Positions 1-64,000 of a DNA stretch of 64,000 bases are shown in pieces. The DNA lies in NCBI GenBank assembly GCA_951802425.1, contig OX637794.1, positions 4,030,001-4,094,000 of the forward strand, written 5' to 3'. The first letter of the stretch is position 1. Every line of letters begins with the position of its first letter. The stretch comes from Clavaria fumosa (lineage: Eukaryota; Basidiomycota; Agaricomycetes; Agaricales; Clavariaceae). The notes beneath the pieces were generated by a model. It was given only the letters and a program-made list of their open reading frames with translations. It did not search any database and was not told where the DNA came from. A program made the translations under genes and the position numbers.

Positions 1-644
1 AGAGGTCGCGAAACGGTCACGGCAGGTCGCGGTAGGGTCGTGGTGGGTCGCGGTGTCCGTTCCGTGAGTATCCCATCCAGTCGCCTTTGCTGGGCATCAA
101 GCCTCTCAGCCAGCACCTTCCATTCTCCATATGTCTCTGGCATTGGGGAGACACCATAGATTCTCTCCACCAACCTCCTACTCAGGTTCAACTCCAGCCA
201 ATGGACTAGGATTCCTGAGTCCTTCTCTGCACTCAACTTCGCCCGTCGGAACAGCGTCTCGAATTTCGCGAAGAACTCTGGTGCTGTCATGGCACCCTGT
301 TTCAGCCCTGCAATATCGGCAAGGGCAGTCGCACGGTCATTCGGGTCATCGAATGCGCGCTTCATCTCCTCCACAAACTCTGCCCAGGTTCCGGCCTCGC
401 CACTACCCAGGATCTCTTCCGCCTTCATATTCGCCCACTCTGCAGCGAATCCTTCTCCAGTAATTTTGCTCAGAGCAAGAAGGACCTTCACCAGGTCCAC
501 AGCATAGACAGTCGGGTTCGCCATAAACAGGAGGCGAAGGGATTGGAGGAACGTATGGAAGTTCCTTTTCTGCCCATCAAAGGGGGCAACAGATAGGTCA
601 AGCCTCATAGGTTGGGCTACAGGCGGGGCGACATGGTCTGCCAT
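1..644 (-). CDS. Gag N-terminal part of element 1 (partial)
   Basis: Starts at the ATG read from 644 leftwards (MADHVAPPV) and stays open to the window edge. The protein matches the Gag N-terminus of elements 2 and 3. Gag forms the virus-like particle of LTR retrotransposons; this is the capsid-like part, before the proline-rich linker and zinc knuckle. An upstream in-frame GTG precedes the ATG in all copies. I see no in-frame stop in the visible part. Whether downstream pol is intact cannot be seen. Confidence 0.8.
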   Translation of the reverse strand, partial: MADHVAPPVAQPMRLDLSVAPFDGQKRNFHTFLQSLRLLFMANPTVYAVDLVKVLLALSKITGEGFAAEWANMKAEEILGSGEAGTWAEFVEEMKRAFDDPNDRATALADIAGLKQGAMTAPEFFAKFETLFRRAKLSAEKDSGILVHWLELNLSRRLVERIYGVSPMPETYGEWKVLAERLDAQQRRLDGILTERTPRPTTTLPRPAVTVSRP

Positions 645-1218
645 CACAGGCCCTGGATGCTGTAAATAAAGTTCTGGGCCTTGGGCACTCAGGATTTCTT
701 CGATCTCTTAACAGTCCTGTCCTCTTAGGCTGCTCTTCTGTGTACTTATGTACCTATAGAACTCTTATTCTATGGAACTTTTGTTAACGTGGGGCCCAAA
801 TGGTGTCCCAGGTGGTCGCTCCACAACTCCTAATGAGTTGCCCATGCGCCCTTCTGACAATGGTCACAGAGCAAGGGCCCTGTCCACTGGACCAGGAAAC
901 TACAGAAAGACTATGTAGGGGCCTTTCCTTGCCCTGTACACTACACGATTCACTGGTACATAGCTGTAAAACAAAGTTCCGGGCCTTGGGCACTCGGTAT
1001 CACTTGGGGAGGGTCACAGTTGACTTCCTCCTGGTCTGGTCACGTGTATCTACACACAGTAAAAATTTCGCGCGGTTCTGTTACACACCGCGGGCAGGGT
1101 AAAGGAGAAGAGGATGATAGGGGCTGAGCTGTGACAACGTGTCACAGTTTGAAATTAAGGGTCCAGGCTAGCCAGGTTAGGACACGGGGCTAGGGCGGAC
1201 AGGCGGATCTTAGTATTA

Positions 1219-1509
1219 TATCAGACTGGGTCTCACACAACTTAAGCGTAAGGTCATGACGACAATACTAAGATAAGGGGAAAAGAGTACAAAAAAGGAA
1301 AAGCGAAAGTACTTATAGCGAACGCTTCGGCACTTGCCGACTTTCCCACGCTCAGACCCTCGGATCACATGATGCGCCCAGGCCCCAGGTCATGTCATCT
1401 TACATGATTACATAATCCGACCCAGCCACAGGTCATGTGACCTTCCAACAACCCTCCCCAGTTTCTCCACAACTGCACTTTGGGATGGCTTACATAAGCG
1501 ATCCTAACA
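1219..1509 (-). repeat. 5' LTR of element 1
   Basis: A 291-bp LTR starting TGTTAGGATCG and ending CTGATA when read on the minus strand. The ends were set from element 3, where a 5-bp TSD abuts the same termini. The expected CA end is TA here, probably a C-to-T change, since element 4 ends in CTGACA. It contains CACGTGATC and a TATAAGTA box. Confidence 0.88.
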
Positions 1510-1622
1510 GTACTACAAGAAGAATGGGCAGTCCACTACCACCAGGGGGCTGCCCCCCTTATTGTACCAATTACAACTGATGTCATTTCTCCATGGATCA
1601 TACCTACCCATGACTATGAACA

Positions 1623-1911
1623 TGTTAGGATCGCTTATGTAAGCCATCCCAAAGTGCAGTTGTGGAGAAACTGGGGAGGGTTGTTGGAAGGTCACATGAC
1701 CTGTGGCTGGGTCGGATTATGTAATCATGTAAGATGACATGACCTGGGGCCTGGGCGCATCACGTGATCCGAGGGTCCGAGCGTGGGAAAGTCGGCAAGT
1801 GCCGAAGCATTCGCTATAAGTACTTTCGCTTTTCCTTTTTTGTACTCTTTTCCCCTTATCTTAGTATTGTCGTCATGACCTTATGTAAGTTGTGTGAGAC
1901 CCAGTCTGATA
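1623..1911 (+). repeat. 5' LTR of element 2
   Basis: 289 bp from TGTTAGGATCG to CTGATA. It carries a TATAAGTA box near 1815 and the ATCTTAGTATTG sequence at 1858-1869, which is complementary to the primer site just after the LTR. This LTR resembles those of elements 1 and 3 more than its own 3' partner. Confidence 0.9.
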
Positions 1912-1923
1912 TAATACTAAGGT
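1912..1923 (+). other. Self-primer binding site of element 2
   Basis: TAATACTAAGGT directly abuts the 5' LTR. Its core AATACTAAG is the reverse complement of CTTAGTATT inside the LTR (about 1860-1868), downstream of the TATA box where the transcript could begin. Tf1/sushi-type elements prime reverse transcription with their own folded mRNA 5' end. I saw no match to a tRNA 3' end, but did not test exhaustively. Confidence 0.6.
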
Positions 1924-2485
1924 CCGCCTGTCTGCCCTAGCCCCGTGTCCTAACCTGGCTAGCCTGGACCCTTAATTTCAAACTGTGACACGTTGTCACA
2001 GCTCAGCCCCTATCATCCTCTTCTCCTTTACCCTGCCCGCGGTGTGTAACAGAACCGCGCGAAATTTTTACTGTGTGTAGATACACGTGACCAGACCAGG
2101 AGGAAGTCAACTGTGACCCTCCCCAAGTGATACCGAGTGCCCAAGGCCCGGAACTTTGTTTTACAGCTACGTACCAGTGAATCGTGTAGTGTACAGGGCA
2201 AGGAAAGGCCCCTACATAGTCTTTCTGTAGTTTCCTGGTCCAGTGGACAGGGCCCTTGCTCTGTGACCATTGTCAGAAGGGCGCACGGGCAACTCATTAG
2301 GAGTTGTGGAGCGACCACCTGGGACACCATTTGGGCCCCACGTTAACAAAAGTTTCATAGAATAAGAGTTCTATAGGTACATAAGTACACAGAAGAGCAG
2401 CCTAAGAGGACAGGACTGTTAAGAGATCGAAGAAATCCTGAGTGCCCAAGGCCCAGAACTTTATTTACAGCATCCAGGGCCTGTG
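1924..2485 (+). other. Leader region of element 2 between primer site and gag
   Basis: About 560 bp without a convincing gene. A short palindrome (GTGACA...TGTCAC) lies near 1985-1999, and a splice-acceptor-like TTTACAG precedes the Gag ATG at 2464-2470. The same leader is present in elements 1, 3 and 4; element 4 has a roughly 53-bp stretch duplicated in tandem in it. It could hold packaging signals, but nothing proves this. Confidence 0.5.
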
Positions 2486-5400
2486 ATGGCAGACCATGTC
2501 GCCCCGCCTGTAGCCCAACCTATGAGGCTTGACCTATCTGTTGCCCCCTTTGATGGGCAGAAAAGGAACTTCCGTACGTTCCTCCAATCCCTTCGCCTCC
2601 TGTTTATGGCGAACCCGACTGTCTATGCTGTGGACCTGGTGAAGGTCCTTCTTGCTCTGAGCAAAATTACTGGAGAAGGATTCGCTGCAGAGTGGGCGAA
2701 TATGAAGGCGGAAGAGATCCTGGGTAGTGGCGAGGCCGGAACCTGGGCAGAGTTTGTGGAGGAGATGAAGCGCGCATTCGATGACCCGAATGACCGTGCG
2801 ACTGCCCTTGCCGATATTGCAGGGCTGAAACAGGGTGCCATGACAGCACCAGAGTTCTTCGCGAAATTCGAGACGCTGTTCCGACGGGCGAAGTTGAGTG
2901 CAGAGAAGGACTCAGGAATCCTAGTCCATTGGCTGGAGTTGAACCTGAGTAGGAGGTTGGTGGAGAGAATCTATGGTGTCTCCCCAATGCCAGAGACATA
3001 TGGAGAATGGAAGGTGCTGGCTGAGAGGCTTGATGCCCAGCAAAGGCGACTGGATGGGATACTCATGGAACAGACACCGCGACCCACTGCGACCCTACCG
3101 CGACCTGCCGTGACCATTTTGCGACCTCTTGTGACCCCTCTGCTGTGTACTCCAGATGTGGCCATGGCCTGAGGATGGGCCCCTGCTGATGAGAGATGTT
3201 GTTTCCGATGCCACCAGACTGGCCATGCTGTCCATTTCTGCCCCCTGCCTGATACGCGTCTGCAGGTCCCAAGGGCCCAAACCCAGGCAGCACCATGTGC
3301 CCCCCAAATGGCGGAGGGATATGAGAAAGAGATTGCACGGCTCCGAGCCTGCATAGAGCTGTGTGAGAGAGAGAGGAGGACTCCCACTGGGGAGAAGAAG
3401 TGTGCCAGCCCCCTTTCTGTCCCTGTGCCTGCTGCAAGTATACCCCGATATACTATCTTGCAGTGGAGACATACCCGAATTGGGGCTGAGGTGAAGGAGG
3501 AAGTGAGACTGGCAGAGCGCCTAACCAGAGTGCGGCCAGAAGTGCGGAAACATGTGCCATGAGAGCTAGCCATCCAGGTGCACTTGGAGGCTTTCAGCAC
3601 TGGCAAAGGGACCACAATGAAGGCCCTTGTCGACTCAGGGTGCACCAACTGCTTCATGGATTTGGAGTGGGCAAAAGGAGTGGGACTGGAGCCATCTCTC
3701 CTGCTGAACCCAATCACCATGTATAATGTGGATGGGACACAGAACAGGAATGGAAAGGTCCAGTATGGGATAGAGGTGCTGGTGAGAGTTGGTGACCACC
3801 AGGAGCAGATCCACCTTCTGCTGGGAAAGACCCAGTCCCACAAGGTCATCCTTGGGCATGACTGGCTCAAGCGGCATAACCTGGATATCGACTGGCAGAA
3901 GGCAGAGCTGAGCCTTACCCACTGCCCCCCACAGTGTTCCCCATCCCCTCGAGCCTCTGCACCCCTGAAAACGAGTACCCTCGCATCCATGAGTATTCTG
4001 GACACCCGTTTTCCCAACTCTGGCCCTACCCCCGATTGGCCCAGCCACTACCCTTTGGTGTTTAGTGAAGCAAAGTGGGATGAACTTCCCCGCTCCCGAC
4101 CAGACTTCAATATTAAGATTGAGTTCAAAAAGGACCCTGAGCACCTCTCCTCCAAGCTGTATTCTTTGACACGGCAGGAGATGGTGGAGATGAACCGTTG
4201 GGTGGATGAGCAGCTTGCTTCTGGACGAATCTGCCCCTCAAAATCCCCGTATGCCAGCCCCTTCTTCTTCAAACATGAGAAGGACAAACTGCGGCCAATC
4301 ATCGACTACTCGAGGCTGAATGCACACCTGATCAAGGACAAGTACCCCCTCCCCCGCATCCGAGACACAGTGGATGTGCTTAAAGGAGCATCGATCTACT
4401 CTAAGATTGATGCAAAGGGAGGTTTCCCATCTATGCAGGTCGGGCCCGAGCACCAGCACCGCTGTGCCTTCCTGACACCCCGTGGACTCTTCGAACCAGC
4501 TGTCATGTGGTTTGGACTGCAGAATGCCCCTGCTACCTTCCAACGCTTCATGAATCATGTGTTGAGGGAGGAGATTGCAGGAGGACATGTGAGGGCCTAT
4601 GTGGATGATGTCATTGTGTTTGCAGAGGACTTGGCTACACACCAGTACTGGATGGATCGGGTCTTGAGGAAGTTTGGAGAGAATGGGTTGTGTCTCAAAC
4701 TCAGTAAATGCGAGTTTGAGAAGAGTGAGATCATCTTCCTGGGGATGAAGATCTCCCACAACAGACTAGAGCATGATCTGGCCAAGGGTGCAGCAGTCTG
4801 AGATTGGCCACATCCTAAGAATGTGAAGGATGTCCAGAGGTTCAATGGGATGCTGAACTACCTCCGCCGGCACATCCCGAATCTTTCTGCCTGGGCAAAG
4901 CCACTCTTCCGGCTGACTGGGAATGTTCCATGGAAATGGGAGGAGGAGGAGGAAGCAGCCTTCCGAGATCTCCGCCAGGCACTCGTATCAGCCCCGGTCT
5001 TGGCTCTGCCTCAGGACAAAGGGAGATGGAAGGTAGAGACAGATGCAAGCAACCTGGCAACTGGTGGAGTGCTCTCGCAGCAGCAGACGGATGGAACCTG
5101 GAGAGTTGTTGACTATATCTCCAAGGCTCTCACTGCAGCTGAGAAGAACTATGATGTGTATGACAAGGAGTTCTTGGCTGTGATTCGGGCACTTCGCGAG
5201 TGGTGAGCATACCTCATTGGAGCAGAGGAGACGATCGAGATCTGGATGGACCATGCAAACCTCCAGTACTTCCGGAAGCCCCAGAAGTTGAAGCCAAGGC
5301 AGGTTCGTTGGGTGGGAGAGCTCCAGTGCTTTGACTTTGAGATAAAGTATCGCACTGGCAAGTCAAATACAAAGGCAGATGCACTCTCCCAGAGACCGGA

Positions 5401-6913
5401 CTATGGAGAGATGGTGGAGGAGGATGCACCGGTGCAGGTTTTCCCGGAAACGGAAGTCCGTGTGTCATTCACATCGGAAATGGAGACGCTACTCCAGAAA
5501 AATAGCGCGGTACACATACAGAAGCCGGAGGAGCTTGATGATGAGTGGACATGAGATCGTGCTGGACTCTGGCGAAAGGGGATAGTCACTTGGGTCCCCC
5601 TAGGAGCTTGTGAGGCCATTCTCGAGTTTGAGCATGACCTCCCCACTGCTGGACACCCTGGGCCCCGGAAGTTGAGAGCAGCACTAGTGAAGAGTTATTG
5701 GTGGCCGGACATGGTAAAAGATGCGGATCAGTATGCCCAGGGGTGTGAGACATGCCAGCGGATGAAGCCCAACTGTACCAAGCATGCTGCCCCACTGCAA
5801 CCCCATCTGGTGCCCGATGGTCCCTGGTCGGTGATCTCATGGGACATAGTCGGTCCCCTCCCCCTCTCCCATGGACATAATGCCATCCTTGTTATTGTTG
5901 ACAAATTCATGAAACGGACACTGCTCGAAGTGATCGGGCTTGACCTCACAGGACTTGGAGTGGCACGTCTCCTCTGGGATCGAGTGTTTTGTGACCATGG
6001 AGTCCCTCACAAGGTTGTGAGTGACTGGGGGTCCCAGTTCGTGTCCCGCTTCATGAAGGAGTTCTACTTCATGATCCAGGTAAAGGCAAATCCAAGTACT
6101 GCCTTTCATCCACAGACTGGTGGACAGATGGAATGGGCGAACCAGGAGATGGAGATCTATCTCCAGGCTTACGTGGACCATCTCCAGGATGACTGGGCTG
6201 AATGGTTGTCCACTGCGGAGTTTGCTCTTAATAATCGTGAGCACTCAGTGACAGGACAGACACCTTTCTTCCTCGATTATGGATGACACCCATGGAATGG
6301 GGGGCTCCGGCCACCTTCTGAGGTGAACCCGGCAGCGGACGAGTGGATGGCTAAGCTCACGGAGTCCCAAAGAGCAGCCAAGGAGGCAATGGAGAAAGTG
6401 GTGGCAGCGATGAAGAAGAGCTACGATAAGGGGAAACGCCCAAGTTGGGAGTACTCTGAGGGAGATCTGGTCTGGCTGGATACTAGAAACTTGAAGATGG
6501 ACCGGCCCTGTAAAAAGCTTGACAACAAGAGAGCAGGCCCCTTTGCAGTTGAGGAGAAGGTGGGACCTGCTGGGTATCGCCTCAAGCTCCCTCAGGCCTG
6601 GCGCATCCATCAGGTCTTCAATGAGTTGCTGTTGACACCATACCACCCCCCTTCCTTCCCTTCTCAGAACCTGCCTCCCCCTCCACCCCCTACGATTGAT
6701 GATGACCACCTGGAGTATGACGTGGAGGTGATCCTTGATGTTAAGAAGGTGGGACGTGGGGTGAAGTACTTGGTGAAGTGGTTGGGATATCCAGAGGAGG
6801 AAAACACTTGGGAGCCCCGTAGGAACCTCACTAAATTAACATTGCTTCTCCGGGACTTCTTCCTCTCCCACCCCAACAAGGCCAAGCTAGCTGGTCAGGA
6901 CGCCCAGCCTTAA
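2486..6913 (+). pseudogene. Gag-Pol polyprotein of element 2 with six in-frame TGA codons
   Basis: One unbroken frame of 1,476 codons including TAA. Order with rough residue numbers: Gag 1-230; zinc knuckle CFRCHQTGHAVHFC 239-252; protease with DSG at 383; RT with YVDD at 705; RNase H with TDAS near 852; integrase zinc-binding HHCC near 1050-1090; integrase catalytic core from WDIVG near 1119; chromodomain about 1411-1455 (YLVKWLGYP). Gag packages RNA; the protease, RT, RNase H and integrase copy and insert the element; the chromodomain can direct insertion to modified chromatin. TGA codons lie at 3170, 3560, 4799, 5204, 5552 and 6284. Compared with sister copies they replace mainly CGA (Arg) or TGG (Trp). 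There are no frameshifts. It cannot make full-length Pol without readthrough. Confidence 0.93.
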
Positions 6914-6924
6914 GAGGGGGGTGA
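6911..6924 (+). other. Polypurine tract of element 2
   Basis: A purine-rich stretch (AAGAGGGGGGTGA) directly before the 3' LTR, overlapping the stop codon of gag-pol. It is the usual start site for plus-strand DNA synthesis. The mirror copy in element 3 is at 14781-14794. Confidence 0.75.
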
Positions 6925-7213
6925 TGTTAGGATCGCTTATGTAAGCCATCCCAAAGTGCAGTTGTGGAGAAACTGGGGAGGGTTGTTGGAAGGTCACATG
7001 ACCTGTGGCTGTGGTCAGATTACATAATCGTAAGATCACATGACCTGGGCCTGGGCGCATCACGTGATCCGAGGGTCCGAGCGTGGGAAAGTCGGCAAGT
7101 CCCGAGGCTCTCGCTATATATACTGTGTCCTTTCCATTTTTGTACTCTTTTCCCCTTATCTTAGTATTGTTGTCATGACCTTATGCTTAAGTTGTGTGAG
7201 ACCCAGTCTGATA
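6925..7213 (+). repeat. 3' LTR of element 2
   Basis: 289 bp from TGTTAGGATCG to CTGATA. Compared with the 5' LTR it has many substitutions and small indels in the middle and a TATATATAC box instead of TATAAGTA. Such divergence is more than expected from one insertion event with little ageing and fits LTR exchange with another copy. Confidence 0.88.
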
Positions 7214-7544
7214 TGATGATACAAAGTTTATAGATGATGGAGAGGCTTTGGGAGCATCCATTGCCTCACTGGAGGCAGTCCTGAAAGTAGAGAAGCAGAA
7301 CTCTGCACTGCTGGAGAAGAAATTGTATGCTGAACAGGCAAAATCTGAGGAGCTAGCTAAAGCCCTCAGTGCCAAGGCAGAGTATGCAAAGGAGCTTTAC
7401 AAGAGGTTTAGAGTTGAGCAACATGCACAACAGAGAGGACAAATCAGAAAAACATTTCTGGAGCAGCAGATCACAGCCCTGAAATCAGTAGACTTTAAGA
7501 GATCCAGGGATTTCAGGGAAAATTTCCTATATTCAGTGTACTAA
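7214..7544 (+). pseudogene. Coiled-coil gene fragment interrupted by element 2
   Basis: The reading frame is open from the LTR border to a TAA at 7544, without a clear start. It encodes about 100 residues rich in Leu, Glu, Lys and Ala with heptad-like spacing (residues like EKQNSALLEKKL), a probable coiled coil. I do not recognise a family. A possible last exon follows the acceptor-like TATTACAG at 7571-7578 and would read an acidic tail ending near 7650, but the splice phase does not fit cleanly. The 5' part of the gene is missing or lies beyond the retroelement. Confidence 0.4.
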
Positions 7545-7938
7545 ATATGTAAATAATGTAATATATATATATTACAGCCATTGTACAATGCATTGGCATT
7601 GAACAAACTGAAGAAAACCCAGTTGTGGCAGCTGAGGAAGCCAGGAAATGAGTTGTGTCAGTCATTGTCACGCTTTGTGTCACAGCCCGTGACGTCACGC
7701 TCCCGCGCCATAACACGGGACTGCCCATCCCCATTAGTACAGTCATCTATGGCTCAGTGTAACACCCAATTGAAAAGCACAGTGGTGTATGGCTTCTGCA
7801 TTCATTAAGCTACATCTATGGCACTCAGATATTCAATGTGCATCTTGTCTATATTCCACACTCTGTTTGAGGTCGGTCCATTGAGCATTTCAACCATGCG
7901 AGTGTCAATGGCACAGAGCATCCTTTTTGGGCCTTGAT

Positions 7939-10777
7939 CAGTCACTGTAACACGTTGATTATCAGCGTTACACAACTGTCACGCTTCCCCGTCTGATGCT
8001 GATTCGGCCTCGTCCTCCCCTCCCACTTCATCACTGCTAGTCTCTGCTGCTGTTACCCCTGCCTTAGGCCTTACAGCTGCCTTGGGGAGGTTTTTCAAGC
8101 CCAACAATGGCTTTTTGACTCCGAATCGCCTCTTTCCTTTTGCTGCATCGTCTTTGGCTGCTTCCCATGCCATGAGCTCCTGTCGATACACAACCTTCTG
8201 CGCTTCAACAAGTTTCTTCCTCACTACCTCTCCCTTCCTCCACCTCTCAACCTCTTTTGCTAAATCCAGCCATGCTTGGGCTCTCTCAGCCTTCTCTTGT
8301 TCGTCTCTCCTCTGCCATGCCTCCTGGTCCACCACACGCTCGTAGAATGCATCCCCGGACAACAGAACTGGCATCCCGGTTCCCATCAACTTCCCCTTCC
8401 CTTTTCCTTTAATGTCCTCTCGCTTTTTCTCGTGATGAGCCAGCTGACCCCTCAACTTGGCACAGTACAGCTCGTTTAGCACACTGCTCGCCTGGAGTGC
8501 CGTCAACCATTCTTTTAGGTTAGTTTCTCGTTCATTTGCATCCCGAAGTGCAGCACAGAGTGCGAGTTCATTTCTTGTGACAGGAACGATACGAAGTGCA
8601 TCAGTCCGATTGGATTTGATGGGTGAAATGGTCTGTGTAGCTCCAGCAGGGAGGAGAGTGGTTGATTCGATGGGAGTTGAGGATATGAGATGAGCCAACG
8701 ACGTTTCTCCAAGGCTTTTGAATGCATGATTGATGATTTGGGTAGAGTTCCACCCTTCTGAAGAATTTGATGCCTCCGCTACCAGACTTTTGGGTGGCCC
8801 ATGTGCTCGAGCACCTATGAGTCCTACCTCCCCATTCTCCCCTTCGTTCTCTTCTCCAATGTCTGATATCTCCGTGTCATTGTCTAGGTGTTTTTCCTTG
8901 ATTACAAGGTCATAGAGGAGCTTGGCAATTACACGAACAGGAGTTGCAGGAGCAATAGGCAAGTGACCTTCACAGGATGTCTCGATACTTGGTGCCATCA
9001 TTTCCTTTGTGATGACATTGGGATTGAAGGGCCAGATCCCAGTCTTCCGAAAGCCAGACTTGATGGTGTCAGGTGTCAGAGCACGAAGGTGAGCACGTCC
9101 ATATATCGTCATGAAATTCTCTTTGCTGATCTTCTCCCCAGTCTCCCGCTCCCATCGATCGCGTTCCTCGCTCAAAACCCGTTTCAAGATCGCGAAAACG
9201 ACCACATCAAGGCCTTGAAGAACGTGGGTGGTATGGGCTGGATAACAGAGCACAAGGATCATGTGCATCCGTGCATATTCCAAAAAACCAAGTGTGTAGT
9301 GTGAGCTATGGCCATCCACGAGTAGGAGCCGATAGCGACCAGCTGCTTTATCAGCTGTGTTTTTATCAAAGGCCTTGATCCATTCAACACCTATGTCACC
9401 ATTTGTCCAGCCCTTCTTCGAGTAGCCAAGCCTACAAGAATGTAAGTTGTGTATGAGGTTCGAGTTGCCTATGCACTCACATGGCATTCACAGGGTTCTC
9501 TTGTTTCCATTTAACTTGGTATGCCTGCCCTTTGAATATGATTGCAGGAGGCACTGTTGACCCATCTGCACAGATTGTCTCGATCACGGTGATGTTCTCC
9601 CGGTTTCCGTCTCGCTGCTGGTACTGCGGTCCTCCATTCCGGCCACCCATCACGCGTTCACGCTCTCCATTGAATGGGTTGGTACCAATCTCGTCTGTTC
9701 CATAAGTCAGCTCTTCAATGATGTTGTACTTTTTCACAGTGTCATCAACGAGCGAAAACCAGGAGTCGATGGTATGCTGATTAACAGCACGGCCACGTTT
9801 AGATTCGAGAGGGGTGGCCCATGACATCTTGATCTTTGCTGAGTGTTTCTGAACAAATCGGTGGGTCCATTGCTTGCCGACACCATCTGCTGGGAACCGA
9901 ATTCCCAGTCGTGCTCGAAGGATCAAATCCACATGTTCCTTCAGTCTTCTGTGACTGAGAGGGAATCCCCGGTCTCCCATCTCACCAATATACTGAATGA
10001 CAATGTTTTGCTCCTCCTCTGTCAGCCAACTGCGTGCTGCATTGGCCTGAGCTTGGCTCCGCTGACCATTCGCCATCCGAATGATTGTGTTGTAATTGAG
10101 CATTATGTCTTTACCAGTTTCTAGCTTGTATAATGCGATGAAGTCAGTAGCAATGGTTCGTGCTCCCTTCCGCTTGATACCAGCTGGTTTTTCAAGTTCG
10201 ACACAGTACGCTTTGACAGCTCGGGCCTGGAGAGCCTCTGAAATCTCTCGGGATATCTGTGTCTTCTTTGCCTCAGACTGAGGTCGTCCCACCATGATGA
10301 AGGTTGTTTCAGAATGGGGTCTATGCAGAGGGAGTTCAGTGTGAGCAATGTGGAATTTTTTTAGAGGTATGGGCAATTAAGCGAGACAGCAGACTCGATC
10401 ACTTTCGGACATAAGTGCTTACATAAGCGGCCATGGACTGTAATGACTGTCCTGTGTTATCTGAGAGCAAAACCACATATTTTTGGTTTGCACAGGGTCT
10501 ACATCATGTTGTGATGACAGAACGAGCAGGGCTTTGCCATCTGAACACCTCAGAGGTTGATTGATGGTTTAAAATTTTCTAATGGCCAAAACTGGACACA
10601 ATCCCCCCATGCTTTTGCATGTTCCTTAGCCATCTCTGGGTCAAACACCTTTATTCTGGCTGCAATGTATAGAGTCAATACAGCACAATAACTTGGCCTA
10701 AAGCTTTTGGGATGAATTGTGGAAATCTGGTGCAGAGAGGGACATTGTTACAGTGACTGATGGTGTTACAGTGACTG
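7939..10777 (-). mobile_element. Pogo-like DNA transposon with 15-bp terminal inverted repeats
   Basis: CAGTCACTGTAACAC at 7939-7953 is matched exactly by its reverse complement at 10763-10777. The motif occurs again just inside the right end (10747-10759), a subterminal copy. The element encloses one transposase gene on the minus strand. CAG-starting ends are typical of the pogo/Fot branch of Tc1/mariner. I could not see the expected TA duplication at the borders. The right end lies only 78 bp upstream of the NTPase start codon at 10856. Confidence 0.75.
7979..10376 (-). CDS. Pogo-family transposase (HTH plus DDE_1), two exons
   Basis: Exon 1 runs 10376-9481 and exon 2 9431-7979; a 49-bp GT-AG intron (9480-9432) with phase-2 junction restores one frame. 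An alternative start is MVGRPQSEAKK at about 10295. The N-terminal part has the CENP-B/pogo-type helix-turn-helix arrangement (LTEEEQ...GFPLSHRRLKEHV), followed by the DDE core: first Asp in YGTDEIG, second in LLVDGHSSHYT, third in LQGLDVVVF. The C-terminal 200 residues are charged and coiled-coil-like (basic KGKGKGK stretch, then acidic tail). About 780 aa in total, normal for fungal pogo transposases. No stop or frameshift is seen, unlike the surrounding retroelements, so it may be functional. It would bind the TIRs and cut the element out. Confidence 0.85.
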
Positions 10778-10855
10778 GTTGATGACTGTAATCATGGCAT
10801 TAGTAATAGTAGTTGCCACAATTGCAACTCCGCTGACCTTGATCTCGATTCTCAT

Positions 10856-13800
10856 ATGAACCAGCCTTCTGGCAGTCTCAAGAGATCCAGTTCTCAGACC
10901 GACCCTCTAATGGATGGGCCCTCCCCCAAGCGTCTGGAGACGACTCTGGAAGAAGTTCCTAATGACCTCGATGATGACGCCCACACCCGCCAAGACAAGT
11001 CAGTGCTTGATTTTGTCGAACGTTTCGGGGGGGGTTGGGAGACTTTCAACAAATTATATGCTATGGTTCTTCTCGGAAAGATTGTATCGGTCTCCGAAGG
11101 GAAACTCGACCCGAAGTTTGAAAAATTCGCCGAAGCGATGGCGCTGCTCGAGCATCCGGGATTGATGGAGAAGCTGACAGACGCATGGAAAGCTAGAAGG
11201 TTCAGGGACATACGAAACTTGAGTGCGCTATCCTATTTTAAGGACCACCTTTGAGGCATACTCATCATTGCCCATGTCTGTGCAGAAATTTTGCGCCTAC
11301 CAACGTCTGCAAGCGTGGGATCTCGGCTGCACCGTTCACCCCCCCTGGAGAGGGAAGCAGAAAGATGTGAATCATTCCTTACCTTGATAAAGTGTTATCA
11401 CTGCAGCCTGACCTTCACCCCCCATGTAGTGAAAGGTCCTGTCCTTTTCATTGTCATCCACTACGATTTGTTCCAATGGTCACCATAGCTGCTCACAAAG
11501 CGTTCTCGGATAAGTGGTTGGGCAATAGCCATCTCCTTCTCGCAGATTTGATGAATAGATTGCGCGAGCCTCCCGATGACCCCCTGAAATCTCCATACAA
11601 TCATTCTATTAGCATCATTCAATCTTCAGGTATGGGCAAATCACGCCTCGTAGATGCCGTCGCCGAAGAAAAGTTCTGTTTTCCCTTCAACGTACGCGAG
11701 CCTGCCTCGCGAAGTCTGATCGGTAGCGTCCTGCAATTGTTACACGCTTTTCTTAACCTAACCTTGATCACTTAGCGTACCCTCCTGCCGATGATTGCGT
11801 CCGGGACTTCTTCCACGAACCTAAATATCGAGAGCCAAATGACGACGGCCTGATTGAGAGAAGATATAAGGCCTTTTTTGCAGCGCTCTTCCTATGTGCT
11901 GCCAGCGAGCTTCGGGTCACGCTCAACCAAACGCAACACTCGGAAGGCTCGATTGCTAAGCGTTGGCACAACTACCTAGCTTCGGGCGCCACCGAATGGA
12001 GAGTAGGTGCAGCGCGAAGCAAATTCTATCAGAAGGTCATAGATGTTGCGGAGAAGGTGTGGGCCAGTTGCTAGAATGTTGCATTTATCTAATACATCAA
12101 TAGTATTTTCGGGGGGGCACAGCTTCAGAGTTCGTCGGTGTGCATGTTTTGTTTCACGCATTCTGCTGTATACTGAACGCTCGATGCAGACTCGGTGCTG
12201 GCAGATAATGCTGGATCGTTCATGATGTCCTTGCGCGAAGCTTTGGCGTCATCCAAGCATCCCTCCGATTCTGAACGTTTGAAGGAAGCTGTTTTGCTTT
12301 TCATGTACTTTGATGAAGCACACGTGTTGACAAAGTCAGAAGCAAAACCAGGTCAACCTCCACCGCGGAGTAGGTACCATTTGCTTGGACGTGTCTTGGC
12401 AAAGATGAACGATTTGCCATTCTTTACTGTCTTCCTTTCAACGAACTCCTGGCTTGGCGCATTCGCTCCTTCCAAATCCAACCATCAAACCCTCCGTGAT
12501 TGGGATAGAGATACATTGCATGCCCCATTTACGGAGCTACCGTTCGACACATTTGCATCCAACTCCTTCGCCACGTTGCTTGAAGCATGTCCATCTGGGG
12601 TAAAACTTCACAACGTCTGCACGCTTGAATATATTGTGAAATTTGGCCGTCCTCTGTGAGCTCCGTCTTTGTCCATCATGTCTCCATCCCTGATTAGCGT
12701 CAGTTGGGCGTCTCTCTATACTTGCGGCGCTGGTGAGGTTAAATCAGAAATGATTGATCTCGCGAAGGTGAAGCTTTCCTGCGGTGACGTTGCGGCGGAG
12801 AACGCGCGAATTGCTGCTCTCAGCGTCCGAATCATGCTTGACTTCGACATTGCCCGCGAAACTTCAAGAGTTTTCGAAGAGAAACTTGTCGAAAGCCACT
12901 TGCGAGTCGCATTTGCCGTTCCGGATCATCGGGAGTTTCTGCGTGGTGGTACACCGTCTGAACCCCTCGTAGCCGAAGCAGCCGCCCAAATTCTCAATGC
13001 CCACCACAACATCCAAATCGATGCCCCTACCGTGTTGACTAAATTGTTTGAGAGTGGCCTGCTGGCACGAGGCGAGCGAGGAGAGATGGTTGGCCGCCTT
13101 CTCTGGATGATTGGTCATGATCTCGTCATTCAGAATGATGGCACAGCAGATACGATCAATAAAAGCAATCTAAAGTACCATCGGCCGATACTCCTTCTGG
13201 ATTGGTTGAAGGCGCTGATCAATCCACACTGGCACCACACTATCCTTAATGCTAAGCCTGTCGCCGACACGGATGGCCCGACCTTGGAGTGTGCATTCCG
13301 GGGTGTTTATCTCAATTTCTCTCAATTCGTGAGAGCTGGTGACTATGGAATCATCCATCCAGACCTTCAGTGGATTCCTTTGGTTCGAGGAGTGGCCTAT
13401 CAATGTGCTGACAATCAGAAGTCAACAGACCTATTTGCAACAATGCATTATGGGGGCCTTGATGCTCCTATATGTCCAGCCAATAGTGGTCCACTTTTTG
13501 GCCAGATTAAGAATCGTGCAACGTTCTCGGATGTTCTCCTCAACCCTCATGTTGGGGGCGCACCAGTCAACCGACATCCGATCCTGTCACTTGTGCACGA
13601 CATCGGACTCGAGACACCAAAAGTCTACCCTCATGCCTCGTACCCTGCGAAGACGCTGAGGGGTGGTGACACTCGGACAGGGAATATCCATCTACGACAT
13701 TACCAAATCCACATTGAGGGCTGCACACACGAGACATATGCGGTTGTCCCTCAAGAAATGAATGATGTCTACAAGTCAATCATCTGTGCGTCAACAATCA

Positions 13801-13985
13801 TTGATGACTTTCCGAGGAATGGATTGGAAGCTCACCGGAATGCTATGTTGCGCCTGAAACCGGCCTTCTTCTCCACTGAGCCGGGTCCGTCACTGGACTG
13901 GATCAGTGAAGCCCCGCTGGATGAATTAGCAGATGCTCAGGCCGGTTCTGCTAATAATAAAAAAGGGAAAGAAAGGGAAACTTAA
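10856..13985 (+). CDS. P-loop NTPase with REase-like C-terminus (CRN-type family), multi-exon
   Basis: Key pieces: a Walker A-like IIQSSGMGKSR at about 11611-11645; the motif FNVREPAS followed after an intron (about 11715-11774) by YPPADD; Walker B with LLFMYFDEAH near 12295-12325; a 42-bp intron 12656-12697; and a last exon 12698-13985 containing GQIKNR near 13500, which fits the (D/E/Q)xK motif of restriction-endonuclease folds. This layout is known in mushrooms as CRN-associated NTPases fused to a nuclease, thought to act as effectors or selfish DNA-targeting proteins. I see no clear CRN header. The N-terminus (10856-11220) has a basic, KRxxS-rich start. Exon joins at 11220-11390 and 12055-12187 are uncertain; the second is off by one base in my reading and could be a frameshift. 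Confidence 0.65.
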
Positions 13986-14485
13986 GTCTCCGGTGATTAC
14001 CAGGGACACTGCCTCTTCCCAGTACTTAGAAGCACCTGCATGTATGGAATGACCCTTTCATTGTTAAGATGGTTTCATGATCTCAATCTGCTCAGGCAGA
14101 AATGTAAGGAAGGTAGATGTACAACCAAGAAGGGAAGCAGAAAATAGTAAAGGGAGGATGATGACAGTTATACTCTGATTCTATGTCTGTCCTCTTTTTT
14201 ATTATATCACTGTGTTGTCAATTTGCCAATTTTCCAAATGACTAGAACAAAGTCAACCATTCTGTATGTACTAATATATCTGCTTCCCAGATTATCCTGT
14301 AGCTTGAAAATGGTTTGGTTGACCCTGAACAATTTACTAAATAATTACCCATGGTGTTGCCACTAAATAAAGCAGGCAGCACCTGTGGCTCTGGTATCAT
14401 GTCTGTAATAAGTAAGGAACAACAAAAACCCTTGCATATGCTGCAAGGAGCAAGCAGATGGGTTGAGGCCAACTCAGTTGAGTGG
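13986..14485. other. AT-richer spacer without a gene
   Basis: Five hundred bases between the NTPase gene and the TSD of element 3. I see only short open frames with no recognisable motif. The first part presumably holds the NTPase 3' end. Confidence 0.5.
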
Positions 14486-14490
14486 TTGAA

Positions 14491-14780
14491 TATCAGACTG
14501 GGTCTCACACAACTTAAGTGTAAGGTCATGATGACAATACTAAGATAAGGGGAAAAGAGTACAAAAAAGGAAAAGCAAAAGTACTTATAGCGAACACTTC
14601 GGCACTTGCCGGCGTTCCCATGCTCGGACCCTCAGATCACGTGATGCGCCCAGGCCCCAGGTCATGTGATCTTACATGATTACATAATCCGACCCAGCCA
14701 CAGGTCATGTGACCTTCCAACAACCCTCCCAGTTTCTCCACAACTGCACTTTGGGATGGCTTACATAAGCGATCCTAACA
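14491..14780 (-). repeat. 3' LTR of element 3
   Basis: 290 bp; reads TGTTAGGATCG...CTGATA on the minus strand. A C-rich stretch (TCACCCCCCTCTT, 14781-14793) just inside is the purine tract on the coding strand and overlaps the gag-pol stop. Confidence 0.93.
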
Positions 14781-14791
14781 TCACCCCCCTC

Positions 14792-17700
14792 TTAAGGCTG
14801 GGTGTCCCGACCAGCTAGCTTGGCCTTGTCAGGGTGAGCAAGGAAGAAGTCCCGGAGAAGCAGTGCCACATTGGTGAGGTTCCATTGTGGCTCCCAAGTG
14901 TTCTCCTCTACAGGGTATCCCAACCACTTCACCAGGTATCTCACTCCATGCCCCACCTTCTTAACATCAAGGATCGCCTCCACATCATACTCCAGGTGGT
15001 CATCATCAATCGTAGGGGGCAGAGGGGGAGGCAGGTTCTGAGAAGGGAAGGAAGGGGGGTGGTATGGTGTCAACAGCAACTCATTGAAGACCCGATGGAT
15101 GTGCCAGGCCCGAGGGAGCTTGAGCTGATACCCTGCTGGCCCCACCTTCTCCTCAATGGTGAAGGGCCCTGCTCGTTTATGGTCAAGCTTCTTCGAGGGC
15201 CAGTCCATTTTCAGGTTCCGGGTGTCTAACCAGACCAGGTCTCCTGTAGAGTACTCATGGCTCGGATGCTTCCCAACATCATAGCTCCTCTTCATTGCAG
15301 CTGCTGCTTTCTCCATCGCTTCCTTGGCTGCTCTTCGGGACTCCGTGAGCTTAGCCATCCACTCATCTGCAGCAGGGTTTACCTCCGAGGGTGGGTGGAT
15401 CCCCCCATTCCATGGGTGCCAGCCATAGTCGAGGAAGAAAGGCGTCTGTCCTGTTGCGGAGTGCTCATGATTGTTAAGAGCAAACTCAGCAGTCGACAAC
15501 CACTTGGCCCAATCATCCTGGAGGTGGTCCACATAGGCCCGGAGATAGATCTCCATCTCCTGGTTCGCCCGTTCCATCTGTCCATCAGTCTGTGGATGGA
15601 AGGCAGTACTTGGATTTGCCTTTACCCGGATCATGGAGTAGAACTCCTTCATGAAGCGGGACACAAACTGGGACCCCCGGTCACTCACAACCTTGTGAGG
15701 GACTCCATGGTCACGAAACACTCAATCCCGGAGGAGACGCGCTGCTCCAAGTCCCATGAGGTCGAGCCCAATCGCTTCGAGCAGTGTCCGTTTTGTGAAC
15801 TGGTCGACAATGACAAGGATGGCATTATGTCCACAGGAGAGGGGGAGGGGACTGACTATGTCCCACGAGATCACCGACCAGGGACCATCAGGAACCGGAT
15901 GGGGGTGCAGTGGGGCAGCACACTTGGTATGGTCAGGCTTCGTCCGCTGGCATGTCTCACACCCCTGGGCATACCGATCCGCATCTTTCACCATGTCCAG
16001 CCACCAATAACCCTTCACTAGTGCTGCTCTCAACTTCTGGGGCCCAGGGTGTCCAGCAGCAGGGAGGTCATGCTCAAACTCAAGGACAGCCTCACGAGCT
16101 CCTAGGGGGACCCAAGTGACTATCCCCTTTCGCCAGAGTCCAGCATGATCTCACATCCACTCATCATCAAGCTCCTCCGGCTTCTGTACATGTACCGCAC
16201 TATTTTTCTGGAGCAGCATCTCCATTTCCGATGTGAATGACACACGGACTTCCATTTCCGGGAAAACCTGCACCAGTGCATCCTCCTCCACCATCTCTCC
16301 ATAGTCCGGTCTCTGGGAGAGTGCATCTGCCTTTGTATTCGACTTGCCAGTGCGATACTTTATCTCAAAGTCAAAGCACTGGAGCTCCCCAACCCAACGG
16401 ACCTGTCTCGGTTTCAACTTCTGGGGCTTCCAGAAGTATTGGAGGTTTGCATGGTCCATCCAGATCTCAATTGTCTCATCTGCTCCAATGAGGTATGCCC
16501 ACCACTCATGAAGTGCCTGAATCACAGCCAAGAACTCCTTGTCGTACACATTGTAGTTCTTCTCAGCTGCAGTGAGGGCCTTGGAGATATAGTCAACAAC
16601 TCTCCAGGTTCCATCCGTCTGCTGCTGCGAGAGCACTCCACCGGTTGCCAGGTTGCTTGCATCTGTCTCTACCTTCCATCTCCCTTTGTCCTGAGGCAGA
16701 GCTAAGACCGGGGCTGATACGAGTGCCTGACGGAGATCTCGGAAGGCTGCTTCCTCCTCCTCCTCCCATTTCCAAGGAACATTCCCAGTCAGCCGGAAGA
16801 GTGGCTTGGCCCTGGCAGAAAGATTCGGGATGTGCCGGCAGAGGTAGTTCAACATCCCATTGAACCTCTGGACATCCTTCACATTCCTAGGACATGGCCA
16901 ATCTCGGACTGCCACACCCTTTGCTGGGTCATGCTCTAGCCGGTTGTGAGAGATCTTCATCCCCAGGAAGATGATCTCACTCTTCTCAAACTCGCATTTA
17001 CTGAGTTTGAGACACAACCCATTCTCTCCAAACTTCCTCAAGACCCAATCCATCCAATACCGGTGTGTTGCCAAATCCTCTGCAAACACAATCACATCAT
17101 CCAGATAAGCCCAGACATGTCCTCCTGCAATCTCCTCCCTCAACACATGATTCATGAAGCGCTGGAAGGTGGCAGGTGCATTCTGCAGTCCAAACCACAT
17201 GACAGCTGGTTCGAAGAGTCCACGGGGTGTCAGGAAGGCACAGCGGTGCTGGTGCTTGGGCCAGACCTGCATAGACAGGAAACCTCCCTTCGCATCAATC
17301 TTAGAGTAGATCGACGCTCCTTTAAGCACATCCATTGTGTCTCGGATGCGGGGGAGGGGGTACTTGTCCTTGATCAGGTGTGCATTCAGCCTCGAGTAGT
17401 CAATGATCGGCCGCAGCTTGTCCTTCTCATGTTTGAAGAAGAAGGGGCTGGCATATGGGGATTTTGAGGGGCGGATTCGTCCAGAAGCAAGTTGCTCATC
17501 CACCCAACGGTTCATCTCCACCATCTCCTGCTGTGTCAGTGAGTATAGCTTGGAGGAGAGGTGCTCTGGGTCCTTTTTGAACTCGATTTTAATATTGAAG
17601 TCCGGTCGGGAGCGGGGAAGCTCATCCCACTTCGCTTCACTAAAAACCAAAGGGTAGCGGCTGGGCCAATCAGGGGTAGGGCCAGAGTTGGGAAAACGGG

Positions 17701-19224
17701 TGTCCGGAATACTTGCGGATGCAAGGGTACTCGTTTTCGGGGGTGCAGGGGCTCGAGGGGATGGGGAACACTGTGGGGGGCAGCGGGTAAGGCTCAGCTC
17801 TGCCTTCTTCCAGTCGATGTCAGGGTTGTATCACTTGAGCCAGTCATGCCCAAGGATGACCTTGTGGGATTGGATCTTTCCCAGCAGGAAATGGACCCAT
17901 TCACGATGGTTGCCCACCTTCACCAGCAGCTCAATTCCAAACCAGATTTTACCCTCTCTGTTCTGTGACCCATCCACGTTGTACATTGTGATTGGGTTCA
18001 GCAAGGGAGATGGCTCCAGGCCCACTCTAAATCCATGAAACAGTTGGTGCATCCTGAGTCGACAAGGGCCTTCGTCATAGCCCACTTGCCAGTGCTGAGG
18101 GCCTCCAAGTGCACCTGGATGGCTAGCTCTTGTGGCACACGTTTCTCCACCTCTGGCTGCACCTTGGTTGGGTGCCCTGCCAGTCTCACTTCCTCTTTCA
18201 CCTCAGCCCCAATTCGGGTATGTCTCCGCTGCAAGATAGTATACTTCGGTATACTTGCTGCAGGTGCAGGGACGGAATGGGGGCTGGAACAACTCTTCTC
18301 ACCAGCTGGAGTCCTCCTTTCTCTCTCAAGTGGCTCCAGTTTTGCTTGGAGCAATGCAATCTCTCTCTGGTAATCCTCCATTGTTTGGGGGGTACCTGGC
18401 ACTCCACAGGTTCGGGCTCTTGGGACCTGCAGATGCATGTCAGGCAGGGGGCAGAAACGGACGGCATGCCCAATCTGGTGGCATCGGAAACAACGTCTCT
18501 CATCAGCAGGGGCACATCCCTGGCCCATGGCCACATTCAGAGGGCACGAGAGGGTTGCGGCAGGTCGCGAAAATGTTGCGGTGGGTTGCACAGGGGTCGC
18601 AAAAGGTCGCGCAGGGGTCACAATGGGTCGTGGTGTCCGTTCCATGACTATCGTGTCAAATCACCTTTGCTGGGCATCCAGTCTTTCTGCCAGCACTCTC
18701 CATTCTCCATAAGTCTCTGGCATCAGGGAGACACCATAGATCCTCTCCACCAACCTTCTACTCAGGTTCAACTCCAGCCAATGGACCAGGATTCCTGAGT
18801 CCTTCTCTGCACTCAACTCCACCCGTCGGAACAGCGTCTCGAATCTCGCAAAGAACTCTGGTGCCATTGTGGCACCCTGTTTCAACCCTGCAATATCGGC
18901 AAGGGCAGTCGCACGGTTGTTCGGGTCATCGAACGCTCGCTTCATCTCCTCCACAAACTCTGCCCAGGTTCCGGCCTCACCACTACCCAGGATCTCTTCC
19001 ACCTTCATATTCACCCATTCAGCAGCAAATCCATCTCCAGTAATTTTGCTCAAAGCAAAGAGGACCTTCACCAGGTCCGTAGCATAGGTAGTTGGGTTCG
19101 CCATAAACAAGAGGCGAAGTGATCGGAGGAACATACGGAAGTTCCTTTTCTGCCCATCAAAGGGGGCAACAGATAGGTCAAGCCTCATAGGTTGGGCTAC
19201 AGGCGGGGCGACATGGTCTGCCAT
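14792..19224 (-). pseudogene. Gag-Pol polyprotein of element 3, decayed
   Basis: Starts at the ATG read from 19224 and ends with TAA at 14794-14792. Same order as element 2: Gag, zinc knuckle CFRCHQIGHAVRFC, protease DSG, RT (here the active site reads YLDD), RNase H, HHCC and core integrase, chromodomain. Damage: TGA at 18661-18663 (sister copy CGA), a 13-bp deletion near 18023 that shifts the frame just after the protease motif, TGA at 17831-17833, TGA at 16151-16153 (element 4 has CGA) and TGA at 15722-15724 (element 2 has CGA). The chromodomain end is intact. Confidence 0.92.
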
Positions 19225-19798
19225 CACAGGCCCTGGATGCTGTAAATAAAGTTCTGGGCCTTGGGCACTCAGGATTTCTTCGATCTCTTAACAGTCCTGT
19301 CCTCTTAGGCTGCTCTTCTGTGTACTTATGTACCTATAGAACTCTTATTCTATGAAACTTTTGTTAACGTGGGGCCTGAATGGTGTCCCAGGTGGTCGCT
19401 CCACAACTCCTAATGAGTTGCCCATGCGCCCTTCTGACAATGGTCACAGAGCAAGGGCCCTGTCCACTGGACCAGGAAACTACAGAAAGACTATGTAGGG
19501 GCCTTTCCTTGCCCTGTACACTACACGATTCACTGGTATGTAGCCGTAAAACAAAGTTCCAGGCCTTGGGCACTCGGTATCACTTGGGAAGAGTCACAGT
19601 AGACTTCCTCTGGGTCTGGTCACGTGTATCTACACACAGTAAAAATTTCGCACGGTTCTGTTACACACTGCGGGCAGGGTAAAGGAGAAGAGGATGATAG
19701 GGGCTGAGCTGTGACAACGTGTCACAGTTTGAAATTAAGGGTCCAGGCTAGCCGGGTTAGGACATGGGGCTAGGGCGGACAGGCAGATCTTAGTATTA

Positions 19799-20087
19799 TA
19801 TCAGACTGGGTCTCACACAACTTAAGTGTAAGGTCATGACGACAATACTAAGATAAGGGGAAAAGAGTACAAAAAAGGAAAAGCGAAAGTACTTATAGCG
19901 AACGCTTCGGCACTTGCTGGCGTTCCCACGCTCGGACCCTCGGATCACGTGATGCGCCCAGGCCCAGGTCATGTGATCTTACATGATTACATAATCTGAC
20001 CCAGCCACAGGTCATGTGACCTTCCAACAACCCTCCCAGTTTCTCCACAACTGCACTTTGGGATGGCTTACATAAGCGATCCTAACA
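19799..20087 (-). repeat. 5' LTR of element 3
   Basis: 289 bp with the same ends. On the minus strand the sequence after the LTR (19798 downward) is TAATACTAAGAT, which matches 11 of 12 bases as complement of ATCTTAGTATTG within the LTR; this is the self-primer site. Confidence 0.93.
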
Positions 20088-20092
20088 TTGAA

Positions 20093-21388
20093 AGCTGTTA
20101 GAATATGTTAGAACATGTACCAATGCATGCACCCTCACCCCTACTCTTACCTGCACCTTCACCCACTCCACCTGTCACCCTCAGTCACATTCACTCTTGC
20201 CTACTCTCCTTAATCACCCCCAGTCACCCTCATAACTCTCAATCACTCTCACTCTCACCCTCATCCACTCTCCCCTCAATCACCTTAACCCCTGCTAGAA
20301 GGGCTTTCTGTCAACAACAGCTGAGACTGACTCTGGCATGTTTGAGGGACTTGGGTTGAAGTTGGCCAAACTGGAGCAGAATAGGAATGTGATAAGAGGT
20401 AACAACCTAAGGTTGGTAGTTACACGAGCAGCTACATATATATACTACTGGAAGGCAAGTCATAGTGAGTCATAGAGGGGGCTGCACAACATGTGGAAGG
20501 GGCATGGAGAGTATGAGTCACATGTGATGGGGGTGGAAGGGGTGCGGCATATGCAATGTGATAAGGGGAAAAGGGGTGCATGTGGGGCGCGATAGGGGTG
20601 CAGAGTATGTGATAGGTGGAGGGGTGATAAAACTCTTACATAGTCCCCTCCCTGTGGACCAATGTCTCAGCAGGCCCATCAGGCTTCCAAACTTTCCTCA
20701 CACTCCTGAGGGGTGGGTGGTGGGGTGACCTCAGTAGGGGGGTTGACACTTGTTTCATGGGTTGCAGGGACAAATGGGTGTTGGTAGTCGTTGGTGGGTA
20801 TGATCCACAGGGATGCAACATTGGTGGTGATGGGTACAATGAGGGGAGGGCCTCCTTGTCAGTAGTGTACCACCCATTCCTCTTGTAAAATAGGCTTGGG
20901 TGGTAGGCCGGTCAAAAACAAAACTAATCTGGTGACTGAGCAGCTTATTGAGGCACAAAAAAGCGGGCGGAGTTAGGTGTACATGGAACTGTAGGATGGC
21001 TGCAACTTTGGTGAGGTGACCCCCACGATATTGTTGGATGACTTCGTGATGCTTTCGACCAACTGAACATTTTGGTCTTGTGTGTTGATAGACGGTCCAG
21101 CAATGTTAACTGATGCCCCTTGGTTGGATGATTGCTGCTTCGCTTGTGATGTGGATGCCTGTGCTGTATCATCACTCCTTGACATATTCGAGAATATAAT
21201 TCGATTGGAGGTATGATGATATAGTGCTAAGACGATACAAGTGTAATACTAGAGACAAGGGTTACAGTGAGAGCGAGTGAGAAGGTCATAGAGAGACGAC
21301 ATACATGAGGGACACCGAGAGCGAGAGAGGAGGTAGGGAGGCTCAGTGTCCCTCGTGTTAAGAGTGGTAGTGATGTCTCAAACGAATA
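20093..21388. other. Low-complexity spacer with CT-rich tract and a short minus-strand ORF
   Basis: 20,105-20,320 is rich in CACCCTCACTC-type repeats. At 21185-20973 (minus) a 70-codon frame begins MSRSDDTAQAS and is polar and Gln/Ser-rich; beyond its stop, pieces in other frames (Pro/Thr-rich, near 20,650-20,760) suggest a decayed Gag-like N-terminus. I cannot assign it. A TATATATA stretch lies near 20,440. Confidence 0.35.
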
Positions 21389-21463
21389 GCAGGAGCTAGG
21401 GATGCCGAAGTTCGGTTCAGTTCGGTTCTCTGAGACATTTGCCTGAACTGCAAACCAGAACTG

Positions 21464-22047
21464 TGTCAGTCCAGGTCCCTAACAAAAGCAGAAGGGGGAA
21501 AGTAACTCGATTTCAATGTAGGGAACTACACACATTACAAGGGTACTATATATATATTGGGAAAGGGGGGCTGTGTAGGGAATGAGTCATAGGAAGGGGA
21601 ATGAGGCTATGCGCTCTGAGTCACATGGCATAGGGGAGGTAACATAAGGCAAAGGGGATACCGAGTATGGAAGGTAGCGGCGAGGCATGAATAAGGAGAG
21701 GATGACAGAAGGAATGCTTGGCGCGGTCTTGGCTGCCCAAGGGGAGATCTCAATTAGTCCCGTTTAGGTTAGATTGATTGATGGGGGACGTCAGAGGCAT
21801 TATTGCTGATCCGCCTCCATCACAAATTGCAAAGCGTGGGAAGTCACAAGGAACATGGGTGTGGGGCACGTGATGGGCGCTTATCGCTGGCCTGTAGGCG
21901 CCTGGGGGAGTCGTGAGAGTGGAGTTAGGGTCACGGACAGGCGCCTAAGGTCGCGGTCGATCACGTGACTCCGTGCCCATTCCTCATCGCAAGTTCCTAA
22001 CATGCTATGGAGTTCAGTGAGGGTGGCTTACATAATGGATCCTGACA
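21464..22047 (-). repeat. Solo LTR nested in the hAT-like element, TSD AACTG
   Basis: 584 bp starting TGTCAG and ending CTGACA, flanked by AACTG at 21459-21463 and 22048-22052. Read on the minus strand its start (TGTCAGGATCCATTATG) resembles the gypsy LTR start of elements 1-3 (TGTTAGGATCGCTTATG), so it belongs to a related family; orientation is inferred from this. A TATATATAT stretch lies near 21,550. Confidence 0.85.
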
Positions 22048-22299
22048 AACTGAATGTTGAGCACACAATAGATAGAACCACTGTGAAAGAAGAAGGTGGT
22101 GACTGCGGCTGGGTTCCTGTACATTACCTTCTCCCTTGTATGATACTTATGTGGTTCTAAGGTTCGAACCCAGTCCAAACCAGAACCGAACCTGCCGAAC
22201 CTGGTTCTGTTGGTTCTGGTTCTCCTGCACAGATATTTCCCAGTCATGATGAGGCTCGACAGGAAAACAAAGATTGACGACACACATAGGACCAATGAT

Positions 22300-22640
22300 T
22301 GTAACGTTTGAATACTCTCAGTGCATCATCCTTGCTCAAATCCAACGCATCTTCTCTGTGCTTCGTATAATCCATCAATGCAATCCCTGGACAACTCGTT
22401 GACAAGATGCTGAGCGGGAGAATAGGCGTCTTGTTGGCAGGAAACACAGGAGGAGAAGTACGTGGAGCAGAAGCAAGGGCTTCTGCCATTGCAATTGCCA
22501 CCAGGACGTTTGTTTCCGAAGACAGCCAGCGGGAACCCATCCTTGCTTGCTCATGTCAAGGTCGACCTCGCCAGTGCCTACGGGATCTCGTTGGACGATC
22601 CACCAGCCTCGGGCTCTGGTCTTGGAAATAATAACAAAAG
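22300..22640 (-). pseudogene. Captured fragment of an SH3-domain protein gene inside the hAT-like element
   Basis: Two minus-strand frames read as consecutive pieces of one protein: RGWWIVQRDPVGTG...KQGWVPAGCL (end of one SH3 domain) and, after a small frameshift near 22,520, ETNVLVAIAMAEA...ALMDYTKHREDALDL, then ALRVFKRYNHWSYV (start of a second SH3 domain: ALYDY-, E-x-LDL- and W-type motifs). Tandem SH3 domains are found in Bem1/Scd2-like polarity scaffolds, but I cannot name the parent. The piece is truncated on both sides and shifted, so non-functional. It looks like transduplication by the hAT element. Confidence 0.6.
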
Positions 22641-22959
22641 TGTCGCTGCTGCAAGAACAACGTGAGAAAACGTCAGCGGAAGAAGCCCGACAAGAAGAAT
22701 GCACACAACCACATCATTGTGTATGGATAGATAGCAACCGCATAAGAAACTTCTGCTACAGAGAGCGCAATCTCCCTAGCATCGCCATGTCCATCGGTTC
22801 TTGGTTTGAACAGGTTCAAACCAAGTTTGGATAGATGCCTGAGCTACAGAACCATGAACCGAACCTACATGCAGAAACCAGAACCAGAACTGGACTGAAC
22901 CAGAACCTTAGGTTCGGTTCGGCGGTTTGGGACCGAACTTCGGCATCCCTAGCAGGAGC

Positions 22960-23640
22960 TAACTATGAAAAGTAAAGGGGAGTGGAGCAAGCAAGGTAGA
23001 GGAGTAAACATGAGTAAGCAAAAGGAAAAGGAAAGAGGGAGTGAGGTAGGTTAAGCAGGGGAGGCGAAGACGGGGCCTCTGAGTCACACAGGGCGAGAGG
23101 AGAGATGTGGGGCATCTGGACGCACGGAGCATGAGGCGAACAGATCGTGATACATCGAGGACATGGGACACAGGGAGCGTGAGAGGCACAGATGGCGGAC
23201 AAGCGCTTGCCAGGATTAGACTTTAATATCATGTGATTGTGAGCCTGGATTTGACATGTCATGTGATCATGAGCATTTAAATGTTGGCCAATTCAGTGTT
23301 AGTGTGGGAAATTGCCATGTGATCATGAGCATGAGAATGTGCATTGGTTGAAAAACGCCTCATGCTCATTTTTGTTCCCTGTCCTGTCTCTCTCTCAACC
23401 ACCACCATGCCTGCTGCTGACTTTCAGCTAGCCGCTCCGCTTCGCCTCGACACCATTTTTCACTCAACTGCTGTCATCCCAGCTGCCGACTTAACTGCTC
23501 TGCTCCGCCTCAATGCATTTTTCATTCATTTTTCACTGTCCCAGCTGCTGACCTTTTGCTAGCCACCCCCCCCCCCCCCCCCCCCTGCCTCAGCCCCCTT
23601 GCCACCAATGACAAGGCAGCAACCGGATGCATACAGTTGC
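22960..23640. other. Spacer with purine-rich stretch and a 20-C homopolymer
   Basis: A GA-rich region follows the hAT TSD. CATGTGATCATGAG-type motifs recur at about 23,255 and 23,315. A run of 20 C residues lies at 23566-23585. No gene is recognisable. Confidence 0.5.
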
Positions 23641-23649
23641 TGCCTTGTG

Positions 23650-24060
23650 GCCAGTGGCATGTTGTCGGTTCCACCGCAACTGGGGGCTCCCAACCTGCGG
23701 TGGTCAGTCACAACTGATGCAGTGTCCACTCGTTGTTTGATACTGGGGGCTCACAGCCCAGGCACTGCGGTGCGTCTGGGCTCCCAACCTTTGGTGGTCA
23801 GTTATGATTGATGTGGTGTCCACTCATTGTTTGATACTGGGGGCTCATAGCCTGGGCACTGCAGTGCGTCCGGGCTCCCAACCTTCGGCAGTTGGTCAAG
23901 ACTGAAGTGGTGTCCACTTGTCATTTGATACTGGGGGCACACAGCCCAGGCACTGCAGCATGTCCAGGCTCCCAACCTTTGGCAATTGGTTGCAGCTGAC
24001 ATGTTTCCTGCTTGCCATTCAAGACTGCGGCCAATACGGTTCCTGCTAGCTGCTCAAGAC
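23650..24060. repeat. Tandem repeat, about 94 bp x 4, upstream of the MARTKQ gene A
   Basis: Units contain CACTGCGGTGCGTC and GGGCTCCCAACC; the latter recurs at about 23,687, 23,781, 23,875 and 23,969. A related but shorter array (about 49 bp, with CTGCGGTGCGTTAAG) occupies the same position upstream of gene B at 46,680-47,150, so the arrays travel with the gene family. Confidence 0.8.
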
Positions 24061-24218
24061 TGGAGGCTTAGGCAGTAAGTGGATTACTGTTTCAGATCTT
24101 TCCCTACTGATGGACCTCACCTCAGGCCAGCAACCAGCCCCACTTCACCTGGCAACTTTTTTTTTTCTTGCCATCTTGTATTATGTAGCAATAGCAAATG
24201 TGTTATGTAGGGATTGTG

Positions 24219-24264
24219 CAGTGGGGTGCCCCCAATGAGGGCCCATGTTGGGGGTTCCCCCACT
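24219..24264 (+). promoter_or_regulatory. Conserved hairpin upstream of MARTKQ gene A
   Basis: Outer arms CAGTGGGG (24219-24226) and CCCCACTG (24257-24264), inner arms CCCCCAA (24229-24235) and TTGGGGG (24248-24254), loop TGAGGGCCCATG. It lies 207 bp before the ATG. Gene B has the same core at the same place with a different but still complementary outer stem, which points to selection on pairing. Confidence 0.6.
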
Positions 24265-24471
24265 GTGCTTTCCATTAGTTAGTCAGCCAGTCGAGGAAAG
24301 TGAAATAAAAAGAACAAAAATTGACTTGGACAAAGAAAAGTCAAACTTTTTACCAAATAAGGGGGGACCCTTGCCCGAAAGAGGTGTGATGTCACATGAC
24401 TCGCCAGATCGGGCAAGGCGGCATACTGATCACCACTGATCAACCTCAACATTGTGCACACATGAGAGAAC

Positions 24472-26127
24472 ATGGCAAGAACTAAGCAGAATCTGAAGAA
24501 GACAACCAGTGGTCACTTGATCAGGGTGCGACTAAGGCTCCCAACCCACAGTAAGCTCAGCCCCCAAATTCCAAGGGACAAACCTATGCCAGTAAGCTTA
24601 AGCCATTGTGCACCTATGCCCAGCACTGATTATGCCAACAGAAGGTAGACACCGCCAGGAACAATAGGGTTTGTAAAGATTTTAAATTATTGCTTGATAA
24701 TTCATCCTGATCTTTGTTGTGATCCTACTATAGTGGTGTTCTGGCTGTGGTAACAGCGGCAATTCAATCAACTGTGATTTCTGCAAAAGAACAATCTGTA
24801 ATGAATACTTCCAGATTCCCTGTGGGGAAGCTGCTATAGCAAGACAAGAAGTCAAGTTCAAATGTCCTGCCTGCCACATCTCATCCGAAAACTGCAAAAA
24901 CCCCTACGAGGTAGAGTGCATCTGAGATTCCACCTACTCAGCCTTTTTTTACAATAACATTTTAAAGCCCCTCTATCTCCGGGGAAAGCCAATGAAGGAC
25001 TTGATTGGCTGGATCAAGGCCCCCACTCTTCGCAGTAACTATGTGTGCCAAAACACCAACTCCCTTGCAATGGTGAACATTCGCCTTTCCAACATCCCTC
25101 GCAGGGGCAATCCATTCTATTCCATTGCCAACAACATCGGGGGCTGGTTCACCAACACCTCCAATGGACAAGAACTCCTCAAATGTGACATAACACTTGA
25201 TGTCAATCCCGAGGATGGCAAATCGCTTGAAACGCACCAAGCAATCCTACAGGGCTTCATAGGAAAACTTTGAGGGTAATTTTTTACATTATTGTACATA
25301 CATAATATGCAATGCCTAATCATCTTTTTATACACCCATTCAAATCCCAATAATGGAGATTTGCACTGTGCTCCTGGTGTTGGATTGGAGATTGGTCAGG
25401 TACAGCCTTAGTTGGATTTTATGACTTTTTTATCTGATGGCTCTTAGTTCTTGGAAGAAATTATTGGTGCAGATGTAAAATTGTTTGCAAAGGAATTGCA
25501 CTCAATCCTGGTTATGCTGGTCTGTGGCCAAGTCTGGGAGATTCCTGAGGCAAATCAGGCAATCAAAACATATGCCAAAAGGTGAGTCCGCTGCCATATA
25601 CTCAGACATTCAATTAAAAAACACACAGTGAATCCTTCAACTGGATCATTGGCTTTGGCCAACCAAATTTCTACCCACACCTGGCCACACCGTTTCTGAT
25701 GAAGCTCACAGTCAAAACTTACATCAAATGTTTCTCAATCAGTAGGATCGTCCCCAATTTACTCAAGGAGGAAGAAGGCCTTGGGGTGCACACCTCACTT
25801 ATAACTCTCAGCCCCAGCTTTGGGCTCAAATTCTTCTGGTGCCACAAGACCCTCCGCCCTCTCGGCGAGCTCATTCTGCTTCAGTGCCCGAAATGCACTG
25901 TCCTTCGCTCAATGACATTCACTACGATTGGCCAGAGGGCAGGCATATACAAAGCTTTCTGCCCTTGTGGATTTACTGTTGAGAAGGATGTGAAGATTGC
26001 CGATGCTACGCTGCCCCAGGCAGCTGATGGAAGTGTTATTGGCTGGGGTTCGCACCTTTGGTTTGGCAGCCCTGCAGCTGCAAGCAAGGCTTGGAATGCT
26101 CCCTGCAACACATACAATGTCTTGTAA
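24472..26127 (+). pseudogene. MARTKQ (H3-tail-mimic) zinc-finger gene A, decayed paralogue of gene B
   Basis: Exons by homology to gene B: 24472-24591, 24642-24668, 24734-24910, 24968-25275, about 25301-25399, 25448-25581, 25629-26127. Exons 3, 4 and 6 have exactly the same lengths as in gene B (177, 308, 134 bp). N-terminus MARTKQNLKKTTSG resembles histone H3 (K4, K9, T11, G13 kept). Zinc finger CSGCGNSGNSINCDFC follows, but the third Cys pair has lost a ligand (CNEY versus CDRC). The candidate His (LYTHS) and Cys (LVCGQ) pair and the C-terminal CPKC...CPCG ribbon are present. Decay: TGA at 25271-25273, probably from CGA, and no AG acceptor before exon 5. No function is known. Confidence 0.72.
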
Positions 26128-26484
26128 TATTTCGCGTGTGTGTCACCACTGTCTGTCAGGCCAAACATTGATTTGTTTGTAATACCAATTCTGATTGTCT
26201 CGTTTGCAATGCCATTTTTTTAAAAATATGCCAAGCAACTAGAGGATGAGCTGCTGTTTTGCTGATTAAAATGGCCCTGGGGAAAAGCACTACAGTCTGC
26301 TGGCATCACTTTGCACACTGTTTGTTGTTTCTTCATGCTGTACTGGAAACAGCACTGAAATCTTTAATTTAGAGCTTACAGAAACATTCTAGAATATGTA
26401 GGGATACCAAAGAGCATTTTTCTGTAATTTTAGGATGCTCACAGACAAGTGTAGCAATAAATTGAGAATTGGAGCCACAGAGGA

Positions 26485-27580
26485 CTACACCGTACAAACA
26501 GTCACTCTGCACAGCCGCAGGAACATTTGCTTGTCATCATCTGAGCTTGCAACCTCTTCATCCTCATGCTCTCCAACAGCATCTGGGTGCAACATTGAAT
26601 CTTCTAACACTGGTTTCAGCTTCAGTGGGCGCTTGGGTCGAGGCGGTAAGTCTTTTGCACAGACTTTTGCGACCTGTAATCTCTCACATTTCGCCATCCA
26701 TGCCTCGATATCCTGGTTGTACGGGGCCATCATTGCCTTCCACTCAAGCTCGACCACTTGCTTTGCAGCTTTTTTACTCTTTCGCCCTGCGGCTCGCCTT
26801 GCCTTTGCAGCAGCTTCGTCCTCTTGCTTCTGGTTGTGTGCTCTTAGTTGTTCACCAAACTCGGGGTCTGTTAAATGTCTTCCAAGGCCTCCAGGAAAGA
26901 GTGTAGCTCAGTCAGTCTTGAGTTTGTTCTCTTTATGCTGTGTTTTCGTGCCTCGTCCACCCACTACCGTAATACTCCCTGGTCTGAAGGGGGGAATCCA
27001 CTCTCATCCATTCCATACAAGTCTTCAGGTCTGATTTCTGTTCACAACAAACTTCTCCACCAGCTCAAACCAACATTTCTTGGTTTCAGGATTCAGGGCT
27101 CATGTGTGTTGTGATTTCGGACCAGGTTTGTGTGTTGTTCAATGTTGTTCAGGGTCATTGGGAAGCTTCGATCTGCTGATTCCTTGATGCAGCTTACAAT
27201 AACAGCTTCGCTTCTTAAGCAGGTGTGAGCTTCTGCTGCTCTTCATGTGCCTCTTGGATACTCCTTCCCCCATTACACCTGTTAATTATTGTTCTCCACT
27301 GAGACTCTATCCGTATTCCTTTGCTATTTGCCATGCACTCCTGCACATGTGAGACTCCTTTGTCTGCTCATGATGGTAGGCATCAACTGCATCCTGCAGC
27401 ATTGTATCCTTGGCATGGCTCTTAATTTGAGCTTTGACATGTTCTGACAGCGCTCGGTAGGGAATAGGAAGGCGAGTTCAGGCCGGAGGGTTCCGATGGA
27501 ACGGGTTGACATGTGAAGAAGCATGCGTTTGATGCACACCGTCACGTTAAACGTTGATCCTGCTTTAGGACTCTCATTTT
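26485..27580 (-). pseudogene. Relic of a second pogo-like transposase
   Basis: Scattered minus-strand pieces in three frames read in the right order: an HTH region with RALSEHVKAQIK...AWQIAKEYG (27,310-27,470), then ESADRSFPMTLNN (about 27,180), PETKKCWFELVEKFVV (about 27,080), LYGMDESGFPPSDQG (about 27,010; the DE of the DDE core), and a basic, Lys-rich tail at 26757-26485. Several stops and frameshifts separate them and most of the core after the first Asp is deleted. It lies between the MARTKQ gene A and the TET-like gene and belongs to a different pogo subgroup from the one at 7.9-10.8 kb. Confidence 0.65.
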
Positions 27581-27890
27581 GCTTGGATTGCTTCCAGATG
27601 AGGGATGAGTTTATACAGGAATAAGTTCTATTTTGACTCAATCCAATCTTGAAGCCATAAAATGTGATGAAGTGGCAAAAATCTTGAAACAAAAGTGACC
27701 CAACTGGCTAATACGCATGTCACTTCTCATTGATTCATTCAATCCAGCTGAATTTGGCAAGAAGGTAGATATAATAGGTTGCAATCTCTCAAAAAAATTC
27801 ACAAGGGATCTGGGCAAAAATAGGTGATCTTTGCTATTGGTGTGTAAAGTGGTGGTGGTGTGCAAAGTGATGCTGGTAGACTGTATTTGA

Positions 27891-29243
27891 CTATGTTTTT
27901 TGGCTATAAATGCCCTGTGTCATCCACCCAATGGCATCCTTTCCAAAATGTCTGAGAACTGCCTTCCTCATAAACATGGTGTAACATATGCGATCCCCTT
28001 CTCCCCAGCTGTCAACTTCATGTGTGAGCAAGTTGGCACAAAATGCCACAACTGTGCCACTTGGATAATGAAGGTCTAGCCCAAGCTCCTTTAAATGCAG
28101 TGTGGCATTTGAATAGCTGCCGATAGTGGTAAGCACATCATACCAAGCGTGGCTTCCGTTTCTGTCAATGTGAGGCTTTGTTAACCAATTTGCCATGATG
28201 GAAATTCCAGTAAAGACAGAGGACCAAAGGGATGCCTTGTGATTTGTGAGCTCATCTTCTCTGAGTCTTGCCAATATCTCCTTTCCAGCCTGGTAAAGTT
28301 CTGGATGGGTAAGCTCCAAGACATCATTCAAAATAGCCATAACTGCTTGAGAAGAGAGCAACCACAGCTCAACTTCTTCGCTACTTAAGCTCACAGAGGG
28401 CTTCAGGGGCCATTTTTCTGTCTAAAGACCATGGGTTAATAATGAGGGCTAGGTGTAACAGTAAACCTGACCCAAATGCCATGGCCTTGAGCAAACCATC
28501 CAGCTGAATAGGTCTCGACACCTGTTGGAAAGCTTCTGCTTGGATGGGCTTCTGCAAACTTGTTGGGGTCTTTCCTCCAGGAGACCTTGTTGTCTGCATG
28601 TGGCACTTTCACTTGCAAAGACATCTTCTTGGCAACATGGTGTGTTGATCTGAAGAGCTCCACCTTCATGGACAAGGCTTTAGATATATCAGCCTTATAA
28701 AAGATTTAAAGATTTACCTGGCGATGAGGCAGCAGCAATCCTGGAAGATACCAGAAGATGATATGGCCTTTGCAGTCCACTACAGTGGCAGGCTGATCAG
28801 TGTGTCCCAACTTGGGGACTGGAAATTTCAATCTTGCGTTATTTGAGGCAGAAGCATACTCTTCAATATTCCAGTCAAGGTAATCTATTCCTGGGCTCAG
28901 ATGGGATAGGAGATGAATAAATGAGCTTACAGGCATTGAGAAATGCAGATGCAATGACTTTCAGCAGCCTCCTTCGATCCTCTTGAGCTGGGGTATGATT
29001 TCGAGGACTTTTTTTTTCATTTTTGCTGGCCTTTTGGAAATGGCTGCTATCCCTGTTGATGTCATCAGATTTAACAATGTAGAGAACAAGGACGTTATAC
29101 TTGAATGGTGAAGGTAGGGCCTTGCTTGGGGACTGGTTTTGTAGCCTATACAAAAACTGCTCTTGAATGGAGAAAGCCTCCTCTGTTATTTTCATTCTTT
29201 TTTGGCATCTAGGAAGATCCCCATCTGAACATATGTGATTCAT
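27891..29243 (-). CDS. TET/JBP-like 2-oxoglutarate Fe(II) dioxygenase (possibly slightly decayed)
   Basis: Exons: 29243-28931, 28890-28718, 28693-28472, 28421-27891. The last exon has the catalytic core: KPHIDRNGSHAWYDVL gives the iron-binding HxD, LLTHEVDSWG the second His, and GDRICYTMFMR the Arg that would bind 2-oxoglutarate. Family-typical stretches upstream are VVDCKGHIIFWYLPG and SAGWFAQGHG. Such enzymes oxidise 5-methylcytosine; in mushrooms they form expanded families linked to KDZ transposons. Problems: the codon across the first intron is T|GA (an ancestral C|GA would fit), and the gap between exons 2 and 3 is only 24 bp and contains TAA. So the gene may be a recent pseudogene. Predicted length about 366 aa. 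Confidence 0.72.
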
Positions 29244-30259
29244 TTTCTTTCAGGAGGAGGGCAGGGGCAGGAGAAATATTGGCAGCAGAGATGGACCAGA
29301 CAGGCTGTGACAAGCATGGTGTAAACTGTTTTGATCGTCGCACTCTTGCTTTTAGCCTTTTAGTCTTTAGTCTTTAAACAATTGCATCCTGTAAATGCGT
29401 CATGTGTCAAGTTGAATTGTCTATTTATGGATATTTGGATTTAGGCCCAGCACCTAAATTCCCTTTTTAAATTTCAGGATTCTCTGGCAGAGTTCAGGCA
29501 CACCAAATCCAAGCGCCTGCAGTGGCAACACTGTCATGCGGAGCAGTGCCCCCCTTGCCCACTCCTTTGTGCTTTGAATCTTATCTTGTCTTGGTAGGGA
29601 GGCCTAATACTGAGTATCTACTGAGTTTGGTCTTCATCCTGTGCCAAGAGAGTGATTTGTCTACTAATAATTCAACGACTACCCTCTCCCCCCCATTGAA
29701 AGGAAGGGCAGGACTCATACCTGCATAGGCCCTATGGTTCTGACAGTTTCTCAGATAGTGGAAAATATTCCAGTGCAGCAATCTATTATTAAGAGAGCTC
29801 TGGGACATGTGAAGAAGCGTGGTGCATTTTAAGCTGGCATGTCGCAGTGCATTTAGCTGATGGCAGTGCGGCCTACTAACCACTCTCTGCCACCTCTTGC
29901 TGGCTCAAATTTACTTATAATAAAGTGACACCAGGACTTTTCTGCACTTATGTCCTAAATCTAGAACTGGGATGGCTAAATTTGCGCTCTGAAGCCCTGG
30001 AGCACAACGGAATGGCATAAAGTCTACGTCACAGTAAGGCAACCAGGTGTTTCTGTGGGTCCGAGGGTCATTTGATGAAGAATAGGTGCCCACCGATGCA
30101 CCAGCCATGCCCTGCAAGCCTAAGAGCGAGTAAGCAGGACGCGGTGACGCAATCATGAGGTCATGCGTTGCGATTTTCTTTTCCATGCCTCTTTTTTGTG
30201 TGGAAAAAAGCCTCAGAGTCCAGATTGTCTGTGGAATTGGTGAGAATTTGTGGTCAGTT
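29244..30259. other. Spacer between the TET-like and JmjC genes
   Basis: About 1 kb with stops in all frames apart from short runs. A minus-strand frame reaching into the JmjC 3' end (30399-29911) has no recognisable motif. I see nothing I can support. Confidence 0.4.
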
Positions 30260-32819
30260 TTACTCCAAGAAAGATTTCTCAGAAAATGACATGCCGTCAT
30301 TTTGAGAGTGTGGCCTTTTAGGACGCAGGTCTGGCTCAGATTCGTCATCTCCTGCTCCACTGGCATCTTCATCTTGCTCCTCTCCAGATGTCTGTGCATA
30401 GACTGGGTTGTTCAACAAATCTTGGAGCTCTGTCCAGACCTGAGACTCATCGCAGGGAAAGATATGGAACTTTGGGCCATTCCAAATGAACCAGTGGCAT
30501 TTGCTTGGATCGTCATTGAGAAGTTGCTCGAAGGAATGTAGAATATCCTGCCATTCCTTGCAGATGTGGTCAAGAACAGCTGCGGTCACCTGTTTAGTCG
30601 TAATTGTAAGCGGTGCCTTCTCTTCCCATCTCTTCATGTAGAAACAGAGTGTGGTGCCGAATTGAATGAGCAATCTGTTGAAGAGATAACAAGGGTTTAC
30701 CCCTTGATCTCCAATCTCCAAGACATATCGGCGGTTAAACCAGCTTCGAAAAATACAGTATCGCCACATCGCAGCATTTCGTTCTTCAAGAACCTCTGGA
30801 TGAGATTTCTTGCCAGAGTGTTTTAGACCGAGCGCCATCGCAAACTCAAGCATATTTCCAACCATTATGACATCCAAGAGACCCTCTTGAGTTGTGACAT
30901 CAGGAATGTGGGCAACTGTATCACTAAAGGCTAAAAACAATCTCAGATGGAATACTTTGCAATACAACAGGAAATACCATATTTTGATGTGCCACCAACA
31001 TAGTGCTCAACCCAGATGGCCATCATCCTACTCAGGTATGTGCCTGTTGACTTGAGGTCCTGATTTGTGATGACTGGGTTAAGCACAAATGTGTGCAGGG
31101 TTGAAGCACAGGTCAGAGCCATAGTTGATGCGGAGTAGAAATGCTGGCTGTAGACTATTGTTGGCTCTGGACCAAGTACAAAGTGAAGTGTTCCAGGTTG
31201 CATGAAGCTGTTGGATTCTCAGTAAATGAAGCATGTGGGAATTGCTGTGACTTACAAAACGTCCCCTGTCTTCAAATGGATTGCCTCCGCCTGCAGAAAC
31301 CCTTTCCCTGTGCTACAGGCACCCCAGCTGAGAGGGAAAGCATGCGTCGAAAAGATGTCACCATGGTGATCTTCCTTCTCTACATTTTCATGGTGACACA
31401 TCACCACCCACCATTTCGAGCCTGACATGATAGTCAAAATGACTGCAAGACCAGAATCGTCAATGTGTGGCATGCTCATGGTACCACCAGTTGAAGCAAG
31501 TCCCCAAATCAGGTCCTCCTTGTCAGCTCAATTGCTGATGAAGCCATCCACTTTGTGAGTTTGATGCTGAGCCCACTTGTGGGTTGCAAGAGCACTGATT
31601 TGAGTGTATATCAATCAAAATGTCATGTCGATGCAGGGGTGGACATGCCTGAAGCAAGGTGGTGGGGGGAGACTGGGGTGGCCCATCGGGAAATCCAGGC
31701 TATTTAAAATGCGATGTTTTCCCTCATCCTGTGTTGACTCCAGAAGGTCAGCGAGAGTACCAGTACAGAGGAGGTTTATGTCTGGGTCCTTGTGCATCTC
31801 TGCAACTGCAGAAGATGAATTAGAAGGATCACCTGAAGTACTATGCATGACTCACCTTGGAAGACACATTTCTGGTGTAATGGGCCCAAAGTCGACAACC
31901 CCTCCTCATCAAAGTTCAAAGGTGTCACGGGTGTGTTTGTGACCAGGATGTGACAGTGGCAGAAGATCTGTTGGACCTCTGTGCTTGCCATCTTTATGAA
32001 ATCTGCCCAGGATGTGACGTATATGGCTGACCCCTTGGGGTCAAATATGGGGGACCTAGCGGCAGGAAAATGATGCTTGGGGACCCTGTTGACATAACCT
32101 TCTTCCACCATTTCTATGATGTCACTCAACACAGGATACTCTTGGAATCCCTGCTCCATTTTGAGAGAGATCTTTGAAGAACAATATGTTTCAAACTCAC
32201 TGAATCCTCTGTAGCAAAATGTTCATATACTGTTGGTTCATTATTGGGATTGGCATCAAACATCTTGACCTTAATTGCATGGTTCATCATCTTTATTGAC
32301 ACGTGAGATTAAAATGTTGGATAGTAGTCAAGACTTCACTCACCTTCAGGGGAGGTAGAGAATGTAGCTCCTCAGTCTTCTCACTGTCCTGAATGAAATA
32401 TAAGATGAAATGATGCACCTCTGCCCTGTTGTTGATTTTCTCCTTCTCATGATGTTCTACAATGCTTTGGAGGGTCCACCTCTTCTTGTTGTTGCTGAAC
32501 TGGAGCCCTTGGTAGTAATCACCTCCTGAATCAGAAGAGCCTTCTTCTCCAGCCACTGCTCTACGATTGTTATGTAGCCAGTTGCGAATTTTCTAGGATG
32601 AAACAGAATCAAAAATCAAGCAAGGAGATGGGTAAAATGGTTCTATGTTACTGTGGTTAGGTCATCTGGAGTGTTCTTGTTATCATTCTGGGCTGCATCC
32701 CTGATTTTTGCTTTGATTTCTTTGACAATACATGCTCTGCCTTTTGAGTTTGCTTCTTTGTAGCCTGCAAGGCTGTCTGTGAGTATCTTGGTATATTCTT
32801 GGGTGGTCCAACATGTCAT
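30260..32819 (-). CDS. JmjC-domain gene with homeodomain-like N-terminus (possible pseudogene)
   Basis: Exons read: 32819-32652, 32592-32344, 32290-32231, 32171-31856, 31805 to about 31640, one ending near 31252, one about 31207-30998, and a last exon from about 30950 to 30260. N-terminus: WTTQEYTKIL then, after an intron, KIRNWLHNNRRA, like a homeodomain recognition helix (WFxNxR). Then a JmjC fold: MPHIDDSGLA (HxD), SGSKWWVV, and MQPGTLHFVLGPE (second His), followed by YSQHFYS. JmjC enzymes are 2-oxoglutarate Fe(II) hydroxylases, often histone demethylases. The iron triad is complete. A TGA at 31530-31528 lies in the frame just before DLIWG unless an unseen intron removes it. The tail is acidic (EEQDEDASG) with PKRPHS basic motif. 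Confidence 0.65.
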
Positions 32820-34105
32820 TTTCCAAGCGGTGGGGTTGTTTGAGCAGTGAAATAGTGGGGAGCAAATGTTGAAAGAGAAGTGGCGTGTATCACGTGAGGA
32901 GGCAAAGCGCATGTACTTGCTTCACATGAGTCTGTGACATTGTAACACCTGGGATCCCAACCATTACTGTCACATTTGTGACCAATACTCATGTACTGTG
33001 ACTTGTGCATCTGTTATGTCTTCACCACTCATCCTTCCTTGTTCTGCTGTTCATGTGGGTCAAAAGGTCAGCTGCCCAGACTCTCTGGTTGCTTCACTTC
33101 AAGTCCAGGGGGCCATGTAAGCTTTCCTGCTCTTGATCTTTATGCAGGGCTGCTGCTGCTTTGACTTGGTCAACTAACTGGTTTGTGGAAGGGCCACAAT
33201 GACTTTGACAGGAGTTGGATTCCCACAGGTAATGCTGCACTTGGAAAGGGATGCATATGCATGTAAAGTCAGTCTTCACAAGCTGCTACATTTCAACAGC
33301 TGATCATATTAGATGAGCCACCCAGATACAAAAGGGCATCACATTGTAATGCTTTTGGATGTGAATCTTGTTCACCCAATGCAATCACATGTGTCAAATT
33401 TCTTGGGAAAGACTGAAGAAGGTATGTACCCTATGCACCTTTTCCTGTCATGATCTAAAAATAATATGTCTAGGACATGCATTCTTTCAGCAACTCTATC
33501 TGCTGTTTGATCAAGACTCCAATTACTGGAGTAGGCAACAGTATGAGGCTTTTGTTCTGTCTGTGAAAGCAAACTTTCCTGGAGACTCATGGGGATTCAT
33601 GGGGTATGTAGTCTGCATGATAAGCTAAATTCAAGTGTAATGATGTCATAAGGGCCGAGGAATCAGCAAATGCATGGTCTGAAAACAAAATACCTGGGTA
33701 CACAACACACTCCAAGGAGCAATTCAGATTGACAATGTTTCCCCCCCCATCACAGTGAAGCAACTCAAAAACCATTGCTTACTCCAATTGAAATGGACAG
33801 TAATGAGCTCCAGCGGTCTGTCAAGGAAGCCATTGAGATGCTTGCAGAAGATAAAGATGAGTGACAAGGACAACAGTGTCAGCAAAGCTTTCAACAGCCT
33901 AAAGCTTTTCCCATACTTTGTAGGATTGAACTAGGAAACAAGTCTATACACAGAATATGTGCATTCATTGCATACCAGGTTCCATGCCATATTGATGCCT
34001 TTTGGGATACAACCAATATGAGCCCACCACATTTGGGGGATGGGCATTGACAATGACTAATGTCTCACTCCGAGCACATGCACAGCATGATGCTGAGCAG
34101 AAGCA
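32820..34105. other. Spacer without a recognisable gene
   Basis: About 1.3 kb upstream of the JmjC gene. Short frames only. It presumably includes the JmjC promoter near 32,820-33,000. I see no repeats or transposon ends. Confidence 0.4.
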
Positions 34106-34335
34106 CATCTATACTACAAAGGAAGGTTGGTATCATGTGCGAGACAAACATCATCTATACCACAAAGGAAGGTTGGTATCATGTGTGAGACAAACATCAT
34201 CTATACCACAAAGGAAGGTTGGTATCATGTGCAAGATAAATGTCATCTATACTACAAAGGAAGGTTGGTATCACGTGCGAGATAAATGTCATCTATACTA
34301 CAAAGGAAGGTTGGTATCACATGCAAGACCAATGT
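34106..34335. repeat. 46-bp tandem repeat, five units
   Basis: Units start CATCTATAC at 34106, 34152, 34198, 34244 and 34290, exactly 46 bp apart, each containing AAAGGAAGGTTGGTATCA. The differences between units are mainly transitions. A plus-strand frame crosses the array but has no other coding character. Confidence 0.88.
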
Positions 34336-34439
34336 CAAAGTCAAACGTCAAAAGCACATGGTGCATTCACGTGATGGTGTCACGCTCGACATGCATATGC
34401 CCAAGCTAACCCACAAAATTTCCAACCTTTGTTTAACCC

Positions 34440-35568
34440 TAGACAGGTCCTCATGGCAGTCATGATGGACTTGGCAGCAATGCACCACCGAATCCGGAAT
34501 GCACTCGCCCACAACTCTTATGCCCAAGAACACCTCTGATGACTCGAAAACAACACAGGAGTTAATTCTGACAAAGAGCCCTTCTCACTCTCCAACAACA
34601 AACTCCTACTCCGCGACAAGCAGATTTACGTCCCTGACCACGACAACCTCTGACTCGAAATCTTATGCACCTACCACAACCATAAGCTCATCAGACACCC
34701 AGGGATCTGCAAAACGATTCAGCAGATCCACCAGCACTACTTCTGGCCCAAAATCCGACAATTCGTTATGACCTACGTCCGATCGTGTGCCAAATGCACA
34801 CAGATGAAGACAGTCTGACACAAGCCGTATGGACTAATGAAGTTTTTACCTATTCCGCAGCACCCATGGAGTTCCATTTCAATGGACTTCATTGAGGGAT
34901 TACCACAGTCTCTCGATTTCGATTCAATTTTAGTTGTTGTGGACAGACTAACAAAATATGCAATCTTTGTAGAATGCCGCAAGACAGACAGTGCCATGGA
35001 ATTGGCTGCACTGTTCTTAAAGCATATCTTCGCCAAACACGGTGCACCCCACAACATAGTTTCCGACCAAGGGAAATTATTTGTTTCCAAATTCTGGTCT
35101 TCGCTATGTCATTTACTTGACATCAAAGCGAACCTCTCGACTGCCTACCACCCCGAGACTGACGGACAGACCGAACGCATCAACCAGATCCTCAAACAGT
35201 ATATCCACCTGTACGTTAACTACCAACAGGATGACTGGGTACCCCTTTTACCGCTTGCAGAATTCGCGTACAACAACACTCTGCACTCCACAACCCAAGT
35301 AACGCCCTTCTTTGCAAATAAAGGGTACCACCCCAGGTTTGAGATCAGGATTGATGACATTAGCTCTTACGCGGCTCGACAACATGCAGATGACCTCACT
35401 GCCCTTCACGACTACCTGAAGGAGCAGCTCCGCATCGCAATTGATCAATATGCCTGGGCTACGGAGCACTGCCGAATTCCACCTCTGGATTTCCACATCA
35501 GCTCCAAGGTCTGGCTGGATGTGTGTAACATTAAAATGAAGCACCCATCCAAAAAGCTCAACTCCAAG
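34440..35568 (+). pseudogene. Integrase fragment of a different gypsy family, interrupted by element 4
   Basis: From about 34,440 the frame reads an integrase HHCC domain (YHNHKLIRHPG ... SCAKCTQMK) and then the catalytic core from 34837: SMDFIEGLPQS, VSDQGKLFVSKF and HPETDGQTERIN, up to a C-terminal region that stops at 35568 where the LTR of element 4 begins. Stops upstream include TGA at 34816-34818. The sequence is closer to element 5 (IEHLPQSDGF) than to elements 1-4. RT and gag are absent. Confidence 0.82.
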
Positions 35569-35823
35569 TGCTTACATAAGCAGGTTGGAAAGGCCAAGAA
35601 AGGATCACAAAAGAGTTGCGGGAAGTTTGCGGACGAGTCACGTGACCCGGGCCTGGACGCATCACGTGACGCACGGGGTCCGAGCGTGGGAACACCGGCA
35701 ACTCCCGAACTGTTCGCTATATATACCATGTCGTTTTCTTACTTGTACCCTTTTCCCCTTATGTTAGTATTGTCATCATCGACCTTACGTTAAGTTGTGT
35801 GAACCGTGAGACTAAGTCTGACA
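35569..35823 (+). repeat. 5' LTR of element 4
   Basis: 255 bp from TGCTTACATAAGC to CTGACA, with canonical TG and CA ends. It shares the GCTTATG/GTAAGC start region, CACGTGA boxes and the 3' end of the element 1-3 LTR but is shorter and clearly diverged. TATATATACC lies near 35,720. Confidence 0.83.
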
Positions 35824-35835
35824 CAATACTAACAT
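35824..35835 (+). other. Self-primer binding site of element 4
   Basis: CAATACTAACAT directly after the LTR is the exact 12-base reverse complement of ATGTTAGTATTG at 35761-35772 inside the LTR. Relative to elements 2 and 3 both partners changed (GTTAG/CTAAC instead of CTTAG/CTAAG), so the pairing was kept. Confidence 0.7.
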
Positions 35836-36524
35836 CAACCCCTGTCTGCCCTAGCCCTGTGTCCTAACCCGGCTAGCCTGGACCCCTATCTCAAACTGTC
35901 ACACTCTGTGACAGCTTATCCCCCTCATCCTCTTTCTCTTTACCCTGCCCATGGTGTGCAACAGAACCATGTGAAATTTTTACTGTGTGTAGATACACAT
36001 GACCAGACCCGGAGGAAGTCTACTGTGACCCTCCCCAAGAGATACTGAGTGCCAAAGGCCCGGAACTTTGCTTTACAGCTACGTACCAGTGAATCGTGTA
36101 GTGTACAGGGCACGGAAAGGCCCTATACATAGTTTTTCTGTAGTTTCCTGGTCCAGTGGACAGGGCCCTTGCTCTGTGACCATTGTCAGAAGGGCACATG
36201 GGCAACTCACTAGGAGTTGTGGAGTGACCATTGTCAGAAGGGCACATGGGCAACTCACTAGGAGTTGTGGAGTGACCACCTGGGACACCATTCGGGCCCC
36301 ACGCTAGCAACAAGTTTTATAGAATAAGAGTTCTATAAGTACCTAGATACATAGAGAGCAGCCTGAGAGGACAGGACTGCTAAGAGATCAAAGAAATCCT
36401 GAGTGCCCAAGGCCCGGAATTCTATTTACAGCGTCTGCGTCCGAGACCGGGTCGAGCCCAGCTCCCCCCCGATTCCCCCGTTACTGACGTCCCTGAAATC
36501 CCATCACCACCACCAGGGTCTGTG

Positions 36525-39500
36525 ATGGCTGACCACGTCGCCCCACCTGAAGTCCATGCCACGGGGCTGGATTTAGTCGTCGCCCCATTCGATGGGCAAA
36601 AAAGAAATTTCCATACATTCCTCCAGTCGCTCCACCTCCTGTTTATGGCGAATCCGATAATCTATGCCACGGACCTGGCAAAGGTCCTCTACACCCTCAG
36701 CAAAATTATTGGCAAGGGGTTTGCCACAGAATGGGCACATGTGAAGGGAGAGGAAATCCTGGGTAACAACAAGGTTGGAACCTGGGCAGAATTTGTGGAA
36801 GAGATGAAGCGAGTGTTCGATGACCCGAACGACCATGCAACTGCCCTCGCAGACATTGCGAGGTTGAAACAGGGTGTCATGACGGCACCTGACTTCTTCG
36901 CAAAGTTCGAAATGATGTTCCGAAGAGCGGGGATGACAGAAGTGGCTGATTCGGACATCCTGGTCCATTGGCTGGAGTCGAATCTGAGCAGGAGGCTAGT
37001 GGGAAAGGTCTATGGTGTTTCGCCAATGCCAGAGACCTATGTGCAGTGGAAGGCACTTGCCGAAAAGCTAGATGCTCAGCAGCGTCGCCTCGATGGAGTC
37101 ATCGCACAACAGAACTCTGTGCATCCTGCTCTGCCTGCAACCAGCCGCCCCCTCCCTCAACAAACCTGCTTCGCCCCAGCCCCCGTCCCTTCCTGGCCCA
37201 GCCTCTGGCCCGCACCCCTGCCCCTCCCACCATGCCGCGTCCCACCAATGCCAGTGATGCCATGGTGGTGGATTGTGCCTGTGCCCCTGGAGTGTTGCGC
37301 ACCTGCTTCTGATGTGGCCAAGCTGGTCACATGGTGAGAGATTGCCAGCTCCAGGACACATGTCCACAGATCCCAAGGCCGCAGGTCCGTGCTGTGGAAA
37401 GCCAGGCACGTAGTGCAGAGGACTATGAGAACGAGATCGCACTGCTCCGAGACCGCCTGGATTTGCTCGAGAGAGAGAAGAGGGCTCCTGTTGAGGAGCC
37501 GGATTTTGGAGATGAGGCCCAGTGAGTCTGAACTGGAGTCTCAGGAGTAGATATCCCAGCCCCCCTCCCATCCCTGTACCCGCAGCTAGTATCCCAAAAT
37601 ACACTATCTTGCAGCGGAGACACACCCAGATTGGGGCTGAGGTGAAGGACAAAGCGGAAACAGAAACCACTAAAAGTGAAATACCGAAAAGAGAAAAGGG
37701 GACTAGCAGCCAAGTGGAGTCAACAAAGCACCTTGCAGAGGTGCTGAAGGACACCCTATTGTGTATGCCCCGAGAGCTCTCCATCCAGGTGCACCTGGAG
37801 GCTCTCAGCACTGGCAAAGGGGCAACTACGAAAGCCCTTGTCGACTCAGGCTGCACCAACTGCTTTATGGACTTGGAGTGGGTGAAAAAAGTGGGATTGG
37901 AACCATCTCCCTTGCTGAATCCAATCACCATGTATAATGTGGATGGAACACAGAACAGAGATGGTAAGATCTGGTATGGGATGGAGCTGCTTGTGATGGT
38001 TGGTGACCACCAGGAGCGGATCCACTTCCTGCTAGGGAAGACCCAGTCCCACACGGCGATCCTTGGGCATGATTGGCTAAAGCGTCATAATCCAGAGATT
38101 GACTGGGTGAAAGCTGAAGTAAGGCTCACCCACTGCCCCAACACCTGTGCCTCCTCCCCACACAGCCACCGGTCCCCTGTTCGACCCTCAGTTCCACCAA
38201 AAGCAAGTACCCTGGCCTCAGCCAGTATCCCGGACACCCGTTTTCCCAACACTGGCCCTACCCCTGATTGGCCCAGCCGCTACCCTTTGGTTTTTAGTGA
38301 AGCAAAGTGGGATGAGCTCCCCTGCTCCTGCCCTGACTTTGATATCAAAATCGAGTTTAAAACAGACCCTGGACACCTCTCCTCTAAGCTATACTCTCTG
38401 ACGCGAGAAGAGATGGTGGAAATGAATCGCTGGGTGGATGAGCAGCTAGCTTCTGGATGAATCTGACCTTCGAAGTCCCCGTATGCAAGCCCCTTCTTCT
38501 TCAAACGTGAGAAGGACAAGCTGCGGCCGATTATCGATTACTCTAGGCTGAACTCATATCTAATCAAAGACAAGTACCCCCTCCCCCTCATACAAGACAC
38601 TGTGGATGTGTTAAAGGGGGCGACCATCTATTCCAAGATTGATGTGAAGGGAGGTTTCCCATTGATGCAGGTCTGGCCAGAACATCAGCACCGCTGTGCT
38701 TTCCTAACGCCTTGTGGACTCTTCGAACCAGCAGTTATGTGGTTTGGGCTGCAGAATGCGCCTGCAACCTTCCAGCACTTCATGAACCATGTGTTGAGAG
38801 AAGAGATTGCAGGGGGGCATGTCCGAGCCTATGTCGATGATGTTATAGTGTTTGCAGAGGATTTGGCTACACATCGGTATTGGATGGATCGGGTCTTGAA
38901 GAAGTTTGGGGAGAATGGCCTGTGTCTCAGACTCAGCAAGTGCGAGTTCGAGAAGAGTGAGGTTTTCTTCCTGGGGATGAAGATCTCCCACAACCGTCTA
39001 GAGCATGACCCAGCTAAAGGCGCGGCGATCCATAACTGGCCCAGACCGAAAAATGTGAAAGAGGTACAAAGATTCAACGGGATGCTGAACTACCTCCACC
39101 GGCACATCCCAAACCTCTCTGCCCGGGCAAAACCACTCTTCCGGCTGACAGGGAAAGTCCCGTGGAGATGGGAGGAGGAGGAGGAAGCAGCCTTCCAAGA
39201 TCTCCGCCTGGCACTAGTATCAGCCCCAGTCTTGGCTCTACCACAAGACAAAGGGAGATGGAAGGTAGAAATGGATGCGAGCAACTTGGTGACTGGAGTT
39301 CTCTCACAGCAGCAGGTGGATGGGACTTGGAGAGTTGTAGACTACATCTCCAAAGCCCTCACTGCAGCTGAGAAGAATTACGATGTGTACGACAAGGAGT
39401 TCCTGGCTGTAATCCGGGCACTACGCGAGTGGCGGGCTTATCTGATTGGGGTGGAAGAGACTATCGAAATCTGGATGGACCATGCTAACCTCCAGTACTT

Positions 39501-39942
39501 CCGGAAGCCCCAGAAGTTGAAACTGAGGCAGGTCCATTGGGTTGGAGAGCTCCAGTGCTTTGACTTCGAGATCAAGTACCATACTGGGAAGTCAGACACG
39601 AAAGCTGATGCACTCTCACAGAGGCCAGATTATGGAGAGATGGTGGAGGAGGATGCACCAGTACAGGTCTTCCCAGAGGCTGAGACCCACACATCATTCA
39701 CATCGGAGATGGAGACGCTACTCCAGAAAAACAGCGTGGTATATGTGCAGAAGCCGGAGGAACTTGATGATGAGTGGACGAGAGATCGGATGGGACTCTG
39801 GTGGAAGGCAGAAATCACTTGGGTGCCCCCAGAAGCATGTGAGGCAGTGCTCACCTTTGAGCATGACCTCCCCATTGCAGGGCACCCTGGTCCACAGAAA
39901 CTGAGAGCGGCTCTGCTGAGGTCCTACTGGTGGGTGGGCATG
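36525..39942 (+). pseudogene. Gag-Pol of element 4, broken by stops, frameshifts and an insertion
   Basis: Gag starts at ATG 36525 (MADHVAPPE). A frameshift lies between about 37,090 and 37,310, so the zinc knuckle (GQAGHMVRDC) is in another frame and has TGA at 37310-37312 where Arg is expected. A second frameshift near 37,520 leads into protease (DSGCTNCF). TGA codons at 38458 and 38464 replace two Arg codons in the RT N-terminus. From 38602 the frame is open through RT (YVDD), RNase H and integrase HHCC to the insertion point after codon ATG 39940-39942. The leader has a tandem duplication at about 36,170-36,280. Confidence 0.9.
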
Positions 39943-41628
39943 TGTTACGGAGAGCGGGGCCGAAGGCTCGGAGGTGCTTTCCGTCAGGTGATCGGGTGCC
40001 GGGATTATGTTAGTCCCGAGTGCCGGAATGAGAGGATCAAACGCTGTCTGGTCGATTGGGTCGAATTGGGAAATTACTCTGTCGCTGGGTCTTCCGGGAC
40101 CTAGGTAAGAGCGAAGTAGGGTGGTTCTGGCTCTGTACTCGAAGTCAGAGGCTTCGAGGACTCGTTGTCTGAGATTGGCTACTCCTCGTGCGAATGCGTG
40201 CTCGAGGGCTTGTCGGTCGGGGTGATCGCGCCCAAGAATATCGACGCAAATAGAATGACTGAACTCAGTCAGGTGGTGTGTGAGTTGCGTGATCTGTGTT
40301 CGTCACTGAGTCAACGTCGGGTAGATCCGTCCGGAGCTTGGCGTAGTTGCTACTTCAGGCCAGGAGGAGAGGGGGTATCTCTCGTCGGCAGTAGGGAAAG
40401 CCAGTGTGATCTCACCAAAATACGATAAGGTGATAAGGGACAAGTGAACAACGCTAAGGGGTTTCCCATGCCACTGCACCCCTTATATACCTCAGGGGAG
40501 CTGCGGGCTCCTGCGGCGCAGTCCATCGTCCGCAGCCCAAGGATGCTATCCATCTACTGCGGCGTACTCCTCCGCAGGCCTGCTCAGTCCGCAGCTGCCT
40601 GTTACTGCTCTTCGACGCAGCCGTCCTTGTGGGGCCGCGCAGCCCGCAGCTGGCCGAATGCTGCCCTACACTCTTATCTTGAACGTCATCGCCTTTCGCT
40701 TGTCGGCCCATGTGTTGCTCCGCAGTCTTCCACATGGCGCAGCTTATCTCCACATGCTCCTCCGTTTGTCCTGTGCTCCTGTGTGGCGGTTTCTTCCCAC
40801 CGCCTCACTTATCTCCCGGTTCTTATCCGCCCCTCGTAGTATATAAGGAGGGTTTGTACCGCTTCTCTCTCCCCATCTTCTGCTATGTGCTGGGGCCCCC
40901 ACAAGCTTAACTTCCTCCCCTCCTCCAATATCTTCCAACAAGTCGCCCCCCTCGAACTCTCTTGTGCCGCCTTTCATTGGGCGGTTCAGAGGGGAGCCGA
41001 CGACCTCCTCATTCTTACCGTTGCTCGACGATGCTACGCTTGCGGCCATCCTGGCCATTTTGCGTCAGGATGCCCTCGAGTCGTCCGCCCGGGCAACCTT
41101 ATCTGTGACCTACTCGAGGACCCCCATAGTACCGTCTTTTCTTCCATTTCTCATTTGCTTTGCTGATTTCTTTCTTGCAGAATGGGATAGCGCTCCCCCT
41201 ACTCGGTGGGCCTCTCCTACCTCCTACTCCGGGTGGAACTCCACTCCCCCGCCCTCGCCTCCTCCGTCAGCCCCTGCGATGGCTACGGTGGCTTTGGCAG
41301 ACGTCGAGGGCGAATATGTCCAGGTTGGGGAGTCTCCTTCTCAGTCGGTGGACGAGGATAGGCTCTGGGTCTAGTGGCCCTAACGTCGAAGATTCCGTTT
41401 GACGTAATACATAGTTTCTGGTTTCGGATTGGTTCTTGTATTACTTAGGTGCTTCGATCCCATAAACCAATCCCCAATGGCCATCAACAGCGAGGAGCAT
41501 CTCCTCGCTCTTGATTGCCATTGGTACTTTGGTCTTCCTGTCTTTAGTGTCGCGGTTGTCCTAGTCGTGTTGCCTTTGTTGTAGTTTGCCTTAGTTACAT
41601 AATCGACTTCGTCATTCTTCCCATGACA
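39943..41628 (+). mobile_element. 1,686-bp TG...CA element (long solo LTR or non-autonomous retroelement), TSD GCATG
   Basis: Starts TGTTACGGAGAGCGG and ends CCCATGACA; GCATG at 39938-39942 and 41629-41633 is a perfect 5-bp TSD, and removal restores the integrase frame of element 4. I find no internal LTR copy, so it is either an unusually long solo LTR or an LTR-less derivative. Near 40,840 there is TATATAAGG. A short frame with a CCHC knuckle follows (see next entry). Confidence 0.85.
40885..41166 (+). pseudogene. Short ORF with a CCHC zinc knuckle inside the 1,686-bp element
   Basis: The 93-codon frame contains CYACGHPGHFASGC, a perfect CX2CX4HX4C knuckle as in Gag proteins, followed by PRVVRPGNLI. 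A second frame (40964-41374) overlaps it and reads proline-rich and acidic segments (ADVEGEYVQV), so the knuckle and the downstream protein may be joined by splicing or have been shifted. It could be the 3' end of a gag or a small nucleic-acid-binding host protein. The start codon is uncertain. Confidence 0.45.
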
Positions 41629-41668
41629 GCATGGTGAAGGATTCCAATTGGTATGCAGGTGGATGCAA
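41629..41668 (+). pseudogene. Forty-base remnant of element 4 integrase between two insertions
   Basis: After TSD GCATG the bases read M-V-K-D-S-N-W-Y-A-G-G-C, matching MVKDADQYAQGC of element 2, and stop at the KDZ element border. The frame continues at 63,736. This short stretch proves the order of insertion events in element 4. Confidence 0.85.
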
Positions 41669-41689
41669 CAACCCATTCAGTCAAAATCC

Positions 41690-43190
41690 CCCAATAGACA
41701 TGGGATACCGGATGGTGAATATCCTCCAGTTCACTTGCACCAGCAGAGTCCGGCGGAAGTATCCAATTTGAACATATGTAATGGGTCCGGCGGAGAGTAT
41801 CCTTTACCCAACAGCCATTGGTCTGGTGGACATGGTATAGAATATTCTCTGCCTAATAACCATGGGTCCGGCGGTTGGCAAGAATATTCTTTGCCTAATA
41901 ACCATTGTTCCGACGGACATGGTATAGAATATTCTCTGCTCAATAGCCATTGGTCCGGTGGTGGGTGGAAATATTCTTTGCCCGATAGCCATCGGTCCGG
42001 CGGACATAGTATAGAATATTCTCTGCCTAATAACCATGGGTCCAGCAGCGGGCAAGAATATTCCTTGCCCAATAGCCATCGGTCCGGCGGACATAGTATA
42101 GAATATTCCTTGCCCAATAGCCATCAGTCCGGCGGACATAGTATAGAATATTCTCTGCCTAATAATCATGGGTCCGGCGGTTGGCAAGAATATTCTTTGC
42201 CTAATAACCACTGGTCCAACGGACATGGTATAGAATATTCTCTGCTCAATAGCCATTGGTCCGGTGGTGGGTGGGAATATTCTTTGCCCGATAGCCATCG
42301 GTCCGGCGGACATAGTATAGAATATTCTCTGCCTAATAACCATCGGTCCGGCGGACATAGTATAGAATATTCTCTGCCTAATAACCATGGGTCCGGCAGT
42401 TGGCAAGAATATTCTTTGCCCAATAACCATTGGTCCGATGGACATGGTATAGAATATTCTCTGCTTGATAGCCATTGGTCCGGCGGTGGGTGGGAATATT
42501 CTTTGCCCGATAGCCATCAGTCCAGCAGACATAGTATAAAATATTCTCTGCCCAATAACCATGGGTCTGGTGGTGGGCAAGAATATTCCTTGCCTGATAG
42601 CCACTGGTCCGGCAGTGGGCAAGAATATTCCTTGCCTGATAGCCACTGGTCCGGCGGTGGGCAAGAATATTCCTTGCCCGATAGCCACTGGTCTGGCGGA
42701 CATAATATAGAATATTCTCTGCCTAATAATCATGGGTCCGGTGGTGGGCAAGAATATTCCTTGCCCAATAGCCATCGGTCCAGCGGACATAGTATAGAAT
42801 ATTCTCTGCCTAATAACCATGGGTCTGGTGGTTGGCAAGAATATTCTTTGCCCAATAACCATTGGTCCGACAGACATGGTATAGAATATTCTCTGCTTAA
42901 TAGCCATTGGTCCGGCAGTGGGTGGGAATATTCTTTGCCCAATAGCCACCGGTCCGGCGGACATAGTATAGAATATTCTCTGCCTAATAACCATGGGTCT
43001 GGCGGTGGGCAAGAATATTCTTTGCACAATAGCCATTGGTCCGACAGACATGGTATAGAATATTCTATGCCCAATAGACATTGGCATGGAATATTCAGAT
43101 ATTTATTACAGCAATGGGCAAGAATATTCTATGCCCAATAGACATTGGCATGGAATATTTGGATATTTATTACTGTTGTCATACCAGACA
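41690..43190 (+). repeat. Left GAATATTC satellite, 42-45 bp units
   Basis: About 30 units of 42 or 45 bp with GAATATTCTCTGCC...TCCGGCGGACATAGTATA. All unit lengths are multiples of three, so long frames stay open on both strands; these are not taken as genes. The unit core (CCGGCGGAC-ATAGTATA-GAATATTC) resembles the reverse complement of the right-hand array, so the two arrays are inverted relative to each other. Confidence 0.92.
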
Positions 43191-43339
43191 TTGAATATCC
43201 TCCCTATTGCTTTCGGACTTTCCTATGCTTCCCTGCTGGAGGTCCTATCTTTACCACTCCTGTCTCCTTCCTTTTTCTCTCCCGCATTTGTCTCCTTCTA
43301 AATCAATGTGAGTTCTTGCTCACTCAGGGAATATTTCAC

Positions 43340-46170
43340 TTACAGAACTTGGGCCAATGGAATGAGCTTGAATATATCAGCCACTTCTCTCACCATTTGG
43401 CTCCAAGCAGCCCGTTCTTCCTCTTCCAGACTCAATCCCCATACCTTCATCCCCATGACAAGGAGAACAATTCCTGTCAAACCACCCCCACACCATTCCT
43501 TTTTGACCAAGATGTCAGCATCTTGCTCATCACCTTCAGGCCGGATCCTCCCCCACCATTCAGCGACCTCTAGGCCAATTGAGGGATAGTCGATATCCTT
43601 GTAATTTCTTGCTAACTGAGTATGGCTCCACCTGATGAGGGAAGGAGGAACAGGGACTCCACGGTTCTCCAGTGCCAATGGTGGTCCTCCAGCTGTCGCC
43701 AAGGCAGATTCAGCTTCAATCCAAGTCTCACATAAGGCTCTCCAGTCTGCTCCCAGCTTCTCTGAATCCTCAAATCCCAAACCAACCTCATTCGATAACC
43801 TCTGCATCATATTTGGCAGGAGACTGGTCATGTAAGTCTTAGCAGATGCTGGCTTAGCTGGCTTGGACTTTCGATAATGCCTTAAAATAATTGAGACATG
43901 AGCATGGTGGAAGAAATTGATGCAACAGGCTCACCTCTCAATTACTGCAGCCAGACAATCTGCTGTTGCAGTCAAGACATCCCATGCAGCAATGTCAATG
44001 TCCTGCGAGTATGATGGAAGCTTTCCAGAGAGGTCTTCAGGTTCTGTAAAGAGTACGAAGTGCACATCTCTCAGTGCTAAACCCAGTCCAAGCAGAAGTT
44101 CCTCCACATGAGCATGGGACTTTGGTGGATTTTCAGACTCAAAAAGGCCTTTCAAGGAACTAGCAAAGCGATACAGGTTGTCAGGGTGTTCGCTCTTGGC
44201 ATAAAATGTCTTGGGGAGCACTGGCTTGTCGAATGTCCAATGGCACCAGGAAGCAGTGATTATATAATCCAGGGAAATGCGTGGCTATGAGAGTGTGGAT
44301 AAGGGCTTGATTCGTGAACAAAATGGGGGACATACCACATAGTCCAAGAGTTTGAGAGCACGAGTATATCCTTCATATGTGGAGAGCTTCAACAAATATG
44401 CGAGTCAGTCTTCAGCAGCAGCAGGCGAGCCTTCAGCCGGAGCAGGAGAGCCTTCAGCAGGAGCGGGAGAGCCTTCAGCAGGAGTGGGAGAGCCTTCAGC
44501 AGGAGTGGGAGAGACTTCAGCAGGAGCAGGCGAGCTTGATGAATCCATCCCCTCGCCTATACGCTTTTCTTTCCCCTTATTTTTCTCTCTCTCCTCGCCT
44601 ATCTGCCTTTCTTTTCCCTTATTTTTCTCTCTGTTTGGTACAGCGCTCCCCTCCCTATGACTCTCGTCATCATAATCAGACTCATCTGGTGTCACCCATC
44701 CAATTTGAGGATTCCTCGAAGCCTTGTCTGCATGCCAGCCATGCTTTATGAATCGAAGCGGAATTTCTCCATGATTCTGGCAATCCAACCAGTAATCATA
44801 TACACCTTCAGCATCCAACTTTGTCATATAGGATGGATCCTTGAGTACACCAGCAGCGGGTATTCCTCGCTCAATAAACTCATGTGGGTTTGCCACCAAT
44901 TTGGCCCATGGAACAGACGAAGTGCGGCAATCAAGCCCTTCAAAATAATGTAAGTCAAATAATAATTATGGCAGGAGAAGTGTTCATACTGTGAACAGCC
45001 TTCACAAATTCACGAATCAACTGCTTGAGGTCAGGCAGTGAGGCACCCTGTGGCCGTTCAGGTAGTACAGGGTAGTCGTTGTCAAATGTAAGTGTTGCCC
45101 ATGCCTTCTTCTCATCGTTATCATCTCTGTCATTTTCTTTTGCCAGAAATGAGAGCATGATCTAAAGGACACAATTGTTGCACTAACCAGCTGCAAAGGA
45201 TGCCCCATACTGACACCAATTCTCCCATATATTGCCTTTTTTCCAGTCTTTGTATTCAGACGTAAATCGGCGATCATTATCCTTTGTTTCGAACCTGGGA
45301 ATCCAAAGTTACTAAAGACACATGGTGCGCTGCAATTGCTCTCTCACTTTGAGCAAACAGCTTCATCCTCCTCATTCAGGTACAACGTGAACATGACAAG
45401 CTGGATGCCCATTTTGCGGTGCATGTCATTTATAAAGGAATTTACAGCTCCAAACAAATCTTTTTCTGCTTTCCTAGTGTTACATTAGTATGAAGATATA
45501 TTTGTGATAGTAGTTGAACGTACTCGATCTGCAATTCCCTTGGCCATGAGCCAGTATTCCATTTATTGGCTTGTCCAGCACAATTTTCTCGGTCAGCCTC
45601 ACTAAGACCTTCCAAGACCTTTGTAAGTGCAGGCTGATATGCTGCAAAGGGGGTGAGACCCTCCCCAATAAGCCGCTCCTGTTCCTGCTGAACTCTGTCT
45701 TTGTACAACTGCCCAATAACGGTCCTTTTGTTCCATTTCTTCCCCCACACCTACATCAGCCTCATTCTCTCCTTCATCAACCCCTCCATTTGCTTGGTCC
45801 AATCCCTTGGCATCTCGAGGATCTGATTGCTGTTTGATGGGGTTTCCCTTGGACCGAGTATTTTTGAACCAGTTTTGGACAGCCTATGGATTGCAAAGTC
45901 AGCATGGTCAAACTCTGATAAGATGGGATATACTTTATTGAGGTCTGCTGGCAATGGCGGGACTGCCTTGCCTTTTACCACAAGTTTGCTATATGCTTGC
46001 TGCAGGCGCCTTGCAGTTTTATCTACTCTATCCAGCCTCTCCTTCCCCTTTGTCTGAAGCCATTTATCATATCCATGGGATAAAATAGGTTGATAGACGT
46101 CTAGTACCCAGACCATTTTTTTTGAGTGCAGCTCTTGTCGAGGAAGGTTGAGGAGAAGTTGAACAATCAC
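43340..46170 (-). CDS. Unknown multi-exon gene with homeodomain-like motif (KDZ cargo)
   Basis: Successive minus-strand coding blocks: 46170 to about 45940, about 45887-45760, 45750 to about 45500, 45158-44955, 44899-44405, 44221-43931, 43831-43340. The N-terminus is helical (RLDRVDKTARRLQQAYSKL) and, after an intron, AVQNWFKNTRSKG resembles a homeodomain recognition helix. The intron and motif sit in the same place as in the JmjC gene at 32.6 kb, so the N-terminal domains are probably homologous. Later there is a Trp-rich segment (WGKKWNKRTVIGQLYK), a low-complexity run of PAPAEGS-type repeats (44,405-44,530) with basic KGKER patches, and a charged C-terminus. No enzyme motif is seen. Exon borders are approximate and function is unknown. 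Confidence 0.55.
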
Positions 46171-46376
46171 GTGCCAGGATTCTTACACGACGTGTCATGT
46201 AAAGTCATGTGATTATACACATCCTGGAAACAAGTTTATTGTCTCTCACATGCTGCAAGTTTGTATTCTGACATTGGCTTTCATATATTAATTACTTATA
46301 TAATTTATGTTCTCATTATGCATGCAATTGTGTGAGCTTGGCACGCTTTGCTAAGATTATGTAAGCCATCTTTCTA

Positions 46377-46515
46377 AACTAAGCAAGGGACCTGACACGT
46401 CAGGTCACATGATCGTGAGTGTGGGAAGGGACCTGACGCGTCAGATCACATGATCGTGAGTGTGGGAAGGGACCTGACGTGTCAGATCACATGATCGTGA
46501 GTGTGGGAACCCATG
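46377..46515. repeat. Three tandem copies of a 45-bp motif with palindromic cores
   Basis: GGGACCTGACRYGTCAGRTC followed by ACATGATCGTGAGTGTGGGAA occurs three times. The CCTGACGCGTCAG core is palindromic. Similar CATGTGATCATGAG motifs stand upstream of gene A near 23,255 and 23,315. These could be binding sites. Confidence 0.7.
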
Positions 46516-46659
46516 TTGAAGTTCAAAAACATGGAGTACCCTTTCCCCTCTACCACAATGACTGCCCTCATTATCTTTGCACTCCCCTGTCCACACGAAA
46601 GGGGGCTGAAGGAAGGAAAGGGCTGGATGCATACAGCCTTTTCCCTCCTCCAGCCCCCC

Positions 46660-47160
46660 TAGCGACTCAACGCCTTGACGCTGCGGTGTGTCAGGGCGTG
46701 TGGCCCTCGGTGGCCTCTCGACTCAACACCCTGATGCCACAGTGCGTCGGGGTGTATGGCCCTCAGTGGCCTTTCTCTTGTTTGGCTTTCTCTCGTTGAC
46801 ACTGCGGTGCGTTAGGCGACACGGCCCTCGGTGGCTTTCTCTTGTTGATGCTGTGGTGCATTAAGCGACACGGCCCTTGGTGGCTTTCTCTCGTTGACAC
46901 TGCGGTGCGTTAAGCGACATGGCCCTTGGTGGCTTTCTCTCATTGACGCTGCGGTGCGTTAAGCGACACAGCCCTTGGTGGCTTTCTCTCGTTGACGCTG
47001 TGGTGCGTTAAGCGACATGGCCCTCAGTGGCCTTTCTCTTGTTGACGCTGCGGTGCGTTAGGCGACACGGCCCTCGGTGGCTTTCTCAACACAACTTGGC
47101 TCTGCGGTGAGTCAGGGTGTGTGGCTCTCGGTGGCCTTCCTCACCAACTTGGTTGGTTCC
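46660..47160. repeat. Tandem repeat, about 49 bp, upstream of MARTKQ gene B
   Basis: At least six regular units of TTGACGCTGCGGTGCGTTAAG...GGCCCTTGGTGGCTTTCTC (repeat starts about every 49 bp from 46,800), preceded by longer diverged units. It is related to the 94-bp array upstream of gene A. Confidence 0.85.
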
Positions 47161-47453
47161 TACTACCCTTGGGTAGTGACACTCACAAGGTATGCACATC
47201 TCACCCTCCTCTCACTTACTGATTTTTGGACCAGCCCGATTCTATGCTTACTACCCATGCGGTCGGCCATTGAGATGGAGAGATTAGGACAAGGTAAGTG
47301 TACCACTTCAACATCCCCTTTTTACTTAAGCAATTTCAGGTGACTTTGCGATGTGCGACCCCAACACTCAACCACAGGTGTTGGCACCAACTACCAGTTT
47401 CTGCGTTTTCTCATCTTTTGTAGTTGTAGACATCATATTCATGTAAGGTTCAT

Positions 47454-47501
47454 GTGGTGGGGTGCTCCCAATGAGGGCCCGCATTGGGGGTTCCACACCA
47501 C
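47454..47501 (+). promoter_or_regulatory. Conserved hairpin upstream of MARTKQ gene B
   Basis: Outer arms GTGGTG (47454-47459) and CACCAC (47496-47501), inner arms CCCAA and TTGGG, loop TGAGGGCCCGCA. The core GGGTGC-CCCAATGAGGGCCC is shared with gene A, while the outer stem differs in sequence but still pairs. It lies 185 bp before the ATG, in the promoter or 5' UTR. Confidence 0.6.
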
Positions 47502-47686
47502 TGAGCTGCGTAGTTAGGATTTTTTGTTGAGTGAAAAAAAATGTCAATGAATTGCACTTCGTCTTTAAACTGACATCTATGCTGTGCGTTGTTTACCGCA
47601 TTCCGCATGATCTTTTAAGTCACGTGACGTGTTCGGCCAACACTTTGAGTCGTGACGCCTTGTCTGCCTTGTCCATTCACACAATC

Positions 47687-49380
47687 ATGGCTAGGACTAA
47701 GCAATCTGCTAAGAGGTCATCTCGTGCTCCTGCTATGAGAGCCACCCTGCCTAAGGACTATCCCAAGTCTGCTGATCCTGCACCAGCATGCAAGGATCCT
47801 GCTCTCGTTCTGGTAAGCACTGGTGTGTCTGTCCATTCTGATCGTGTTGATCAGGAGATCAGCCTACAGTTCATCCTGCAGACCCAGAGGCAAATGATGA
47901 GGTGAATGGACCCCCTTTGGATTTGCCATTGGATCTGACCTGACTGCCCCATAGTGGTGTTCTGGGTGTGGGAATGGCGGGCTATCTCTAAATTGCGATT
48001 ACTGTCCACGAACGATGTGTGACAGGTGCTTGAGTATCCCAGGGGGGCAGCACCTGGTTGCCCAGGCAAACACAAAGTTCATGTGTGTGAGTTGCCATAT
48101 CAGGTCTGACACTCGGAACGAGCCCTATCATGTATGGTTTTATTTTCATACCTTGTGCGGTAGGAACTAAAATTTTGAGCTCTTAGCCCCTTCACCATGA
48201 TGATCAACCCATCCCACAACTGTTTGGGTTAGTCAAGCCTGCCACACTCCGAGGACACTATGCACGCCAAAACACTGACTCAATCGCCCTTGTCAATATT
48301 CGCCTCAGCTCCATCACTGAAAGGGGTGATCCTTTCAAGTCTGTGGCGAACATGCTGAGTGGGTGGTACACCCCAGAATCAGAGGGAAAGGAATTCCTCG
48401 AATTAGAAGTCAAGCTGGATGCTATTCCATCGGACATCAAGTCGTTGCAGAAGCACCAGTCGATCTTGGCGAAATTTGTAAAACATATTCAACAGTAAGT
48501 CTTATTTTTTATTTATAAGTCAATTTCTGATGTTTATTACTATTCTCTTATTCAGAAAGAGAGTTACGTGTCTCCTTGTCTTTTTATACACGCATACCGA
48601 CCCAGACAGTGGCGATCCCCACTGCACCCCAGGCACAGCCCTTGAAATCGGAGTGGTAAGTCTTTCTTCACATGATTTTTGATATTAGTGATCTGGATAC
48701 ATTCATTTTTAGTTTCTAGAAGCGATTCTTGGGCCAGATCTCACATCGTTTGCCAAGGGTGCGCACTCGATGCTCATTATGGAGGTATGTGGGAGTATGT
48801 GGGAGACGGATGCGTCCCTCTTCGCAATGCAAAAGTTTGCAAAGGCGTAAGTGGCTTATTTTGAGTTTCTGCCTACTTTCTCACAACCAGCAGTCAGTAT
48901 TTCAACCACATCATCGGGTTTGGTCAACCGAACTTTTATCCACACTTGGCAACCTCATTTTTGCTGAAACTTGTCATCAAGAATTTCGTCGAGTGTTTTT
49001 CCATCATTCGAATTCTCCCCAAACTTTTGAAAGAGGAAGAGGGCCTCGGTGCCCATACATCAGTCAAGGTATTTTTACCATTCATTGGCCTCGAGTATGT
49101 TTGGTGGCACAAGAATCTCCGTCCGCTCGGGGACCTGATTTGGCCACAGTGCCCAGTCTGTCATGCTGTTCGTACACTGACAATTGGCACTGAGATGGCA
49201 AAGCCCGGTTTTTATTCTGTCTCTTGTTCATGTGGCTGGAAAGGGCAGAAAGCAGGCAAGAGTGGCTTGGAGATTACGAGTGGAGGAATTGCGGGCTGGG
49301 GGAAGCGCCTCCTGTACGGGACTCCTGCCAGCTTCTTGACCATCTGGAAGGCCTCCCAAGATTTTTACTACATGTTCTAG
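47687..49380 (+). CDS. MARTKQ (H3-tail-mimic) zinc-finger protein, gene B, seven exons, intact
   Basis: Exons 47687-47812, 47863-47901, 47955-48131, 48187-48494, 48556-48655, 48713-48846, 48894-49380; 456 aa with no stop. Residues 1-14 (MARTKQSAKRSSRA) mimic the histone H3 tail: ARTKQ is identical, A7 and S10 are kept, and Arg-Lys at 8-9 is swapped. Met-Ala ends are normally trimmed, which would expose ARTKQ. Residues 56-105 form a PHD/ADD-like zinc finger (CSGCGNGG...CDYC...CDRC...CVSCH). A middle domain has LYTHTDP (H230) and EVCGS (C276), spaced like the His-Cys pair of caspase/CHAT peptidases (inference). A C-terminal ribbon has C381xxC384 and C406xC408. It is followed 330 bp later by the KDZ transposase on the same strand. 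Function unknown. Confidence 0.75.
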
Positions 49381-49710
49381 GAATTTCTTGCCTTGTACAA
49401 ATAATTTCTACATTGTGAAATCATACTTCTGCTTCATGAATCATTTTTTCTGTCATGTGAACTGTTGTAGTTCAATCATGCATTCGACAGCAGTGACCAA
49501 GTTTTTCACATGTTATGTATGAAAAACTATGATCATTTTATATTTATCTACACTGTTGCTCAGAGTAACAACAAGCTGTTGAGACTTCATGACACAATGT
49601 GAATCTAGTGGCGAGCTTCAGGACAAAGGCTGCATGTGATGAGGCTTCGTTGGTCACGTTCCTGTCTCACCTCATGTGATCATGTGACTTTGTTTAATGT
49701 GAAACCAACC

Positions 49711-52700
49711 ATGCGTGCAGTCATTCGCAAGAAAGGAGCAACACGAGCCATAGAGAGGGTTTTTGAGGTTAAGGAGAGGACAAGGGGCAGGAAGGTGGTA
49801 GGGAGAGATCAGCCAGTATTCCAAGAAAGGAGGGCTGTATCTCAATCACCATCAAAGAAACAAGGCAGAGAGATAAGTCCTGAAGCCTTGGCTTCAATGA
49901 CTTTGGAATTTGAGACACCAAAAAGTCCTACTCCCAAACGTTTGCGGAAGGGAAAGGTGTGCAAACCAAACACACTGTATGACCATATGTCTTACTCAAA
50001 ATTATTTAGACTCAAAATGACTTCCTGCGAGAGTGGAAAGAGGATGTGTGCAGTCTTCACCTCTCTGCAATAGTTGGACTTGAGGCTCTCCCACATGACT
50101 CTAGTTGTGTGGTTTGTGGTGGACCATTAGCCTTATTTCGTTGTCTTGACTGTTGCCAGGGCCAACAAGTTCTTTGTCACAACTGTTGCCTGGTACAACA
50201 TCAACATCTTCCTTTCCATCGTATACGGAGATGGACAGGGAAGTTCTTTGAAAGAGAGGACCTGGGAAATTTAGGACTCCTTATTCACCTTGGACATGAT
50301 GGGAAACCTTGCCCAACACTCTTTGCCAGTTCTGTTCACACCCCTGGGGATGACATCTGGGAGGATGATCTTGTTCAAGAGGGAGAATCAGAAGGGGACA
50401 TACAACCAGATGTTGAGGATGGTGCATTTCAGAGGGGAAAAAGCATGGTGTTTGTGACTACCTCAGGAATCTACAAGCGTCAAGTGCAATGGTGTAATTG
50501 TGAAGATGCCCTACCAGCACACATGCAGCTGCTTTGTATGCGATTTTTCCCATCTACCCTCAAGAGGCCCTCCACAGCGTTTACCTTCAATGTCCTTGAT
50601 CAGTTTCATATTGAAACTTTGGAGTGCCACACATCAGCTCGTAATTTCTACACCAAGCTGCAGAGAATAACATACAACAGGCTTCCTTCACTTGTTCCAG
50701 TATGTATATCACACATGGAAAGTCTCTTTGAAAAATTATTGATTATCTTTTTCCAGGATCGTTACCGAGAACTCATGAGGGTATCAAGGGAGTGGAGGTA
50801 CCTCAAGTCCTTGAAGCGGACAGGCATTGCACATAACCCCAACCAGATGCAAAAACCTGGAGATTTGGCACTCTTTTGTCCCAGTTATCCTCAACCTGGA
50901 ATAAATGTCTCAGAGCATGAAGTCAAACATGCAGAAGACCTGTAAGTAATTTCACATCTTGTGAAGATGTTCAGAGTAACAGGAGCATATAGATCCATCT
51001 ATGAACCATCAATTGTTGCAGATGGCAATTTCAAACTGGAAAATGTTGTAACTAAGAAGCCAGAGGAGGATGTCTATCTCAGTGATGGACGAGGTTATAT
51101 GGTTGAAGATGCAGTATATCAGGAACATATTAAGGCATCTATTGAGATAAAACAGGTCCAAATTTCCTGCATTATTTCCTCTATAGTTATTGACAATTCA
51201 CTTTCAGAAGTCTAAATGTCACAACCACCGTGCAATAACCCAAGCAAATGGACACAGTGGATTGCAAAGAAACCATTTACGTGCTACTGGAGTGGCTGCA
51301 TCTGCATGTGGACGCCATGGCTGTTTCTATCCTCATAGTGTAGTGGATCTCCAAAAAGGAGAGAGGTGTGTGGGGAATGCCATTGAATTCTGTTCTCCCA
51401 ATTGACATTGCCAAAGACAGATGAACATTGACTATTCTTTCTGTCAGGCTCTTAAGCAAGTCTTACTTGCCAAGAGAGTCATTTTTGTATATGATGTTGG
51501 ATGTGAGTGGCACATCAATTTTCAGCAGCGAGTTGATGCCAGTGGGCACTTGTATGTGCGGGAGGATCTTGAAGTGATAACTGCAGTTGGAAAATTCCAC
51601 TTAGGTGCTCACATCCAAAAATGTTTTGCACAGTTCTCTTTGAACTTTGTGCAAGGTGTGGGGCAGTTGGATGGGGAAGTATTGGAAAGCCTTTGGTCAT
51701 CACTTAATAAGGCAGCAAGCCATACAAGGGGCATGTCTCAACCACATCGGCAGGAGATACTGGACAGCTACATGCAGGATTCCAATTGGAAGAAAATGTC
51801 TAGAGCATGTAAGCAAATCCCCATATTCTCACATGTGTCTTTGCTGATGACTTGGCACAGCACAATCTATTGTCACCAAGTTAAAAAAAGCAATGACTGA
51901 AAGAGAGGACAAGAAGTTAGCCCTGGATGAGTTGACGAAACGGCTTGAACCAACATGGGTATTAGAATGGAAGGACCTAGAGGAGAAGGCAATGACTCAA
52001 TGGGGAGATGCTCTTTCAGTGTATGATGTCACAAATGTGAAAGGCCAGTACTTGGAAAACATATCTATAGTTGCTATATTGCCTGGCTAATGGCATACAC
52101 TTTTACACAGAACCAGGTTGTGCTGAGGTTCTACTGGAGCTTTCTCAAAAACATCGTGCTGCTGGAAATCTATCTGGCATATCTAATCTCTTGGCTCTAG
52201 GATTGAGCATAGAAGCCACTCAGTGAGTCATATTGCAAAGTTCCATTGCCTGTCATTCACAACAAAATAGGGCGTCTTTGGTTGCCTATACACAGTCTTT
52301 GAGGCAACCCTCACTCTCTGATAAAAAGGAGTTGGAGGAAAAGCGAAGGCGCCTCCAGATTGAGATCAGCAAATATGAGAAGAAATGGGCCACTTTATCT
52401 CTCTTTGAAGAAGCCATTGAACTGCAGGCAAACCATTCATCTCAGCTCGATGAAGAAGTCAGTGTCGATGTTGCTGCTTCTGATGATGAGGAAGATGTAG
52501 TAGTACAGCCCGAGGCTGTGACACTATTTCTGCCCTCTAATTTGTCCAAAGAAGTTCGGCAATTACATAACTTGGATGAGATGGGGAACTGGGAGGCAAA
52601 GCTTCGCATAGGGCAGATGAATGATGCTTTACGGCAGCTCAGGATTGCTTTGGGTGAGAAGTCTATGATATATAGGGCAAATGTAAGTTTTAGCTCTGCT

Positions 52701-53325
52701 GTCATTGACGATCTAACTGCCATTAGGTCCGAAATGCTCGCAGCCAGAAAACTTCAACACGAGCATGGAGCCAGGTGAAGCAGATGGAGTCAAGAGTCCA
52801 GCAGGCAGTACAAGATTACACGCGGGCTAAGTCTGCTTTATGCAGATTGGGTGTTACAGAGCCAACATTCAATGACATCACCAAGGAAGACTTGAAGATG
52901 CCAGGTGATATCATAGAAGAAAATAGGTTTGGACAGCAATCAGACAAACTACCATGGTTTTGGAGATTGGATGTCAATGTGGAAGGAGAGCAGAGTGAGC
53001 AAATGAAGGAATGTAAGTGACAAATCATTAATATGCATGAAATGTCTGGCAACTTTGATTAGTCTACAGAGTCAACTGGTTGAGAGCAAGTGCACGATTT
53101 CAGAGATGGGATGAGGAAGTCAACTTGCTAAAACATGAGATGCAATGGACAGTAGCCTTCTTCAGGCATAGGAAAGAGGAGTGGATGAGACTGGGAGAGA
53201 TGGAAGAGGGAAAGAGTGGTTTGACATGCTACGCATTCAGGCAGGCAAATGTATGGGAGCAATTTGAGCAAGAAGCAGAGGATTTATGTGATAAGGCAAC
53301 CACTATGGTTAGTGGAGGAGGCTAG
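49711..53325 (+). CDS. KDZ-family transposase with CxC2-type cysteine cluster, eleven exons
   Basis: Exons 49711-49956, 50010-50699, 50757-50941, 50993-51155, 51208-51365, 51417-51808, 51861-52043, 52111-52222, 52271-52682, 52727-53012, 53063-53325: exactly 1,030 codons with stop. One intron (52044-52110) appears to use a GC donor; the others are GT-AG. The N-terminus is basic (residues 1-82). A cysteine cluster CVVCGGPLALFRCLDCC...CHNCC spans about 115-142. The RNase H-like core follows: VADGNF, the YD pair at 506-507 (VYDVGCEWH), HLGAH at 542-546 and GEVLE at 568-571. C-terminal coiled-coil (EEKRRRLQIEI) and RSQKTSTRAW match the family. It would cut and paste the surrounding 22-kb element. 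It is apparently intact in a strongly decayed neighbourhood. Confidence 0.88.
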
Positions 53326-53379
53326 ATTTTCTCATACCTGTTCAGTCTAGCAGATCAAGGGTGAATGAATTTGCTCAGG

Positions 53380-55688
53380 ATTATTCTGGCATTGTCTGGC
53401 ATGCTTAATGGCTCATGAAAGTTCTGGAGCCATGCCTAATGGCTGATGAATATTCTGCCATTGTCTGGCGGAGCTGGGCGAGATGGCTAACAAATATTCT
53501 GGTATAGTCTGGTGGAGCCATGTTTAATGGCTGATGAATATTCTGGCAATGTCCGGCGGAGCTATGCCAAATGGTGGCTGAATATTCTAGCATAGTCCGG
53601 CGGAGCTATGCTCAATGGTTGATGAATATTCTTGCAATGTTCGGCGGAGCTATGCCAAATGGTGGCTGAATATTCTAGCATAGTCCGGCGGAGCTAGTTG
53701 TAATGGCTAACAAATATTCTGGCAATGTACGGTGGAGCTATGCCAAATGGTGGCTGAATATTCTAGCATAGTCTGGCAGAGCTGGTCATAATGGCTAACA
53801 AATATTCTAGCATAGTCCGGCGGGGCTATGCCAAATGGTGGCTGAATATTCTAGCATAGTCCGGCAGAGCTAGTCATAATGGCTAACAAATATTCTGGCA
53901 ATGTACAGTGGAGCTATGCCAAATGGTGGCTGAATATTCTAGCATAGTCTGGCGGAGCTGGTCATAATGGCTAACAAATATTCTAGCATAGTCCGGCGGG
54001 GCTATGCCAAATGGTGGCAGAATATTCTAGCATAGTCCGGCAGAGCTATGCTCAATGGTTGATGAATATTCTCGCAATGTTCGGCGGAGCTATGCCGAAT
54101 AGTTGCAGAATATTCTAGCATAGTCCAGCAGAGCTAGTCATAATGGCTAAGAAATATTCTGGCAATGTACGGCAGAGCTATGCCAAATGGTGGCTGAATA
54201 TTCTAGCATAGTCCAGTGGAGCTGGTTGTAATGGCTAACAAATATTCTAGCATAGTCCAGTGGGGCTATGCCAAATGGTGGCAGAATATTCTAGCATAGT
54301 CCGGCAGAGCTATGCTCAATGGTTGATGGATATTCTCGCAATGTTCGGCAGAGCTATGCCAAATGGTGGCTGAATATTCTGGCATAGTCCAGCGGAGCTG
54401 GTTGTAATGGCTAACAAATATTCTGGCAATGTCCGGCAGAGCTATGCCAAATGGTGGCTGAATATTCTAGCATAGTCCGGCAGAGCTATGCTCAATGGTT
54501 GATGGATATTCTCGCAATGTTCGGCGGAGCTATGCCAAATGGTGGCTGAATATTCTAGCATAGTCCAGCGGAGCTAGTCGTAATGGCTAACAAATATTCT
54601 GGCAATGTACGGCGGAGCTATGCCAAATGGTGGCTGAATATTCTAGCATAGTCCGGTGGAGCTATGCTCAATGGTTGATGAATATTCTCGCAATGTTCGG
54701 CGGAGCTATGCCAAATGGTGGCTGAATATTCTAGCATAGTCCGGCGGAGCTAGTCATAATGGCTAACAAATATTCTGGCAATGTACGGTGGAGCTATGCC
54801 AAATGGTGGCTGAATATTCTAGCATAGTCTGGCGGAGCTGGTCATAATGGCTAACAAATATTCTAGCATAGTCTGGCGGGGCTATGCCAAATGGTGGCAG
54901 AATATTCTAGCATAGTCCGGCAGAGCTATGCTCAATGGTTGATGAATATTCTCGCAATGTTCGGCGGAGCTATGCCGAATAGTTGCAGAATATGCTAGCA
55001 TAGTCCAGCAGAGCTAGTCATAATGGCTAAGAAATATTCTGGCAATGTACGGCGGAGCTATGCCAAATGGTGGCTGAATATTCTAGCATAGTCCGGCGGA
55101 GCTGGTTGTAATGGCTAACAAATATTCTAGCATAGTCCAGTGGGGCTATGCCAAATGGTGGCAGAATATTCAAGCATAGTCCGGCAGAGCTATGCTCAAT
55201 GGTTGATGGATATTCTCGCAATGTTCGGCAGAGCTATGCCAAATGGTGGCTGAATATTCTGGCATAGTCCAGCAGAGCTGGTTGTAATGGCTAACAAATA
55301 TTCTGGCAATGTCCGGCAGAGCTATGCCAAATGGTGGCTGAATATTCTAGCATAGTCCGGCGGAGCTGGTCATAATGGCTAACAAATATTCTAGCATAGT
55401 CCGGCGGGGCTATGCTCAATGGTTGATGAATATTCTCGCAATGTTCGGTGGAGCTATTCCAAATGGTGGCTGAATATTCTAGCATAGTCCGGCGGAGCTG
55501 GTTGTAATGGCTAACAAATATTCTGGCAATGTCCGGCGGAGCCATGCTAAATGGTGGTTGAATATTCTGGCATGGTCTGGCGGAGCTATGCCTAATGGTT
55601 GATGAATATTCTCGCATTGTTCGGCAGAGCTTGTTGTGATGGCTAATGAATATTTTTGCATTGTCTGGTGGAGCTGAGCCCATGCATA
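53380..55688 (-). repeat. Right GAATATTC satellite, about 44-bp units with an 880-bp higher-order repeat
   Basis: About 50 units such as GAATATTCTAGCATAGTCC + GGCGGAGCTATGCC. A distinctive unit (TATGCCGAATAGTTGCAG) occurs at 54091 and 54971, with matching flanks, giving a roughly 880-bp higher-order period (20 units), evidence of recent segmental duplication. The array is inverted relative to the left one. Some minus-strand frames are open by repeat structure only. Confidence 0.92.
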
Positions 55689-55689
55689 T

Positions 55690-56415
55690 TGTCACGCCCG
55701 TGCCAACCGGAGTATTCTCCGGCCTTCTCCGGCCTTCTCCGGCGGTCTCCGGGCTCTCGGACCTATGTCCAGAGCGCCGGACTTCACTTGCGCGACGTAG
55801 CGCAGGATCAGGAAGTGTGCCTGAAGGGCCACCAACTGATGTCCGCACTAGTTGCTGTTGCCTCGGGCAACCAGGAACTGGTCCTGCCCCGGACCCGTCG
55901 CCCGGACAATTTGATGGACTCCCGGAAACGCCTGTACATCATAGTTAGTAGTTTAACCTTTGTCCCGATCAGATTCTGTCTCTGTCTCGTAGTCCCGTAG
56001 TTTAGTTTATTTCCTGACTCCTGGACATTACTCCGTAGCTACAAACTGATTCCGTAGTCGTACCGGAGTTATCTCCGTTGCTAGCATCGCCCCGGACTTT
56101 TGTATAAGTACTCGTAGATTACGGCCTTGTCCAGCCAGTCTGATTATCAACCCCGCCTACTCGCACTCTACTCCGCATTGCCTGAAACCCATCTCCCGAC
56201 TTCTCCCGAAATCCGAGACACTGATCCGCAGAGGGCGTCGTTTCAATACGTTCGCCAAGTCTCGTCCGAACCCAAATCCAACTCCGTCCAAACTCCGGTT
56301 TGCTCCGCCGCACCCGGACCTTGTTACTCTCGCCCAGACTTTATTGTTCCCCACCGGACTTTGTTATTTCCGCCCGGACTTTACTCCGCCCAACCCCCGC
56401 AACATAGACGTAACA
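55690..56415 (+). repeat. 5' LTR of element 5
   Basis: 726 bp from TGTCACGCCCGTGCC to GACGTAACA. TATAAGTA lies at 56102-56109, and CAGTCTGATTAT at 56136-56147 is complementary to the primer site. Tandem CCGGCCTTCT occurs near the start. Confidence 0.93.
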
Positions 56416-56417
56416 GT

Positions 56418-56429
56418 ATAATCAGACTG
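56418..56429 (+). other. Self-primer binding site of element 5
   Basis: ATAATCAGACTG, two bases after the LTR, is the exact reverse complement of CAGTCTGATTAT in the LTR, which lies about 30 bp after the TATA box where transcription should start. Confidence 0.72.
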
Positions 56430-56446
56430 ACCACTCTGCAATCATA

Positions 56447-57601
56447 ATGTCCGAACCTCCCCGACGCAGTGGCCGCTTGCGCCCAAGCGCCAAGCCGACG
56501 ACCCCTGGTGGGTCCGACCTCGGAAAACTAATCAACCCGACCCTTCCTGGCGAGGGGGATGAACCAACCGTACCCGCTCCACGCGAAACCCGATCCCGAT
56601 CTCCTCCGGCTGAACAGCCCGACTCCCCGTTATCCGAACCCGACCCCGAAGCCCCGAACCTCGCGGATGCGATCCGCGCCTTGGCCGCATCCACCAAGGA
56701 ACGAGGTTCCCCGTCTTCCCGCGTCAAGGAACCGGAACCGTTCAACAGTTCCAACTCCAAGAAACTCCGTAGTTTCTTGGTTCAATGCGAATTGAACTTC
56801 CGAGACCGCCCGAAGACTTTCAGCAAGGACTCGGTAAAGATAAATTTTGCCATCTCCTTCCTGCAGGGGACCGCTCTCGAGTGGTTCGAACCCGCTCTCC
56901 TAGGCGAAGCCCCGGATGCCGACTGGATTTCCGACTGGAATCTATACGTGCAGGAACTCCGGGATAACTTCGGACCACACAATCCCGTCGGAGATGCGGA
57001 GGCCGAACTCGACCGCCTCCACATGAAGGACTCCCAACAGATCACGACGTACAATGTCGAGTTTAACCGGATAGCTGCGTGGCTCCGGTGGGACGAAGCT
57101 GCGCTCCGGCACAACTATTACCGCAGACTCCCGAACCGCCTCAAGGACGAGATTTCCCGAGTCGGGAAACCGACTTCCCTTCCTGTCTTGCGCAAACTCT
57201 GCCAGGACATCGACGCGCGATACTGGGAACGTCAAGGCGAACGTTCCCGCGATGCACCCGCCAAATCCGACAACAAGCCCCGCCAAGCAAATAACTCCGG
57301 ACAATCATCCGCAGGAAACAAACCCGCCAACAACTCCGGAGCAGCATCAAACGCCTCCGGATCCGCACGAAAGACCGATCCCCCGAAGGATAATAAGATC
57401 GGCAAAGATGGAAAGCTAACTCCTGAGGAACGGAAACGCCGCTTCGACAACAACCTCTGCCTCGTTTGCGGAGGAACCGGACATGTTGCGAAGGACTGCC
57501 CGAAGTCCCGGAACACGCAGGGCAAGAAAGCCCGAACCGTCACGACCTCCAACACAGTTCCGGAGGTTAAGGCTGTGGCTGCTCGGGCAAAAAACTCCTG
57601 A
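56447..57601 (+). CDS. Gag of element 5
   Basis: 384 aa from MSEPPRRSGRLR. N-terminal third is proline- and charge-rich and disordered; the capsid-like Retrotrans_gag region follows (FLQGTALEWFEPAL, residues about 145-160); a linker rich in Asn, Gly and Ser; then a CCHC zinc knuckle CLVCGGTGHVAKDC near 338-351 that binds RNA. No stop is present, so Gag should be made. Its last codons contain the slippery site into pol. Confidence 0.92.
   Translation: MSEPPRRSGRLRPSAKPTTPGGSDLGKLINPTLPGEGDEPTVPAPRETRSRSPPAEQPDSPLSEPDPEAPNLADAIRALAASTKERGSPSSRVKEPEPFNSSNSKKLRSFLVQCELNFRDRPKTFSKDSVKINFAISFLQGTALEWFEPALLGEAPDADWISDWNLYVQELRDNFGPHNPVGDAEAELDRLHMKDSQQITTYNVEFNRIAAWLRWDEAALRHNYYRRLPNRLKDEISRVGKPTSLPVLRKLCQDIDARYWERQGERSRDAPAKSDNKPRQANNSGQSSAGNKPANNSGAASNASGSARKTDPPKDNKIGKDGKLTPEERKRRFDNNLCLVCGGTGHVAKDCPKSRNTQGKKARTVTTSNTVPEVKAVAARAKNS
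57589..57595 (+). promoter_or_regulatory. Programmed -1 ribosomal frameshift site (A AAA AAC)
   Basis: In the Gag frame the codons are GCA AAA AAC TCC TGA, giving a canonical X XXY YYZ heptamer four codon-positions before the Gag stop (57599-57601). The pol frame is -1 relative to gag and is open across this point (AAA CTC CTG AGC). I did not work out a downstream stem-loop. Confidence 0.8.
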
Positions 57602-60600
57602 GCGGCCCTTCGAAGTCCGCACTACCGGAGGACCATGCTGCCCCAGCCAGTGCACGTTACGAGTTTCGCCTCGGCGCATCTGCCATTTCCCCATCGTCTG
57701 ACTCCTTGTACATAACTCTGTCTGCTCCGAATATAGATCGTTCTCCGTATTTCCGGACCCTGGTTGATTCCGGGTCGTCGCATTGTTTCATAAGTCCCGA
57801 GTTCGTCAAGAAACACAAACTTCGGACAACTCTGATTTCCCCCATGTCACTCCGCCTTTTCGATGGCTCCTCTACGGACATCGTCAAATCCACACTCACT
57901 CTCCCTGTCCAATTCCCTACCAGAGAACTTTTCGATATCGAATTCCTGGTAGCCCGAATGGATCCCGCCTGCTCCACTGTCCTCGGATATAACTGGCTCA
58001 CCCGCTACAACCCGTTGGTTGACTGGGTTAGAGGCAGTATCGAATTCCGGACATTGAAGTATTCCCGAACATCAAGTCCGACCTCCGACACCCAAACCCC
58101 GACTCCGAAAGTGGGAACTACCATCCTCACTTCCCCTCCGAAATCACCACCACGGCACCCGGAGATTCGTTTCGTCAATGCGGTTGAATTCTCCAAGATC
58201 TCCGAGTCAAAGGGATCTCGGACTTTCATGCTGCACCACTTCAGTGACGAAACATCCGTCCGCTCCGTCGCGACCGAACCGGTGGACCTGTCCTCCATCC
58301 CAGAGGAATATCACGACTTCGCTGATGTGTTCAGCAAGACGAAAGCGGACACCCTAGCTCCGCATCGACCGTACGACCTCCGGATTAATCTGGAAGAAGG
58401 TAAAACTCCGCCCCATGGGCCGATATATTCCCTCTCCCAGACGGAGCTCCGTACACTGCGGGATTTCCTCGATGAACATCTCTGCATCGGATTTATCCGC
58501 CCGACTAGCTCTTCCCATGGAGCTCCTGTTTTATTCGTCCGGAAAAAGGATGGAAGTCTCTGGCTATGCGTGGACTTCCGAGCCCTTAACTGGATCACCT
58601 GGAAAGACCGATATCCGATCCCTCTGACCCGCGATCTGCTGGACGTAGCCGGAAGTGCTAAGGTTTACACCAAAATCGATCTCCGGCACGCCTACCATCT
58701 GGTCCGGATCGCGGAAGGCGATGAATGGAAAACCGCCTTCCGGACCCGGTATGGTTCGTTCGAATGGTGCGTTATGCCCTTCGGACTTACTAACGCCCCT
58801 GCGGCATTCCAACACTTCATAAACGATGTGTTTTCCGACCTCCTGGACAAGTTTATGATCGTCTACCTGGACGACATCCTGGTATACTCCGACAACCTGG
58901 AGTCGCATGTACAGCATGTCCGAGAAGTATTCCGGCGCCTACGCGCCAACGGACTTTTCGCTCACACAGGAAAATGCTTCTTCCATACTGAACGAGTTGA
59001 GTACCTAGGTTTCCTGCTCTCTCCGGAAGGACTCACAATGGACCCGGCGAAGGTGAAAGCCATTACAGAATGGCCGGAGCCCCGGAAAGTGAAGGACGTG
59101 CAGTCCTTCCTCGGATTCACCAACTTCTACCGGAGATTCGTCTTCCGGTACTCCGACATCGTAGTCCCCCTTACTCGACTCACGTGGAAGTCCTCCATCT
59201 GGAACTTCAATCCTGACTGCCGGGAAGCCTTCGTCACCCTGAAGACGGCTTTTACCTCGGCCCCGATACTGGCGAACTTCGTCCCCGACATCCCTATAAT
59301 TGTGGAAACAGACGCTTCGGAATACGCAGTCGCTGCGATACTCTCCGTGGAATCGCCACCCGGAGAAATTCATCTGGTCGCTTTTCACTCCCGGACGCTC
59401 CACGACACGGAGTTGAACTACGACACCCACGATAAGGAACTCCTGGCCATATTCGAGGCATTCGGTGAGTGGCGTCACTACCTCGAAAGTTCTGCTATTC
59501 CAGTCCACGTCATCACGGACCATAAAAACCTGGGATACTTCGGAACTACCCGGACTTTGTCTCGGAGACAAGCCCGGTGGTCGGAATTCCTCTCCGGTTT
59601 CAATATGGTTATCCGATTCCGCCCCGGAAAACTAGGAACAAAACCCGACACCCTCACCCGACGATGGGATGTTTACCCCAAAGAGGGAGATAGTGGCTAC
59701 GCCAGCGTAAATCCGCAAAACCTCTGACTGATTTTCAACTCCGAACAGCTGGCCACCTCCCTCCGAGCAACTTCCCTCGAAGGACTTGTACTCCGATCCG
59801 TCCTTGTCATGGACGAGGAAAAACTCCGAACCGACATCCGGAACTCGCTCCGCGATGATCCGGTCGCAAGCACACACCTGGACAAAGTCCTCTCTGGCAC
59901 CGGAGATAATCCCCGGTGGACTGTAGATGCGTCCGGCTTCCTGCGACTGGACGACCGGATATATGTTCCGGACTCCAACAACCTCCGACTCTGTGTCCTA
60001 CTGTATAGGCACGACCACCCAATTTCCGGACACTTTGGACAAAATAAGACTCTGGATTTGATCCGAAGGGAGTATACGTGGCCTGGACTTCGCAGTTTTG
60101 TCTCGGGGTATTGCAACTCCTGTACTAACTGCGGCAGATCGAAGACCCGAAGGCACCGGCCTTACGGTCTCCTCCACCAACTCCCGGTCCCGGAATTACC
60201 ATGGACTTTATCGAACACCTCCCGCAATCCGACGGATTTAATTCCATCCTTGTCATCATTGACCACTTTTCCAAGCAAGGAATCTTTACTCCGACCTACG
60301 ACACGGTTACATCGACGGACCTCGCTGGACTTTTCATCCAGCATGTTTTCTCCAAGCACGGGGTTCCCTCGCACGTAACCTCCGATCGCGGACCGGAATT
60401 TGTTTCTCACTTTTTCCGCTCCCTCGGAAAAGCCCTCGACATGACTCTCCATTTCACGTCCGGACATCACCCGGAAGCAGATGGTCAAACCGAACGGTTA
60501 AATCAGACACTGGAGCAGTATCTCCGGTCTTACTGCAATTATCAGCAAGATGATTGGTCCGAGCTCCTCCCGCTCGTGGAATTCGCGTACAACAACGCTC

Positions 60601-61280
60601 CGAGCAAGATGACCGGAATTTCGCCATTCTTCGCTAACAAGGGTTACCATCCGAACATCTCCGTCCGAGTTGACCAGGACATGACTTCCTCCCGTGCCCA
60701 GACTTATGTTGCTGACCTGGAAACACTCCACCAGGTACTCCGGCAACAAATCCTTGCCGCGCAGCAGTGGTACCAAAAGTCCGCTGACCGGCATCGCATT
60801 CCGGCCCCGGATTTCCGCGTCGGAAACAAAGTTTTCGTCAAGGCGGAATTCTTCCAGACCACCCGACCATCCAAAAAGCTAAGCGAGAAAATGCTCGGAC
60901 CTTACGAGATCATTGCTCAAGCCGGACGAAGCTCCTTTACTCTCCGACTCCCGGAAACTCTCCACTCTGTACATCCGGTATTCCACGTTTCAATGCTGGA
61001 ATTGGCGACAGCCAACACAATTCCGAACCGGATCCAGCCCCCTCCGGAACCAGTAGTTGTCGATGGAGAACTGGAATTCGAGATCACGGAGATTTTGGAT
61101 TCCAAGTACGACAACCGGAGGAAGACTTGTAAGCTACTCTACTTGGTCCGGTGGACAGGTTACGAAGGAACCGACGAAGAAACTTCCTGGCTGCTCGCTA
61201 CGGAGCTTGAGCACACACCGGACCTCGTCGCGGACTTCCATTCCACGTACCCCGACAAACCCGGACCTCTCGGAGCTTAG
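57596..61280 (+). pseudogene. Pol of element 5 with one TGA and one frameshift
   Basis: Continues from the -1 slip. Protease DSGSSHCF near 57,760; RT with YLDD at about 58,864; RNase H with ETDASEYAV; integrase HHCC (HDHPISGHFG ... CTNCGRSK), core (MDFIEHLPQSDGF, TSDRGPEFVSHF, EADGQTERLNQ) and a C-terminal chromodomain-like segment (EITEILDSK...LYLVRWTGYEGTDEETSW). TGA at 59725-59727 probably replaces CGA. Near 60,200 the frame shifts by a deletion of 3n+1 bases between short CATGGA repeats, just at the start of the integrase core. The two lesions separate RT/RNase H, HHCC and core. Confidence 0.92.
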
Positions 61281-61399
61281 GCTTCACTCGGACTTAGTTC
61301 ACACGAAGTCCGATCAACGGAAATCCGATTTGCAAAAACACAAAAAAATATATACGAAATAATTTACACCGGACCTAAGTCCGGTTCCCCCTCCGCATC

Positions 61400-62502
61400 C
61401 TATGTCTCCATCTCCTGCTCCGCTCCTTCTCCCACCTCCGGCCGGACATCCATCAACGAAGAACGACGGGAGCGCGCGATCTCCTGCTCCACCGCCCGGG
61501 CCATCTCTGGATCTCGTCGCTCCAGCACCCTCCGCAGGATCCGGTTATCCTGCGCAAGCTGATCCCTCTCCGCGATAATGTTGAGGTGCTCGATGAAGTC
61601 CGGGACGAGCTGTCGGAGTTCAGTTCCGAACTCCGCAGGTGCCCCGGAAATGACTCACCTGCCCGATCGCTGCCTCCAGCCTCCTCGTCATCTTCTCCAG
61701 CCCCTTCACCATCGAGTTCCGGTGCATCCGGACTTCATGGCTCTTCTCCGCATTGGCCTGGAGGAACCAGTTCGTCGACTGGAGATCCAGCTCCGGCTCG
61801 AAATCCTTGGCCCGGAGCTTCTTCGCCGGCCTCGCCTCCACCTCCGGTCCAAGTCCGACTCCACCATGGCGTCGGACTTCGTCCCCCGATGCACGACCCG
61901 CTTTCCCTTGTCTTTTCCTTTTCCCTTGCCCTTCGCCTTCCCTGGCCACATGCACCCAACCCACTTCTCCCGGCACTTGTCACAACTCCGAGTTCTCGCC
62001 GGCCCCGTCCATTTGCATTCCTGGCCCGGACTTTAGCGCGAACTCCAGCGGAGACAGGAGAACCTACCAGTTTTTTCTGGGAGCAACGCTTGCACGTTAC
62101 TCCGGCCGAGGTCCCCTGGGCCTCCGCGATCTCCGCTGCGCGCTTCCTCCACGCCTCCTCCTCCTTTTGCTCCCGCACCCCTTTCTCCGCCGCCTCCTGG
62201 AGGGTTACTGACTCCTCCACACTGGCCACCAGCTTCATCGTGGCCCGCGCCGCCTCCAACTCCTTCCTCCGTTCCCGCGCTCTTTTCCCCGCCTCTTCCT
62301 CCTTCCTTCTCGTCTCCGCCTCCTCCTCCTTCCGTTTCCGCTCCGCTTCCTCCTCCCTCTGTTTCATCTCCGCCTCCTCCTCCTCTCGTCTCCTCCGCTC
62401 CGCCGCCTCCTTCTCCCTCCGCGCCTTGTTCGCCTGCAACACCTCCATCTCTGCCTGGAGTTTCTGGAGTTGGACTTCGTATTCGTTGTCTTCTTCAGCC
62501 AT
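61400..62502 (-). pseudogene. Antisense accessory gene of element 5 (coiled coil plus Cys cluster), frameshifted
   Basis: Between pol and the 3' LTR a minus-strand gene begins with MAEEDNEYEVQLQKLQAEME and continues as a long Glu/Arg-rich coiled coil (REEEAERKRKEEEAETRRK). It then shows paired cysteines (VTCKRCSQKK and, in a shifted frame, SCDKCREKWVGC), a basic KGKGKGK stretch, a part with KKLRAKDFEPELDLQ, and a helical C-terminus (PDFIEHLNIIAERDQLAQDN) ending with TAG at 61402-61400. At least two small frameshifts break it. The Cys-x2-Cys pattern resembles fungal zinc-cluster DNA-binding domains, but I cannot name it. Antisense orientation relative to gag-pol is unusual. Confidence 0.6.
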
Positions 62503-62699
62503 GCCTGGTGGTGGTTCAGGTCTAAGGAGAGGGGACCGGTGGTGGATTGATGCCCCGGATTATATACCCGGTCACGGATTTCGAACTCCGACGAATCTCC
62601 GATCCCATTTCCGTCCTCGGATCGCGATCACCTTGATCCGAACGCCCCAATCCGGTCCAGGGGTGGTAACGGATCTAGGGCCTCGAGGGCTCGGCCCTG

Positions 62700-62711
62700 A
62701 GAGGGAGATAC
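62700..62711 (+). other. Polypurine tract of element 5
   Basis: GAGAGGGAGATAC directly precedes the 3' LTR at 62712 and is the likely plus-strand primer. Confidence 0.65.
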
Positions 62712-63457
62712 TGTCACGCCCGTGCCAACCGGAGTATTCTCCGGCCTTCTCCGGCCTTCTCCGGCGGTCTCCGGACCCCCGATTGCAACTCCGGGCTCTC
62801 GGACCTATGTCCAGAGCGCCGGACTTCACTTGTGCGACGTAGCGCAGGATCAGGAAGTGTGCCTGAAGGGCCACCAACTGATGTCCGCACTAGTTGCTGT
62901 TGCCTCGGGCAACCAGGAACTGGTCCTGCCCCGGACCCGTCGCCCGGACAATTTGATGGACTCCCGGAAACGCCTGTACATCATAGTTAGTAGTTTAACC
63001 TTTGTCCCGATCAGATTCTGTCTCCGTCTCGTAGTCCCGTAGTTTAGTTTATTTCCTGACTCCCGGACATTACTCCGTAGCTACAAACTGATTCCGTAGT
63101 CGTACCAGAGTTATCTCTGTTGCTAGCATCGCCCCGGACTTTTGTATAAGTACTCGTAGATTACGGCCTTGTCTAGCCAGTCTGATTATCAACCCTGCCT
63201 ACTCGCACTCTACTCCACATTGCCTGAAACCCGTCTCCCGACTTCTCCCAAAATCTGAGACACTGATCCACAGAGGGCGTCGTTTCAATACGTTCGCCAA
63301 GTCTCGTCCAAACCCAAGTCCAACTCCGTCCAAACTCCAGTTTGCTCCGCTGCACCCGGACCTTGTTACTCTCGCCCGGACTTTATTGTTCCCCACTGGA
63401 CTTTGTTATTTCCGCCCGGACTTTACTCCGCCCGACCCCCGCGACATAGACGTAACA
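62712..63457 (+). repeat. 3' LTR of element 5
   Basis: 746 bp, same ends as the 5' LTR. It has 20 extra bases near 62,776 (ACCCCCGATTGCAACTCCGG region) absent from the 5' copy; most other differences are C/T or G/A. Confidence 0.93.
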
Positions 63458-63462
63458 CATAT

Positions 63463-63735
63463 GATTATTATTCTTCACTTTCCAGCAGATAGGGTGCAGA
63501 TGGCAACGGATTATTCCTGTGTTGTCCGGCACCTGATGCTGACTGCTAGGGATTATTCATCTCACTCTTGTGGCTGATCCAGGGGCGCCATGTCTGTTGT
63601 AGTCAATATCCTTCTGCCGCTTGCAACTGTACTGCATAATGTGAATATCTCTGCCGGAGTCCGTTGCTACTTCTTTGCCCTAGGATATTCACCCTCCGGT
63701 ACAGCAACTGTAATTGAAATATCTGACTGAACGAT
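63463..63735. other. Right end of the KDZ transposon after element 5
   Basis: Diverged satellite-like sequence with GGATATTC, GAATATCTC and CTCCGG motifs, ending with the 50-bp inverted repeat 63682-63731 that matches the left end at 41676-41725. No coding sequence. Confidence 0.75.
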
Positions 63736-63958
63736 GTGGATGCAAGACATGCCAACGAATCAAGCCTGATTGTACCAGGCGCGCTGCTCCGCTCCATCCG
63801 CACCCTGTCCCTGAGAGCCCCTGGGCAGTCATCTCTTGGGACATTGTTGGGCCTTTCCCCCTCTCACGTGGTCACAATGCGATCCTTGTCATTGTCGACA
63901 AGTTTACAAAATGAACTCTCATCGAAGCTATTGGCCTTGACCTCATGGGACTTGGTGC
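63736..63958 (+). pseudogene. Element 4 integrase, continuation after the 22-kb insertion
   Basis: Resumes at GCKTCQRIKPDCTRRAAP and continues through WAVISWDIVGPFPLS and NAILVIVDKFTK, matching elements 2 and 3. TGA at 63912-63914 replaces the Arg of KFTKRT. Similarity ends at about 63,958 (DLMGLGA), after which the sequence differs to the window edge, another truncation or insertion point. Confidence 0.88.
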
Positions 63959-64000
63959 ACTATCATTCATTTCCACTTCACCCTTCATCTCTCCATTTAC

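Follow-up and report, generated by a model that had tools for sequence, protein, structure and literature searches.

Within a 64,000-nucleotide stretch of the Clavaria fumosa genome (the window), a gene was found that is cargo of a Kyakuja (KDZ) DNA transposon and whose predicted protein carries, in this order, a start resembling the histone H3 tail (MARTKQSAKRSS), a PHD/ADD-type zinc finger, a His/Cys region and a zinc ribbon. Histone mimics and transposon-borne breakers of silencing are already known; what is new is that one mobile gene combines the tail with a matching reader. The arrangement suggests that the transposon imitates chromatin and thereby escapes silencing. Feature coordinates are collected in Table 1; L numbers denote loci of this genome and P numbers proteins of other fungi.

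Table 1. Features of the window in the order of their first position
Feature	Position	Strand	Basis or remark
Second, diverged tail-mimic gene MARTKQNLKKTT...	24472..26127	+	End read by eye
TET/JBP dioxygenase open frame beside second member	27891..28421	-	Pfam Tet_JBP, E 2.2e-20
Left target-site duplication GATGCAA	41662..41668	.	Flank comparison
Kyakuja (KDZ) DNA transposon, 22,070 bp	41669..63738	+	Ends common with C8 copy; 7-bp duplication
Left subterminal tandem array, 87-bp units	41794..43159	.	Inverse to right array
Tail-mimic gene	47687..49380	+	7 exons, 457 aa plus stop
Exons of tail-mimic gene	47687-47812, 47863-47901, 47955-48131, 48187-48494, 48556-48655, 48713-48846, 48891-49380	+	Hand-spliced model
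Met plus 20-residue H3-tail mimic ARTKQSAKRSSRAPAMRATL	47687..47749	+	Translation, H3 comparison
Exon 3 with PHD/ADD-type zinc finger	47955..48131	+	Translation, profile matches
His230 codon	48593..48595	+	Read from sequence; invariant in aligned members
Cys276 codon	48788..48790	+	Read from sequence; invariant in aligned members
C-terminal CxxC/CxC zinc ribbon	49150..49233	+	Read from sequence
CxC2 and KDZ transposase domains	50046..51900	+	Pfam CxC2 E 5e-26, KDZ E 3.5e-31
Right subterminal tandem array, 88-bp units	53426..55675	.	Inverse to left array
Nested LTR retrotransposon, right end of element	55690..63458	+	LTRs 94.5% identical; reverse transcriptase and integrase domains
Right target-site duplication GATGCAA	63739..63745	.	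Flank comparison

Gene model and start codon

The seven-exon model begins at the ATG at 47687 and contains no internal stop, and the coordinates and residues given in the first-pass annotation proved correct when the frames were re-read and the spliced model was built. The window protein was spliced-aligned to the 20 copies in the genome, and the following counts cover the 19 others. Its six introns recur identically in seven of these (L011-L016, L018), with small shifts in five (L010, L017, L024, L026, L027), and with an extra gap modelled as an intron in two (L009, L022); the first two introns are merged in L023 and L025, and three copies are disrupted (L019, L020, L021). One or two stops are present in eight of the 19 models (L010, L013, L015, L019, L020, L025, L026, L027), some of them perhaps model faults.

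The start codon of the window gene has A at -3 and G at +4. An in-frame ATG lies 36 codons upstream of 47687 in the window copy, the upstream peptide being common to close copies only. Use of an upstream start is disfavoured by 14 of the 31 loci checked, in which no in-frame ATG precedes the gene before a stop is reached, and could still apply to window-like copies.

The Kyakuja element and its neighbourhood

The gene had been proposed to be transposon-borne, and it does lie inside an element with mapped ends and a GATGCAA duplication; the right end was set by comparison with the C4 and C8 copies and the left end with C8. The element ends are 5'-CA..TG-3' (CAACCC...GATGTG), and its length without the nested LTR retrotransposon is 14,301 bp, compared with 14,263 bp for the C8 copy, which is without that insertion and whose flanks agree at six of seven positions (by eye). 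According to section 3.2.1 of a 2025 paper (PMC12730594), Kyakuja elements have 7-bp duplications, CA..TG ends and no inverted repeats. At 41669-63738, a KDZ transposase with a CxC domain, CA..TG termini and a 7-bp duplication were found together. A Pfam-based search gave no TET/JBP match inside this element.

Three further observations concern the element and its left flank. Open frames upstream of the tail-mimic gene (43340-46170, minus strand) gave no Pfam match over the cut-off. A 49-bp tandem repeat (46783-47087) also precedes the gene and, to judge from alignments, may vary in copy number from one element copy to another. Left of the element, retrotransposon pieces are present at 34819-40104 (integrase, Ty3-like capsid, protease, reverse transcriptase).

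In the finger of the second, diverged member in the window (MARTKQNLKKTTSGH), a Tyr replaces the sixth ligand Cys of its relatives (NEYF for NECF). A TET/JBP frame stands beside it, and a TET-bearing Kyakuja element at about 24-31 kb of the window is suggested. A sister gene that has a related finger (L052 at C1:3255900-3257500, L053, L054, L055) precedes a number of tail-mimic copies at a distance of several kb; the start of the L052 type seems to be MASRSQKRRLP, which is neither ARTKQ nor H3-like.

Across the genome, the finger exon has 105 matches, TET/JBP has 64 (56 over the cut-off) and KDZ has 185, of which the 150 listed were used. Within 10 kb of one of these 150 KDZ matches lie at least 61 of the 105 fingers, 45 lie within the same distance of TET/JBP, and at least 76 are near one or the other. 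For this last count, again with the 150 KDZ matches listed, 200 random draws gave 7.6 on average and never more than 16; the 105 loci include near-identical copies and are therefore not independent. Counted the other way, 41 of the 64 TET/JBP matches have a finger within 10 kb.

The H3-like tail in this genome

As judged from the predicted N-terminus, the H3-like start of the window gene is no coincidence. After removal of Met, the tail equals H3 at 10 of residues 1-21, a number reached by 5 of 200,000 shuffles. The start pattern MxRTKQ has 51 matches in the 48.8-Mb genome and 0 when read backwards. For 46 of the 51, against an expected 0.02, the finger follows on the same strand after 172-268 nt. 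A finger also follows 17 of 18 MARNKQ patterns, all seven R4/H4 copies and all three T4/M4 copies. Among the five MxRTKQ matches left over, two lie at the histone H3 genes of the genome (C3, C8), one encodes Ser as second tail residue, and one (C2:229927) precedes a core match of the tail-mimic family. The fifth, a MARTKQ-coding start at C10:2242540 (plus strand), has neither a nearby finger match nor a match to H3, and could be another tail mimic.

Starting from the finger, an H3-like start at fixed spacing was found before 73 of the 105 loci, the other 32 having none by the patterns used. A set of 21 further finger loci (20 fetched, plus that at window position 24734) was inspected: MARTKQ, MPRTKQ, MARNKQ, MARTTQ or MARTMQ lies 172-262 nt upstream of the finger in 12, two have altered starts (L045 MPRMKQ, L048 MAQNKQ), and seven are without such a start, including L056, which resembles an ordinary PHD finger, and the L052 type with its different start. 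A protein search with exon 1 returned 20 copies, namely 13 with MARTKQ, six with MARTRQ and one with MVRTHQ. A chance match to H3 was rejected on the shuffles, the backward read, the linkage to the finger and the 73 of 105 starts.

Twenty tail rows were compared, with P0004 left out and two rows near-identical. Met is followed by Ala in 19 rows and by Pro in one, and by Val in copy L026; a small residue at this position (Ala, Pro, Val) permits Met removal. ARTKQ is intact in 14 of the 20 rows and ARK[S/T] in one. H3 positions 10, 12, 15, 17 and 20 are conserved in 16-18 rows and position 11 in 15; K9, K14, K18 and several other positions have drifted. Across the family position 4 varies, with R, H, T, M and Q among its residues. 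Since positions 13, 14, 16, 18 and 19 drift equally, the loss of K9 can be read as a special signal only hypothetically. A captured histone fold is unsupported: no histone family appeared in the Pfam scans, and the H3 matches of the family profile lie in its N-terminal stretch.

Relatives in other fungi and selection

A search with the window protein led to P0001 (partial) and P0002 of Earliella scabrosa (25% identity over 92%), and a search with P0002 to eleven proteins including itself, from Earliella, Dichomitus, Ganoderma, Polyporus and Pleurotus, at 24-46% identity to P0002. Nine of the eleven start with MARTKQ and have 14-16 H3 identities over residues 1-21; P0003 begins MAGTQQTARRS, and P0004 is without such a start. 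A third, alignment-based search added only P0013, a Suillus protein model with an internal MARTKQTACKATGG. The profile of ten relatives (P0011 left out) matches histone H3 in PDB with E 1.7e-8, the match spanning profile positions 1 to about 41 in most rows. The H3-tail start claimed in the first-pass annotation is thus a predicted N-terminus that is mostly retained in homologues (9/11 proteins, 73/105 loci), with P0003, P0004 and 32 of the 105 loci as exceptions.

A nine-member alignment (P0002, P0003, P0005, P0007, P0009, P0010, P0012, the window protein and L024; P0001, P0004, P0006, P0008 and P0011, partial or oddly modelled, left out) has 24 invariant columns. These include M1, A2, T4, Q6, A8, S11, A16 and L21 of the tail, five finger Cys, and His289 and Cys336 (P0002 numbering). 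A ten-row alignment keeps both His289 and Cys336 in every row, and the tail residues almost throughout. With twelve rows, two columns are invariant, neither of them His or Cys, because P0001 and P0011 are incomplete; Cys336 comes close to invariance here. The linker can hardly be aligned and differs greatly in length and sequence, while the tail and the finger on either side of it are kept. Only the first half of the finger pattern is left in P0012.

Among nine subfamily representatives, pS and pN are 0.77 and 0.24 for tail codons 2-12, and 0.70 and 0.39 for codons 13-21. Between the window copy and L022, dN/dS is 0.35 for the tail, 0.97 for the linker, 0.13 for the finger and 0.08 for the His-Cys core. 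In the comparisons with L023, L024 and L027, synonymous sites are near saturation and pN peaks in the linker each time; of the four pairs, that with L027 is the one in which the tail (dN/dS 0.27) does not fall below the linker (0.26). Because the segment has only 20 codons, the evidence for the tail leans more on its retention across subfamilies and genera.

The zinc finger

The finger ligands lie at residues 57-103 of the window protein. In a set of 13 chosen fingers, from which P0012 and other members were left out, seven Cys and a final His are invariant and the sixth position is Cys or His; this ligand order, with GG and C-D-x-C-P-R, is of the PHD/ADD type. The profile of these 13 matches CHD4 (3.8e-9), the ATRX ADD (2.5e-6) and PHF21A (5e-6) in PDB, more weakly AIRE and TRIM24/33/66 (1.7e-4 to 8.5e-4), and also weakly NSD3 and ZMYND11. 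The CHD4, ATRX, PHF21A, AIRE and TRIM fingers read H3 unmethylated at K4, whereas NSD3 and ZMYND11 are not known to us as K4me0 readers. Pfam PHD is matched by 11 of the 13 fingers (best E 3.7e-4); the window finger scores 9.8 bits, below the cut-off of 24. Acidic residues precede the first Cys in CHD4 (QDYC) and ATRX (DEQC) as in the family (NDEWC, HDDFC, NDEFC), P0009 having none at this place. The ligand order and the matches to CHD4, the ATRX ADD, PHF21A and AIRE support the PHD/ADD-like finger that had been proposed for the window protein.

Possible role of tail and finger

The reading that we tentatively prefer, and consider quite possible, is that of an anti-silencing cargo protein whose tail would compete for H3-tail pockets, that of its own finger first. 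Tail and finger may work together, in cis or between copies, because they stand in one chain and both are kept while the linker drifts; an anti-silencing role is suggested by the linkage with TET/JBP. In the mechanism that we infer, the tail mimic and a TET/JBP dioxygenase borne near related copies would form an anti-silencing kit. A Met aminopeptidase would expose ARTKQ..., and the free tail would then fit a PHD pocket for K4-unmethylated H3, that of its own finger first or that of a sister copy. The docked tail may keep the protein closed or oligomeric. On silent chromatin, genuine unmethylated H3 tails would displace the mimic, so that the protein would open on the nucleosomes of the transposon; the freed tail would occupy H3-tail binders of the host, and the His/Cys domain, possibly a peptidase, would do its work at this site. 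Several of the observations reported here speak against this reading: the variable position 4, the low Pfam PHD score of the window finger, the finger-profile matches to NSD3 and ZMYND11, the L027 pair, the start of the L052 type, the departures of P0003, P0004 and P0012, and the lack of a TET/JBP match inside this element.

A different, rather unlikely reading is that the tail is a decoy for host enzymes, filling the H3K4 demethylase cleft of an LSD1-type enzyme or some other protein that binds the H3 tail, which would preserve K4 methylation and activity at the element. PHD pockets mostly contact the first H3 residues, and this rival stays alive because the tail is conserved beyond residue 8, reaching H3 positions 10-12, 15, 17 and 20. 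One subfamily starts with MPRTKQ, and SNAG domains start with MPR. PMC5896174 describes SNAG as an H3-tail mimic in LSD1 and reports inhibition of LSD1 by a SNAG peptide. The genome has two SWIRM-domain matches, either of which might be LSD1. The decoy would, however, leave unexplained a finger in the same protein that is of the right class for the tail, and tails with R4, T4 or M4 exist.

The His/Cys core

An enzymatic role of the His/Cys domain is plausible because the pair is invariant: both His230 and Cys276 are found in all nine chosen members of the alignment, and 46 residues separate them in 19 of 19 copies of this genome that keep both, L020 having lost the Cys. This agrees with a reading, which we regard as unlikely, of the domain as a clan-CD (caspase/CHAT-like) cysteine peptidase for H3 tails, which the finger would recruit to chromatin and the protein's own tail would restrain as pseudosubstrate. 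The CHAT/caspase peptidases (PF12770, clan CD) have the same His-Cys order and a similar spacing (by eye), and a hydrophobic stretch precedes each of the two residues (by eye). In the best hhalign match to a CHAT profile of 39 sequences (36 of 37 bacterial loci plus three CHAT domains of this genome), the Cys falls on the CHAT Cys.

Against this stand the E value of that match (0.12), its score being equalled by 10 of 150 column-shuffled profiles, and the annotated P0001 and P0011, which are without the His part. A smaller CHAT set gave E 0.19, and the full-length alignment E 0.56 off the dyad. Searches of the core against Pfam and PDB gave no convincing family match, XIAP RING matches at E 0.4 being taken as chance. 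By hhalign, no significant match to caspase-3 was obtained, and the control of CHAT against caspase-3, which are true relatives, failed too, so this fold test has little power either way. Of the possible caspase-like His-Cys pair put forward in the first-pass annotation, the two residues are invariant in the nine aligned members and form a candidate dyad; the comparisons with PDB, Pfam, the CHAT sets and caspase-3 gave nothing significant for CHAT/caspase membership.

A further elaboration, which we regard as unlikely, would make the protein a self-reading chromatin sensor, in which the tail is held by its own reader, real H3 switches the protein by competition, and a clan-CD-like peptidase is gated in this way. 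If so, then together with TET/JBP both the histone and the DNA arm of Kyakuja silencing would be undone, and the loss of ARK[S/T] would leave a tail that is read as K4-type and is not markable for heterochromatin.

Discussion

That the H3-like start is a passive, functionless leftover of a captured histone 5' exon is very improbable: drift at K9, K14, K18 and other positions and the K4 changes of some subfamilies would fit it, but the tail is kept despite near-saturated synonymous sites and in proteins of several genera.

The anti-silencing reading has its nearest parallel in the TET/JBP dioxygenases (PF12851), which are likewise cargo of Kyakuja/KDZ elements and are read as anti-silencing (PMC12730594). 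In this genome they cluster with the tail-mimic genes; they are unrelated proteins, however, which act on DNA methylation and involve no histone mimicry. Among histone mimics, PAF15 and DPPA3 have an ART/VRT motif that is bound by the UHRF1 PHD finger in place of H3 (PMC11187062), and the SNAG domains of SNAI1 and GFI1 are, like the present tail, N-terminal mimics of the H3 tail, with LSD1 as target (PMC5896174). Unlike the tail mimic, PAF15 and DPPA3 are host proteins, and their motif shares three residues. The family finger resembles those of CHD4, ATRX, PHF21A and AIRE in its GG and CD-x-C pattern, and shares with ATRX a Cys where CHD4 has His. To our knowledge, PAF15 and DPPA3 have no finger of their own and are not mobile, SNAG domains are unlike ARTKQ in sequence and occur in proteins with no PHD finger, and CHD4, ATRX, PHF21A and AIRE carry no H3 tail of their own.

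The view that this layout belongs to no described family agrees with the results: the window protein matches no Pfam family over its cut-off, and no such family is named among the literature matches listed. An earlier mention is possible in the paper that first described KDZ elements (Iyer et al., PNAS 2014), which is outside these matches.

Among known transposon cargo are DNA dioxygenases with a possible role in undoing methylation; the tail-mimic protein, if the anti-silencing reading is true, would be the counterpart on the histone side, and selfish DNA would then attack both arms of silencing. With tail and matching reader in one chain, the family is a compact natural system in which the discrimination of H3 by PHD pockets can be tested. 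A ready-made mutant series is provided by the 73 finger loci of this one genome that have an H3-like start, with their K4, R4, T4, M4 and N3 variants. The family may also explain genes that are annotated merely as hypothetical in mushroom genomes.
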